Virus record (IMG/VR): IMGVR_UViG_3300044972_000729
Coordinates: 1-32,762 of that record
Direction: 5' to 3' (one strand)
DNA from: a virus
DNA length: 32,762 nt
Positions 1 through 32,762 of this stretch are shown piece by piece. Each line of letters opens with the position of its first letter. The first letter of the stretch is position 1. The notes beneath the pieces were generated by a model. The model saw only the letters and a list, made by a program, of their open reading frames with translations. It made no database searches and was not told where the DNA came from. A program made the position numbers and the translations under genes.

Positions 1-11
1 ACTAGAAGCAT

Positions 12-335
12 ATGATAAATTACATTAAACCTGAATGCATGCCATATTATTATGATGAAAGTAATAAGCAAACGTATAACACCGGGGTGTCACAAGGTAT
101 AGCATATACCACAGATGGCTATTTGCTTCCCTGCTGTTGGTGTGATGCTCCGTCAACTAGAAAAAGCATTGAAGAGTTGGGATTCTATAACGAAACTCTA
201 AAATTATCCAATAACGAGTCGGTACTCCACATCATATCTTCAGAGGTTTGGAAAAACTTTATCGACATCATAATGCGTCACCCAACTAGTGCACCAAGAT
301 GCTGCAAAGAAAAGTGTGGGACCAATAATAATTAA
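12..335 (+). CDS. Cys-rich SPASM-like small protein
   Basis: A 107-residue protein with two cysteine clusters: CCWC at residues 41-44 directly after TTDGYLLP, and CC plus C at 97, 98 and 102. This layout resembles the auxiliary iron-sulfur (SPASM-type) C-terminal domain of radical SAM enzymes, but no CxxxCxxC radical SAM motif is present, so it may be a stand-alone SPASM domain or the 3' part of a split enzyme. It is the first gene of an AT-rich biosynthetic operon. The start at 12 lies close to the window edge and no clear ribosome site is visible, so the gene could begin upstream. Its exact reaction is unknown. Confidence 0.6.
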   Translation: MINYIKPECMPYYYDESNKQTYNTGVSQGIAYTTDGYLLPCCWCDAPSTRKSIEELGFYNETLKLSNNESVLHIISSEVWKNFIDIIMRHPTSAPRCCKEKCGTNNN

Positions 336-345
336 TAACCAATAA

Positions 346-1107
346 GTGAGTAATATCATACCAAAGCTCTTAGACTATCAAGAAGAAATCTTGAATAGAT
401 TTTATGAAATAAATAATGTTCAGGATCAAGTGGTGTTAGAAGTTGGTGGATCTACATCGTTGGCAGTCCCTTATGAGTTGGAACGTCGCGGTGCAAAAGA
501 GATTGTTACTGTTTCTATTAATAAATCGTTCAAAACACAAAAAATAAATGAACGAATAACGGCAATGCAAAAAAATGCTAGTAATTTAGAATTTGCTGAT
601 GAGTATTTTGATTCTATATTTTCCGTTGCCACTCTGGAGCACATAACCAATTTGAGTGCTGTGCTTAAAGAATTATACAGAGTATTAAAACCAAACGGGA
701 TAATGTACTTCGAGGGAGGCCCAATGTGGTCGTCGAGTGTGGGTTCACATTATAACTTTAGCATAGGTGATGTTAATTATCACTATAATAAAAACCCTAT
801 ATTGTTAGATTGGGAACATTTGTATTCAGATGCTGCAACTATTGCAAATCGGTTAAAAGAACAATATTCACATGAAATAATACATAAATTATTGGATGAT
901 GTATACACAAACCCCCATATAAATAGATGTTTCCCATCGGAACTGTTAGAAATTATTTCTAACTCGTCGTTTAAAATTATATTTACCAAGTTGGAAATAT
1001 GGCGGCATAATAAAACAATACCCCCCGAAGTGAAAGCTGAGATTGTAAAAAGACACATAAATTTTGTTGAAGACTGTGATCGGTTGACTGTATGTTTAAC
1101 GAAGTAG
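346..1107 (+). CDS. Class I SAM-dependent methyltransferase
   Basis: A 253-residue protein with the Rossmann methyltransferase pattern: motif I as LEVGGS at residues 31-36, an acidic stretch DEYFDSIFSVATLEHI typical of the region after motif III, and LYRVLKPNGIMYFEGG as the post-motif strand found in Methyltransf_11/25 proteins. It should transfer a methyl group from S-adenosylmethionine to an unidentified acceptor. The start is a GTG ten bases after the previous stop; no strong Shine-Dalgarno is seen. It sits between a Cys-rich SPASM-like gene and a radical SAM gene, which suggests a tailoring step in the same pathway. The acceptor cannot be inferred. Confidence 0.8.
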   Translation: MSNIIPKLLDYQEEILNRFYEINNVQDQVVLEVGGSTSLAVPYELERRGAKEIVTVSINKSFKTQKINERITAMQKNASNLEFADEYFDSIFSVATLEHITNLSAVLKELYRVLKPNGIMYFEGGPMWSSSVGSHYNFSIGDVNYHYNKNPILLDWEHLYSDAATIANRLKEQYSHEIIHKLLDDVYTNPHINRCFPSELLEIISNSSFKIIFTKLEIWRHNKTIPPEVKAEIVKRHINFVEDCDRLTVCLTK

Positions 1108-1186
1108 AATGCATTAAATTTCCAAGTGTCTGGAAATTTACCAACAGCACACCACCGCATCTGCCGAGCTGGGGCGAAAGGTAATA

Positions 1187-1873
1187 ATGACTGACCACAC
1201 AGAATTTATCAACGCACAAAAAACACTAGGGTTGCCCAATGTCGAAACATCGACTCGCTGTTCACTACATTGTCCGCAATGCACTAGAGCAAAACTACAG
1301 GCTCCCAAAGACTCTAATAAATATAAAGAAATTAAAACAAGAATCAATAATGGATTTGATCTTCCTTTAAAAGATGCTGAAAAACTTTTAAGATTCTTTG
1401 ATGCCGGTGTAATGCTTTGCGGTCAATTATCTGACCCAATATTTTGGCCAGACTTGTTTCCGTTTTTAGAATTTTCTAAAACGTATCCAAATAAGAATAT
1501 AAGAATTATGACTGCTGCAAGCCAAAAAAATATAGAATGGTATAGGAAAGCGTTTGAGTTGTCTCATACAAACGTCACATGGATTTTTGGTCTAGACGGG
1601 TTAAAGGATACTAGTATGATATATAGAGTTGGTCAAAATAGTGCGTTACTATTTGATGCAATGATTTTAGGTAAGAGTATGGGAGTGCATATTGTTTGGA
1701 GTTTTATTGTGTTTGAACATAATGAACACCAACTTGATCAAGCTAAAAAATTTGCTAGAGAATACAATATATCTTTGCAGTTAGTAAAAAGTGATCGTTT
1801 TGGTGGTGAGATAAAAGTTCCTATTAATTGGAGCCCAAAAAGAAACAAGGAAATTATATATGATATCGTATGA
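1187..1873 (+). CDS. Radical SAM protein (short form)
   Basis: A 228-residue protein with the radical SAM cluster-binding motif CSLHCPQC (Cys25, Cys29, Cys32) near its N-terminus, so it should bind a 4Fe-4S cluster and cleave S-adenosylmethionine to a 5'-deoxyadenosyl radical. It is shorter than usual radical SAM/SPASM enzymes and has no C-terminal cysteine cluster; the Cys-rich protein at 12-335 could supply that part in trans (inference). The start has an upstream GAAAGG ribosome site. Its last 14 bases overlap the aminotransferase start, indicating translational coupling. A 79-base gap before it is the only real intergenic space in this operon and holds no visible promoter. Confidence 0.8.
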   Translation: MTDHTEFINAQKTLGLPNVETSTRCSLHCPQCTRAKLQAPKDSNKYKEIKTRINNGFDLPLKDAEKLLRFFDAGVMLCGQLSDPIFWPDLFPFLEFSKTYPNKNIRIMTAASQKNIEWYRKAFELSHTNVTWIFGLDGLKDTSMIYRVGQNSALLFDAMILGKSMGVHIVWSFIVFEHNEHQLDQAKKFAREYNISLQLVKSDRFGGEIKVPINWSPKRNKEIIYDIV

Positions 1874-2939
1874 TGGTTGGGACAGAGAATATAGAGAAAA
1901 CAAAGAAGCATACCTACAGGTGTTTGACAAATTCATGTCACAACTTAATTATGAAAACAATGAGAAATTTGAGTGCGAATTTGCTGAACGTATTGGTAGA
2001 AAATATGCAGTGTCAGTAGCAAATGCAACAGACGCATTGCACTTTGCATTGCTGAGTTACGGTATAGGACCGGGCGACGAAGTACTGGTAACTGATTTTT
2101 CCTGGATATCGTCTTCGGCCTGTATTAGTGCAGTAGGTGCAACACCTGTATTCTGTGACATCAATCTAGACTCTTACCACATGAACCTAGACAGTGTTAA
2201 ACGAATGTACAGCGAAAAGGTCAAGGCTGTCATATATGTACATCTATTTGGTAATATGACGGATACTACTGCGATTAAAGAGTTTTGTAAAGAAAAAAAT
2301 ATTATCTTTATCGAAGATGCAGCACAAAGTTTAGGATCAAGTCTACATGGTACAAAGGCAGGCACCATTGGTGATTGTAGCGTGTATAGTTTTAACAGCA
2401 ACAAAGTCATTGCAGGCATTAACGGTGGTGGTGTATTGTTAACTGACAACGAAAAACAGGCAAAGTTAGTTAAAAAGATTAGACGTCATGGCAAAGGTGA
2501 CGACTTTGAAATGTTGGGTTACAATTCTAGAATGTATGTTCTCAATGCAAAAGTCATTGACCTACGATTGCAAAATATGGAAAAGACCCAGGCAAGACGT
2601 CAGGAGATTGCCCGTCAATACAACGAAGCGTTTAAAGATTTGCCAGTGCATACACAAACAGATTCTCCAGGATTGAATCATAATTATCACAAATATACAT
2701 TAAGATTCAACGATAAACAAACTAGAGATCGAGTAAAGAATGTACTTCGCGCTTCAGTTCATTATGAAAAGTCACTGAGCACAAACACCTTGTACAACAA
2801 CATTGCCTATAGAAAAGACGATTGTGTAAATTCTAAATTGGTTTCAGAAACTATTTTATCTTTACCAATACATGCTTGGCTGATCGAAGACGAAATTAAA
2901 AATATTATAAACATCTTACGCAGTGAATTATATGCATGA
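1860..2939 (+). CDS. DegT/DnrJ/EryC1-family aminotransferase
   Basis: A full-length 359-residue PLP-dependent sugar aminotransferase of the DegT/DnrJ/EryC1/StrS family. Visible family marks are the N-terminal NATDAL segment (55-60), GDEVLV (72-77), the PLP-ring Asp in FIEDAAQ (Asp153), and the Schiff-base Lys in YSFNSNKVI (Lys182) followed by the Gly-rich INGGGV. Family members transfer an amino group from glutamate or glutamine to a keto-sugar, usually for surface glycans or secondary metabolites. It overlaps both neighbours by a few bases. A second, N-terminally deleted copy of this gene lies in the chimera at 3641-4483. Confidence 0.9.
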   Translation: MISYDGWDREYRENKEAYLQVFDKFMSQLNYENNEKFECEFAERIGRKYAVSVANATDALHFALLSYGIGPGDEVLVTDFSWISSSACISAVGATPVFCDINLDSYHMNLDSVKRMYSEKVKAVIYVHLFGNMTDTTAIKEFCKEKNIIFIEDAAQSLGSSLHGTKAGTIGDCSVYSFNSNKVIAGINGGGVLLTDNEKQAKLVKKIRRHGKGDDFEMLGYNSRMYVLNAKVIDLRLQNMEKTQARRQEIARQYNEAFKDLPVHTQTDSPGLNHNYHKYTLRFNDKQTRDRVKNVLRASVHYEKSLSTNTLYNNIAYRKDDCVNSKLVSETILSLPIHAWLIEDEIKNIINILRSELYA

Positions 2940-3669
2940 AGAAATAAAAAAAGCAGTAGACACAGCACAACGAGCACAGCGTAACTACGACCTGTCAAAG
3001 GTCATTCCAGAACAAGATCTAGAAACATTGATATATGCTGCTACAAATTCTCCTTCTAAACAAAATGAAACACATTATTCATTAAAGATATACACTGATC
3101 AGTCTATAATTAAACAGGTATACGATAATACAAAAAAATTTATGCTTATGGGCAGTGGACAGGAAAGAATTTTTGGGGTTGCCGACAGCGGAAAATATTG
3201 GCAAGACGATACTCATTCTGTGAAAAATTCTCAAATACTTGCAAATGTTTTGTTTGTGTATGTGAGAGAGGAAGGCATAGCCAGAGGCGGAACACATCTT
3301 GCAGGAAAAGCCTATAGAGACAGTAACGCAATGATATCATACGAAGAACAAATAAATTTTTCTATCGGGATTAGCGTAGGTGAACTTATACTATCTGCGA
3401 CCCTGTTAGGATATAAAACTGGTCTATGCTCAGCCATAGATGAAGATCCAGTTAGACAACTGCTCGGTGTAAATAATAGAATAAAACTGTTAGTGGGGAT
3501 TGGATATCCAAATGTTGATATTGATCGTAGATTACATTCTGAAACATTAAACAAAGATGTTCATGAAGCTGTTCGAAACGGTGACCCGGATAAACATTGG
3601 AAATTTCCCAGTTTTGAAAAAAATATCAGAGTAACATTAAATGAAAAAATATATGACAAACGGAATTGA
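2932..3669 (+). CDS. Nitroreductase-family FMN oxidoreductase
   Basis: About 245 residues with the nitroreductase fold signature: the N-terminal NSPSKQNETHY segment matches the FMN-phosphate-binding SPSxxN region, and the later SIGISVGELILSATLLGYKTGLCSA matches the conserved helix-loop preceding the second flavin contact. It should be an FMN-dependent NAD(P)H oxidoreductase. The ATG at 2932 overlaps the aminotransferase stop by 8 bases; a GTG at 2923 is an alternative. Its pairing with a DegT aminotransferase is repeated just downstream. The substrate is unknown; a reduction or dehydrogenation step within the same pathway is the simplest reading. Confidence 0.8.
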   Translation: MHEEIKKAVDTAQRAQRNYDLSKVIPEQDLETLIYAATNSPSKQNETHYSLKIYTDQSIIKQVYDNTKKFMLMGSGQERIFGVADSGKYWQDDTHSVKNSQILANVLFVYVREEGIARGGTHLAGKAYRDSNAMISYEEQINFSIGISVGELILSATLLGYKTGLCSAIDEDPVRQLLGVNNRIKLLVGIGYPNVDIDRRLHSETLNKDVHEAVRNGDPDKHWKFPSFEKNIRVTLNEKIYDKRN

Positions 3670-4483
3670 AAAACTATATTCAAAGAGAAGGCAAATTCGT
3701 GCAGCCTGGGATCAACAAAAACTACCAAGCAAGGAACTGATAGAAAATTTGCTTGAGCGCACACTTAATATTAGTCCTTCTAAACAGAATTTGTTTCCTT
3801 TTAAAATTCATGCGTTCGGTCCCGACAATCCGAAAGAAAAAGATATTGTGTTTATTGAAGATTCATCACAGAGTATTGGGTCAAGTTTAAACGGAATAAA
3901 AGCAGGTACAATTGGTGATTGTAGTGTTTACAGCTTTAACAGCAACAAAGTTATTGCCGGCATAAACGGTGGCGGGGTATTTCTAACTAACAACGAAAGT
4001 CAGGTCAAATTTTTTAAAAAAATAAGACGGCATGGTAAAGATTCTGACTTTGAAATGCTTGGGTACAATTCTAGAATGTATGTGCTTAATGCAGAGATTA
4101 TTAATTTGCGCTTGAAAAATATGGAAAGAACTCAGTTACGTCGGCAAGAAATTGCTCGCCGTTACAATACTATATTTAAAGAATTACCAATGCATGTACA
4201 GTCATCTACGCAAGAATTAAATCATAACTTCCACAAGTATACAATACGAGTTACAGACAATAAAACAAGAAACCATCTACAGAAATTATTAGGTGCTTCT
4301 ATACATTATGAAATTCCATTGTCATCTAATTCAATGTATGATAAAATTTTTCACAGAAAAGATAATTGTATTAACTCTAAGATAGTTGCTGATACAATTT
4401 TATCATTGCCGATACATGCTTGGTTAACTTCAAATGAAATAAATACTATTATTAATATAATTGGAGAAAATTATGATATATGA
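3641..4483 (+). CDS. Nitroreductase-DegT chimera (deletion fusion)
   Basis: A 280-residue intact ORF made of two unrelated halves. Residues 1 to about 64 resemble the N-terminus of a nitroreductase (SPSKQN at 45-50; compare SPSKQN and TPSKNN in the two neighbours). From KEK at 65-67 onward it is collinear with the DegT aminotransferase at 1860-2939 from its residue 144 to the end. It keeps the PLP-Asp segment FIEDSSQ and the Schiff-base Lys103, but lacks about 143 N-terminal residues of the aminotransferase, so stand-alone catalysis is doubtful. A shared AAAGAAAAA at the junction (3833-3841 versus 2289-2297) suggests a microhomology deletion. The start may be the ATG at 3653. It could be a neutral relic or a new regulatory or partner subunit. 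Confidence 0.8.
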   Translation: MKKYMTNGIEKLYSKRRQIRAAWDQQKLPSKELIENLLERTLNISPSKQNLFPFKIHAFGPDNPKEKDIVFIEDSSQSIGSSLNGIKAGTIGDCSVYSFNSNKVIAGINGGGVFLTNNESQVKFFKKIRRHGKDSDFEMLGYNSRMYVLNAEIINLRLKNMERTQLRRQEIARRYNTIFKELPMHVQSSTQELNHNFHKYTIRVTDNKTRNHLQKLLGASIHYEIPLSSNSMYDKIFHRKDNCINSKIVADTILSLPIHAWLTSNEINTIINIIGENYDI

Positions 4484-5135
4484 TACCTTACAATCTAGAA
4501 GATTTGTACTACAGTACGACAATACCGTTGATATACCGGAATCGTTAATTGACTCCTTATTAAGGAAAACATGGGAGGTTACTCCTTCTAAAAATAATTT
4601 TATGCCGTATAGTGTACATGTAATAGGACAAGGATCAGAAAATCAAAAATATAAAGACTTAGCCTACCTTAATTGTCTAGGTAATGAAGCTAAAGCTGAC
4701 AACGTTGATATCAACAATATTGTTGCGGAAAGATATAGCGGCGGATATTTGCCATTTTATTCTAATATTTTAAGTTGTTCTTATTTGCTTATCTTTACAA
4801 CAAGAGTAGAAACAATATTAAGCCCGCATCAACAAGATGCGGTTAAACGAGGACGCAACTTTGAAGCGTTAGATGTATCTCGCCTAAATCATTCAAGTTC
4901 ATTTGAAATGGGATTATTTGTTACTGCATTTAGTGGAATGTGTTTAGAAAATCAACTCAACGTATCACTCATTGGATGTCTTCCTTCAAATTTATCAAAA
5001 TGGAAAGATTTTCCATTTATAACTAACCAACCCCGCATGATCATGACTGTAGGCAAGGCAAAGTCGTTACTGAAACAAGTGAGACCCGACGATCTGAGGC
5101 CTAATTACGATAGAATTGTTAATTTTATAAGGTAG
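4473..5135 (+). CDS. Nitroreductase-like protein, second copy
   Basis: A 220-residue protein with the same N-terminal layout as the other nitroreductase segments here (SRR near the start, then TPSKNN for FMN phosphate contact). The later part (MGLFVTAFSGMCLENQLNVSLIGCLP) keeps the family helix. The ATG at 4473 is preceded by GGAGAAA, a good ribosome site, and overlaps the end of the chimera. It is closer in its N-terminus to the chimera's first 60 residues than to the gene at 2932, which fits a history of tandem duplication followed by deletion. It is probably an FMN oxidoreductase of unknown substrate. Confidence 0.7.
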   Translation: MIYDTLQSRRFVLQYDNTVDIPESLIDSLLRKTWEVTPSKNNFMPYSVHVIGQGSENQKYKDLAYLNCLGNEAKADNVDINNIVAERYSGGYLPFYSNILSCSYLLIFTTRVETILSPHQQDAVKRGRNFEALDVSRLNHSSSFEMGLFVTAFSGMCLENQLNVSLIGCLPSNLSKWKDFPFITNQPRMIMTVGKAKSLLKQVRPDDLRPNYDRIVNFIR

Positions 5136-5141
5136 TAGCGT

Positions 5142-6005
5142 ATGCTAACATTAGCAGATTTAAAAGTTTCGGATTATTTAGTAGTTGATTTTTATTTGAC
5201 AAAATCATGTAACAAGTCCTGCCACTATTGTACGGCATGGACTCTAGAGATGAGAAACTTAACAGTTGATATGGATTTTTTACGAAATATACTTGAATAC
5301 TTAAGCCCATACAAAACAAGAATATGTTTGCTTGGGGGTGAACCCGGGCTTATTAAAAATCTAAAAGAAGTAATTGATGAGATTAAAAAACACCCCAACT
5401 TAGTTATACAAGTATTGTCTAATTCTTTGGTAAGAAAATTTTATCCATGGGTACTAGAAGATCCGGATATAATATATATGGAACATCTGGTTCTTGATTT
5501 CTATGAGGATAGAATTGAAAAATTAGGTAACTATGATTTCCTTGAAGAAAATGCTAAGAATAACTATAACTTAATTATAGAAACACCTAATTATTTCAAA
5601 TATAGAGAAAAGTATAGTTTAGCTGTACTTGACCATAAAAATACTGAATTCAAAGAATATAATTCTAGGTCTCCTAGTTTTGAATTTAAAGAGAAAGCAC
5701 CAGAAATAGACAGAAAGATTTGTGCAAAATTTCCTTTAGTTCCGGTCTTTGATTTTGAAATTAAAAAGATACGGCATTGCAGTAGAAAAGTTATTAACGG
5801 TTCTAGAGAATTTGATATCACCAAAGAAAATATAGACAAAATGATGACTTACAGATTGTTTAAGTTTGAAAAATATTGTGAAACCTGTTACGATATAATT
5901 CCTATTAGGCCCGAAATTAGAAAAATACAAATACTTAAAATAATTCAAGAAGAAACAGAAAACAATGAAAATTTTTTCAATAGCAGTGAACATTCACGAC
6001 CATAA
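5142..6005 (+). CDS. Radical SAM protein with C-terminal Cys cluster
   Basis: A 287-residue radical SAM enzyme: CNKSCHYC (Cys23, Cys27, Cys30) binds the 4Fe-4S cluster, and LLGGEPGL at 63-70 is the GGE motif that contacts the methionine amino group of SAM. C-terminal cysteines (one before AKFPLV, one in RHCSRK, then CETC) could ligate an auxiliary cluster as in SPASM/twitch enzymes. The start lies six bases after the nitroreductase stop. Its 3' end overlaps the carbamoyltransferase by 41 bases, so the two are translationally coupled. The reaction is unknown. Confidence 0.85.
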   Translation: MLTLADLKVSDYLVVDFYLTKSCNKSCHYCTAWTLEMRNLTVDMDFLRNILEYLSPYKTRICLLGGEPGLIKNLKEVIDEIKKHPNLVIQVLSNSLVRKFYPWVLEDPDIIYMEHLVLDFYEDRIEKLGNYDFLEENAKNNYNLIIETPNYFKYREKYSLAVLDHKNTEFKEYNSRSPSFEFKEKAPEIDRKICAKFPLVPVFDFEIKKIRHCSRKVINGSREFDITKENIDKMMTYRLFKFEKYCETCYDIIPIRPEIRKIQILKIIQEETENNENFFNSSEHSRP

Positions 6006-7476
6006 TACATACGATGGGGAATATCATCATCAAGCAGAGAGATATACTAGAAGAAAACACAATCTTAATCGTGTAAACTCACATGATCCTACATATAGCA
6101 GAGAATTTTTTCTAGAACATTTTTCACCTAATTACAAAAAATCAAACAAAGATAATGTGTTTGCTTTTACTGTTTCTAATTTGGGTCAAGAGTTTGTAAT
6201 AGATTTGCTTAAAGATACCTTACCTGATACAATTTTTTTGTCATTCACCCCAAACAATCTATGGGATAAATTACACACAGCTAACTATTACTATATTGAT
6301 CATCATCAAAGTCATGCTACTTATGCTTTGTTAAGTTCAGGGTTTGCTGAATCTGATATACTAGCAATTGATGGTAGAGGATGGCAATTTAATTGTATAT
6401 TTATTGACAAGCACGGTACTATTACTAACCTATCTGATAAAATATCAATAGGTGGACTTTGGAATAGGCTATCCCAAGACATTGGATTTGGATATCTTGA
6501 TGCTGGAAAGACCATGGGACTAGTAGGGTTTGGGAAATATAACAATGAAATTCATTTAATGATTGACCAATATTTAAAAAATCCCAATCATAGATTACCT
6601 GAAGGATCATCTGCAATTTTAAAACAAGTTTCAAAAGAAGATGTAGCATTTACATTACAACAGGTTACAATCAATCTAATTAAAAAATTTGTATACCCTC
6701 TTAAAACATCAGATAATATTTGTGTTGCAGGTGGAGTTGCGTATAATGGATATATGAATGAAGAATTGACCAAATACTATAATAATGTACATATACCACC
6801 AGCCGTAGGTGATGAAGGGCAATCATTGGGTGCTTATATGCATGCCGATTATATTTTAAATAAAAATATTCATGTCCCTGCAGTATATGCAGGCAAAGAA
6901 CATACAGTAGATTCTAATATATTTGAAGGGTTAATATATCAGCAAAAAACAATGGATGATGTTTACAAAGAAGTTGCACACGCTATCGCAAATGGTAAAA
7001 TAGTAGGTTGGTATCAAGGTAAAAGCGAAAGTGGTAATAGAGCATTGGGTAACAGAAGTATTTTAGCAGACCCTAGAAATCCAAACATCAAAGATATTAT
7101 TAACTCAACTATTAAGTTAAGAGAAGATTTTAGGCCGTTTGCCCCTAGTGTGCTTGAAGAACATTATCAAGAGTACTTTGATACAAATCAAACTAGTCCG
7201 TATATGTCACGGATCGTAAATGTAATTTCAGATAAAATTCCGGGTGTAACACATATTGACGGGACAGCCAGGATTCAAACAGTAACTAAAGATTTCAATG
7301 AACATTATTATAATTTGATAAATGCATTTTATCAACTCACTGGTATTCCAATGTTGCTCAATACTAGTTTTAATTGCCAAGAACCAATGGTTGAAACACC
7401 TGAGGATGCGGTAAAAACATTTAAAAAATGTGGGTTGGACATGCTGATAATTAATGACTATTTGGTAACAAAATGA
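5965..7476 (+). CDS. NodU/CmcH/TobZ-family O-carbamoyltransferase
   Basis: A 503-residue protein carrying the two-domain NodU/HypF-like carbamoyltransferase plan. The N-terminal Kae1-like part shows HHQSHATYAL and IDGRG; CVAGGVAYNG is the nucleotide-binding turn. The C-terminal part shows SGNRALGNRSILADPR, DFRPFAPSVLEEH, the segment HIDGTARIQTV, and GIPMLLNTSFNCQEPMVETPEDAV. The family uses carbamoyl phosphate and ATP to make carbamoyl-AMP and carbamoylates a hydroxyl of a sugar, antibiotic or nodulation factor. In this operon it is the clearest end-stage tailoring enzyme. It overlaps both neighbours. Confidence 0.95.
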   Translation: MKIFSIAVNIHDHNTYDGEYHHQAERYTRRKHNLNRVNSHDPTYSREFFLEHFSPNYKKSNKDNVFAFTVSNLGQEFVIDLLKDTLPDTIFLSFTPNNLWDKLHTANYYYIDHHQSHATYALLSSGFAESDILAIDGRGWQFNCIFIDKHGTITNLSDKISIGGLWNRLSQDIGFGYLDAGKTMGLVGFGKYNNEIHLMIDQYLKNPNHRLPEGSSAILKQVSKEDVAFTLQQVTINLIKKFVYPLKTSDNICVAGGVAYNGYMNEELTKYYNNVHIPPAVGDEGQSLGAYMHADYILNKNIHVPAVYAGKEHTVDSNIFEGLIYQQKTMDDVYKEVAHAIANGKIVGWYQGKSESGNRALGNRSILADPRNPNIKDIINSTIKLREDFRPFAPSVLEEHYQEYFDTNQTSPYMSRIVNVISDKIPGVTHIDGTARIQTVTKDFNEHYYNLINAFYQLTGIPMLLNTSFNCQEPMVETPEDAVKTFKKCGLDMLIINDYLVTK

Positions 7477-8078
7477 TTGAAGAATCTGTATTTAGAAATG
7501 TTTTAAAAACGATAAAAGAATTTCCTGACCAATGTTTAGATATTATTGATTCTTTCAGTGATAATCAATTCAAAGCAAAAGAAAATTTACTTGAGCAAAT
7601 TAGTGAGTTTTTAGAAAAAGATTCTGATTTAGTAATATTGGGTTGTTGGTACGGAAGTATTTTGATACCTTTACTAGATTCTAAAGTAAATAAAATAATT
7701 GCGATAGACCTCAATGATAATGTTGTTCGCATTGGAAAAAATAAATTTTTTAAAAACTACGAAAATGTTTCTTGGTCAACCGGAGATGTTTTTACAAAAC
7801 AGATAAATTATTCAAATACAAAATTTGTTATCAATACATCATGTGAACACATGTTGCCGATGAAAGATTGGCCTTATTGGTCACAATTAAAATCTAATGC
7901 ATATTTTGCATTCCAATCAAACAATATGGATTGGATTAAAGGACACATTAACTGTGTACACTCACTGGAAGAATTTAAAAATCAATTACCAAAAAATTCC
8001 AAAGTGTTAATTGAAGATGAAATAGATGATAGCCGAGGTACTAGATATATGATTATAGGAAAAATTCAAAATGGGTAA
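7473..8078 (+). CDS. Methyltransferase-like protein
   Basis: A 201-residue protein starting inside the ATGA overlap with the carbamoyltransferase. LVILGCWYGSILIPLL fits a Rossmann motif I, IIAIDLNDNVVRIGKNKF fits the acidic end of strand 2, and NVSWSTGDVF fits motif II. A SAM-dependent methyltransferase is likely, of the small kind often found with carbamoyltransferases in phage modification clusters (inference). It is the last gene of the AT-rich operon; a promoter begins nine bases after its stop. The substrate is unknown. Confidence 0.65.
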   Translation: MIEESVFRNVLKTIKEFPDQCLDIIDSFSDNQFKAKENLLEQISEFLEKDSDLVILGCWYGSILIPLLDSKVNKIIAIDLNDNVVRIGKNKFFKNYENVSWSTGDVFTKQINYSNTKFVINTSCEHMLPMKDWPYWSQLKSNAYFAFQSNNMDWIKGHINCVHSLEEFKNQLPKNSKVLIEDEIDDSRGTRYMIIGKIQNG

Positions 8079-8086
8079 AAAGAATG

Positions 8087-8115
8087 TTGACTTATAAGCA
8101 AAACTCCTATATAAT
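8087..8115 (+). promoter_or_regulatory. sigma70-type promoter for ncRNA
   Basis: TTGACT at 8087-8092 and TATAAT at 8110-8115 with exactly 17 bases between. It directly follows the methyltransferase stop and precedes a non-coding unit ending in a terminator. Confidence 0.8.
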
Positions 8116-8120
8116 ACACA

Positions 8121-8344
8121 CATAAACAGTAAAAAACACTATATAAATTGCTGTTATTTTTAACCAGGACTAAATAAACTACTATGATGAATAAAACTTG
8201 TTACATGCCGAAACATACGGGGCTATGGTCTATAGAAACCTTATCAGCCTTCGCGGTATCATATCCTACAAGTATTCGCGGCAATGATAACCAAAGAGGT
8301 GCCCGGGGAACAGAATAACAAGTTACATCATAACAAATTTATTC
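8121..8344 (+). ncRNA. Stand-alone structured RNA of unknown family
   Basis: About 220 bases between a strong promoter (8087-8115) and an intrinsic terminator (8345-8386) with no credible ORF. The core 8184-8331 is closed by a long-range stem in which ATGATG pairs with CATCAT and ACTTGTTA pairs with TAACAAGT. I do not recognise it as 6S RNA, tmRNA or RNase P RNA. It is best read as an independent phage small RNA at the boundary between the biosynthetic operon and the tRNA array. Confidence 0.65.
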
Positions 8345-8386
8345 AACCCCTGGGAAACTAAAAAGTCCCAGGGGTTTAGTTTTTTG
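8345..8386 (+). terminator. Intrinsic terminator
   Basis: Stem AACCCCTGGGA / TCCCAGGGGTT followed by TAGTTTTTT. It ends the small RNA transcript and insulates the tRNA array promoters. Confidence 0.85.
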
Positions 8387-8399
8387 TAGTATAATAATC

Positions 8400-8428
8400 T
8401 TGACAATAAATGGATAGGCTGTTATACT
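8400..8428 (+). promoter_or_regulatory. Promoter A of tandem pair
   Basis: TTGACA at 8400-8405 and TATACT at 8423-8428, 17-base spacing, with AATAAATGG after the -35 box as in several other promoters of this window. It is followed by the hairpin AAGCAA/TTGCTT. Confidence 0.85.
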
Positions 8429-8501
8429 AGAGACAATTAAGAAGCAAGCAAAAAGGTTGCTTAAGATTAACAAGTGTTGTGTAAAAACAACATAACAGAG
8501 T

Positions 8502-8530
8502 TTGACAGTAAATGGATACTCTGTTATACT
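8502..8530 (+). promoter_or_regulatory. Promoter B of tandem pair
   Basis: TTGACA at 8502-8507 and TATACT at 8525-8530. Sequence and spacing copy promoter A about 102 bases upstream, including the following AATTAAGAAGCAA and a small hairpin (GCAACT/AGTTGC). The pair should drive the first part of the tRNA array. Confidence 0.85.
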
Positions 8531-8673
8531 AAGTGTTAATTAAGAAGCAACTAAAAAGTTGCGTAGTGGAGAGATAGTGTGTTATAGGAAACGAGATCCT
8601 AGCCTGCACTTTAAACATGGGCGAATGGGCGGAACTTGGGATGAAGCACCTCTTGTGGTGTGAAAAATCAAGT

Positions 8674-8735
8674 TATATTGAAGAATATTACTTACGTAAT
8701 TCGGGGTTCCGTTGTAAGTAGTGTGCTTCAATATA
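8674..8735 (+). ncRNA. Family P hairpin element P1
   Basis: A 62-base hairpin with perfect terminal stem TATATTGAAG / CTTCAATATA and an inner stem ACTTAC/GTAAGT capped by an apical loop. The 3' side carries TAGTGTG, a hallmark of this family. It lies just upstream of the first tRNA; a shorter CACA/TGTG hairpin fills the gap to the tRNA. Confidence 0.65.
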
Positions 8736-8764
8736 CACATTGGAAACAGTGTGTTTAATAATAT

Positions 8765-8851
8765 GGAGTAGACGCCTGAGAGGAAGGGCACCCGGCTGTA
8801 ACCCGGAGGTCAGCACGTTCTGTAGAGGTTCGAACCCTCTCTGCTCCACCA
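8765..8851 (+). tRNA. tRNA-Tyr(GTA)
   Basis: Class II cloverleaf with acceptor GGAGTAG/CTGCTCC, anticodon loop CTGTAAC, long variable arm, T-arm AGAGG-TTCGAAC-CCTCT and encoded CCA. First tRNA of the array. Confidence 0.93.
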
Positions 8852-8858
8852 AATTTGT

Positions 8859-8934
8859 TGGGGATTCGCCTAGTGGCCTAAGGCAACGGTCTTTGAAATC
8901 GTCATCATCAGTTCAAATCTGATATCCCCTGCCA
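8859..8934 (+). tRNA. tRNA-Gln(TTG)
   Basis: Acceptor TGGGGAT/ATCCCCT (first pair T-T), anticodon loop CTTTGAA, T-loop TTCAAAT, GCCA end. Seven bases after tRNA-Tyr. Confidence 0.88.
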
Positions 8935-8940
8935 GTTTTA

Positions 8941-8995
8941 GGATAGCAACAGCAAACAATCCAATTTCACTTTTAATGAAAAAAAGATGCTATCC
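8941..8995 (+). ncRNA. Family E element E1
   Basis: Terminal stem GGATAGCA/TGCTATCC (8 bp), CAGCAA box nine bases from the stem start, and tail TGTTTTAT. The interior is a perfect 5-bp hairpin TTTCA/TGAAA with seven-base loop CTTTTAA, identical to a tRNA-Lys(TTT) anticodon loop. D- and T-arms are absent. It sits in a normal tRNA slot between tRNA-Gln and tRNA-Glu. Confidence 0.75.
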
Positions 8996-9006
8996 TGTTT
9001 TATTAC

Positions 9007-9081
9007 ACTCCGGTCGTCTAGTGGCTAGGACGCCAGCCTTTCAAGTTGGAGAAGCGGGATCGAAACCCGTTCGGAGTACCA
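9007..9081 (+). tRNA. tRNA-Glu(TTC), copy 1
   Basis: Acceptor ACTCCGG/TCGGAGT, D-arm GTC..GAC, anticodon loop CTTTCAA, T-arm GCGGG/CCCGT, ACCA end. Confidence 0.92.
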
Positions 9082-9087
9082 AATTAT

Positions 9088-9162
9088 GCCGTGGTGGTAG
9101 ACTGGTAATGCAACGGATTGTCTATCCGTCCTATGCGGGTTCGATTCCCGTCCACGGCGCCA
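9088..9162 (+). tRNA. tRNA-Asp(GTC), copy 1
   Basis: Acceptor GCCGTGG/CCACGGC, anticodon stem ACGGA/TCCGT with loop TTGTCTA, T-loop TTCGATT, GCCA end. Confidence 0.92.
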
Positions 9163-9421
9163 GTATCAAGTGGAAAGCAAGAGCCACAAAGTAAACAGTA
9201 GGCGATCATGGAACTGCGGTCGTCTTTGCAGTGATTAACTGCGTCAGTTCGTTGACCGGCTGAGAAACACTGGGGTAAGAGTCCCAACGTAGCAGTTTCA
9301 GCAATACTAAGACAATACTTAGTAAGATAGTAGATGGAAACCGACCCGGGAGAGACTTCCCGGGCTTCACAGTAATGTGACAAACGATAAGCAAAGTCGG
9401 TCCAGTAGGGTATGAAAAGTA
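9163..9421. other. Structured non-coding stretch
   Basis: About 260 bases without a credible gene on either strand. It contains strong local stems, for example CCCGGGA/TCCCGGG, GCAGT/ACTGC and GTGG/CCAC. It precedes a nuclease remnant, so it might be a decayed self-splicing intron or mobile RNA, but I see no definite group I core and both flanking tRNAs are intact. Confidence 0.35.
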
Positions 9422-9430
9422 TTGTTGGCG

Positions 9431-9709
9431 GTGAGGTTGCCAAAGGACAGAAGTTATTTAATAACGCCGCGTATTCCTTTACTAATTAACAACATCAAAT
9501 GGCAACGAAATAAAGATTCATTTGCGTATACATTTCAAGGCAAAGAGCGCAGGTATACTCCGGACTTTTATCTTATTGATGACGATGTGTATATAGAAAT
9601 CAAAGGATATAAAACAGAAAAAGATGATGCTAAGTGGACACAATTTCCACCGCATAGGAAATTAGTAGTGCTAATGAAAAAAAATCTAGTAGAAATGAAA
9701 GTTATTTAG
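9431..9709 (+). pseudogene. Truncated PDDEXK-like homing nuclease
   Basis: The reading frame encodes about 92 residues including RRYTPDFYLIDDDVYIEIKGY and AKWTQFP, a PD-(D/E)xK-type active-site pattern (PDF followed by EIKGY) seen in small phage nucleases placed among tRNAs. Only a weak TTG or GTG start exists, and a different frame opens with an ATG at 9412 that stops after about 25 codons. A frameshift near the 5' end or a truncated relic is therefore likely. It would have acted as a homing-type nuclease on neighbouring DNA. It stops two bases before the extended stem around tRNA-Asn. Confidence 0.55.
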
Positions 9710-9719
9710 AACATATTGC

Positions 9720-9802
9720 TCACCAGTAGAGGAACTGGTAAACTCACCGGACTGTTAATCCGACTCTTAATTGAATTGCTAGTTCGAAGCTAGCCTGGTG
9801 AG
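9720..9802 (+). tRNA. tRNA-Asn(GTT) with extended acceptor stem
   Basis: Acceptor TCACCAG/CTGGTGA, D-stem GAG/CTC, anticodon loop CTGTTAA, an unusually long 14-base variable region, T-arm GCTAG-TTCGAAG-CTAGC. No CCA is encoded. Instead the acceptor continues outward for nine more perfect pairs (9711-9719 with 9802-9810), giving a 16-bp uninterrupted helix. This links it structurally to the family P hairpins. Confidence 0.8.
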
Positions 9803-9855
9803 CAATATGTTTCGTGTTTAGTTGAGATCGTTACTCAGATGCGGAGCCATTTTTT

Positions 9856-9929
9856 GCCCTTTTCGTATACCGGTATTACGCCTGTTTTGTAATCAGGATA
9901 AGGCAGTTCAATTCTGTCATGGGGCACCA
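9856..9929 (+). tRNA. tRNA-Thr(TGT), copy 1
   Basis: Acceptor GCCCTTT/ATGGGGC, D-stem GTA/TAC, loop TTTGTAA in stem CCTGT/TCAGG (last pair T-T), T-arm GGCAG-TTCAATT-CTGTC, ACCA end. Confidence 0.85.
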
Positions 9930-9931
9930 TC

Positions 9932-10009
9932 TATAAGCACACACGATTCGCCCTCTTGGAATGGGAGATAGTGTCCGTAGCACTGAAGAAACGTTCAAGT
10001 GTGCTTATA
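9932..10009 (+). ncRNA. Family P hairpin with tRNA-Pro-like anticodon arm
   Basis: Perfect 11-bp terminal stem TATAAGCACAC / GTGTGCTTATA. Inside, CCCT-CTTGGAA-TGGG presents the same seven-base loop as tRNA-Pro(TGG) at 10800, followed by a second hairpin AGTG-TCCGTAG-CACT in the T-arm position. No D-arm. It could be a degenerate tRNA or a dedicated anticodon-arm mimic. Confidence 0.65.
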
Positions 10010-10023
10010 AATGTTAAGTTTTA

Positions 10024-10132
10024 GGATAGGTTCAGCAAATAATTTAACTACTTCTCTTGAAAAGAAAAGGAACGGTTCGACTCCGTAGCCGCAAGGTTTA
10101 GTGTAACGGTAGCACTATGTTAAAAACTATCC
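10024..10132 (+). ncRNA. Family E element E2, with permuted tRNA arms
   Basis: Terminal stem GGATAG/CTATCC, CAGCAA box at the fixed position, CCTGTTTTAT tail, and a second stem TTTAAC/GTTAAA inside it. The interior then shows, in order, an anticodon-like hairpin TTCT-CTTGAAA-AGAA (Ser TGA loop), a T-arm ACGG-TTCGACT-CCGT and a D-arm AGTG-TAACGGTAG-CACT. The order anticodon, T, D is a circular permutation of a normal tRNA. Confidence 0.7.
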
Positions 10133-10144
10133 TGTTTTATTAAT

Positions 10145-10219
10145 GCGCCCGTAGTATAATGGAGAATACACTGGTCTACGAAATCGGGGATGGAGGTTCG
10201 ATTCCTTCCGGGCGCACCA
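10145..10219 (+). tRNA. tRNA-Arg(ACG)
   Basis: Acceptor GCGCCCG/CGGGCGC, D-stem GTAT/ATAC, anticodon loop CTACGAA, T-loop TTCGATT, ACCA end. A34 would need conversion to inosine by a TadA-type enzyme, as in bacteria. Confidence 0.92.
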
Positions 10220-10223
10220 ATCG

Positions 10224-10297
10224 GCTCTTTTAGTATAAAGGTATTATAATACATTGGTAATGTATAGACACTGGATCGTTACCAGTAAGGAGCACCA
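10224..10297 (+). tRNA. tRNA-Thr(GGT)
   Basis: Acceptor GCTCTTT/AAGGAGC, anticodon ATACA-TTGGTAA-TGTAT, ACCA end. The T-loop ATCGTTA departs from TTCRANN, so folding or function may be weakened. Confidence 0.75.
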
Positions 10298-10302
10298 ATT
10301 AT

Positions 10303-10377
10303 AGATGTATAGCACAGCGGTAGTGCATCTCCTTCATACGGAGCAGGTCAGTAGTTCAAATCTACTTACATCTACCA
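10303..10377 (+). tRNA. tRNA-Met(CAT), copy 1
   Basis: Acceptor AGATGTA/TACATCT, D-arm GCAC/GTGC, loop TTCATAC, T-arm AGTAG-TTCAAAT-CTACT, ACCA end. Elongator Met or lysidine-modified Ile cannot be told apart by reading alone. Confidence 0.88.
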
Positions 10378-10553
10378 ATCAAAGATTATTGATAAAGCCT
10401 AATGCTTTGTTGATATTAGTAAAATATTGCATATGGTATTCACAAAAGAATCTATCATATACAATCATACAACAAACACCATCTATCAATGATAGGTGAA
10501 AGTTCAAACCACAGGGAGTAAAATTCTTGTAGGTTTTCATAATAGTATTTATT
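10378..10553. other. Spacer without recognised gene
   Basis: 176 bases, AT-rich, with one hairpin CTATCA/TGATAG near 10484 followed by a T-loop-like AGTTCAAACC. It may hold a decayed tRNA; nothing more can be supported. Confidence 0.3.
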
Positions 10554-10627
10554 GCCCCTTTAGTTAAAAAGTATAACACCGTGCTGATAACGCGGAGTCG
10601 CAGGAGCGTTACCTGCCGGGGGTACCA
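10554..10627 (+). tRNA. tRNA-Ile(GAT)
   Basis: Acceptor GCCCCTT/CGGGGGT with wobble and one mismatch, D-stem GTT/AAC, anticodon CCGTG-CTGATAA-CGCGG, T-stem GCAGG/CCTGC with atypical loop AGCGTTA, ACCA end. Confidence 0.75.
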
Positions 10628-10633
10628 GTATAT

Positions 10634-10708
10634 GGGGGCAGCAGAGGGCTGCGGTTCTGCCTTGCAAGTAGAATGTCTAGAGGGGTTCGATACCCCCGGC
10701 CTCCACCA
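10634..10708 (+). tRNA. tRNA-Ala(TGC), copy 1, odd D-arm
   Basis: Acceptor GGGGGC/..CCTCC with encoded ACCA, anticodon TCTGC-CTTGCAA-GTAGA, T-loop TTCGATA. The D-arm reads CAG-AGGG-CTG with only a four-base loop, lacking the usual GG pair context. Possibly degenerate; a normal tRNA-Ala(TGC) is at 18328. Confidence 0.65.
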
Positions 10709-10716
10709 AAGTTAAT

Positions 10717-10791
10717 GTATCTCTAGTGTAATGGCAGCACACCGGCCTCCAAAGTCGGTCAGTCAGGGTTCGAGTCCTTGGGGGTACGCCA
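10717..10791 (+). tRNA. tRNA-Trp(CCA), copy 1
   Basis: Acceptor GTATCTC/GGGGTAC, D-arm GTG..CAC, anticodon CCGGC-CTCCAAA-GTCGG, T-loop TTCGAGT, GCCA end. Confidence 0.9.
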
Positions 10792-10799
10792 AAGTTTAT

Positions 10800-10878
10800 C
10801 TGTGTGTGAGAAAGTCTGGTTTAATCTACCCGCCTTGGAAGTGGGAAATCGCAGGTTCAAATCCTGCCACACAGACCA
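10800..10878 (+). tRNA. tRNA-Pro(TGG), copy 1
   Basis: Acceptor CTGTGTG/CACACAG, D-stem AGA/TCT with an enlarged loop, anticodon CCCGC-CTTGGAA-GTGGG, T-arm GCAGG-TTCAAAT-CCTGC, ACCA end. Confidence 0.87.
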
Positions 10879-10883
10879 GTTAT

Positions 10884-10959
10884 GTTGTTCTTAGTGTACC
10901 GGTGCGCACCTCGCTCTGTGAAAGCGATAGAATGGGTTCAACTCCCATAGATCAACCCA
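10884..10959 (+). tRNA. tRNA-His(GTG)
   Basis: Anticodon TCGCT-CTGTGAA-AGCGA. A G precedes the 7-bp acceptor TTGTTCT/AGATCAA and faces discriminator C, matching the G-1:C73 identity pair of histidine tRNAs. CCA encoded. Confidence 0.9.
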
Positions 10960-11172
10960 AATTTTCAACATCCGACCTAACGCTGGCAACAGAGGAAGTT
11001 CGGGACTTGTGGCAAGTGCGTGTAGGAGGGGTGTTCATAGCATGCCGTTAATACTACCTAGATATAACAAGCAACACAAACAGAGTCAGGTAACACTTGC
11101 GCTATTGATTCGGGTTGTGGCAAAGATTAATGTTAGGATAGAACAGAATCCCGGCTATGGGATGTTGAATAT
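10960..11172. other. Spacer with hairpins and orphan family E 5' end
   Basis: 213 bases without a gene. ACTTG-TGG-CAAGT is a local hairpin. At 11132-11144 TTAGGATAGAACAG imitates the 5' end of family E, but no matching 3' strand is found before the tRNA remnant and HNH insertion that follow. Confidence 0.35.
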
Positions 11173-11222
11173 GCCCCGGTGGTGAAATTGGTAAACACCT
11201 TAAAATCACTTTTTAGGTGTTT
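11173..11222 (+). pseudogene. tRNA-Leu 5' remnant ending in a hairpin
   Basis: GCCCCGG-TG-GTG-AAATTGGTAAA-CAC is a normal Leu-like acceptor 5' strand plus D-arm. From there the sequence becomes a hairpin AAACACCT/AGGTGTTT (11193-11200 with 11215-11222) and no anticodon stem, T-arm or acceptor 3' strand follows. The 3' half seems to have been replaced when the HNH gene entered. Confidence 0.65.
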
Positions 11223-11237
11223 AGCATAAATATATGT

Positions 11238-11693
11238 ATGATATTAATAGAAACATACATTACAAATACCCAAGCGCAAAGACAATCTCATCTAAAACTA
11301 GATGAGCCTTGTATAGAACGAGGTGGTAACAGCGAAAATTATAGAGGTTTGCTTGCTCATTTACTTGATACAAGTATCCCTAAAGGTCAGCGCATCCATC
11401 TATGCCATGCATGTCACAACAGTAAATGCGGTAATCCTCATCATTTATATTGGGGAACGTCTAAAGAAAATACTGCTGACAGAATGACTAATGGTGGCAG
11501 AACTGCTTGGCAAAACACTGTTGAAAAATACGGAGAAGAAAAAGCTAGACAGCTTATGTCAGAGCATAAAGTAAATAATAAAGGTGGTTCCGGTAATAAA
11601 GGAAAACCTAAAAGTGAAGAACATAAAGCAAATATTGCTGCCAACCGTAAAGGTGGGCGAAAGAAAAAAGCTCTGGTAACCGAATTGGTATAG
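11238..11693 (+). CDS. HNH homing endonuclease invading a tRNA gene
   Basis: A 151-residue HNH protein from the ATG at 11238; a GTG at 11217 is an alternative start. HLCHACHNSKCGNPHHLYWGT (residues 54-74) gives the paired Cys/His zinc ligands and the HNH-type CxNPxHL segment of phage NUMOD-type homing nucleases; a basic KGKPKSEEHKANIAANRKGG tail is typical of their DNA-binding NUMOD3 repeats. It should nick or cut DNA near tRNA genes and promote its own spread. Its last eight codons (ALVTELV plus stop) are made of the first 24 bases of the tRNA-Leu(AAG) gene, and a decapitated tRNA-Leu lies just upstream. Confidence 0.85.
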   Translation: MILIETYITNTQAQRQSHLKLDEPCIERGGNSENYRGLLAHLLDTSIPKGQRIHLCHACHNSKCGNPHHLYWGTSKENTADRMTNGGRTAWQNTVEKYGEEKARQLMSEHKVNNKGGSGNKGKPKSEEHKANIAANRKGGRKKKALVTELV

Positions 11694-11746
11694 GTACCGG
11701 TCTAAGAAGCCGGGTTCTGCGAGTTCGAGTCTCGCTCAGAGCACCA
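11670..11746 (+). tRNA. tRNA-Leu(AAG) with short variable loop
   Basis: Acceptor GCTCTGG/TCAGAGC, D-stem ACC/GGT, anticodon CCGGT-CTAAGAA-GCCGG, variable loop only five bases, T-arm GCGAG-TTCGAGT-CTCGC, ACCA end. A34 in a Leu tRNA is rare in bacteria, and a class I variable loop is unusual for Leu. The 5' 24 bases double as HNH coding sequence. Confidence 0.8.
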
Positions 11747-11753
11747 AGTTTTA

Positions 11754-11825
11754 GGATTCATACAGCAAATAACTTCGGTTAATTCGCTCCAAGCGATATT
11801 TGGTTCAAACCCAAAAAGCGAATCC
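11754..11825 (+). ncRNA. Family E element E3, tRNA-Trp-like
   Basis: Terminal stem GGATTC/GAATCC, CAGCAAATAA box at the fixed position, CCTGTTTTAT tail. The interior has a short hairpin TCG-CTCCAAG-CGA, showing a CCA (Trp) anticodon position, and a full T-arm TTTGG-TTCAAAC-CCAAA. Compared with a tRNA only the D-arm is missing. Confidence 0.72.
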
Positions 11826-11836
11826 TGTTTTATAAT

Positions 11837-11914
11837 GCCCTTGTGGACAAATTGGAAAAGTCACTTCTCTCAAAAGGAAGAGTTCTCTCGGTTCGAGTCC
11901 GAGCAAGGGTACCA
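11837..11914 (+). tRNA. tRNA-Leu(CAA) with short variable loop
   Basis: Acceptor GCCCTTG/CAAGGGT, D-stem GAC/GTC, anticodon CTTCT-CTCAAAA-GGAAG, six-base variable loop, T-arm CTCGG-TTCGAGT-CCGAG, ACCA end. Like the Leu(AAG) gene it lacks the long class II arm. Confidence 0.83.
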
Positions 11915-11919
11915 AGTTT

Positions 11920-12040
11920 CCTGTCTTAGTGTAGTGGTTAGCACACGTATAAAAGGTCATCCTGTCAAGGATGCAGTCAGCAATATACAACATTCCATGT
12001 CAAGGACGAAACGGTGGTTCGATTCCATCAGACGGGGCCA
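11920..12040 (+). tRNA. tRNA-Asp(GTC) with internal insertion
   Basis: Acceptor CCTGTCT/AGACGGG, D-arm GTG..CAC, T-arm GGTGG-TTCGATT-CCATC and GCCA are all normal, but 121 bases separate the ends. Two anticodon-like hairpins both show GTC: CATCC-TGTCAA-GGATG (11958-11973) and TCC-ATGTCAA-GGA (11994-12006). The first lies in a segment bounded by GTATA/TATAC (11947-11988) that looks like an insertion. It may be a duplicated arm, an intron-like insert, or a defective gene. Confidence 0.65.
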
Positions 12041-12100
12041 ATTTACGGTCGGCATTGTAGAGCCTAGCTCTATGGGTTGACCACCGATAATGGAGATAAT

Positions 12101-12388
12101 ATGAGTTTAGAAAAATGGGAAGAAGTAATTATCGATAGCACGAATGAACAATATGCACTTGCTATGATAATTAAATTCCGAGCATATAGAAAACGATACA
12201 AAGGTGTTGATCTGGATTCAGTTGCAGAAGAATTCTCAACGTTATCAACAATCAATGAGAAACGTGATTGGGCACTAAGGTCCAACAATGAACAATCAAT
12301 AGTTGAAATCTGTAGATTTCGCCGAAAAGTTAATCGTAATGTAATGTACGAACAGATGGAACGAGAGCGGAAATCATACTACGATTAA
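12101..12388 (+). CDS. Hypothetical protein in tRNA array
   Basis: A 95-residue charged, helical protein with no recognised domain; the C-terminal half is rich in Arg, Lys and Glu (FRRKVNRNVMYEQMERERK), which could suit nucleic-acid binding (weak inference). The ATG at 12101 is chosen because GGAG lies seven bases upstream; an ATG at 12077 lacks such a site. A hairpin TAGAG/CTCTA within a longer GGTC/GACC stem precedes it (12045-12083). It has no close partner gene; it is flanked by tRNA-Asp and tRNA-Ser. Confidence 0.75.
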   Translation: MSLEKWEEVIIDSTNEQYALAMIIKFRAYRKRYKGVDLDSVAEEFSTLSTINEKRDWALRSNNEQSIVEICRFRRKVNRNVMYEQMERERKSYYD

Positions 12389-12395
12389 AGAATAT

Positions 12396-12487
12396 GGAGA
12401 GTAATGCAGCGGGGATGGTCCTGCGACTGGCCTTGAAAACCAGGTTCTCAGAAATGGGATGGGGTTCGACTCCTCTGCTCTCCGCCA
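12396..12487 (+). tRNA. tRNA-Ser(TGA), copy 1
   Basis: Class II: acceptor GGAGAGT/GCTCTCC, D-stem GCAG/CTGC, anticodon CTGGC-CTTGAAA-ACCAG, long variable arm, T-loop TTCGACT, GCCA end. Confidence 0.88.
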
Positions 12488-12843
12488 AGTTTTGCTTAGT
12501 TAGTATCGGAAAGTGTGTTTAATCGGGCCAACGAACTTTTACTCCGCCCGAAGAGTGGTATCGTAAAGATATATGGACCACCTTTGCACAGCGCAAATTC
12601 AGTTTGTAAGCTACATGGGTTGACCACAACGCCACGTACCAAGGTAAGGTAGCTGAAGTGTAAGTAGCAGGTTTGGTCATGCTTACACACTAAAAAGTTT
12701 TGAGATAGACGTAAGAGTCGAGTCGCAAGTAAGGGTGCAGCCAGATGCACTTGTTTAACCTGAAAGATGCAAGACCTCCTCCATACGAGACAAACTATTG
12801 AGTCCCCTCAACAAGGATAGGTAGCCTCTCAAAAACCTATATT
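12488..12843. other. Long spacer with hairpins, no gene
   Basis: 356 bases without a supported ORF. It contains the hairpin GTGTAAG/CTTACAC (12658-12664 with 12682-12688) and family-P-like fragments such as AGTGTGTTTAATC near 12511. It may hold one or more further structured RNAs that I could not delimit. Confidence 0.35.
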
Positions 12844-12921
12844 GCCTTAGTAGCTCCAATAGCGTAGAGCAGCGGACTGAAAATTCGTGTGTTGCAGGTT
12901 CGAGTCCTGCCTAGGGCACCA
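12844..12921 (+). tRNA. tRNA-Phe(GAA)
   Basis: Acceptor GCCTTAG/CTAGGGC, D-arm GCTC..GAGC, anticodon GCGGA-CTGAAAA-TTCGT, T-arm GCAGG-TTCGAGT-CCTGC, ACCA end. Confidence 0.92.
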
Positions 12922-12929
12922 AATTATTT

Positions 12930-13005
12930 CTCGCTATAGTTCAACTGGATAGAACAGTTCTCTCCTAAAGAATAGATGATAGTTCAAATCTATCTAGTGA
13001 GACCA
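12930..13005 (+). tRNA. tRNA-Arg(CCT)
   Basis: Acceptor CTCGCTA/TAGTGAG, D-stem GTTC/GAAC, anticodon GTTCT-CTCCTAA-AGAAT, T-arm GATAG-TTCAAAT-CTATC, ACCA end. Confidence 0.9.
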
Positions 13006-13013
13006 AATACAAT

Positions 13014-13105
13014 GCCAGCGAGACTTGGAAGTCAGAGAGGTCTTATAAGCCTTTTAGCCCCAGATTAGGGTTCTTGAGAGGGTTCGATTCCCTCCGCTGG
13101 TACCA
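13014..13105 (+). tRNA. tRNA-Ile(TAT)-like with long variable arm
   Basis: Acceptor GCCAGCG/CGCTGGT, D-stem GAC/GTC with a short six-base loop, anticodon GAGGT-CTTATAA-GCCTT, T-arm GAGGG-TTCGATT-CCCTC, ACCA end. A variable region of over 20 bases is unexpected for Ile, so amino-acid identity is uncertain. Confidence 0.7.
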
Positions 13106-13119
13106 TAAATGCACAGTTT

Positions 13120-13147
13120 ATACACAATAACTATATAGTTACTGTGT
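13120..13147. repeat. Near-perfect palindrome
   Basis: TACACA.TAACTAT / ATAGTTA.TGTGTA forms a 13-14 bp hairpin with almost no loop and one A-C mismatch. No T-run follows, so it is not a standard terminator. It lies between tRNA-Ile and a small membrane-protein gene. Confidence 0.55.
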
Positions 13148-13212
13148 AATAAGATATTGGACTTATCGGTGCCCAAACAGGCTAAATATTAGTTTGTGAA
13201 AGGAACAAAAAT

Positions 13213-13452
13213 ATGGAAACTTTAAACAAAGGATTCGCCTTAGCAGGTGCTTTTCTAACTAGCGTTTTAGACCTAGGTGTAAAACTTTTAGCCGTAGGTG
13301 TGATCTTACAAATCGTCTTCGGAGCAGCAGTACCATTCATGGGATTGGATATTCTTGCAAATGTAATTAAATTCGTCACAGCACTTGGTAGTCAAGGCTT
13401 AGTTGGATTGGTTGCAATTGGAGTTTTAGGTTGGGCTTTCAACCGTAAATAA
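13213..13452 (+). CDS. Small membrane protein, two TM segments
   Basis: A 79-residue very hydrophobic protein with predicted membrane helices at about residues 18-42 and 57-75, joined by a short loop, and a basic C-terminal NRK. The ATG has AAAGGAAC upstream as ribosome site. It stands alone between tRNA genes and is followed at once by a strong intrinsic terminator, so it seems to form its own short transcript end. Holin-like or membrane-stress roles are possible but unsupported; I do not recognise the family. Confidence 0.8.
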   Translation: METLNKGFALAGAFLTSVLDLGVKLLAVGVILQIVFGAAVPFMGLDILANVIKFVTALGSQGLVGLVAIGVLGWAFNRK

Positions 13453-13470
13453 AATTAAATACACACTCAC

Positions 13471-13497
13471 AAAAAACCCGATTAGTCGGGTTTTTGT
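13471..13497 (+). terminator. Intrinsic terminator
   Basis: AAAAAACCCGA / TCGGGTTTTTGTTT: a GC stem with flanking A and T runs directly after the small membrane protein. Confidence 0.9.
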
Positions 13498-13499
13498 TT

Positions 13500-13575
13500 G
13501 GGTCGTTAACTCAGTGGATAGAGTACTTGGCTTCGAACCAAGGAGTCAGGGGTTCAAATCCTCTACGACCCACCA
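13500..13575 (+). tRNA. tRNA-Arg(TCG)
   Basis: Acceptor GGGTCGT/ACGACCC, D-arm ACTC..GAGT, anticodon CTTGG-CTTCGAA-CCAAG, T-arm AGGGG-TTCAAAT-CCTCT, ACCA end. Confidence 0.93.
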
Positions 13576-13618
13576 ATAAGGTATTAAATAGATATAGACA
13601 GTAACAAAGGAGTATAGC

Positions 13619-14179
13619 ATGGCTGTTCTAGCACTAGATATTTCAGGAATTCCAAGACAATGGATTTCACATGATGACGCAATTACATACCACGCTAAAG
13701 ATGCGGTAGCATGGAGCATGGGTGAAATTGTGGCTAAGTATCGCGGTGGCTTTCAAAACTCCGGTGAAATCAGCTACCTTGAAACATCTAGTATCATTGC
13801 CGTCAAAGGTCACGGATTTAATCCTTTCAAGCATAGCAATGTTGCATTAACTAACAGAACCTTGTTTGGACGGGACCGGCAAGTATGTGCGTATTGCGGT
13901 GAACATCATCCAAATTACAATCACTTAAGCAGGGACCACATTGTCCCTAAATTTTTAGGTGGTGAAAACACTTGGATGAATGTTGTTACTGCTTGTAAAG
14001 AATGTAACAGTAAGAAAGGTCATAAGACATTGAAGGAAGCACGTATGGAACTTCTATACACTCCGTATGTCCCAAACCACTACGAAAACATGATTTTACA
14101 ACATCGTAACATTCTTGCTGATCAAATGGATTACTTGCTTGCAGGTGTTCCAAAGCACAGTAGAATTTTACTAAACTAG
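13619..14179 (+). CDS. HNH endonuclease
   Basis: A 186-residue protein with a complete C-terminal HNH domain: CAYC (Cys90, Cys93) and CKEC (Cys126, Cys129) form the zinc site around RDHIVPKFLGG (Asp106, His107) and the Asn of TWMNV, followed by NSKKG. The first 80 residues have no recognised domain. The ATG is preceded by AAAGGAG. It should be a DNA nuclease, either a free-standing homing enzyme of the tRNA array or a defence/packaging-type HNH; its location between tRNA-Arg and a promoter favours the former. A terminator-less promoter starts two bases after its stop. Confidence 0.88.
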   Translation: MAVLALDISGIPRQWISHDDAITYHAKDAVAWSMGEIVAKYRGGFQNSGEISYLETSSIIAVKGHGFNPFKHSNVALTNRTLFGRDRQVCAYCGEHHPNYNHLSRDHIVPKFLGGENTWMNVVTACKECNSKKGHKTLKEARMELLYTPYVPNHYENMILQHRNILADQMDYLLAGVPKHSRILLN

Positions 14180-14180
14180 C

Positions 14181-14209
14181 TTGACATAAAAATCAGGCTA
14201 GAGTAGAAT
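14181..14209 (+). promoter_or_regulatory. sigma70-type promoter
   Basis: TTGACA 14181-14186, 17-base spacer, TAGAAT 14204-14209. It should restart transcription of the tRNA array after the HNH gene. Confidence 0.8.
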
Positions 14210-14252
14210 TCATCTAAATAAACAAGGCAGTGAGTAATATCACTGCTATTTT

Positions 14253-14327
14253 GCCCTTATAGCTCAGTGGTAGAGCAACCGCCTTGTAAGCGGTAGGTCC
14301 CGTGTTCAAGTCATGGTGGGGGCACCA
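14253..14327 (+). tRNA. tRNA-Thr(TGT), copy 2
   Basis: Acceptor GCCCTTA/TGGGGGC, D-arm GCTC..GAGC, anticodon ACCGC-CTTGTAA-GCGGT, T-loop TTCAAGT, ACCA end. Confidence 0.92.
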
Positions 14328-14334
14328 ATTTTAT

Positions 14335-14410
14335 TCTCTTGTAGCTCAGTCGGTAGAGCGTTTGACTGTTAATCAAAATGTCCCTGGTTCGAGCCCAGGC
14401 GAGGGAGCCA
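14335..14410 (+). tRNA. tRNA-Asn(GTT), copy 2
   Basis: Acceptor TCTCTTG/CGAGGGA, D-arm GCTC..GAGC, anticodon TTTGA-CTGTTAA-TCAAA, T-arm CCTGG-TTCGAGC-CCAGG, GCCA end. Confidence 0.93.
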
Positions 14411-14430
14411 AACATCCTGTCAAATATTTC

Positions 14431-14459
14431 TTGACAAAAAATCAACAATCCTCTATAAT
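14431..14459 (+). promoter_or_regulatory. sigma70-type promoter
   Basis: TTGACA 14431-14436, 17 bases, TATAAT 14454-14459: full consensus. Directly upstream of tRNA-Arg(TCT). An orphan family E 3' end (ATCCTGTCAAAT) lies at 14414-14425. Confidence 0.9.
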
Positions 14460-14480
14460 AGAGACTACTTAAGAAATTCT

Positions 14481-14555
14481 CTGGCGTTCGTTCAACGGAT
14501 AGGACATGATTCTTCTAAAGTCATTATAGAGGTTCGATTCCTCTACGCCGGACCA
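14481..14555 (+). tRNA. tRNA-Arg(TCT)
   Basis: Acceptor CTGGCGT/ACGCCGG, D-arm GTTC..GGAC, anticodon TGATT-CTTCTAA-AGTCA, T-arm AGAGG-TTCGATT-CCTCT, ACCA end. Confidence 0.9.
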
Positions 14556-14564
14556 AAGGATATA

Positions 14565-14595
14565 GTTGTTGTAAAAATACAACAACAAATTTTTG
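14565..14595 (+). terminator. Probable weak terminator
   Basis: GTTGTTGTA / TACAACAAC hairpin with a four-base loop, followed by AAATTTTT. It overlaps the next promoter. Confidence 0.55.
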
Positions 14596-14621
14596 ACAAT
14601 AAATGGTGTTTAGTATATAAT
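14593..14621 (+). promoter_or_regulatory. sigma70-type promoter
   Basis: TTGACA 14593-14598, 17 bases beginning ATAAATGG, TATAAT 14616-14621. Confidence 0.88.
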
Positions 14622-14688
14622 ACATACTTAGATTGATTGAAGTAGTTCACGGAAACGGTAGCTTAAAGCTAGTAGACACAAAAAGTTC

Positions 14689-14717
14689 TTGACAATTAAT
14701 CTAAACAGTGTTATAAT
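14689..14717 (+). promoter_or_regulatory. Promoter of the hairpin array
   Basis: TTGACA 14689-14694, 17 bases, TATAAT 14712-14717. It is the second consensus promoter within 100 bases and faces about 950 bases of consecutive structured elements with only one tRNA-like unit among them. Confidence 0.88.
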
Positions 14718-14781
14718 AAACACATAGCAACAAACGATAGAGTCAGTTGCAACAAGTTCATTAAAAATTTAATTATGTAAT

Positions 14782-14863
14782 TTCTCGCTAAGACAACACC
14801 AAGCACGATCATGTTGCAAGGTGATAACAGTCCGCAATCTTGTGAAAGAAAGCGTAGCGAGAA
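14782..14863 (+). ncRNA. Hairpin element P0
   Basis: Perfect terminal stem TTCTCGCTA / TAGCGAGAA enclosing about 64 bases with an internal CACC/GGTG stem. The next element starts on the following base, so the two are tightly abutted. Confidence 0.6.
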
Positions 14864-14944
14864 GTTATATTGAAGCGCATTAAAACACGCCCCTAGTAGC
14901 AATAGCGAATCAAGGGTGAAATGCTGAGGGTGCTTCAATATAAC
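14864..14944 (+). ncRNA. Family P hairpin element P2
   Basis: Perfect 13-bp terminal stem GTTATATTGAAGC / GCTTCAATATAAC; inner stems GCATT/AATGC and CCCCT/AGGGTG. Followed within seven bases by P3. Confidence 0.7.
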
Positions 14945-14951
14945 AAAGAAT

Positions 14952-15039
14952 CCATATAAAAACACATTTAGGCCGGAGTTGATCGAAGGTTCCACGGGTG
15001 GGCTACGCCGGAATGCGTAGGTAGTGTGTTTCTATATGG
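14952..15039 (+). ncRNA. Family P hairpin element P3
   Basis: Terminal stem CCATATA.AAACACA / TGTGTTT.TATATGG with one A-C mismatch; the interior holds CCGG/CCGG and a GGTTCCACGGG loop. It carries the conserved family signature AAACACA on the 5' side and TAGTGTGTTT on the 3' side. Confidence 0.7.
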
Positions 15040-15112
15040 TAAATGTATAGCCTTCGGGAGCAGCAGAGGGGAGTAATTAACCCCAACCATAATCGGGAGT
15101 CATGACCCCGAT
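15040..15112. other. Two GC hairpins, no gene
   Basis: GGGG-AGTAATTAA-CCCC and ATCGGG-AGTCATGAC-CCCGAT are two nine-base-loop hairpins in a row. They join P3 to the tRNA-like unit that follows. Confidence 0.45.
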
Positions 15113-15185
15113 GAACTCGTAGTCTTCTAATGGTAGGATGCCTGTCGCGGGCGATGCGGGTTCGACCCCCGTCTACAATGAGTTC
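15113..15185 (+). tRNA. tRNA-like, possibly Asp(GTC)
   Basis: Long end helix GAACTC.GTAG / CTAC.GAGTTC with a three-base AAT bulge, D-arm TTC-TAATGGTA-GGA, an imperfect anticodon arm GCC-TGTCGCG-GGC, and a normal T-arm GCGGG-TTCGACC-CCCGT. No CCA is encoded. The anticodon register is unclear because U33 does not align with GTC in a seven-base loop; it may be a degenerate tRNA. Confidence 0.5.
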
Positions 15186-15186
15186 G

Positions 15187-15274
15187 CATATTGAAACACA
15201 CTATGACCTTTGTATCAGGGATGATTTAACTTTGGGATACGTCCCGGGGGAAGATGTTAGTGTGTTTCAATATG
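15187..15274 (+). ncRNA. Family P hairpin element P4
   Basis: Perfect 17-bp terminal inverted repeat, 15187-15203 with 15258-15274, built from CATATTG plus AAACACACTA and its complement. The interior can form GTATC/GATAC and GGGA/TCCC, which cross and could make a small pseudoknot. Confidence 0.75.
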
Positions 15275-15452
15275 GTAGTCTGGAAGCTGATCTGTATGTC
15301 AGCGGCAGTCGTTGAAGTCTGAAAGAACAAGGGATTCTATTACCGTGATACGTAGTACAGTTTCTGAGGATAGGATGGAGACTGTGATTAGACCACGTAC
15401 TGCGAGAAACGACGGTTCGAAACGCTAAAGTAACAAGACTCGTGGCAGACTC
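15275..15452. other. Structured spacer between P4 and P5
   Basis: 178 bases bounded by AGTCTG (15277) and CAGACT (15446). It contains GCTGA/TCAGC, the perfect stem ACAGT/ACTGT and a T-loop-like GGTTCGAAAC near 15414. It could be another tRNA-derived structured RNA; no coding capacity is supported. Confidence 0.4.
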
Positions 15453-15530
15453 CATATTGAAATACATTACTACAGTAGCAGGCGAAAGTCCTACGCTATA
15501 AGTTAAAACTAGGTAGTGTGTTTCAATATG
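15453..15530 (+). ncRNA. Family P hairpin element P5
   Basis: About 19 continuous pairs including G-U join CATATTGAAATACATTACT to GGTAGTGTGTTTCAATATG. The interior has TAGC/GCTA around AGG-CGAAAGT-CCT. A second potential 3' strand, GTAGTGTATTTGAATAT, follows at 15535-15551 and could compete for the same 5' strand. Confidence 0.72.
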
Positions 15531-15560
15531 ATTGGTAGTGTATTTGAATATAACAAAGAA

Positions 15561-15677
15561 GTTATATGTAAACTCTAGTGTAAATGTGCATGTCCCTATC
15601 ACAGGATCCTGTGATGTGTATACAGAGGGAAGGAACACGCGGCTCCAAAGGCAGATGCGAGTGAGTTTATATATAAC
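15561..15677 (+). ncRNA. Family P hairpin element P6
   Basis: Terminal stem GTTATATGTAAACTC / GAGTTTATATATAAC, 15 bp with one G-U. The interior holds an 18-base perfect palindrome ATCACAGGATCCTGTGAT within a TCCCT/AGGGA stem, then GGCTCCAAAGG, which echoes a Trp anticodon loop without a proper stem. Confidence 0.68.
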
Positions 15678-15684
15678 AGATAAT

Positions 15685-15759
15685 GTCGCATTAGACTTCT
15701 AGTGAGGTCATCACCCTTTCAAGGTGACTAGACGGGGGCAGAACCCGTATGCGACTCCA
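15685..15759 (+). tRNA. tRNA-Glu(TTC), copy 2
   Basis: Acceptor GTCGCAT/ATGCGAC, D-arm GAC..GTC, anticodon TCACC-CTTTCAA-GGTGA, T-stem ACGGG/CCCGT, TCCA end. The T-loop GGCAGAA lacks the TTC start, so D-loop/T-loop docking may be impaired. Confidence 0.78.
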
Positions 15760-15770
15760 AGTTTTTAAGA

Positions 15771-15836
15771 CGCAGATACGATTCACCTCCCTTTCACGGA
15801 GACGTATGAAACGTGGCTATTCTATGTAATTCTGCG
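15771..15836 (+). ncRNA. Hairpin with Glu-type anticodon arm
   Basis: Outer stem CGCAGA/TCTGCG, second stem ATACG/CGTAT, and an apical CTCC-CTTTCAC-GGAG whose loop carries TTC after U33, as in tRNA-Glu. No D- or T-arm. It directly follows the odd tRNA-Glu copy. Confidence 0.6.
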
Positions 15837-15874
15837 ACTGACAGGAAAGAATCCATATACTGTCTTCAAATTTT

Positions 15875-15960
15875 GGATGTGTAGGAAAACTGGTAACCCC
15901 AGAAGACTGTAAATCTTCCGCCTCGCGGCACTGTTGGTTCGACTCCAACTGCATCCACCA
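15875..15960 (+). tRNA. tRNA-Tyr(GTA), copy 2
   Basis: Class II: acceptor GGATGTG/TGCATCC, anticodon GAAGA-CTGTAAA-TCTTC, variable arm CGCCTCGCGGCACT, T-arm GTTGG-TTCGACT-CCAAC, ACCA end. Confidence 0.92.
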
Positions 15961-15973
15961 AGTTGATGATTTA

Positions 15974-16003
15974 GACGTTAGACTGAATGCGCTAGCAAAC
16001 GTC
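15974..16003 (+). ncRNA. Short hairpin between tRNAs
   Basis: GACGTT/AACGTC perfect 6-bp stem with an 18-base loop containing GCGCTAGC. Function unknown. Confidence 0.4.
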
Positions 16004-16030
16004 AATTAGGTGTGAAGCCTATCTTATTTT

Positions 16031-16108
16031 GCTTCGTTAGCATAGCTGGCCTAATGCGCTACCCTGTCACGGTAGAGATCAGGGGTTCAAATCCCCTACG
16101 AGGCGCCA
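16031..16108 (+). tRNA. tRNA-Asp(GTC), intact copy
   Basis: Acceptor GCTTCGT/ACGAGGC, D-arm GCAT..ATGC, anticodon CTACC-CTGTCAC-GGTAG, T-arm AGGGG-TTCAAAT-CCCCT, GCCA end. Confidence 0.93.
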
Positions 16109-16111
16109 AGT

Positions 16112-16290
16112 TTTGTAAGTGTAGATGTTGAGAAAGCATGGTGTCGAAAGCCATGTGAGAGAATGGTACGAGTCCAACAAAATTGCAACGCTCAAGTATC
16201 AACTATTACTACGTACCTCTATCCTGTCGGCCGCTTTAAAGAAAATACAGGTAGAATGGTAGCAATGAGTGAGGTGCTACTACTTACAAA
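16112..16290 (+). ncRNA. Large structured element P10
   Basis: 179 bases closed by TTTGTAAGT/ACTTACAAA. The 5' half alone can fold as a tRNA-like unit: TTTTGT/ACAAAA ends, a strong arm CATGGT-GTCGAAA-GCCATG with a CGA (Ser) anticodon position, and a T-loop-like TACGAGT. The 3' half has a 13-bp composite stem TACC.TCTA.CCTGT / ACAGG.TAGA.GGTA. The two end pairings share bases and exclude each other. Confidence 0.6.
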
Positions 16291-16299
16291 TTTATCAAT

Positions 16300-16373
16300 G
16301 CGGGGTTCGTAAAATGGCATTACCTTAGCCTTCCAAGCTAAAGTCAGGAGTTCGATTCTCCTACCCCGCTCCA
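16300..16373 (+). tRNA. tRNA-Gly(TCC)
   Basis: Acceptor GCGGGGT/ACCCCGC, D-arm GTA..TAC, anticodon TTAGC-CTTCCAA-GCTAA, T-arm AGGAG-TTCGATT-CTCCT, TCCA end. Its last 13 bases are also the C-terminal codons of the minus-strand HNH gene. Confidence 0.9.
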
Positions 16374-16639
16374 AGTTTATTCAAAATGTTCATTGCTCGG
16401 GTTCTTAATCTGTTTGTGAATTCACTTTCAGTCAGTACCCCTTTAGCAAGATTACATTTTCTACAAGTTACTTGTAGGTTATCGTATGTAGTTGGACCTC
16501 CCTTTGATTCTGGTATAACATGATCCATGTGTATCTCCGCATCACGCAGGTCTTCATCACAATATACACAATAATAGCCATCACGTTCTAGTACTCTACG
16601 GCGTAGATGTAATGGAATACGTGCTTTGTGTTGTAACAT
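16361..16639 (-). CDS. HNH endonuclease, minus strand
   Basis: A compact 92-residue HNH protein: CVYC (Cys24, Cys27), HMDHVIPESKGG (Asp39, His40), YDNLQ (Asn54) and CRKC (Cys59, Cys62) form a full McrA-type HNH module with a basic N-terminal helix. It is the only convincing minus-strand gene in the window. Its final residues LGAG and stop are read from the 3' end of tRNA-Gly(TCC), so it converges on and overlaps the tRNA. It is likely a homing nuclease that entered beside the tRNA. Its own ribosome site is weak. Confidence 0.88.
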   Translation of the reverse strand: MLQHKARIPLHLRRRVLERDGYYCVYCDEDLRDAEIHMDHVIPESKGGPTTYDNLQVTCRKCNLAKGVLTESEFTNRLRTRAMNILNKLGAG

Positions 16640-16679
16640 ATAAATATTTATATAATGGTCAACCTAATATTAAATTAGT

Positions 16680-16708
16680 TTGACAACAATTACTATTTGA
16701 TATATAAT
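16680..16708 (+). promoter_or_regulatory. sigma70-type promoter
   Basis: TTGACA 16680-16685, 17 bases, TATAAT 16703-16708. Restarts + strand transcription after the opposing HNH gene. Confidence 0.88.
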
Positions 16709-16722
16709 AGTAAGATGAATTT

Positions 16723-16809
16723 GCGACTGTGGTGGAATAGGTAGACACACCAGACTTAAAATCTGACGCTTGCAAGGGCGTACCGGTTCGATTCCGGTCA
16801 GTCGCACCA
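16723..16809 (+). tRNA. tRNA-Leu(TAA), normal class II
   Basis: Acceptor GCGACTG/CAGTCGC, D-arm GTG..CAC, anticodon CCAGA-CTTAAAA-TCTGA, 15-base variable arm, T-arm ACCGG-TTCGATT-CCGGT, ACCA end. It is the only Leu tRNA here with the expected long variable arm. Confidence 0.93.
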
Positions 16810-16972
16810 TAATATAGTGTATTCTTGTCATGTAAGGGATATAGCCTTCCCTTCATATTAAAATGAGCAAGTGCCACATCATGTTAGTAATCACCTATAA
16901 TAAGATTACTATATCTGAAGATGTACCACAAGGTACAGTGTGATGACAAACACTGGGAGTATACTATATTAT
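16810..16972 (+). ncRNA. Multi-hairpin RNA P9
   Basis: 163 bases closed by a 16-bp stem (16810-16824 side with 16957-16972) that continues as TTGTCAT/ATGACAA after a 3' bulge. Inside lie AAGGG/CCCTT, an 8-bp perfect hairpin TAGTAATC/GATTACTA, and GTACC/GGTAC. No ORF. The stem includes the GTGTA motif seen in family P. It fills a tRNA slot between Leu and Met. Confidence 0.7.
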
Positions 16973-16979
16973 GGAAATT

Positions 16980-17056
16980 GCCTCTATAGCACAATTGGTT
17001 AGTGCAAACGACTCATAATCGTTAGGTTACTGGTTCGAGTCCAGTTGGAGGCACCA
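16980..17056 (+). tRNA. tRNA-Met or tRNA-Ile2 (CAT), copy 2
   Basis: Acceptor GCCTCTA/TGGAGGC, D-arm GCAC..GTGC, anticodon AACGA-CTCATAA-TCGTT, T-arm ACTGG-TTCGAGT-CCAGT, ACCA end. May be the lysidine-type Ile tRNA, since another CAT tRNA exists. Confidence 0.9.
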
Positions 17057-17065
17057 AGTATTTAA

Positions 17066-17155
17066 GGAGCATTGGCCGAGTGGTCGAAGGCAGCGGCTTG
17101 CTAAGCCGTCCTCCCCGCAAGGGGAGCATAGGTTCGAATCCTATATGCTCCGCCA
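17066..17155 (+). tRNA. tRNA-Ser(GCT)
   Basis: Class II: acceptor GGAGCAT/ATGCTCC, anticodon GCGGC-TTGCTAA-GCCGT, variable hairpin CTCCCC/GGGGAG, T-arm ATAGG-TTCGAAT-CCTAT, GCCA end. Confidence 0.94.
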
Positions 17156-17185
17156 AGATTATGTAATTTTTAACAAGGAAACAAA

Positions 17186-17350
17186 ATGAAACCAGGTAAA
17201 ACTTTCAATCTATCTAAACGTAATAAAACAATGACAGCATTGTTTAAATTCACTGACCAAGCGCAACGTAATGCATTTAAGAATATGATGATCCAAGCGC
17301 AACTTGCAAGTGATGTTAAGGTAGCAAGAGAAAAGTCTGATCAAAAGTAA
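17186..17350 (+). CDS. Small hypothetical protein (54 aa)
   Basis: ATG with AAGGAAAC ribosome site; 54 residues, basic, predicted largely helical (central FTDQAQRNAFKNMMIQAQLASD). No recognised family. It lies alone between tRNA-Ser and tRNA-Cys and stops four bases before the latter. The clear ribosome site and codon pattern support a real gene. Confidence 0.7.
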   Translation: MKPGKTFNLSKRNKTMTALFKFTDQAQRNAFKNMMIQAQLASDVKVAREKSDQK

Positions 17351-17354
17351 TAAT

Positions 17355-17432
17355 GTGGGGATGGCAGAGCGGCCCAATGCAACAGTCTGCAAAACTGTAA
17401 ATCCGCGAGTTCAAATCTCGCTCCCTACTCCA
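17355..17432 (+). tRNA. tRNA-Cys(GCA)
   Basis: Acceptor GTGGGGA/TCCCTAC, anticodon ACAGT-CTGCAAA-ACTGT, T-arm GCGAG-TTCAAAT-CTCGC, TCCA end. Confidence 0.92.
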
Positions 17433-17440
17433 AATAAAGG

Positions 17441-17469
17441 TTGACAACAAACCTAAATTGTTGTATAAT
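17441..17469 (+). promoter_or_regulatory. sigma70-type promoter
   Basis: TTGACA 17441-17446, 17 bases, TATAAT 17464-17469. Confidence 0.88.
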
Positions 17470-17495
17470 ATATTTTTAAATGAAAGAGGTACTAT

Positions 17496-17522
17496 ATGAA
17501 ACGAAAATCTCGTAAACTATAG
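17496..17522 (+). CDS. Possible 8-residue basic peptide
   Basis: MKRKSRKL with AGAGG six bases upstream of the ATG, placed 26 bases after a consensus promoter and before the Lys tRNA hairpin. It may be a leader peptide whose translation affects the downstream fold, or chance. Confidence 0.3.
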   Translation: MKRKSRKL

Positions 17523-17534
17523 TGTCAATTACTG

Positions 17535-17672
17535 ACCCCGTATATGGTCAATGGTTGGCACATTAAAGACAATTTAATATGCACAACCCACGCTAAACTT
17601 TGATGGTGAAGTCCGGCCTCTTAAGCCGAGAGAACTCAGTTCAAGTCTGAGAGCGTGGACCATATACGGGGT
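17535..17672 (+). repeat. 15-bp inverted repeat around tRNA-Lys(CTT)
   Basis: ACCCCGTATATGGTC (17535-17549) is a perfect reverse complement of 17658-17672. The 3' arm covers the ACCA end of tRNA-Lys(CTT) and the first bases of tRNA-Lys(TTT), so in the primary transcript the arm could mask both tRNA ends. Confidence 0.75.
17588..17662 (+). tRNA. tRNA-Lys(CTT)
   Basis: Acceptor CCACGCT/AGCGTGG, D-arm ACTT..AAGT, anticodon CCGGC-CTCTTAA-GCCGA, T-arm CTCAG-TTCAAGT-CTGAG, ACCA end. Confidence 0.92.
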
Positions 17673-17742
17673 ATAGTGAAATGGTTATCACAGCAGACTT
17701 TTAATCTGCCAGTTCAGGGTTCGAGTCCCTGTGCCCCGACCA
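17667..17742 (+). tRNA. tRNA-Lys(TTT)
   Basis: Acceptor CGGGGTA/TGCCCCG, D-arm GTG..CAC, anticodon GCAGA-CTTTTAA-TCTGC, T-arm CAGGG-TTCGAGT-CCCTG, ACCA end; the CCA also starts the stem of P7. Confidence 0.93.
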
Positions 17743-17817
17743 TATGCAAACACATTGATTTCCCAGCGATATCGGATAAATCTCCGTAGCTATCGGCGTT
17801 AGTGTGTTTACATATGG
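17740..17817 (+). ncRNA. Family P hairpin element P7
   Basis: Terminal stem CCATATG.AAACACATT / AGTGTGTTT.CATATGG with one mismatch. Interior: CGATA/TATCG enclosing CGGA/TCCG. It overlaps the encoded CCA of tRNA-Lys(TTT) by three bases. Confidence 0.73.
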
Positions 17818-17820
17818 TAA

Positions 17821-17925
17821 CTATAGATAAACACATTAAGATGATGGTTCGAATCGATCCCAATGACCATAACGTATGTGCTGGTAGGTAGCTTAATGGT
17901 AAGAGCGTAGTGTGTTTTTCTATGG
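17821..17925 (+). ncRNA. Family P element P8, permuted tRNA-like
   Basis: An 18-bp terminal stem with one T-T mismatch, ending in AAACACATTA/TAGTGTGTTT. The interior reads first a T-arm-like GATGG-TTCGAAT-CGATC, then CCCAATGACCA resembling an acceptor 3' strand with CCA, a CATA-ACG-TATG hairpin, and then a D-arm GCTTAATGGTAAGAGC. T-arm before D-arm is the order of a circularly permuted tRNA, with the long stem in the place of the anticodon stem. Confidence 0.7.
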
Positions 17926-17943
17926 TAATAAATAAAGAATAAT

Positions 17944-18030
17944 GGAAGATAGGCTGCATGGCGCGGACACGGTCTTGAAAACCGTCCCACTGTTGACACG
18001 GTGACAGTTCGATTCTGTTATCTTCCTCCA
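17944..18030 (+). tRNA. tRNA-Ser(TGA), copy 2
   Basis: Class II: acceptor GGAAGAT/ATCTTCC, anticodon ACGGT-CTTGAAA-ACCGT, variable arm CACTG..CGGTG, T-loop TTCGATT, TCCA end. Confidence 0.92.
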
Positions 18031-18036
18031 AGTTAA

Positions 18037-18097
18037 GGATCGGTTCAGCAAATAATTATACATTTGACTTCTAATCAAAACCGTAAAAAAACGATCC
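18037..18097 (+). ncRNA. Family E element E4
   Basis: Terminal stem GGATCG/CGATCC, CAGCAAATAA box, tail TGTTATAT. The interior is TTTGA-CTTCTAA-TCAAA, a perfect anticodon-arm copy with the TCT (Arg) loop found in the real tRNA at 14481. Confidence 0.75.
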
Positions 18098-18105
18098 TGT
18101 TATAT

Positions 18106-18179
18106 ATCTCCTTAGTGTAATGGCAGCACAACGTTCTCCAAAAGCGTTTGTCTAGGTTCGAGTCCTAGAGGGGATGCCA
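18106..18179 (+). tRNA. tRNA-Trp(CCA), copy 2
   Basis: Acceptor ATCTCCT/AGGGGAT, D-arm GTG..CAC, anticodon ACGTT-CTCCAAA-AGCGT, T-arm CTAGG-TTCGAGT-CCTAG, GCCA end. Confidence 0.91.
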
Positions 18180-18191
18180 AAATTTAGTAAT

Positions 18192-18268
18192 GCGGATGTG
18201 GCGAAATTGGTAAACGCAGCGGTCTTAGAAGCCGTAAGCTGAGAGTTCGAGTCTCTCTATCCGCACCA
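18192..18268 (+). tRNA. tRNA-Leu(TAG) with short variable loop
   Basis: Acceptor GCGGATG/TATCCGC, D-arm GCG..CGC, anticodon GCGGT-CTTAGAA-GCCGT, five-base variable loop AAGCT, T-arm GAGAG-TTCGAGT-CTCTC, ACCA end. Third Leu tRNA here with a class I variable loop. Confidence 0.88.
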
Positions 18269-18327
18269 CAATGAAACTCGCCTTGATTGATGGCGTATAA
18301 TGAGATAAGTAATCAATCACAAATTTC

Positions 18328-18401
18328 GGGGGATTAGTATAATGGGATTACGGCAGCTTTGCAAGCTGTTTATAACAGTTCGATTCTGTTATCCTCCACC
18401 A
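18328..18401 (+). tRNA. tRNA-Ala(TGC), copy 2
   Basis: Acceptor GGGGGAT/ATCCTCC, D-arm GTA..TAC, anticodon GCAGC-TTTGCAA-GCTGT, T-arm AACAG-TTCGATT-CTGTT, ACCA end. Confidence 0.91.
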
Positions 18402-18407
18402 GGTTAA

Positions 18408-18461
18408 GGATGCTTCCAGCAAATAAAAAAACTTTTTTAAGTCAAAAGCAAAACAGCATCC
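18408..18461 (+). ncRNA. Family E element E5
   Basis: Terminal stem GGATGC/GCATCC, CAGCAAATAA box at nine bases, tail TGTTAAAT. The interior is A/T-rich with a weaker hairpin ACTT..AAGT; the loop approximates a Lys anticodon but the register is not clean. Confidence 0.7.
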
Positions 18462-18489
18462 TGTTAAATATGCGTGAATAATTAAATAT

Positions 18490-18564
18490 GCGTGATTAGT
18501 TCAGGGGAAGAACGCTACTGTGACATAGTAGAGGTGAAAAGTTCGAATCTTTTATCACGCACCA
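18490..18564 (+). tRNA. tRNA-Val(GAC)
   Basis: Acceptor GCGTGAT/ATCACGC, D-arm GTTC..GAAC, anticodon CTACT-GTGACAT-AGTAG, T-arm AAAAG-TTCGAAT-CTTTT, ACCA end. ATATGCGTGA just upstream (18467-18476) repeats its first bases. Confidence 0.9.
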
Positions 18565-18568
18565 AATT

Positions 18569-18636
18569 CGCATTTGTGGTTAAATGGTAGAATCCTATCT
18601 TGAAATGATAAATAAAGTTCAGAGTACAAAGATGCG
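18569..18636 (+). ncRNA. tRNA-like unit lacking T-arm (Phe-type loop)
   Basis: CGCATTTGT pairs with ACAAAGATGCG, a D-arm-like TTAAATGGTAGAA follows, then the arm TATC-TTGAAAT-GATA with GAA after U33. No T-arm is present. Its 3' strand is also the 5' strand of the next hairpin, so only one of the two can form. Confidence 0.5.
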
Positions 18637-18707
18637 GGGAGCCGAGTGGCCGCGGGGTCTCATAAGCCTTCGCTTTCAGGAGCATGCCCTGACCCCGCAT
18701 CTTTGTA
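18625..18707 (+). ncRNA. tRNA-like hairpin with CAT loop
   Basis: Perfect 15-bp inverted repeat TACAAAGATGCGGGG (18625-18639) with 18693-18707. Inside: GGGGT-CTCATAA-GCCTT, an anticodon arm with CAT, and CAGG-AGCATGC-CCTG in the T-arm place. No CCA is encoded and the acceptor is extended, as for tRNA-Asn at 9720. Confidence 0.6.
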
Positions 18708-18772
18708 TTTTGTATCCCAAGCAGCAATACATCTATGTAGAAATAGCGCAAAAACTGTTTCCGCAACCAATC

Positions 18773-18812
18773 AATTTCTCAGTCTGGTGAAATGGTATCA
18801 CTAACAGAAATT
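18773..18812 (+). ncRNA. Mini hairpin carrying only a D-arm
   Basis: AATTTCT/AGAAATT ends enclose GTG-AAATGGTAT-CAC, almost the D-arm of tRNA-Lys(TTT). Just 40 bases. It lies directly before tRNA-Pro and may be a tRNA relic or the smallest tRNA-like element. Confidence 0.5.
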
Positions 18813-18814
18813 TT

Positions 18815-18888
18815 CTCCCGGTAGTTTAATGGTAGAATTTATGGTTTGGGACCATATGACGAGTGTTCGATTCACTCTCGGGAGACCA
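18815..18888 (+). tRNA. tRNA-Pro(TGG), copy 2
   Basis: Acceptor CTCCCGG/TCGGGAG, anticodon TATGG-TTTGGGA-CCATA, T-arm GAGTG-TTCGATT-CACTC, ACCA end. Confidence 0.92.
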
Positions 18889-18957
18889 CAAAAGGTAAAA
18901 CTCTTTCGTAAACTTAAATAAAGATTTATTGAAGTGTCCAAACTCTGCAATAAGCAG

Positions 18958-18986
18958 TTGACTTAATATAAAAAATACAGTATAAT
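18958..18986 (+). promoter_or_regulatory. sigma70-type promoter
   Basis: TTGACT 18958-18963, 17 bases, TATAAT 18981-18986, sixteen bases before tRNA-Val. Confidence 0.85.
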
Positions 18987-19001
18987 ACAAACAGATAGTA
19001 A

Positions 19002-19075
19002 GCCTCGTTAGTTCAATGGTAGAACGTCGTCTTTACACGGCGATTACGGCAGTTCGATTCTGTCACGAGGTACCA
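19002..19075 (+). tRNA. tRNA-Val(TAC)
   Basis: Acceptor GCCTCGT/ACGAGGT, D-arm GTTC..GAAC, anticodon TCGTC-TTTACAC-GGCGA, T-arm GGCAG-TTCGATT-CTGTC, ACCA end. Confidence 0.9.
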
Positions 19076-19095
19076 AACATAAAGGAACGCATTGT

Positions 19096-19239
19096 ATGTC
19101 AAAATCAGAAGATGTAATAAATCGTGCATACAGGAATGTTCCCAAAGAAGTTTCAGCATTTGATATGAACCTTGATAGTTTCTCTTTTAGAGGTATTAAA
19201 TACTATTGGTTGTTATTGAAACGAAAATTCACAAGATAA
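19096..19239 (+). CDS. Small hypothetical protein (47 aa)
   Basis: ATG with AAAGGAAC ribosome site. 47 residues ending in a basic, aromatic segment (IKYYWLLLKRKF) that might be a membrane or nucleic-acid contact; no family recognised. It stops one base before tRNA-Gly(GCC), showing the tight packing of this array. Confidence 0.65.
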   Translation: MSKSEDVINRAYRNVPKEVSAFDMNLDSFSFRGIKYYWLLLKRKFTR

Positions 19240-19240
19240 T

Positions 19241-19314
19241 GCGGGTATGATGTAATGGTAACCTATAACTTTGCCAAAGTTAATTTGAGAGTTCGATTCT
19301 CTCTACCCGCTCCA
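19241..19314 (+). tRNA. tRNA-Gly(GCC)
   Basis: Acceptor GCGGGTA/TACCCGC, anticodon TAACT-TTGCCAA-AGTTA, T-arm GAGAG-TTCGATT-CTCTC, TCCA end. Last clear tRNA of the array. Confidence 0.9.
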
Positions 19315-19338
19315 AATTTTTTAACCACAGGAGATAGT

Positions 19339-19557
19339 ATGACTGAATCTAGAGCGAGATATACTAGCCAAGAGGCAGCAGAGATGATTGGTAATCGTTT
19401 TGAAATGGTTCTAATCGCAACCGCAAGGGTTAGAGAACTCAGGCGAGGGCACAAGTCTAAACTAGCTAAACCCACAACTGCAGGACCAATCGTTACTGCA
19501 TTGATGGAAATTGAAAAGGGCCTAGTTGGCCGCGAGTACCTTAAACAAGTACGATAA
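19339..19557 (+). CDS. rpoZ: RNA polymerase omega-like subunit
   Basis: A 72-residue protein whose central NRFEMVLIATARVRELRRG matches the signature helix of bacterial omega (NRFELVLLAARRARQL in typical RpoZ), followed by a GPIVTALMEIEKGLV segment that matches the PTVVALREIAEGLI region. Length also fits omega. Omega wraps the beta' C-terminus and stabilises RNA polymerase, so a phage copy could replace or modify the host subunit. The ATG at 19339 follows AGGAGATAGT; an in-frame upstream ATG at 19255 lies inside tRNA-Gly and is rejected. It sits between the tRNA array and the Ro-like gene. Confidence 0.8.
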   Translation: MTESRARYTSQEAAEMIGNRFEMVLIATARVRELRRGHKSKLAKPTTAGPIVTALMEIEKGLVGREYLKQVR

Positions 19558-19565
19558 TAATTCTA

Positions 19566-19794
19566 GGGATGAATACAGCATTTAACCACTTACTTAATTG
19601 CATAGAAAGCGGTCGTAGGACAGTAGCAATACTTCTAGGTAACTAGACGCTCAAGGAATGTATGACAGATTGGAAAGACAATCTATGTGTTCACTACAGA
19701 AAGCCGAGTGTGAATAGTCAACATGAATTGTTGATAGGGTCTGAGTGTTATAATTGGTCAGACCAGAAAATAAATAAATTGGCACAATCATCCC
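19566..19794 (+). ncRNA. Long family E element E8
   Basis: Stem GGGATGA/TCATCCC over 229 bases, CAGCAT box nine bases after the GGAT, and CGTTTA after the 3' strand: a long version of family E with a diverged tail. Interior hairpins include GATTG/CAATC, TCAACA-TGAAT-TGTTGA and a perfect GGTCTGA/TCAGACC. No ORF. Confidence 0.55.
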
Positions 19795-19810
19795 GTTTAC
19801 CCAAAATGTA

Positions 19811-19839
19811 TTTACAACAACAAGAAACTAAGCTATAAT
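19811..19839 (+). promoter_or_regulatory. Promoter upstream of E6, E7 and the Ro-like gene
   Basis: TTTACA 19811-19816, 17 bases, TATAAT 19834-19839. The transcript would carry two family E elements and then the TROVE gene. Confidence 0.75.
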
Positions 19840-19862
19840 AAACGCTTAGACAATAAGATTTA

Positions 19863-19971
19863 GGATCGGTTCAGCAACACCATAAAACTATGGCCGATAG
19901 TCGGCGATAACTTCAAGACTATCAACGTGAGTTTGGATTTCTCACTTGAAACAAAAAGTACAAAACGATCC
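19863..19971 (+). ncRNA. Family E element E6 (upstream of Ro-like gene)
   Basis: Stem GGATCG/CGATCC, CAGCAA box at nine bases, tail TGTTAAAT. The 109-base unit contains CCATA/TATGG, a perfect 7-bp GATAGTC/GACTATC and GTGAG/CTCAC. It is one of two family members between the promoter and the TROVE start codon. Confidence 0.75.
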
Positions 19972-19982
19972 TGTTAAATTTA

Positions 19983-20039
19983 GGTTAACATCCGCAACAA
20001 TAATTTGGCGTCTGCTAGGACATTAAACTAGTATTAACC
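19983..20039 (+). ncRNA. Family E element E7 (leader of Ro-like gene)
   Basis: Stem GGTTAA/TTAACC, where the otherwise constant GGAT/ATCC is changed on both sides, box CCGCAA at the same offset, tail TGTTAAAA. It contains CTAG/CTAG. The element ends 26 bases before the TROVE start, just ahead of the ribosome site. Confidence 0.72.
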
Positions 20040-20065
20040 TGTTAAAAACTAAGAAAGGAAACAGT

Positions 20066-21481
20066 ATGCAATTCGCAACAGCAATCGGTAATCAAGAAGC
20101 CCGTACTACAAACGGTATGAAGGCTCGTCAGTCAACAGCTAACGCATGTGTTGACCTGTTCTACAACATCGGCGCAAGTCGTGGTAAGAACATCATCCCT
20201 CAATTCACCGCAGCTTACGTTGAGAATGCCGATCTGGCATTGCGTATTGTTCAATGGGCACGTGATGTCCGCGGTGGTGCTGGTGAACGGGAAATCTTCC
20301 GTCAAGTATTGACTCATTTGGAAAAGACTAACCCAGCTGATGCTGCTCGTCTTATCACTAAGGTGCCTGAACTTGGTAGGTTTGATGACTTGCTAGTTTT
20401 TGAATCTAAAGAAATGAAGGCTACTGCATACGCATTACTAGGTGACTACTTGCGTCAACGTAATGGTCTTGCTGCTAAGTGGACTCCACGTAAGGGCAAG
20501 ATCGCGGCTGAAATTCGTGAATTCTTCGGTATGAGCCCAAAGCAATATCGTAAGACTTTAGTTGGTATGACAACCGTTGTTGAATCACAAATGTGTGCAA
20601 ATGACTGGGATAACATCAACTACAGTCACGTTCCAAGTGTAGCGCATAGTCGTTACAAGAAGGCTTTCGGTCGTCACGGTACAACTTATGCCGAGTACAT
20701 CACTAAGTTGGTTAAGGGCGAAGCAGGTGTGAAGATCAATGCTAACGCAATCTTCCCGCATGATGTACTGAAGGGTCGTATCAGTGGATACGGTACAACC
20801 AAGTGGTCTGCTACTGAATTGGGTGCTATTGAAGCACAATGGGCTGCATTGCCTAACTATGTTGGTGACGCTAGCGTGTTGCCTCTAGTTGACGTTAGTG
20901 GCTCTATGACTAGCAAGGCAGGCAAAAAGGGTGACACCACTTGTTTGGAAATTGCAGTTTCATTGGGATTGTACTTTGCTGACAAGAACAAGGGTAAGTT
21001 CAAGGACTGCTTCTTGACTTTCAGCGACAATACCAAGTTGGTGAATCTTAAGGGTTCTATCAACCAAAAGATTGATCAAATGATCAGTTCAGATTGGGAA
21101 ATGAGTACAAACCTACATGGTGCGTTCAATCAAATCCTTAGCACTGCGGTTAAGAACAAGGTATCACAAGCAGAAATGCCTGAGACACTGATGATTTTCT
21201 CTGACATGCAATTTAACGCTTGCGTTAAGTATGATGACAGTGCAATGGAAATGATCGCACGTAAGTACAGTGAAGCAGGATACGAATTGCCTAAGGTAGT
21301 TTTCTGGAACTTGAATGCTAGCGGAAACGCTCCAGTTGAGTTTGACAAGAGTGGAACCGCTCTTGTATCAGGATTCTCCCCAGCGATTGCTGCTAGTGTA
21401 TTGGGTGCAGACCCAGATGCATTCTCGCCTGAAGCAATTATGCTTACGGCCGTGATGAATAGTCGCTACGATTTGATGTAA
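20066..21481 (+). CDS. Ro60/Rsr-like TROVE-vWA RNA-binding protein
   Basis: A 471-residue protein with the Ro60 layout: an N-terminal HEAT-repeat (TROVE) ring, with RIVQWARDVRGGAGEREIFR (60-79) matching the conserved RDxRGGxGER stretch, then a von Willebrand A domain with MIDAS motif DVSGSM (Asp276, Ser278, Ser280) and a later FSDMQF. Ro60 proteins bind misfolded RNA ends in the ring and Y RNA on its outside; bacterial Rsr works with exonucleases in RNA decay and rRNA maturation. Start with AAAGGAAAC upstream. Two family E RNAs lie in its leader and a terminator follows, so it is a single-gene unit. The DUF2828 branch of the same fold is an alternative family label. Confidence 0.88.
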   Translation: MQFATAIGNQEARTTNGMKARQSTANACVDLFYNIGASRGKNIIPQFTAAYVENADLALRIVQWARDVRGGAGEREIFRQVLTHLEKTNPADAARLITKVPELGRFDDLLVFESKEMKATAYALLGDYLRQRNGLAAKWTPRKGKIAAEIREFFGMSPKQYRKTLVGMTTVVESQMCANDWDNINYSHVPSVAHSRYKKAFGRHGTTYAEYITKLVKGEAGVKINANAIFPHDVLKGRISGYGTTKWSATELGAIEAQWAALPNYVGDASVLPLVDVSGSMTSKAGKKGDTTCLEIAVSLGLYFADKNKGKFKDCFLTFSDNTKLVNLKGSINQKIDQMISSDWEMSTNLHGAFNQILSTAVKNKVSQAEMPETLMIFSDMQFNACVKYDDSAMEMIARKYSEAGYELPKVVFWNLNASGNAPVEFDKSGTALVSGFSPAIAASVLGADPDAFSPEAIMLTAVMNSRYDLM

Positions 21482-21499
21482 TAATCAATGATTCAAAAG

Positions 21500-21523
21500 A
21501 AATACCCGGTTCGCCGGGTATTT
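21500..21523 (+). terminator. Intrinsic terminator after Ro-like gene
   Basis: AAATACCCGG-TTCG-CCGGGTATTT, a stable UUCG-capped stem with A/T flanks. Confidence 0.88.
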
Positions 21524-21530
21524 CCATATG

Positions 21531-21559
21531 TTGACAATAAATGGTTAAAGTGCTATAAT
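21531..21559 (+). promoter_or_regulatory. Promoter of a leaderless gene
   Basis: TTGACA 21531-21536, 17 bases starting ATAAATGG, TATAAT 21554-21559. The next ATG begins seven bases after the -10 box, where transcription should start. Confidence 0.88.
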
Positions 21560-21565
21560 ACATCT

Positions 21566-21787
21566 ATGTATCAAGTAATAGGTAAAACAATAACATTCAA
21601 TGTGATGACATTGAATGAAGCAATGAGTACAGCTAAGGCTATGAACGAGTTTGTGACCATCAAAAGTGCAGACTTTGAAATGGTAGGTATGTTCGGTGTA
21701 GATAGTGTTGTAGATGGCAAGTGTCCAGATGGTGTCGCATACACATGGAATAAGGCAAGTCGCATAGGAGCGACAAGACGAAGATAA
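21566..21787 (+). CDS. Hypothetical protein, probably leaderless mRNA
   Basis: 73 residues, no recognised domain (MYQVIGKTITF... FVTIKSADFEMVGMFGVDSV). The ATG at 21566 coincides with the expected +1 of the promoter at 21531-21559, so translation should start on a leaderless or nearly leaderless transcript; the longer frame from 21488 would run through the terminator and promoter and is rejected. The product looks like a small beta-rich domain with a basic tail ending in RRR. It heads a run of small genes. Confidence 0.75.
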   Translation: MYQVIGKTITFNVMTLNEAMSTAKAMNEFVTIKSADFEMVGMFGVDSVVDGKCPDGVAYTWNKASRIGATRRR

Positions 21788-21799
21788 GGAGTAAGTGCT

Positions 21800-21991
21800 A
21801 TGATAGTTGCAAAATTTGACGGACGTTGGGTTCACGTTGTAAAATTTATGCGTGATGTAGCTTTCAGCACCGACAAAGACTGGTTTATGGTTAACTTTGA
21901 TTTTGAAAAAGTTAAGCGTAAACGTGAACAATTTATGTGGGTTCCAGCAGTAACACGTTTTGAATGTATCAAAGAATTTGTAGGAGAATAA
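21800..21991 (+). CDS. Hypothetical small protein (63 aa)
   Basis: Start preceded by AAGGAGTAAG, an excellent ribosome site. A Trp/Phe-rich, basic protein (DGRWVHVVKFMRDVAF...WFMVNFDFEKVKRKREQFMW) that looks like a small beta sheet plus helix. No family recognised. Cotranscribed with neighbours at 1-12 base spacing. Confidence 0.75.
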   Translation: MIVAKFDGRWVHVVKFMRDVAFSTDKDWFMVNFDFEKVKRKREQFMWVPAVTRFECIKEFVGE

Positions 21992-21992
21992 T

Positions 21993-22127
21993 ATGGCTCA
22001 TAAACATCAAGGTCAACTAACATCTGCTCCCCAATGGTGGAAACACTTGAAAGATTGGAAGCGGGTGTTTTGGAAAACAGAACGTCAAGCACAAAAACAA
22101 GATACTAAGAAAAGAGAAAAAGAATGA
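21993..22127 (+). CDS. Small basic protein (44 aa)
   Basis: ATG with AGGAGAATA upstream. 44 residues, Trp- and Lys-rich (PQWWKHLKDWKRVFW) with a charged C-terminal tail; possibly an amphipathic helix. Its stop overlaps the next start as ATGA, indicating coupling to the phosphoesterase. Confidence 0.7.
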   Translation: MAHKHQGQLTSAPQWWKHLKDWKRVFWKTERQAQKQDTKKREKE

Positions 22128-22681
22128 AGACATGGGTAACATCAGATTTACATTGGGGACATGCAAACATCATGAAATTTTGCCCAGTATCACGGGCAAG
22201 ATTTCGCAATGATGTGGCTTACATGAACGAAGCCATGGTCAAGGAATGGAATGCGTTAATCGGCACTGCTGACCTTGTTTATATTTTGGGTGATGTGGCA
22301 TTTTTGCCCGCTCCAAAAGCAACCGAATACATGCGCAGGCTGAATGGTACTAAGATTTTGGTTGAGGGTAATCACGATAAGAAACTGTTAAAAGATTTTC
22401 AATTTCGTGCAGAGTTTGGTGAAGTACATCCCTACTTGGACATCAACTACAATGGAACTAAAGTTGTGATGTTTCATTATCCTATTGCAGAATGGGACCA
22501 GATGCATCGCGGTAGTGTTCATTTGCATGGTCATTTGCACGGTAGTACCAGCGGCATGGAAAAGTTTCGGTGTCGTGACATGGGAATAGATGCAACCGGC
22601 GTGATTGCAATCACCATGGAAGATGCTATCAAAGACGCATTAAAGGGTGAAATCAAAGGGCATCATCAAAAGGGTGATTGA
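22124..22681 (+). CDS. Calcineurin-like metallophosphoesterase
   Basis: A 185-residue protein with all metal-binding motifs of the family in order: DLHWGH (Asp8, His10), GDV (57), GNHD (82-85), FHYP (His118) and GHLHG (His137, His139). It should hold a dinuclear Mn/Fe site and hydrolyse a phosphomono- or diester; small phage members often act on nucleotides or on RNA 2',3'-cyclic ends (family knowledge, not shown here). Start overlaps the upstream stop. In this genome it could serve the RNA repair set downstream. Confidence 0.92.
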   Translation: MKTWVTSDLHWGHANIMKFCPVSRARFRNDVAYMNEAMVKEWNALIGTADLVYILGDVAFLPAPKATEYMRRLNGTKILVEGNHDKKLLKDFQFRAEFGEVHPYLDINYNGTKVVMFHYPIAEWDQMHRGSVHLHGHLHGSTSGMEKFRCRDMGIDATGVIAITMEDAIKDALKGEIKGHHQKGD

Positions 22682-22701
22682 ATGAAAGAAGAAAAATTAA
22701 G

Positions 22702-22730
22702 TTGACATTAAATCATTTTGGGTATATAAT
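22702..22730 (+). promoter_or_regulatory. sigma70-type promoter
   Basis: TTGACA 22702-22707, 17 bases, TATAAT 22725-22730; starts the first block of MNERI paralogues. Confidence 0.88.
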
Positions 22731-22763
22731 ATACTCTTAGACAGTTAACTAAAGGACGGTTAG

Positions 22764-22904
22764 ATGATGTACCTAGCAATCTTAAATATTTTTTCAATCT
22801 TGGGGCTATATGTTTATGCCGAAGTACATAATGCTCGTCTAGGGCGTGATGTTTGGGATTGGGCACACAAACTTTCTAAATGGTTGAAAACTAAAGGATA
22901 CTAA
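22764..22904 (+). CDS. Small single-pass membrane protein (46 aa)
   Basis: AAAGGACGG ribosome site before a doubled ATG. Residues 3-20 (YLAILNIFSILGLYVYAE) form one hydrophobic helix, followed by an amphipathic basic tail. The next gene begins on the base after its stop. Function unknown. Confidence 0.7.
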   Translation: MMYLAILNIFSILGLYVYAEVHNARLGRDVWDWAHKLSKWLKTKGY

Positions 22905-23126
22905 ATGAACGAACGAATTCAAGAACTAATCAAACAATGTACATCATGGAGTGAAGGGTCAACCTGGACCAGCAATGAGGAATTTGATAAAGAGAAGTTC
23001 GCCGAGTTGATTGTTAGGGAATGTATGGATATATGTTATCGAACTGATACTGAATATGAGGGTCATAAAGTTAAATCAACGGTAATTGCCAGCAAAGTTG
23101 CTGAACATTTCGGAGTTGAAGAATGA
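22905..23126 (+). CDS. MNERI-family paralogue 1
   Basis: 73 residues in the three-part plan of this family: start MNERIQELI, core EKFAELIVREC at about 30-40, end EHFGVEE. The segments between core and ends are unlike those of the other members. I do not know the function; the pattern suggests a small helical protein with a variable middle. The GGAG inside its FGVEE codons serves as ribosome site for the next gene, whose ATG overlaps its stop. Confidence 0.85.
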   Translation: MNERIQELIKQCTSWSEGSTWTSNEEFDKEKFAELIVRECMDICYRTDTEYEGHKVKSTVIASKVAEHFGVEE

Positions 23127-23266
23127 AAACGTGGTTTGTATATTATGAGAGTCCTCGTGGATTGTCTGGCATGAGTACAGTAGATGCTCTCACCAAAGAT
23201 GAAGTGTCATCTATTTTTCTCTGCCATCGCCCAGGATACCATATTGAATTGATTACAGACAGATAA
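23123..23266 (+). CDS. Small hypothetical protein (47 aa)
   Basis: Begins in the ATGA overlap with paralogue 1, using that gene's tail as ribosome site. 47 residues (MKTWFVYYESPRGLSGMS... HRPGYHIELITDR) with a beta-rich look; no family recognised. Followed by a stranded copy of the paralogue tail (AAATCGGAGTTGAAGAATG) that starts the next gene. Confidence 0.7.
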   Translation: MKTWFVYYESPRGLSGMSTVDALTKDEVSSIFLCHRPGYHIELITDR

Positions 23267-23284
23267 CTAAATCGGAGTTGAAGA

Positions 23285-23512
23285 ATGAGTTGTACACATC
23301 AAAGAGAACACTCACAGTGGGTCACTAGAGATTACTTTGGTGAAGAAATCGACGGAGAGTGGAAATACACTACAGAATCGTCTTATGTAGACATTGACTT
23401 ACACAGATATAAGTGTACAATGTGTAATGAAGTATTTTATTATTCAGGCAGGGCTAGAGACTACTATGAAAAAGGTATCAAGACCGAATGGATTAAAGGA
23501 TTAAACAAATGA
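23285..23512 (+). CDS. Small putative zinc-binding protein
   Basis: 75 residues with Cys3-x-His5 and His9 near the start and CTMC (about 49-52) later, which could make a small zinc site. Its ribosome site is a relic of the paralogue tail at 23270-23284, with no paralogue gene attached to it, showing that the tail moves as a translation-start cassette. Overlaps the next gene by ATGA. Confidence 0.75.
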   Translation: MSCTHQREHSQWVTRDYFGEEIDGEWKYTTESSYVDIDLHRYKCTMCNEVFYYSGRARDYYEKGIKTEWIKGLNK

Positions 23513-23751
23513 ACGAACGAATTAAAGAACTTTATTCTGATGCAGCATTGTATGCATTTAATCAACGATTTATCCCAGGCGTTGTACGAGAATTACAAGA
23601 AGTAATTACAGAAAAGTTCGCCGAGTTGATTGTCAAAGAGTGCAAAGAGAACTTTGCTAAAGTTTGGTATGAGCAAGGAGTGGATTGTCGTGGCGCAGAA
23701 CTTGATAAGTTTATGGCACGGTTTGAACAACATTTCGGAGTAAAAGAATGA
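23509..23751 (+). CDS. MNERI-family paralogue 2
   Basis: 80 residues, MNERIKELY start, core EKFAELIVKEC at 35-45, end QHFGVKE. The region after the core (ENFAKVWYEQGVDCRGAELDKFMARF) is specific to this copy. Overlaps both neighbours by four bases. Confidence 0.85.
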   Translation: MNERIKELYSDAALYAFNQRFIPGVVRELQEVITEKFAELIVKECKENFAKVWYEQGVDCRGAELDKFMARFEQHFGVKE

Positions 23752-23987
23752 ACGAACGAATTGATGAATTGTGGCAAGAGGCAGTAGACGCCACGTGGAT
23801 TGATAATTCTAAGTCTACTCACGAAAAGTTCGCCGAGTTGATTGTGAAGCAATGTACTGACATTCTAATGATACCAGAGCATGTTATGAATCATCATCAA
23901 GAACTTACTGACTACTATCGTGGTTGGGTCGATGGCAACTTGCTAGGTATTGAACATATTAAAAAACATTTTGGAGTTGAAGAATGA
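23748..23987 (+). CDS. MNERI-family paralogue 3
   Basis: 79 residues, MNERIDELW start, core EKFAELIVKQC, end KHFGVEE. The post-core part contains HHQELTDYYRGWVDGNLLGIEHI, resembling segments that recur in paralogue 7 and the gene at 25095 (GYENGL, YGWNAA), a hint of exchange between copies. Confidence 0.85.
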   Translation: MNERIDELWQEAVDATWIDNSKSTHEKFAELIVKQCTDILMIPEHVMNHHQELTDYYRGWVDGNLLGIEHIKKHFGVEE

Positions 23988-24103
23988 ACGAAGGTGAACG
24001 AGCAGGCCGCCGGGCTCAGGTGTTACTCTACATGGTATTGTTTGCTGTATGGTTCAATGTTGCTTGCATTGTAGTCTGGATTTATATGGAGTGGTTTTTA
24101 TGA
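23984..24103 (+). CDS. Tiny membrane protein (39 aa)
   Basis: ATGA start overlap with paralogue 3 and ATGA stop overlap with paralogue 4. It opens with MNEGE, close to the family's MNERI, then a basic stretch and one hydrophobic helix (LLYMVLFAVWFNVACIVVWIY). It may be a paralogue start fused to a membrane segment. Function unknown. Confidence 0.65.
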   Translation: MNEGERAGRRAQVLLYMVLFAVWFNVACIVVWIYMEWFL

Positions 24104-24285
24104 ACGAACGAATTAGAGAACTTGCCCGTAGAGTGGTCGGAAAACATCGCAATGACGTTAGCTCTATCAGCCTTTTTGATGAACAGATTGAGAAGTTCGC
24201 CGAGTTGATTGTGCGGGAATGTTGCGATCAGGTAAGAATGGTTGATGCTATGGAAATTAAAAGACATTTCGGAGTTGAAGAATGA
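24100..24285 (+). CDS. MNERI-family paralogue 4
   Basis: 61 residues, the shortest copy: MNERIRELA start, core EKFAELIVREC, short post-core segment, end RHFGVEE. An in-frame ATG at 24049 lies inside the previous gene and is rejected. Confidence 0.83.
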   Translation: MNERIRELARRVVGKHRNDVSSISLFDEQIEKFAELIVRECCDQVRMVDAMEIKRHFGVEE

Positions 24286-24515
24286 ACGAACGAATTAAAC
24301 TACTTGCTATACAGGCAAAATATGATGCTCGGAGCAATCGGCATTATCTTGAGAGAGTACATAACAGAGAAATTACTCTTGAAGAATATCAAGAAATGTA
24401 TGACCAAAAGTTCGCCGAGTTGATTGTTCGGGAGTGTATAGACGTACACGTAGATGATTATGGTGTTGACATTATCGGTGATGTGTTGAAGGAACATTTC
24501 GGAGTTGAAGAATGA
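24282..24515 (+). CDS. MNERI-family paralogue 5
   Basis: 77 residues, MNERIKLLA start, core QKFAELIVREC, end EHFGVEE. The pre-core segment is longer than in copy 4, with a charged helix. ATGA overlaps at both ends. Confidence 0.85.
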   Translation: MNERIKLLAIQAKYDARSNRHYLERVHNREITLEEYQEMYDQKFAELIVRECIDVHVDDYGVDIIGDVLKEHFGVEE

Positions 24516-24781
24516 ACGAACGAATTAAAGAACTTTATAATCAAGCTGACAAGTTTGCCAAAGAAAATCGCACACAAACCATTAGTGGTCCAGGCAACAA
24601 CTACTTTGAACTGTTTCACGAAAAGTTCGCCGAGTTGATTGTTCGGGAATGTGCTAAACTGATTGATAACAAAGTAACGATTACTGCCGCTGAGACATAT
24701 GATGAAGTTTTTGTAGCCAAGTATGATACCAGAGAACTTAGTGCAAAACAGATTAAAGAACATTTCGGAGTTGAAGAATGA
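24512..24781 (+). CDS. MNERI-family paralogue 6
   Basis: 89 residues, MNERIKELY start, core EKFAELIVREC, end EHFGVEE. The post-core segment (AKLIDNKVTITAAETYDEVFVAKY) looks beta-rich and is unique to this copy. Confidence 0.85.
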   Translation: MNERIKELYNQADKFAKENRTQTISGPGNNYFELFHEKFAELIVRECAKLIDNKVTITAAETYDEVFVAKYDTRELSAKQIKEHFGVEE

Positions 24782-25098
24782 CACCAGCACAAATTAAAGA
24801 CTTGCTTGAGGAAGCTGGGCTTGTCAGCTACGGCGAGGACACGGGGTTTTATAACATACCAGTCCCAGCTTTTCTTAGCCGGATTGATAGATTAGCCGAA
24901 CTGATTGTGAGAGATTGTGTTCCTCTTAGAACTGAACTAACACAGTTTGACAGCACAGACCCATATGGGGATGGATACGAAAACGGCCTTAAAGATATGG
25001 CAGAACTTATGGTGATTATGATGCAGACGGTCATGCCATGGTTTGTAGTGAGAGAGATATTAAAAAGTTTGCCAGAACATTTCGGAGTTAAAGAATGA
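24778..25098 (+). CDS. Divergent MNERI-family paralogue 7
   Basis: 106 residues; the start has drifted to MTPAQIKDLLEEAG and the core to DRLAELIVRDC, but the end EHFGVKE and ATGA junctions remain. An extra MADELMVIMM-like helix (KDMAELMVIMMQTVMPWF) is inserted. It is the longest family member in the window. Confidence 0.8.
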   Translation: MTPAQIKDLLEEAGLVSYGEDTGFYNIPVPAFLSRIDRLAELIVRDCVPLRTELTQFDSTDPYGDGYENGLKDMAELMVIMMQTVMPWFVVREILKSLPEHFGVKE

Positions 25099-25286
25099 AA
25101 AAAGATTGGGACACCCAAGAACAATCAGACATGTTTGACAAGTTTCTTGACGAAACATCGGATTCAAGGTCGCAAACTTGGAAAGGTTGGCACGCCCGCC
25201 GTGCGCACGGTTACGATGAACTAGAATGGGAAGCATTTCAGTATGGATGGAATGCCGCAAAGGTATGTTTCGGAGTTGAGAAATGA
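25095..25286 (+). CDS. Unrelated small protein with grafted FGVEK tail
   Basis: 63 residues without the KFAELIVREC core. The body (TWKGWHARRAHGYDELEWEAFQYGWNAAK) matches the common phage pattern of a repeated W/A helical motif, but it ends in CFGVEK, coded by the same TTTCGGAGTTGA tail that ends the MNERI genes. The tail appears to have been added to an unrelated body. Confidence 0.75.
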   Translation: MKKDWDTQEQSDMFDKFLDETSDSRSQTWKGWHARRAHGYDELEWEAFQYGWNAAKVCFGVEK

Positions 25287-25471
25287 ACGAACGAATTAAA
25301 AAACTCAAAGATCAATGCTGGGTAGAGAGGCGTTGGAATAATGATATGTGGATCGAAAAGCATATTGATCTGGAAAAGTTCGCCGAGTTGATTGTTCGGG
25401 AATGTACGTTACAATGTCAGCACAATGATGACATGGATCTGATTGAAAAACATTTCGGAGTTGACATTTAA
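25283..25471 (+). CDS. MNERI-family paralogue 8
   Basis: 62 residues, MNERIKKLK start, core EKFAELIVREC, end KHFGVDI. The usual tail has changed so that CGGAGTTGACATTTAA now supplies the -35 box of the promoter for the RNA ligase gene. Confidence 0.83.
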   Translation: MNERIKKLKDQCWVERRWNNDMWIEKHIDLEKFAELIVRECTLQCQHNDDMDLIEKHFGVDI

Positions 25472-25489
25472 TCCAAACAGTGATATAAT
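25461..25489 (+). promoter_or_regulatory. Promoter of the RNA ligase gene
   Basis: TTGACA 25461-25466 lies inside the last codons of paralogue 8; TATAAT 25484-25489 follows after 17 bases. Confidence 0.88.
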
Positions 25490-25516
25490 ACACACTTAAA
25501 CAAGTAGAGAAATAGC

Positions 25517-26434
25517 ATGAACCAAACTGATTTGAAGGAATTTGTATTAGCTAACCCAAAGTTGGTTAGTATGAAGCCTGCTGGTGATGGTATATTTGTA
25601 TTGAAGTATCGCAAGAGTGTGTTCTATGATAACTTGTGGAATGATTTCTTAGAAGAATGTCGCGGTACCATCGTTGATGTTGACTTCAATGTGGTGTCAC
25701 GCCCATTCACAAAAATCTACAACTACGGTGTTGAAGCTAAGGCACCTGTGTTAGCAGACAATACTTTGGTTACTGCATACCGTAAAGTAAACGGGTTCAT
25801 GGTGGCAATGACTTGGTATAACAACGATATCCTAGTGTCTACTACTGGTTCAACTCAAAACGACTATGTAGACTATGCTAAGGAAATGATGTTGAAGCAT
25901 CAGTGCTGGGCTGATTGGCGAATGGAAATTCTTGCAGCTAAAGGAATGACCTTGATGTTTGAATGCTGCCACCCAAGTGACCCACACATTGTTCCTGAAG
26001 ATGCAGGCATGTACTTTCTAGGTCACCGTGAAAACTCATGGGACGCAAAAGTAGAGATGTACGGCGTAAGTGTGTCCAACCGGGTTAAAGACTATGCACT
26101 GGCATGTTTGAAGTGCAACTATGCAGAATCCTATGTTTTGCCTTTGAGTGAGTTGGTAGCAAAGTCAAAGCAGGTTCGACATGAAGGTTTTGTTTTCTAC
26201 ACTGAAGACGGGGTTTCTGCAAAGATCAAGAGTCCATACTACTTGACTTCAAAGTGGGTTGCCCGCAATCCACGTACCGATAAGTTAGTAAACATGGAAG
26301 CTGATATCAAGAAGAACTTGGATGAAGAATATTATCCGCTGGTTGACGCTATCCGTGCTAACATTGTTGAGTACACTGCTATGAATGAACAAGAACGTTT
26401 AGCATGGGTTCGTAACTATTTGGAGACTGTATGA
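25517..26434 (+). CDS. rnlA: T4 RNA ligase 1-like RNA ligase
   Basis: A 305-residue protein with the nucleotidyltransferase motifs of the Rnl1 family: motif I KVNG (Lys90, the expected adenylated residue), an upstream RG in EECRGTIVD as in Rnl1, motif III-like LMFECCHP (Glu149), motif IV EGFVF (Glu223) and motif V KIK (Lys236, Lys238). Rnl1 joins 5'-phosphate and 3'-hydroxyl RNA ends using ATP; in phage T4 it reseals host tRNA cut in the anticodon loop. It has its own consensus promoter and a 5' leader of about 20 bases. Its partner kinase-like gene is at 27823. Confidence 0.9.
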   Translation: MNQTDLKEFVLANPKLVSMKPAGDGIFVLKYRKSVFYDNLWNDFLEECRGTIVDVDFNVVSRPFTKIYNYGVEAKAPVLADNTLVTAYRKVNGFMVAMTWYNNDILVSTTGSTQNDYVDYAKEMMLKHQCWADWRMEILAAKGMTLMFECCHPSDPHIVPEDAGMYFLGHRENSWDAKVEMYGVSVSNRVKDYALACLKCNYAESYVLPLSELVAKSKQVRHEGFVFYTEDGVSAKIKSPYYLTSKWVARNPRTDKLVNMEADIKKNLDEEYYPLVDAIRANIVEYTAMNEQERLAWVRNYLETV

Positions 26435-26826
26435 AGGAAACTGCATGGAGTCATCTGCCCAATGCGGCACATATTGATCGTGTATTAGCATCAGTAAAGG
26501 CACATCCTGCGGAATGGCGTTCGGCGTGGGACGCGGCTTGGGATGCGGTTTGGGACGCGGCTTGGGATGCGGCAGTGAATGCGGCTCGGCATGCAAGTCG
26601 TTTTGTGGCTTATAATGCAGCCACGGGCCACGCAGGCCATACAGCAGGGGATGCGTCTTATGGTGCAATGTTAGCACTCGTTGCATATGATGACTGTGCC
26701 CAGTACCTTGATATGAGCAGTGATCAGTTGAAGGTATGGGCAATACTCAGCGAAAACCCAGCAGCCGTACTATTGTTACCAGCAGTAATTGCTTTTGAGA
26801 AAATTGCTGAATTGGAGATGGCATGA
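26431..26826 (+). CDS. Protein with AWDA repeats
   Basis: 131 residues. Residues 32-48 repeat a four-residue unit (AWDA, AWDA, VWDA, AWDA), coded by a GC-rich tandem DNA repeat around 26526-26570. It is followed by Ala-rich helices. The repeat should form a regular helix with Trp on one face; proteins of this kind occur in several phages without known function. Starts in an ATGA overlap with the ligase, so the two are coupled. Confidence 0.75.
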   Translation: MKETAWSHLPNAAHIDRVLASVKAHPAEWRSAWDAAWDAVWDAAWDAAVNAARHASRFVAYNAATGHAGHTAGDASYGAMLALVAYDDCAQYLDMSSDQLKVWAILSENPAAVLLLPAVIAFEKIAELEMA

Positions 26827-27032
26827 AAGAAAGAATTCAAGAACTAATGAAACAAGCTGGTACAGATGTCAGCGGTAAATGGATGGGCGTGGACCACGCA
26901 ACAAAATTTGCCGAGTTGATTGTCGAAGAATGTCTTGACATTTTGGATGATGAAGACGATGGTAGCCATGATGGTCGCAGTGTTCGCATTGCCGCAATAA
27001 GGATTAAGAAACTTTTTGGAGTTGAAGAATGA
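26823..27032 (+). CDS. MNERI-family paralogue 9
   Basis: 69 residues, MKERIQELM start, core TKFAELIVEEC, end KLFGVEE. It has an acidic post-core stretch (DILDDEDDGSHD). Separated from the main block by the ligase and AWDA genes but still with the ATGA/tail junctions. Confidence 0.83.
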   Translation: MKERIQELMKQAGTDVSGKWMGVDHATKFAELIVEECLDILDDEDDGSHDGRSVRIAAIRIKKLFGVEE

Positions 27033-27337
27033 AATGCGATAAATGTGGATATGATGACAACGGTACCGGCGACACCGCCCATGTTTGTGGACCAATCAAA
27101 CTAAAGTTAAAGCATGTTGAATTGCACGAAGAACATGACCGCTTTGAAGAACTGATGGCCCAAGATGAAAGTCACTTGCCAGTCTCTGAGCAAAGTTTAG
27201 TATTTCGGTTGCGTAAACGTGCAGAGATTCGCAGACAGATTCAAGGTCGCAAAAGTGTATCAGAAGGTAAACCAGATCGTATTGCTGACTTACTGGAAGA
27301 AGCAGCAAACGAGCTTGACAAATTAAAGAAAAGGTGA
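27029..27337 (+). CDS. Small zinc-ribbon/coiled-coil protein
   Basis: 102 residues opening MKCDKCGYDDNGTGDTAHVC: CxxC plus a later Cys with a His make a likely zinc knuckle. The rest is charged helix, probably coiled coil (ADLLEEAANELDKLKKR). Translation starts from the tail of paralogue 9. No function known. Confidence 0.75.
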   Translation: MKCDKCGYDDNGTGDTAHVCGPIKLKLKHVELHEEHDRFEELMAQDESHLPVSEQSLVFRLRKRAEIRRQIQGRKSVSEGKPDRIADLLEEAANELDKLKKR

Positions 27338-27341
27338 TATA

Positions 27342-27821
27342 ATGTTTATTCAGAATTGCGCTGCAACTGATATCAGTAGTGGCATGTGGTATAAGGATCC
27401 GGGACAGAATAGTATGTTGATTAGCATTACTGATCCGGCAGGTTGGAAGCCTGAAGCCAAGCACAACTTCAAAGAGCGACACAATTTTGAGTTCCTTGAC
27501 ATTGAAGCTAATGACTATTCAATGGAAGAAGATTGGAAAGTTAGTGATGCACAGGCAATTGAACTTGTTCGTTTGCTACAACATGCAAAGGACAATGACA
27601 TGAATGTTATTGTACATTGCACTGCTGGAATTTGTCGTAGTGGAGCCGTGACCGAAGTTGGCGTTATGATGGGCTTTGAGGATACTCATGCAGTACGTCA
27701 GCCTAACTTAATGGTCAAGCACAAGATGATGAAGGTTCTTGGATGGACCTATGATGCTAACGAAAAGACTGAGCCAAACAACTGGCGTGGCATGAAATTA
27801 GGTTGGGAAAGAGATATTTAA
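27342..27821 (+). CDS. Cys-dependent phosphatase (DSP/PTP-like)
   Basis: A 159-residue protein with the signature HCTAGICRSG (His92, Cys93, Arg99), the HCx5R P-loop of protein tyrosine and dual-specificity phosphatases, followed by a helix as expected. Such enzymes dephosphorylate phosphoproteins, but some small members act on RNA 5' ends (family knowledge). Located between a zinc-ribbon gene and the kinase-like gene, which makes an RNA end-processing role worth testing. An AAAAGGTG ribosome site precedes the ATG. Confidence 0.85.
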   Translation: MFIQNCAATDISSGMWYKDPGQNSMLISITDPAGWKPEAKHNFKERHNFEFLDIEANDYSMEEDWKVSDAQAIELVRLLQHAKDNDMNVIVHCTAGICRSGAVTEVGVMMGFEDTHAVRQPNLMVKHKMMKVLGWTYDANEKTEPNNWRGMKLGWERDI

Positions 27822-27822
27822 T

Positions 27823-28284
27823 ATGGCAAAGTGTTATCAATTAATTGGAGTACCAGGCTCAGGTAAAAGTACTTGGATTGCAGCACAAGACTGGCCCCTT
27901 TATTGTGTTCTGGTAAGCACTGATAATCATGTTGAAGATTATGCTACTTTGATGGGCAAGACATACAACGAGGTTTTCAAAGAACACATGCCACGAGCAG
28001 TGGAACTAATGGCTCAGGATGTAGTAGCTGCACGAACTGCGGGCAAAGACATTATCTGGGATCAAACTTCTACTACAGTTAAGAGCCGTAAGAAGAAGTT
28101 TAATATGTTGCCTGACTATGAACATATCGCTGTGGTGTTTCGCACTCCTGAAAGTGAAGAACTAGCAAAGCGTTTAGCAAGTCGTCCTGGTAAGAACATT
28201 CCCGACTATGTTATACGTACTATGATTGATGGATTTGAAATGCCTACTCTAGCAGAAGGGTTTATTGAAATCATTCATGTATAA
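27823..28284 (+). CDS. Polynucleotide-kinase-like P-loop protein
   Basis: A 153-residue P-loop kinase (AAA_33 type) with Walker A GVPGSGKST (9-17, Lys15), DNH near residue 44 as in T4 Pnk-like kinases (which have a catalytic Asp there), and a lid Arg region LAKRLASRPGKNIPDYVI. This matches the kinase half of T4 polynucleotide kinase without its phosphatase half. With the Rnl1-like ligase it could rebuild broken RNA; 3' end healing might come from a separate phosphatase. Starts one base after the phosphatase stop. A terminator follows. Confidence 0.82.
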   Translation: MAKCYQLIGVPGSGKSTWIAAQDWPLYCVLVSTDNHVEDYATLMGKTYNEVFKEHMPRAVELMAQDVVAARTAGKDIIWDQTSTTVKSRKKKFNMLPDYEHIAVVFRTPESEELAKRLASRPGKNIPDYVIRTMIDGFEMPTLAEGFIEIIHV

Positions 28285-28298
28285 TTATATGTAAATCA

Positions 28299-28326
28299 AA
28301 ATAGGACCTTCGGGTCCTATTCTTTT
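28299..28326 (+). terminator. Intrinsic terminator
   Basis: AATAGGACC-TTCG-GGTCCTATT followed by CTTTT; ends the ligase-to-kinase transcript. Confidence 0.9.
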
Positions 28327-28371
28327 GGATAAAATTTATGTTTTTATAATATACGTATAAATAGCAGTATC

Positions 28372-28842
28372 ATGTTTCAATTCATCACAGACCTTTCACA
28401 CACATTATTAAGTTTCATCAAAGACGATCCTGTTCGTCCTGAAATATCTACTGATTTTAGAGTTAGCGACGGCAGGGTTGTTGCTGCACTAACTGATGAA
28501 GAACATCAACCAGAGGCAATGGTATGTGTTAGCTTCCATGACTTTGTTCCTGAAGGTCTAGAAGATTTGAAGAAAACTGCTCAAGTGCCCACAACGGCCA
28601 TATTTTATACCATTTGGAGTTACAAAAGCGGCAAAGGTGCAGAATTGCTTATACAAGCTGTGAAGGGAATTAAAGCACAATATCCTAGCGTTACTAGATT
28701 TGTGACATTAAGCCCCAAGACTAACTTAGCCCGCAGGTTTCACTTAAAGAACGGTGCTATCGTTTTCAGAGAAAATATAGATACTACAAACTATGAGTAT
28801 CTGACAGAAATCCCTAAAGAAATCCCAGAAAACACTGATTGA
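28372..28842 (+). CDS. GNAT-fold acyltransferase-like protein
   Basis: A 156-residue protein. Central YKSGKGAELLIQAVKGIK and LSPKTNLARRFHLKNGA resemble the CoA-binding helix and C-terminal strand of GNAT-fold proteins, and the latter recalls the RFHLxNGA stretch of malonyl-CoA decarboxylase. It may be a small acyltransferase; the acceptor is unknown. Start chosen at the first ATG after a TATAAT-like stretch (28345-28350) whose -35 partner is weak. Its stop codon lies inside the next promoter's TTGACA. Confidence 0.6.
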   Translation: MFQFITDLSHTLLSFIKDDPVRPEISTDFRVSDGRVVAALTDEEHQPEAMVCVSFHDFVPEGLEDLKKTAQVPTTAIFYTIWSYKSGKGAELLIQAVKGIKAQYPSVTRFVTLSPKTNLARRFHLKNGAIVFRENIDTTNYEYLTEIPKEIPENTD

Positions 28843-28867
28843 CAATAAATGGTTTTGGGTGTATACT
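28839..28867 (+). promoter_or_regulatory. Promoter overlapping a stop codon
   Basis: TTGACA 28839-28844 includes the TGA stop of the upstream gene; TATACT 28862-28867 follows after 17 bases starting ATAAATGG. Confidence 0.85.
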
Positions 28868-28878
28868 ATGGGTATACT

Positions 28879-29400
28879 ATGGGTATGCTGAAAGAACACT
28901 TAAAATCTCGTCATTTAGATTTAGAACTTCACAAGCCAGTGATTGATGAAGCAGAGGGTGTCGCAACTTTTTACCTGTGGAATCTTAGCGGACAGCTGGT
29001 AGGATACCAGCAATATCGTCCCTCAGGGGAGAAAAAACCACAGAATAATCCCAAGCTGGGCAAGTATTTCACATACCGAAATCAGCCTACACAGACTGTT
29101 TGGGGAGTAGAAAGTCTCTATTTAAGCCCCTCAGTCGTGTTTGTGTGCGAAGGGGTGTTTGATGCGGCCCGACTCACTGAGCGTGGATTTAGTGCGTTGG
29201 CCGTGCTATCTAACAACCCGAACAGCGACCTACGCAACTGGTTAACCTGTCTGAATCGTCGGGTTGTCGCAGTCTGTGACAATGATGATGCAGGACGCAA
29301 ACTGTCCAAGTTTGGAAACTGTTGCGTTTTTACAACAGATAAAGACCTCGGGGATAGCGACCCGGAATTTGTCACATCCTTACTGGAAACTTACGGTTGA
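28879..29400 (+). CDS. Stand-alone Toprim-domain protein
   Basis: About 173 residues from the ATG at 28879 (an ATG at 28885 is equally possible; one at 28849 lies within the promoter). C-terminal VFVCEGVFDA gives the Toprim Glu, and AVCDNDDAGRK the DxDxxG metal site, as in DnaG-type primases and phage primase-helicases; the N-terminal YQQYRP and KYFTYRN segments match the part that precedes Toprim in those enzymes. No zinc finger or helicase is attached, so it may be a primase fragment, a nuclease or a regulator. No ribosome site is visible; the mRNA is probably leaderless. Confidence 0.8.
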   Translation: MGMLKEHLKSRHLDLELHKPVIDEAEGVATFYLWNLSGQLVGYQQYRPSGEKKPQNNPKLGKYFTYRNQPTQTVWGVESLYLSPSVVFVCEGVFDAARLTERGFSALAVLSNNPNSDLRNWLTCLNRRVVAVCDNDDAGRKLSKFGNCCVFTTDKDLGDSDPEFVTSLLETYG

Positions 29401-29425
29401 CATTAAATGGATTTGGGTATATAAT
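29397..29425 (+). promoter_or_regulatory. Promoter of the GIY-YIG-like gene
   Basis: TTGACA 29397-29402 contains the stop codon of the Toprim gene; TATAAT 29420-29425 after 17 bases. The ATG begins seven bases after the -10 box. Confidence 0.88.
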
Positions 29426-29431
29426 ACACTT

Positions 29432-29770
29432 ATGAACTTGAAAATCACCCGTAAGCGTAGAACTGATCGTAATCAAGTGTTATACTTTATCCAAGATACA
29501 GTAACATTTGAATCCTACGTTGGTTTGACTGCTGTATGTTTCGCAGGAAATGTGCGTAAGACATTGACCCGTCGTATGCAAAAGCATATGCAACGGGCCT
29601 TGACTGAGCAGAAGAATTGGGGTTTGTCTTGTGCATTGCGTGAACGTGGTGCCGAGCGTTTTGTATTCGGTGTGATTGAAATTGTGCGTGGTAAGCGTCC
29701 TGCACATGTTCGTGAGACTGAATTGATTAACACATTGCGTCCAGCATTGAACACTTTCGGAGTTAAGTAA
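29432..29770 (+). CDS. GIY-YIG nuclease-like protein, leaderless
   Basis: 112 residues. VLYFIQDTVTFESYVGLTA has the paired strands of the GIY-YIG domain (with YFI/YVG in place of GIY/YIG), followed by RRMQKHMQRAL and ETELINTLRPALNTFG, typical of the family's Arg-rich helix and Glu-containing C-terminus. Activity is uncertain because the tyrosine motifs are altered. Its end TFGVK is coded by the MNERI tail (TTTCGGAGTTAAGTAATGA) and drives the next gene. The longer frame from 29264 overlaps the Toprim gene and is rejected. Confidence 0.72.
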   Translation: MNLKITRKRRTDRNQVLYFIQDTVTFESYVGLTAVCFAGNVRKTLTRRMQKHMQRALTEQKNWGLSCALRERGAERFVFGVIEIVRGKRPAHVRETELINTLRPALNTFGVK

Positions 29771-29979
29771 TGAACGAACGAATTCATGACCTTGCTATAC
29801 AGGCTAAAGACTGGGCATATGCAGACCATGATGGCTATACCGCACAAATGTTATTTGAACAGAAGTTTGCCGAGTTGATTGTGCGGGAATGTGCTAAGAT
29901 TGCTGGAAAAGCAGAGTACAGCGACACTTGGCTTGAACCGGTGGAAGATGCAATTAAGAAACATTTCGGAGTTGAATAA
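29770..29979 (+). CDS. MNERI-family paralogue 10
   Basis: 69 residues, MNERIHDLA start, core QKFAELIVREC, end KHFGVE. Opens the second paralogue block; translation coupled to the GIY-YIG-like gene through the grafted tail. Confidence 0.84.
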   Translation: MNERIHDLAIQAKDWAYADHDGYTAQMLFEQKFAELIVRECAKIAGKAEYSDTWLEPVEDAIKKHFGVE

Positions 29980-30287
29980 TGAAACCGCACTATTCAAATA
30001 CCAATAACCCTATTGATTTTCCTAAATCAAAGAATAAAATGAACGAACGAATTAAAGAACTTGCTATCGAGGCTGGATACCAACCCTTGCCTGGATTTGA
30101 CTTTGCTAATAGTTTGGAAGAAACTTATTTGAAAAAGTTCGCCCAGTTGATTGTGCGGGAGTGTATAGCAGAACTCGAATCAGTCAAAGTAAATGAATAT
30201 AGAACCGATGTTTATGACATTGGTTATGATGATGGACTAACACAAGCAGTAGAAACTATTAAAGAACATTTCGGAGTTGAAGAATGA
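29979..30287 (+). CDS. MNERI-family paralogue 11 with N-terminal extension
   Basis: 102 residues if started at 29979, where the previous gene's GGAG tail gives a ribosome site; MNERIKELA itself begins at 30039 without one. The first 20 residues (KPHYSNTNNPIDFPKSKNK) are therefore probably translated as an extension. The core reads KKFAQLIVREC with Gln for Glu; end EHFGVEE. Confidence 0.78.
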   Translation: MKPHYSNTNNPIDFPKSKNKMNERIKELAIEAGYQPLPGFDFANSLEETYLKKFAQLIVRECIAELESVKVNEYRTDVYDIGYDDGLTQAVETIKEHFGVEE

Positions 30288-30499
30288 ACGAACGAATTAA
30301 AGAACTAGCTGAACAATGCTGGGACACACGTCCAGAAGGCCAACTACATTTTGACAACGAAAAGTTCGCCGAGTTGATTGTTAGGGAATGTGCTAACACC
30401 ATCCAGACAGAAAAAGATACCGGATTGTATAACGCTCAACAGATGACCGGAATGACAGTATCAAAGGCAGTGATTAAAGATCATTTTGAAATTAAGTAA
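30284..30499 (+). CDS. MNERI-family paralogue 12
   Basis: 71 residues, MNERIKELA start, core EKFAELIVREC, but the end has decayed to DHFEIK, so the tail no longer carries a ribosome site. The next gene instead has its own AAGGAGG. Last family member in the window. Confidence 0.83.
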   Translation: MNERIKELAEQCWDTRPEGQLHFDNEKFAELIVRECANTIQTEKDTGLYNAQQMTGMTVSKAVIKDHFEIK

Positions 30500-30509
30500 G
30501 GAGGATAAT

Positions 30510-30716
30510 ATGACATGGTTTTGGAACAAGGCAAAAGGACTCAATGCAGATATTGAGCGGCACCGTGCTAAAGAAAAAGAGTTAGAAGCAATGATTGCTG
30601 AACTTGAAGGTGAGACAGATCCAATGAGTGTTGCAACATTGCGAACATACCGTAGGTTCCTGTACCAACTGCACTTGAGCAAGGCTGAGGTTGTTACTAA
30701 GATTGGAAAGAAATAA
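30510..30716 (+). CDS. Small coiled-coil protein (68 aa)
   Basis: Start at 30510 chosen for the near-perfect AAGGAGG upstream; an in-frame ATG at 30486 is rejected. Mostly a charged helix (NADIERHRAKEKELEAMIAELEGE) likely to form a coiled coil, followed by a second helix. No family recognised. Confidence 0.75.
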   Translation: MTWFWNKAKGLNADIERHRAKEKELEAMIAELEGETDPMSVATLRTYRRFLYQLHLSKAEVVTKIGKK

Positions 30717-30717
30717 A

Positions 30718-30918
30718 ATGAACACATTATTCACGGCTTATAGTAAAGGATTCTCAACTGCTGACGAAGCCGATCAACACCGAAAAAAGTTGATGCATCC
30801 AGATGAGTATGGAGTTTTTGGTATTTGGTCTGACGATTTCACCCACAGTCTGTGGTGCATTATGCCGAAAGCAGCACTGGAAATCCTTCAACCAAACTCT
30901 GAGATAATAGATGCATAG
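30718..30918 (+). CDS. Hypothetical small protein (66 aa)
   Basis: ATG one base after the previous stop, GGAAAG as ribosome site. Contains HPDEYGVFGIWSDDFTHSLWCIM, a Trp/Phe-rich core that suggests a compact fold. No family recognised. Confidence 0.7.
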   Translation: MNTLFTAYSKGFSTADEADQHRKKLMHPDEYGVFGIWSDDFTHSLWCIMPKAALEILQPNSEIIDA

Positions 30919-30947
30919 ACAGTAACTAAGATTGGAAAGAAATGTAA

Positions 30948-31136
30948 ATGATCACTTCACAGTACCAACGATTAGAAGACGGCCCAATGGATTCTATTGA
31001 CGCTGCAATATTTTCAGGAGATATGTTTCACAATCGTGAAAACATTGCTGCCCTTCGTGCTATGATGGCACGATGGGAGCGTGGATTGAAAGAGTGCGAA
31101 GAAATCATTGATGGAGATGTGTGCAATGGACTATAA
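30948..31136 (+). CDS. Hypothetical small protein (62 aa)
   Basis: 62 residues, helical, acidic (NIAALRAMMARWERGLKECEEII). Its upstream region repeats ACTAAGATTGGAAAGAAAT, the end of the gene at 30510-30716, so its ribosome site came from a duplicated gene end, the same device as the MNERI tail. Confidence 0.68.
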   Translation: MITSQYQRLEDGPMDSIDAAIFSGDMFHNRENIAALRAMMARWERGLKECEEIIDGDVCNGL

Positions 31137-31419
31137 ATTTATTGGCTGGAACACTCGTGATGGTGCAGACAAAGTTTGGGGTGCTATCTATATGGAAGAT
31201 AGAACCAACATCCGTCCTAAAGTATTGATTTTTTGGGGCCGTCGTGGTAAAAAACTTCAAACCAAAATGGATCGAGAAGGTTGGGATTTAGATAATTTGA
31301 TTAGAGAAAAAACACAAAAAGGTTATAACCAAATTGATAATCGTCATCTGAAAACTGTTTATCCAGAATTTCAAAATGATTTGGAAAAGACTACAATGTG
31401 GGCACTACTTAAGCTATGA
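31126..31419 (+). CDS. WGR-domain-like protein
   Basis: 97 residues. DKVWGAIYM... KVLIFWGRRGKKLQTKM ... LIREKTQKGYNQI follows the WGR-domain plan (a strand ending in WGRxG, then a helix with K..KGY). WGR domains bind nucleic acid ends in PARP and MolR-type proteins; here the domain stands alone. Start at 31126 overlaps the previous stop and has GGAG upstream; an earlier in-frame ATG at 31108 is less likely. Confidence 0.7.
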   Translation: MDYKFIGWNTRDGADKVWGAIYMEDRTNIRPKVLIFWGRRGKKLQTKMDREGWDLDNLIREKTQKGYNQIDNRHLKTVYPEFQNDLEKTTMWALLKL

Positions 31420-31649
31420 ACTCCTCGCAGCGTAGAAAAACTAAACGTGAACATCCCTATCGTGTTTCATTATTTATTAACAGCAACGAAATGTATTATG
31501 CTTTTGATGCTAGAGTAGTTGCTGCAAAAAAGTGGTGTAAGAAGAAATGCACAGGTAGTTATGTTGTTGATGCCACCGCAATGGCTAGTGTAGTGTTTAC
31601 ATTCGCTAATGAAAAAGATGCAATAATTTTTGGATTGAAAGTTTTATGA
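31416..31649 (+). CDS. Hypothetical basic protein (77 aa)
   Basis: ATGA overlap with the WGR-like gene. Basic N-terminus (RRKTKREHPYR), then a beta-rich middle and two close cysteines (KKWCKKKC). No family recognised; a nucleic-acid role is only a guess from charge. Confidence 0.7.
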   Translation: MNSSQRRKTKREHPYRVSLFINSNEMYYAFDARVVAAKKWCKKKCTGSYVVDATAMASVVFTFANEKDAIIFGLKVL

Positions 31650-31855
31650 AAACAAAAGAACAAATTATCACAGGTATGTGCTATACATACCGGCATGATT
31701 ATGGGTTGCGTAAAGAAGAAGGTGACAAGTCTTTGTCAAGTGGTTTAACAGAGCAGGAAGCCAAAATGCTTTACAAACAAATGGAACAGATATATAATAA
31801 CGATATTGAACCGATTCTTGAACATTACAAAGGAAAAGAAAATGCAGCTAAGTGA
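31646..31855 (+). CDS. Hypothetical helical protein (69 aa)
   Basis: ATGA overlap with the previous gene. Charged helical protein ending EHYKGKENAAK; its last codons contain AAAGGAAAAG, which is the ribosome site for the next gene. No family recognised. Confidence 0.7.
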   Translation: MKTKEQIITGMCYTYRHDYGLRKEEGDKSLSSGLTEQEAKMLYKQMEQIYNNDIEPILEHYKGKENAAK

Positions 31856-32363
31856 AGTTAACAACACCTTTCAACATAAAATCACTAGTGGAGGGGAGTA
31901 TCTTTGGGATTGCTACCCTAGTCCATGGACTATTGATTACACTAGCAAATATGCACATGGAACTGTAATCTTTGATACAGTAACTCAACGAGTGTATGAA
32001 GTGAATGTGAGTCCGAAAGCTGATGCCGATGGTGCTACTGAACCAAAGCCCTATCGCTATATTGATCCAGCTTATCGTGACGCATATGATCTTGAGGCAA
32101 AGGATCGCAATGTTGATCCTAATGAAGCATGGGATGATGTAAAGTGGGTTGATTTGGAAACTGAAGAAGATTTTCTTAATAAGGCATATAAGATGTTTGA
32201 TGGTGAATCTTTTGATACCCGTGTTGAAGTGCCCATTGATTTGGATAATGATACTATGCTTAAGTTGTGCCTAGAAGCACACAAGCGTGATATCACGTTG
32301 AACGAAATGGTTGAGATATTGTTACGTGAAGCAATTGCCGAGTATGATCGTAATCGTACTTAA
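31842..32363 (+). CDS. Hypothetical protein, phage early type (173 aa)
   Basis: Start at 31842 (MQLSEVNN) follows AAAGGAAAAGAAA and overlaps the upstream gene by 14 bases. N-terminal beta-rich domain (ITSGGEYLWDCYP, GTVIFDTVTQRVYEVNV) and a C-terminal ribbon-helix-helix-like segment (CLEAHKRDITLNEMVEILLREAIAEY), which resembles small DNA-binding dimer motifs. A DNA-binding or regulatory role is possible but not proven. Confidence 0.72.
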   Translation: MQLSEVNNTFQHKITSGGEYLWDCYPSPWTIDYTSKYAHGTVIFDTVTQRVYEVNVSPKADADGATEPKPYRYIDPAYRDAYDLEAKDRNVDPNEAWDDVKWVDLETEEDFLNKAYKMFDGESFDTRVEVPIDLDNDTMLKLCLEAHKRDITLNEMVEILLREAIAEYDRNRT

Positions 32364-32634
32364 TATACTCAGCTATATCAAACATGACTATTCAACAAAC
32401 CCTTTTCGTTTTGTCGTTGAAGTTACAGCTTGGGTATTATCTATCTCATGTGCGATTGTTATGGCGCTCACAGTACCAACTCCGCCTCTTCTCATTCTGT
32501 ATCCTATTTTTATTTGCCAATGCATTATGTTTGGTTGGTCTGCTTATAGTCGTAAATCATTTGGTATGGTAGCTAACTATCTATTGCTAGTTGCTATTGA
32601 TAGTGTTGGTCTTGTTCGTATGTTAATTAATTAA
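32344..32634 (+). CDS. Small multi-pass membrane protein
   Basis: About 96 residues with three hydrophobic helices (VVEVTAWVLSISCAIVMAL; LLILYPIFICQCIMFGW; MVANYLLLVAIDSVGL). The WSAYSRKSFG turn between the last two is reminiscent of PnuC/YgjV-type small inner-membrane proteins (weak). The ATG at 32344 overlaps the upstream gene by 20 bases; no strong ribosome site, so the start is uncertain. Confidence 0.65.
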   Translation: MIVIVLNILSYIKHDYSTNPFRFVVEVTAWVLSISCAIVMALTVPTPPLLILYPIFICQCIMFGWSAYSRKSFGMVANYLLLVAIDSVGLVRMLIN

Positions 32635-32643
32635 AGAAATATC

Positions 32644-32762
32644 ATGGTTAAGAAATCTAAAAAAATTGAAACTAAAATTGAACCAAGTAATCTTGAACCC
32701 GGTTGGGTTAAGACCGGTACAAATTCTTGGATTGCTACATTGCAAAAAGATTCAGATACAGG
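32644..32762 (+). CDS. Partial hypothetical protein (runs off window)
   Basis: At least 39 residues from the ATG at 32644; Lys-rich start, then NLEPGWVKTGTNSWIATLQ. It is open to the window end, so length and function cannot be judged. Confidence 0.6.
   Translation, partial: MVKKSKKIETKIEPSNLEPGWVKTGTNSWIATLQKDSDT

What the first reader, a model, noticed from the sequence alone, without database searches (positions are those of the whole stretch)
19811..21481. Candidate phage Y RNAs in front of a Ro60-like gene
The TROVE/vWA gene at 20066 is preceded, in order, by a promoter, element E6 and element E7. Established knowledge: in Deinococcus and other bacteria the Ro60 orthologue Rsr is encoded beside Y RNAs, whose paired 5' and 3' ends bind Ro and whose other half imitates tRNA. 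Family E elements have paired ends with constant bases plus interiors that often look like tRNA arms. The inference is that family E is the Y RNA set of this phage Ro protein, with extra copies spread through the tRNA array.
Basis: partly seen in the sequence, partly recalled or inferred. Interest (0 to 1): 0.93.

Follow-up and report, generated by a model that had tools for sequence, protein, structure and literature searches.

The report
Phage Ro protein's tRNA-mimic Y RNAs
A virus of bacteria carries a relative of the human Ro60 protein together with a family of small RNAs that share one docking stem but display different imitations of tRNA parts, and the same pairing appears in many unrelated phages, so it is probably a widespread and little-studied viral RNA machine.

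Summary
Eight elements with one geometry (7-bp end stem, 3 nt, C[A/C]GCA, variable interior, closing strand, NGTT) lie on the + strand. Three stand in tandem before a Ro60-fold gene (DUF2828/DUF7788; no PF05731 TROVE match) and five lie in the tRNA array; a ninth copy is built into a tRNA-like gene. In 404 elements chosen by flanks alone, 384 have all four free stem positions complementary (shuffled mean 43.6). 61 of 62 Ro relatives carry the module just upstream. Of contigs of 60 kb or more found by the RNA alone, 13 of 15 encode Ro, against 1 clear case in 14 tRNA-selected controls. The module also flanks Ro-like genes in 17 of 23 diverse, mostly cultured phages (reverse strand 4 of 23). Many interiors are tRNA mimics: anticodon-like arms (7-nt loop, U33), circularly permuted tRNAs, T arms. 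Best reading: phage Y RNAs, a new variant of a known kind. They are more numerous and more modular than described bacterial Y RNAs, and add anticodon-arm mimics and a permuted docking module inside tRNA genes. Ro binding, and whether they tether or decoy, is untested.

The parts
20066..21481 (+). Ro60-like protein (HEAT-type ring plus vWA domain; DUF2828/DUF7788), 471 aa
   Evidence: AF2 pLDDT 89.5; Foldseek top 11 all Ro60/Rsr/TROVE; VIA Z 21.2 to 1yvr; MIDAS residues D276, S278, S280, T348, D380 invariant in 19 proteins aligned
19811..19839 (+). promoter-like site before E6 (TTTACA-17-TATAAT)
   Evidence: number of sites in the region no more than in shuffles
19567..19793 (+). long element (227 nt): GGATGA-ATA-CAGCA ... 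TCATCC-CGTT
   Evidence: same class before Ro in many relatives
19862..19972 (+). E6 (111 nt): AGGATCG-GTT-CAGCAA ... CGATCCT-GTT, with a T-arm-like hairpin
19982..20040 (+). E7 (59 nt): AGGTTAA-CAT-CCGCAA ... TTAACCT-GTT; ends 25 nt before the Ro start codon
   Evidence: an element ends 18-52 nt before the gene in 61 of 62 relatives
8940..8996 (+). E1 (57 nt): interior is an anticodon-like arm TTTCA-CTTTTAA-TGAAA (UUU)
10023..10133 (+). E2 (111 nt): interior is a circularly permuted tRNA mimic (anticodon-like arm, T arm, short acceptor-like stem closed by GCAA, D arm)
11753..11826 (+). E3 (74 nt): interior has a T-arm mimic TTTGG-TTCAAAC-CCAAA and two hairpins
11920..12040 (+). tRNA-Asp(GUC)-like gene with the docking module, circularly permuted, as an extra arm between D arm and anticodon arm (CATCCT-GTCA-AGGATG-CAGT-CAGCAA); not reported by ARAGORN
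   Evidence: fold; coordinates; not
18036..18098 (+). E4 (63 nt): anticodon-like arm TTTGA-CTTCTAA-TCAAA (UCU) read by eye; the single-sequence fold does not show it
18407..18462 (+). E5 (56 nt): end stem clear, interior arm weak

Best explanation
Family E is the Y RNA set of this phage's Ro60-like protein. The two ends of each RNA pair into a 7-bp helix that, with the unpaired NNN-CAGCAA next to it, forms a constant docking module for the Ro ring (inferred). The interior is an exchangeable effector module that is often a tRNA mimic: an anticodon arm, a T arm, a permuted tRNA whose acceptor stem is closed by a loop, or a whole tRNA. Three RNAs precede the Ro gene (the last close to its ribosome-binding site, so possibly also an autoregulatory leader); others are excised from the tRNA array. 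Shown here: structure by covariation, linkage to Ro, tRNA mimicry, Ro fold by prediction. Inferred: binding by Ro, release as stable RNAs, and the task, which I think most likely is to hold tRNA-handling enzymes (processing, repair, decay or anticodon-cutting) at Ro or away from real tRNAs.
For: 7 of 7 stem+CCTGTT sites in the window are E elements, none on the other strand. In 80 viral loci plus the window: 243 forward and 4 reverse hits, 0 in base shuffles of 30 of them. Flank-only selection: 384 of 404 elements have all four free stem positions Watson-Crick, partner-shuffled mean 43.6, maximum 58 in 500; after removing similar sequences 149 of 163, shuffled 12.6, maximum 22. Ro to E 61 of 62, reverse-strand control 11 of 62. 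E to Ro 13 of 15 contigs of 60 kb or more; tRNA-selected controls 1 of 14 clear, the same contig alone carrying E; Fisher p 2e-5, or 1.5e-4 with the weak hit counted. 23 diverse phage loci: 45 forward, 5 reverse, 6 shuffled; 17 loci forward-positive, 4 reverse-positive. 23 further loci: 37 forward, 5 reverse; 18 and 4 loci. Short interiors: 7-nt-loop hairpin in 156 of 232 (shuffled 22.0), with U33 in 136 (5.1); non-redundant 39 of 67 (5.9), U33 33 (1.7). Longer ones: T arm plus closed hairpin in 59 of 238 (0.8); non-redundant 36 of 129 (0.35). Ro fold.
Against: No binding data. 118 of 238 longer elements have no T arm, including many of the 145-167 and 227-249 nt elements, whose interiors I cannot explain; 28 of 67 non-redundant short ones lack the 7-nt-loop arm. 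Six of 23 phage loci are negative by the CAGCAA rule, and several of the 17 positives (Erwinia, Sinorhizobium, and the CAGCAA hit of DLP6) look like chance. Two E-bearing contigs of 60 kb or more lack Ro (G028, G043), and 18 of all 50 do; they may be fragments. The most abundant noncoding RNA of Listeria phage CKA15, a Y RNA candidate of its authors, holds no module. Four loci with PF05731 hits in bacteria show no module above background. RtcB in 1 of 17 and RNA ligase in 4 of 17 large E-bearing contigs, so a repair partner is not constant.
Confidence: 0.83

Rival explanations
1. E elements are cis-acting leader structures: Ro (or another protein) binds the stem before its own gene to regulate it, and copies elsewhere are strays or processing signals of the tRNA array.
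For: The nearest element ends 18-52 nt before Ro in 61 loci. Read by eye: in KVP40 the 3' strand contains the Ro start codon, in DLP6 it abuts the GGAG, in MS02 it ends 3 nt before ATG.
Against: Most copies are not leaders: five in the window lie 1.6-11 kb upstream between tRNAs, and in Chaser, L27 and the Staphylococcus phage they lie downstream of Ro. Diverse tRNA-mimic interiors are not needed for a leader.
Confidence: 0.1
2. The RNAs are decoys or sensors for host anticodon nucleases: the anticodon arms are cut or bound in place of phage tRNAs, with Ro as holder (compatible with the best explanation; it names the task).
For: Anticodon-like triplets in the 7-nt loops: UUU 28, UGU 18, UCU 11, UGA 11, GUA 8, GGA 7; a large tRNA set (37 in the window); [quoted passage not shown]
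Against: Half of the longer elements have no T arm (118 of 238). AT-rich phages could favour AU-rich arms anyway. No nuclease was tested.
Confidence: 0.3
3. E elements are a mobile or selfish repeat that spreads through phage tRNA arrays, with Ro linkage due to shared arrays.
For: Dispersed copies in the tRNA array.
Against: The stem letters differ between copies yet stay paired. Interiors differ widely but the module is constant. None of the 13 tRNA-bearing control contigs without a clear Ro carries the pattern. The module sits at Ro in LAh_9 and MS02, where no tRNA is annotated in the stretch fetched.
Confidence: 0.03
4. Chance inverted repeats in AT-rich DNA.
For: None found.
Against: Strand asymmetry, shuffles and covariation.
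Confidence: 0.005

Closest known systems
Bacterial Y RNAs YrlA / DrY with Rsr (Ro sixty related)
   Same: Encoded beside a Ro60-fold protein; 5' and 3' ends paired in a basal stem; separate tRNA-like module with D, T and acceptor arms (PMC8394870, passages); permuted tRNA interior closed at the acceptor end in 59 of 238 longer elements
   Different: Many copies per genome (8 plus 1 here); module signature stem-NNN-CAGCAA; anticodon-arm-only mimics, pseudoknot-like and 145-249 nt interiors; copies inside tRNA genes; partner is a DUF2828/DUF7788 protein, not PF05731
Vertebrate Y RNAs and Ro60
   Same: Ro60 fold of the partner; end-paired RNA; vertebrate Ro site is a 7-bp helix with a bulged C and a 3-nt bulge (PMC4726728, passages), here a 7-bp helix followed by 3 nt and CAGCAA
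   Different: No non-tRNA Rfam family matches at gathering; interiors are tRNA-like
Putative Y RNAs of Listeria phage CKA15 (PMC12282133)
   Same: Ro-like CKA15_055 downstream of tRNAs and of three strongly transcribed noncoding regions; authors propose Y RNAs (passages and section 8 read)
   Different: The one region whose position I saw printed (26,236-26,727) lacks the module; three modules lie at 25,289-25,553, directly before the gene, and are not named in the text I saw
Ro60/TROVE proteins noted in jumbo phages (PMC7824862, PMC7765460) and Thermus phage phiLo Ro60 (PDB 9l5y)
   Same: Phage Ro-type proteins are known: a ROT/TROVE protein in a small subset of jumbo phages (passage), a Ro60-related protein in vB_VhaM_pir03 (passages); 9l5y aligns with VIA Z 15.7 over 397 residues
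   Different: The passages name no partner RNA sequence; 9l5y is 17% identical; no paper on it found in the library

Membership tests
Y RNA (Ro60-associated noncoding RNA) | Encoded next to a Ro60 orthologue | tested here: met
   61 of 62 relatives; 17 of 23 diverse phage loci, reverse strand 4 of 23; E-seeded contigs 13 of 15 of 60 kb or more
Y RNA (Ro60-associated noncoding RNA) | 5' and 3' ends base-pair into a basal stem | tested here: met
   384 of 404 fully paired against 43.6 shuffled; non-redundant 149 of 163 against 12.6; transcript ends themselves are not known
Y RNA (Ro60-associated noncoding RNA) | Conserved Ro-binding sequence/bulge known from vertebrate or bacterial Y RNAs | tested here: inconclusive
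   A different constant motif (NNN-CAGCAA) is present; vertebrate site described in PMC4726728; the bacterial paper (PMC4201824) is not held; four PF05731 loci lack CAGCAA modules above background
Y RNA (Ro60-associated noncoding RNA) | tRNA-like module in at least one Y RNA per species (recalled from Chen 2014) | tested here: met
   window E2 and the tRNA-like gene at 11920-12040; 59 of 238 longer elements permuted-tRNA-like; not checked for each phage
Y RNA (Ro60-associated noncoding RNA) | Bound by Ro60 | not testable with these tools
   no binding data; linkage only
Ro60 / Rsr protein | HEAT-repeat ring plus vWA domain with MIDAS | tested here: met
   AF2 pLDDT 89.5; Z 21.2 to 1yvr over 399 residues; MIDAS residues invariant
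Ro60 / Rsr protein | Sequence match to Pfam TROVE PF05731 | tested here: not met
   0 matches in the window; matches PF11443 and PF25043 instead; so 'Ro60-fold, DUF2828 type', not 'TROVE family' by sequence
Known Rfam RNA family | Score over the gathering threshold for a non-tRNA family | tested here: not met
   only tRNA in the window and in 8 phage loci; nothing relevant at E up to 5 in 19500-20100

The most novel reading that the evidence does not exclude
Phage Ro60 is the hub of a decoy library. One docking module (stem-NNN-CAGCAA) is attached, in two circular permutations, to a set of tRNA pieces: anticodon arms that mostly resemble tRNAs reading A- and U-starting codons, T arms, permuted tRNAs and complete tRNA-like genes with the module as an extra arm. 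The particles soak up or report host anticodon nucleases and other tRNA-attacking defences, the E element before the Ro gene tunes Ro to the amount of RNA, and in some phages the particle may enter with the virion, since a Ro-like protein was found in purified Listeria phage CKA15 particles (PMC12282133, Table 1 passage).
Probability: 0.27. Interest if true: 0.93.

Novelty: new variant of a known kind. Interest (0 to 1): 0.82.

Why it matters
Ro60 and Y RNAs are autoantigen partners whose job is still debated. Here is a signature found beside Ro-like genes in phages of cyanobacteria, mycobacteria, Firmicutes, Campylobacter and Proteobacteria, with hundreds of natural sequence variants and swappable tRNA-mimic modules. 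It turns a vague annotation (DUF2828, 'RNA-binding protein'; relatives in 681 of 50,697 phage records) into a testable RNP with named RNAs in phages that are already in culture, and it links Ro60 to the tRNA arms race between phages and hosts.

Tried and rejected
Rfam: only tRNA at gathering, nothing in three cellular TROVE loci; weak chance hits in 19500-20100. phmmer of the protein alone against PDB: 0 hits; a profile gave only weak hits, four of five of them Ro60/TROVE (1yvp E 0.046; the fifth a ribosomal protein), so the fold was predicted. RNA-repair linkage tested and found patchy: RtcB 1 of 17, RNA ligase 4 of 17 large E-bearing contigs, 16 of which have Ro. Cellular TROVE loci: PF05731 in 8 of 398 genomes, several by the later part of the model only; four loci read, no CAGCAA module above background; two of them (L355, L356) hold T-arm-like stretches near or upstream of the gene by eye. 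I first noted that the three cka15 modules were the strongly transcribed region of PMC12282133; checking coordinates showed that the printed region is another one, so that claim is withdrawn. The class 'T arm last' (49) mixes tRNA-order elements with 110-170 nt elements whose hairpin only resembles a T arm; I do not count it as whole tRNAs; whole-tRNA interiors were seen by eye in some 88-99 nt elements. In distant phages 9-nt loops were as enriched as 7-nt loops (22 against 21 of 52; shuffled 7.7 and 7.3), so anticodon arms there are less clear. The helix next to CAGCAA (UAC/GUA versus NGC/GCN) is seen in 18 of 69 arms examined: suggestive only. The type II scan has no shuffled control. DUF2828+phage literature search: 0 papers. 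Literature was searched; Chen 2014, Chen 2013 and two Wolin reviews are not held, so what they say about phage Y RNAs is recalled. 'Distinct' counts include near-identical sequences; one search repeats the main ones without redundancy.
Full report
WHAT WAS CLAIMED.

THE ELEMENTS ARE REAL. A search of the window for CCTGTT preceded by the exact complement of an upstream 6-mer gave seven hits, all on the + strand, all with GCAA just after the 5' strand; the reverse strand gave none. They are E1 8940-8996, E2 10023-10133, E3 11753-11826, E4 18036-18098, E5 18407-18462, E6 19862-19972 and E7 19982-20040. A wider rule (CC-N-GTT) adds a 227-nt element at 19567-19793. The geometry is constant: [A/G]GGNNNN, three nucleotides, C[A/C]GCA (mostly CAGCAA), a variable interior, the complement, then GTT. 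In 80 viral loci with relatives of the protein plus the window, the rule found 243 forward and 4 reverse hits in 1.09 Mb, and none in base shuffles of 30 of the sources.

THE STEM COVARIES. To avoid circularity I chose elements by flanks only (AGG-N4-N3-CAGCAA and the first CCTGTT 35-200 nt on) and then asked whether the four free positions pair. 384 of 404 distinct elements are fully Watson-Crick; with partners shuffled among elements the mean is 43.6 and the maximum of 500 shuffles is 58. Positions 5 and 6 use all four Watson-Crick pair types. Many of the 404 are near-identical; in a non-redundant 163, 149 pair fully against 12.6 shuffled, maximum 22. This is a structure kept by compensatory change.

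THE PROTEIN IS A RO60-FOLD PROTEIN. Pfam calls DUF7788 and DUF2828; PF05731 TROVE does not match. AlphaFold2 on an alignment of 33 sequences gave pLDDT 89.5 and pTM 0.89. Foldseek's first 11 hits in the PDB are all Ro60, Rsr or TROVE structures at E 1e-8 to 5e-6; VIA gives Z 21.2 to 1yvr over 399 residues. The metal-site residues of the vWA domain (D276, S278, S280, T348, D380) are invariant in 19 aligned phage homologues, this one included. By tblastn, 681 of 50,697 phage records carry a relative.

RNA AND PROTEIN GO TOGETHER. From protein to RNA: of 62 distinct Ro loci with at least 400 nt upstream (73 of 80 given; short and duplicate ones dropped), 61 have the module within 800 nt upstream by a somewhat looser rule; the reverse strand gives 11 of 62. 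The nearest element ends 18-52 nt before the gene. The one negative, L019, has an element further upstream. Of 50 of those contigs tested, 32 encode Ro; by size, 21 of 25 of 40 kb or more, 13 of 15 of 60 kb or more, 8 of 9 of 100 kb or more. Control: 14 contigs of 59 kb or more chosen by a tRNA pattern. One encodes a clear relative (G465) and one has a weak vWA-only hit (G463, 29% over residues 274-449); the E pattern occurs in exactly one of the 14, G465. Fisher p is 2e-5, or 1.5e-4 if G463 is counted. Of 17 contigs of 100 kb or more that I listed, all carry the pattern: nine had been found by E (G028 among them lacks Ro) and eight by Ro.

THE MODULE IS NOT LOCAL TO THIS PHAGE GROUP. In 23 loci around Ro-like genes of diverse phages (21 from isolates, 2 from metagenomes), a stem of 7 or more pairs, 2-4 nt, CAGCAA and a closing strand with a G beside it was found 45 times forward, 5 times reverse and 6 times in shuffles; 17 of 23 loci are positive forward and 4 of 23 reverse. 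Clear sets stand beside Ro in Synechococcus phage BUCT-ZZ01, Listeria phage cka15, Mycobacterium phage Chaser, Escherichia phage L27, Enterococcus phage vB_OCPT_Bill, Staphylococcus phage S-CoN_Ph9, Bacillus phage PJN02, Rhizobium phage RHph_I1_18, Aeromonas phage LAh_9 and Vibrio phage MS02; Campylobacter phage Los1 and KVP40 have one or two. Pseudomonas phage Milchi and the leader of Stenotrophomonas phage DLP6 use CAGCAC. Negative by the CAGCAA rule: Ci1, Milchi, Fnu1, Ochrobactrum OC, PHA46, phiWae14. The positive calls for Erwinia SNUABM_19, Sinorhizobium phiM7 and the CAGCAA hit in DLP6 look like chance. In 23 further loci from bacterial assemblies and viral contigs: 37 forward, 5 reverse; 18 loci forward, 4 reverse.

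THE INTERIORS OFTEN IMITATE tRNA. In 232 distinct short elements, a 5-bp hairpin with a 7-nt loop occurs in 156 (shuffled 22.0); loops of 4-6 and 8-10 nt occur in 22-50 (shuffled 18-25). In 136 elements such a loop has U at position 2 (U33; shuffled 5.1). The commonest loops are CUUUUAA 28, CUUGUAA 17, CUUCUAA 11, CUGUAAA 8, CUUGAAA 6. In a non-redundant 67 the 7-nt loop occurs in 39 (5.9) and U33 in 33 (1.7), other sizes in 6-17. These are anticodon-arm mimics, here of the UUU type (E1) and, by eye, the UCU type (E4). In 238 elements of 85-340 nt, a T arm occurs in 120 (shuffled 7.6). In 59 (shuffled 0.8) it is followed at once by a closed hairpin, most often of 7 bp (30 of 59), and in 53 of these a D-like arm follows: a circularly permuted tRNA whose acceptor stem is capped by a loop. 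Non-redundant: T arm 75 of 129 (3.1), with closed hairpin 36 (0.35). Mycobacterium phage Chaser has the same arrangement. 118 of 238 have no T arm, including many elements of the 145-167 and 227-249 nt classes that often stand just before Ro.

A SECOND PERMUTATION. In some tRNA-like genes the module is inserted the other way round: 3' strand, short loop with G at its start, 5' strand, 3-4 nt, C[A/T]GCA, mostly as an extra arm between D arm and anticodon arm. A scan gave 164 such hairpins in 4.3 Mb held (both strands, no shuffled control), 29 with a T arm downstream; of 24 distinct ones shown, I accept 18 by eye, among them two in BUCT-ZZ01, one in Citrobacter phage Ci1 and one in L001 that is also this window's at 11920-12040. 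Its fold shows acceptor, D, extra, anticodon and T arms; ARAGORN did not report it. That one module appears both as open ends around a tRNA mimic and as a closed arm inside a tRNA is independent support for a docking unit.

LEADERS. By eye, in KVP40 the closing strand contains the Ro start codon, in DLP6 it abuts the GGAG, and in MS02 it ends 3 nt before ATG. This suggests that Ro controls its own synthesis (inference).

HOW IT LIKELY WORKS. Established (passages read): bacterial Y RNA has a basal stem that holds Rsr and a tRNA-like domain with D, T and acceptor arms that is modified like tRNA; it tethers Rsr to PNPase (PMC8394870). In the rtcBA operon study the authors suggested that the tRNA-like domain could competitively inhibit an anticodon nuclease (PMC7790460). 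Inference: the phage RNAs dock on Ro by the constant module and present exchangeable tRNA parts, so that Ro either brings tRNA-handling enzymes to damaged RNA or keeps such enzymes off the phage's many tRNAs (37 in this window). RNA-ligase genes are not constant companions, which speaks somewhat against a fixed repair pathway.

KNOWN AND NEW. Y RNAs near Ro60 in phages were proposed in 2014 (Chen et al., recalled; PMC12282133 cites it for mycobacteriophages). Ro-type proteins in jumbo phages are noted in PMC7824862 and PMC7765460 (passages). PMC12282133 (passages and section 8 read) proposes Y RNAs in Listeria phage CKA15, but the only region whose position I saw printed (26,236-26,727) lacks the module, while three modules lie at 25,289-25,553 directly before the Ro-like gene. 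I found no paper in the held library that describes the CAGCAA module, anticodon-arm Y RNAs or tRNA-embedded modules; most subscription papers are not held. I therefore file it as a new variant of a known kind.

Noticed in passing
window 14961-15030, 15195-15266, 17749-17808, 17830-17916: A second family of end-paired elements (AAACACA ... TGTGTTT, with TATGG after it), at least one with a permuted tRNA interior but no CAGCAA; perhaps tRNA mimics for another partner. A loose regular expression gave 364 hits in 117 loci, counting both strands and without a control.
   Followed up: partly
window 22984-30415: A repeated family of small ORFs with shared start, middle and end motifs (9-13 copies by motif; start MNERI, end HFGVEE in reading frame).
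   Followed up: no
G021:C1:30190-32564 and G025:C1:114278-116808: The Ro gene is split into two pieces about 1 kb apart in two contigs, perhaps by an intron or inserted gene.
   Followed up: no
window about 11172-11693: What looks like the 5' half of a tRNA-Leu runs into an ORF at 11217-11693 that looks like an HNH-type gene by eye.
   Followed up: no
window 2289-2588 and 3833-4132: A 300-nt direct repeat at 79% identity: two related coding genes in the left part.
   Followed up: no
Listeria phage cka15, CKA15_055 (L233:3959-5479): The Ro-like protein was detected in purified phage particles (20 peptides, 57.1% coverage) in PMC12282133 (passage); a gene annotated 'tRNA splicing ligase' lies 1.3 kb downstream.
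   Followed up: partly
L089, L146, L181 and others: A short-element class with GCTA...GGTTGTC-TAGC-GACAA that could form an H-type pseudoknot instead of an anticodon arm (16 of 232 by motif).
   Followed up: partly
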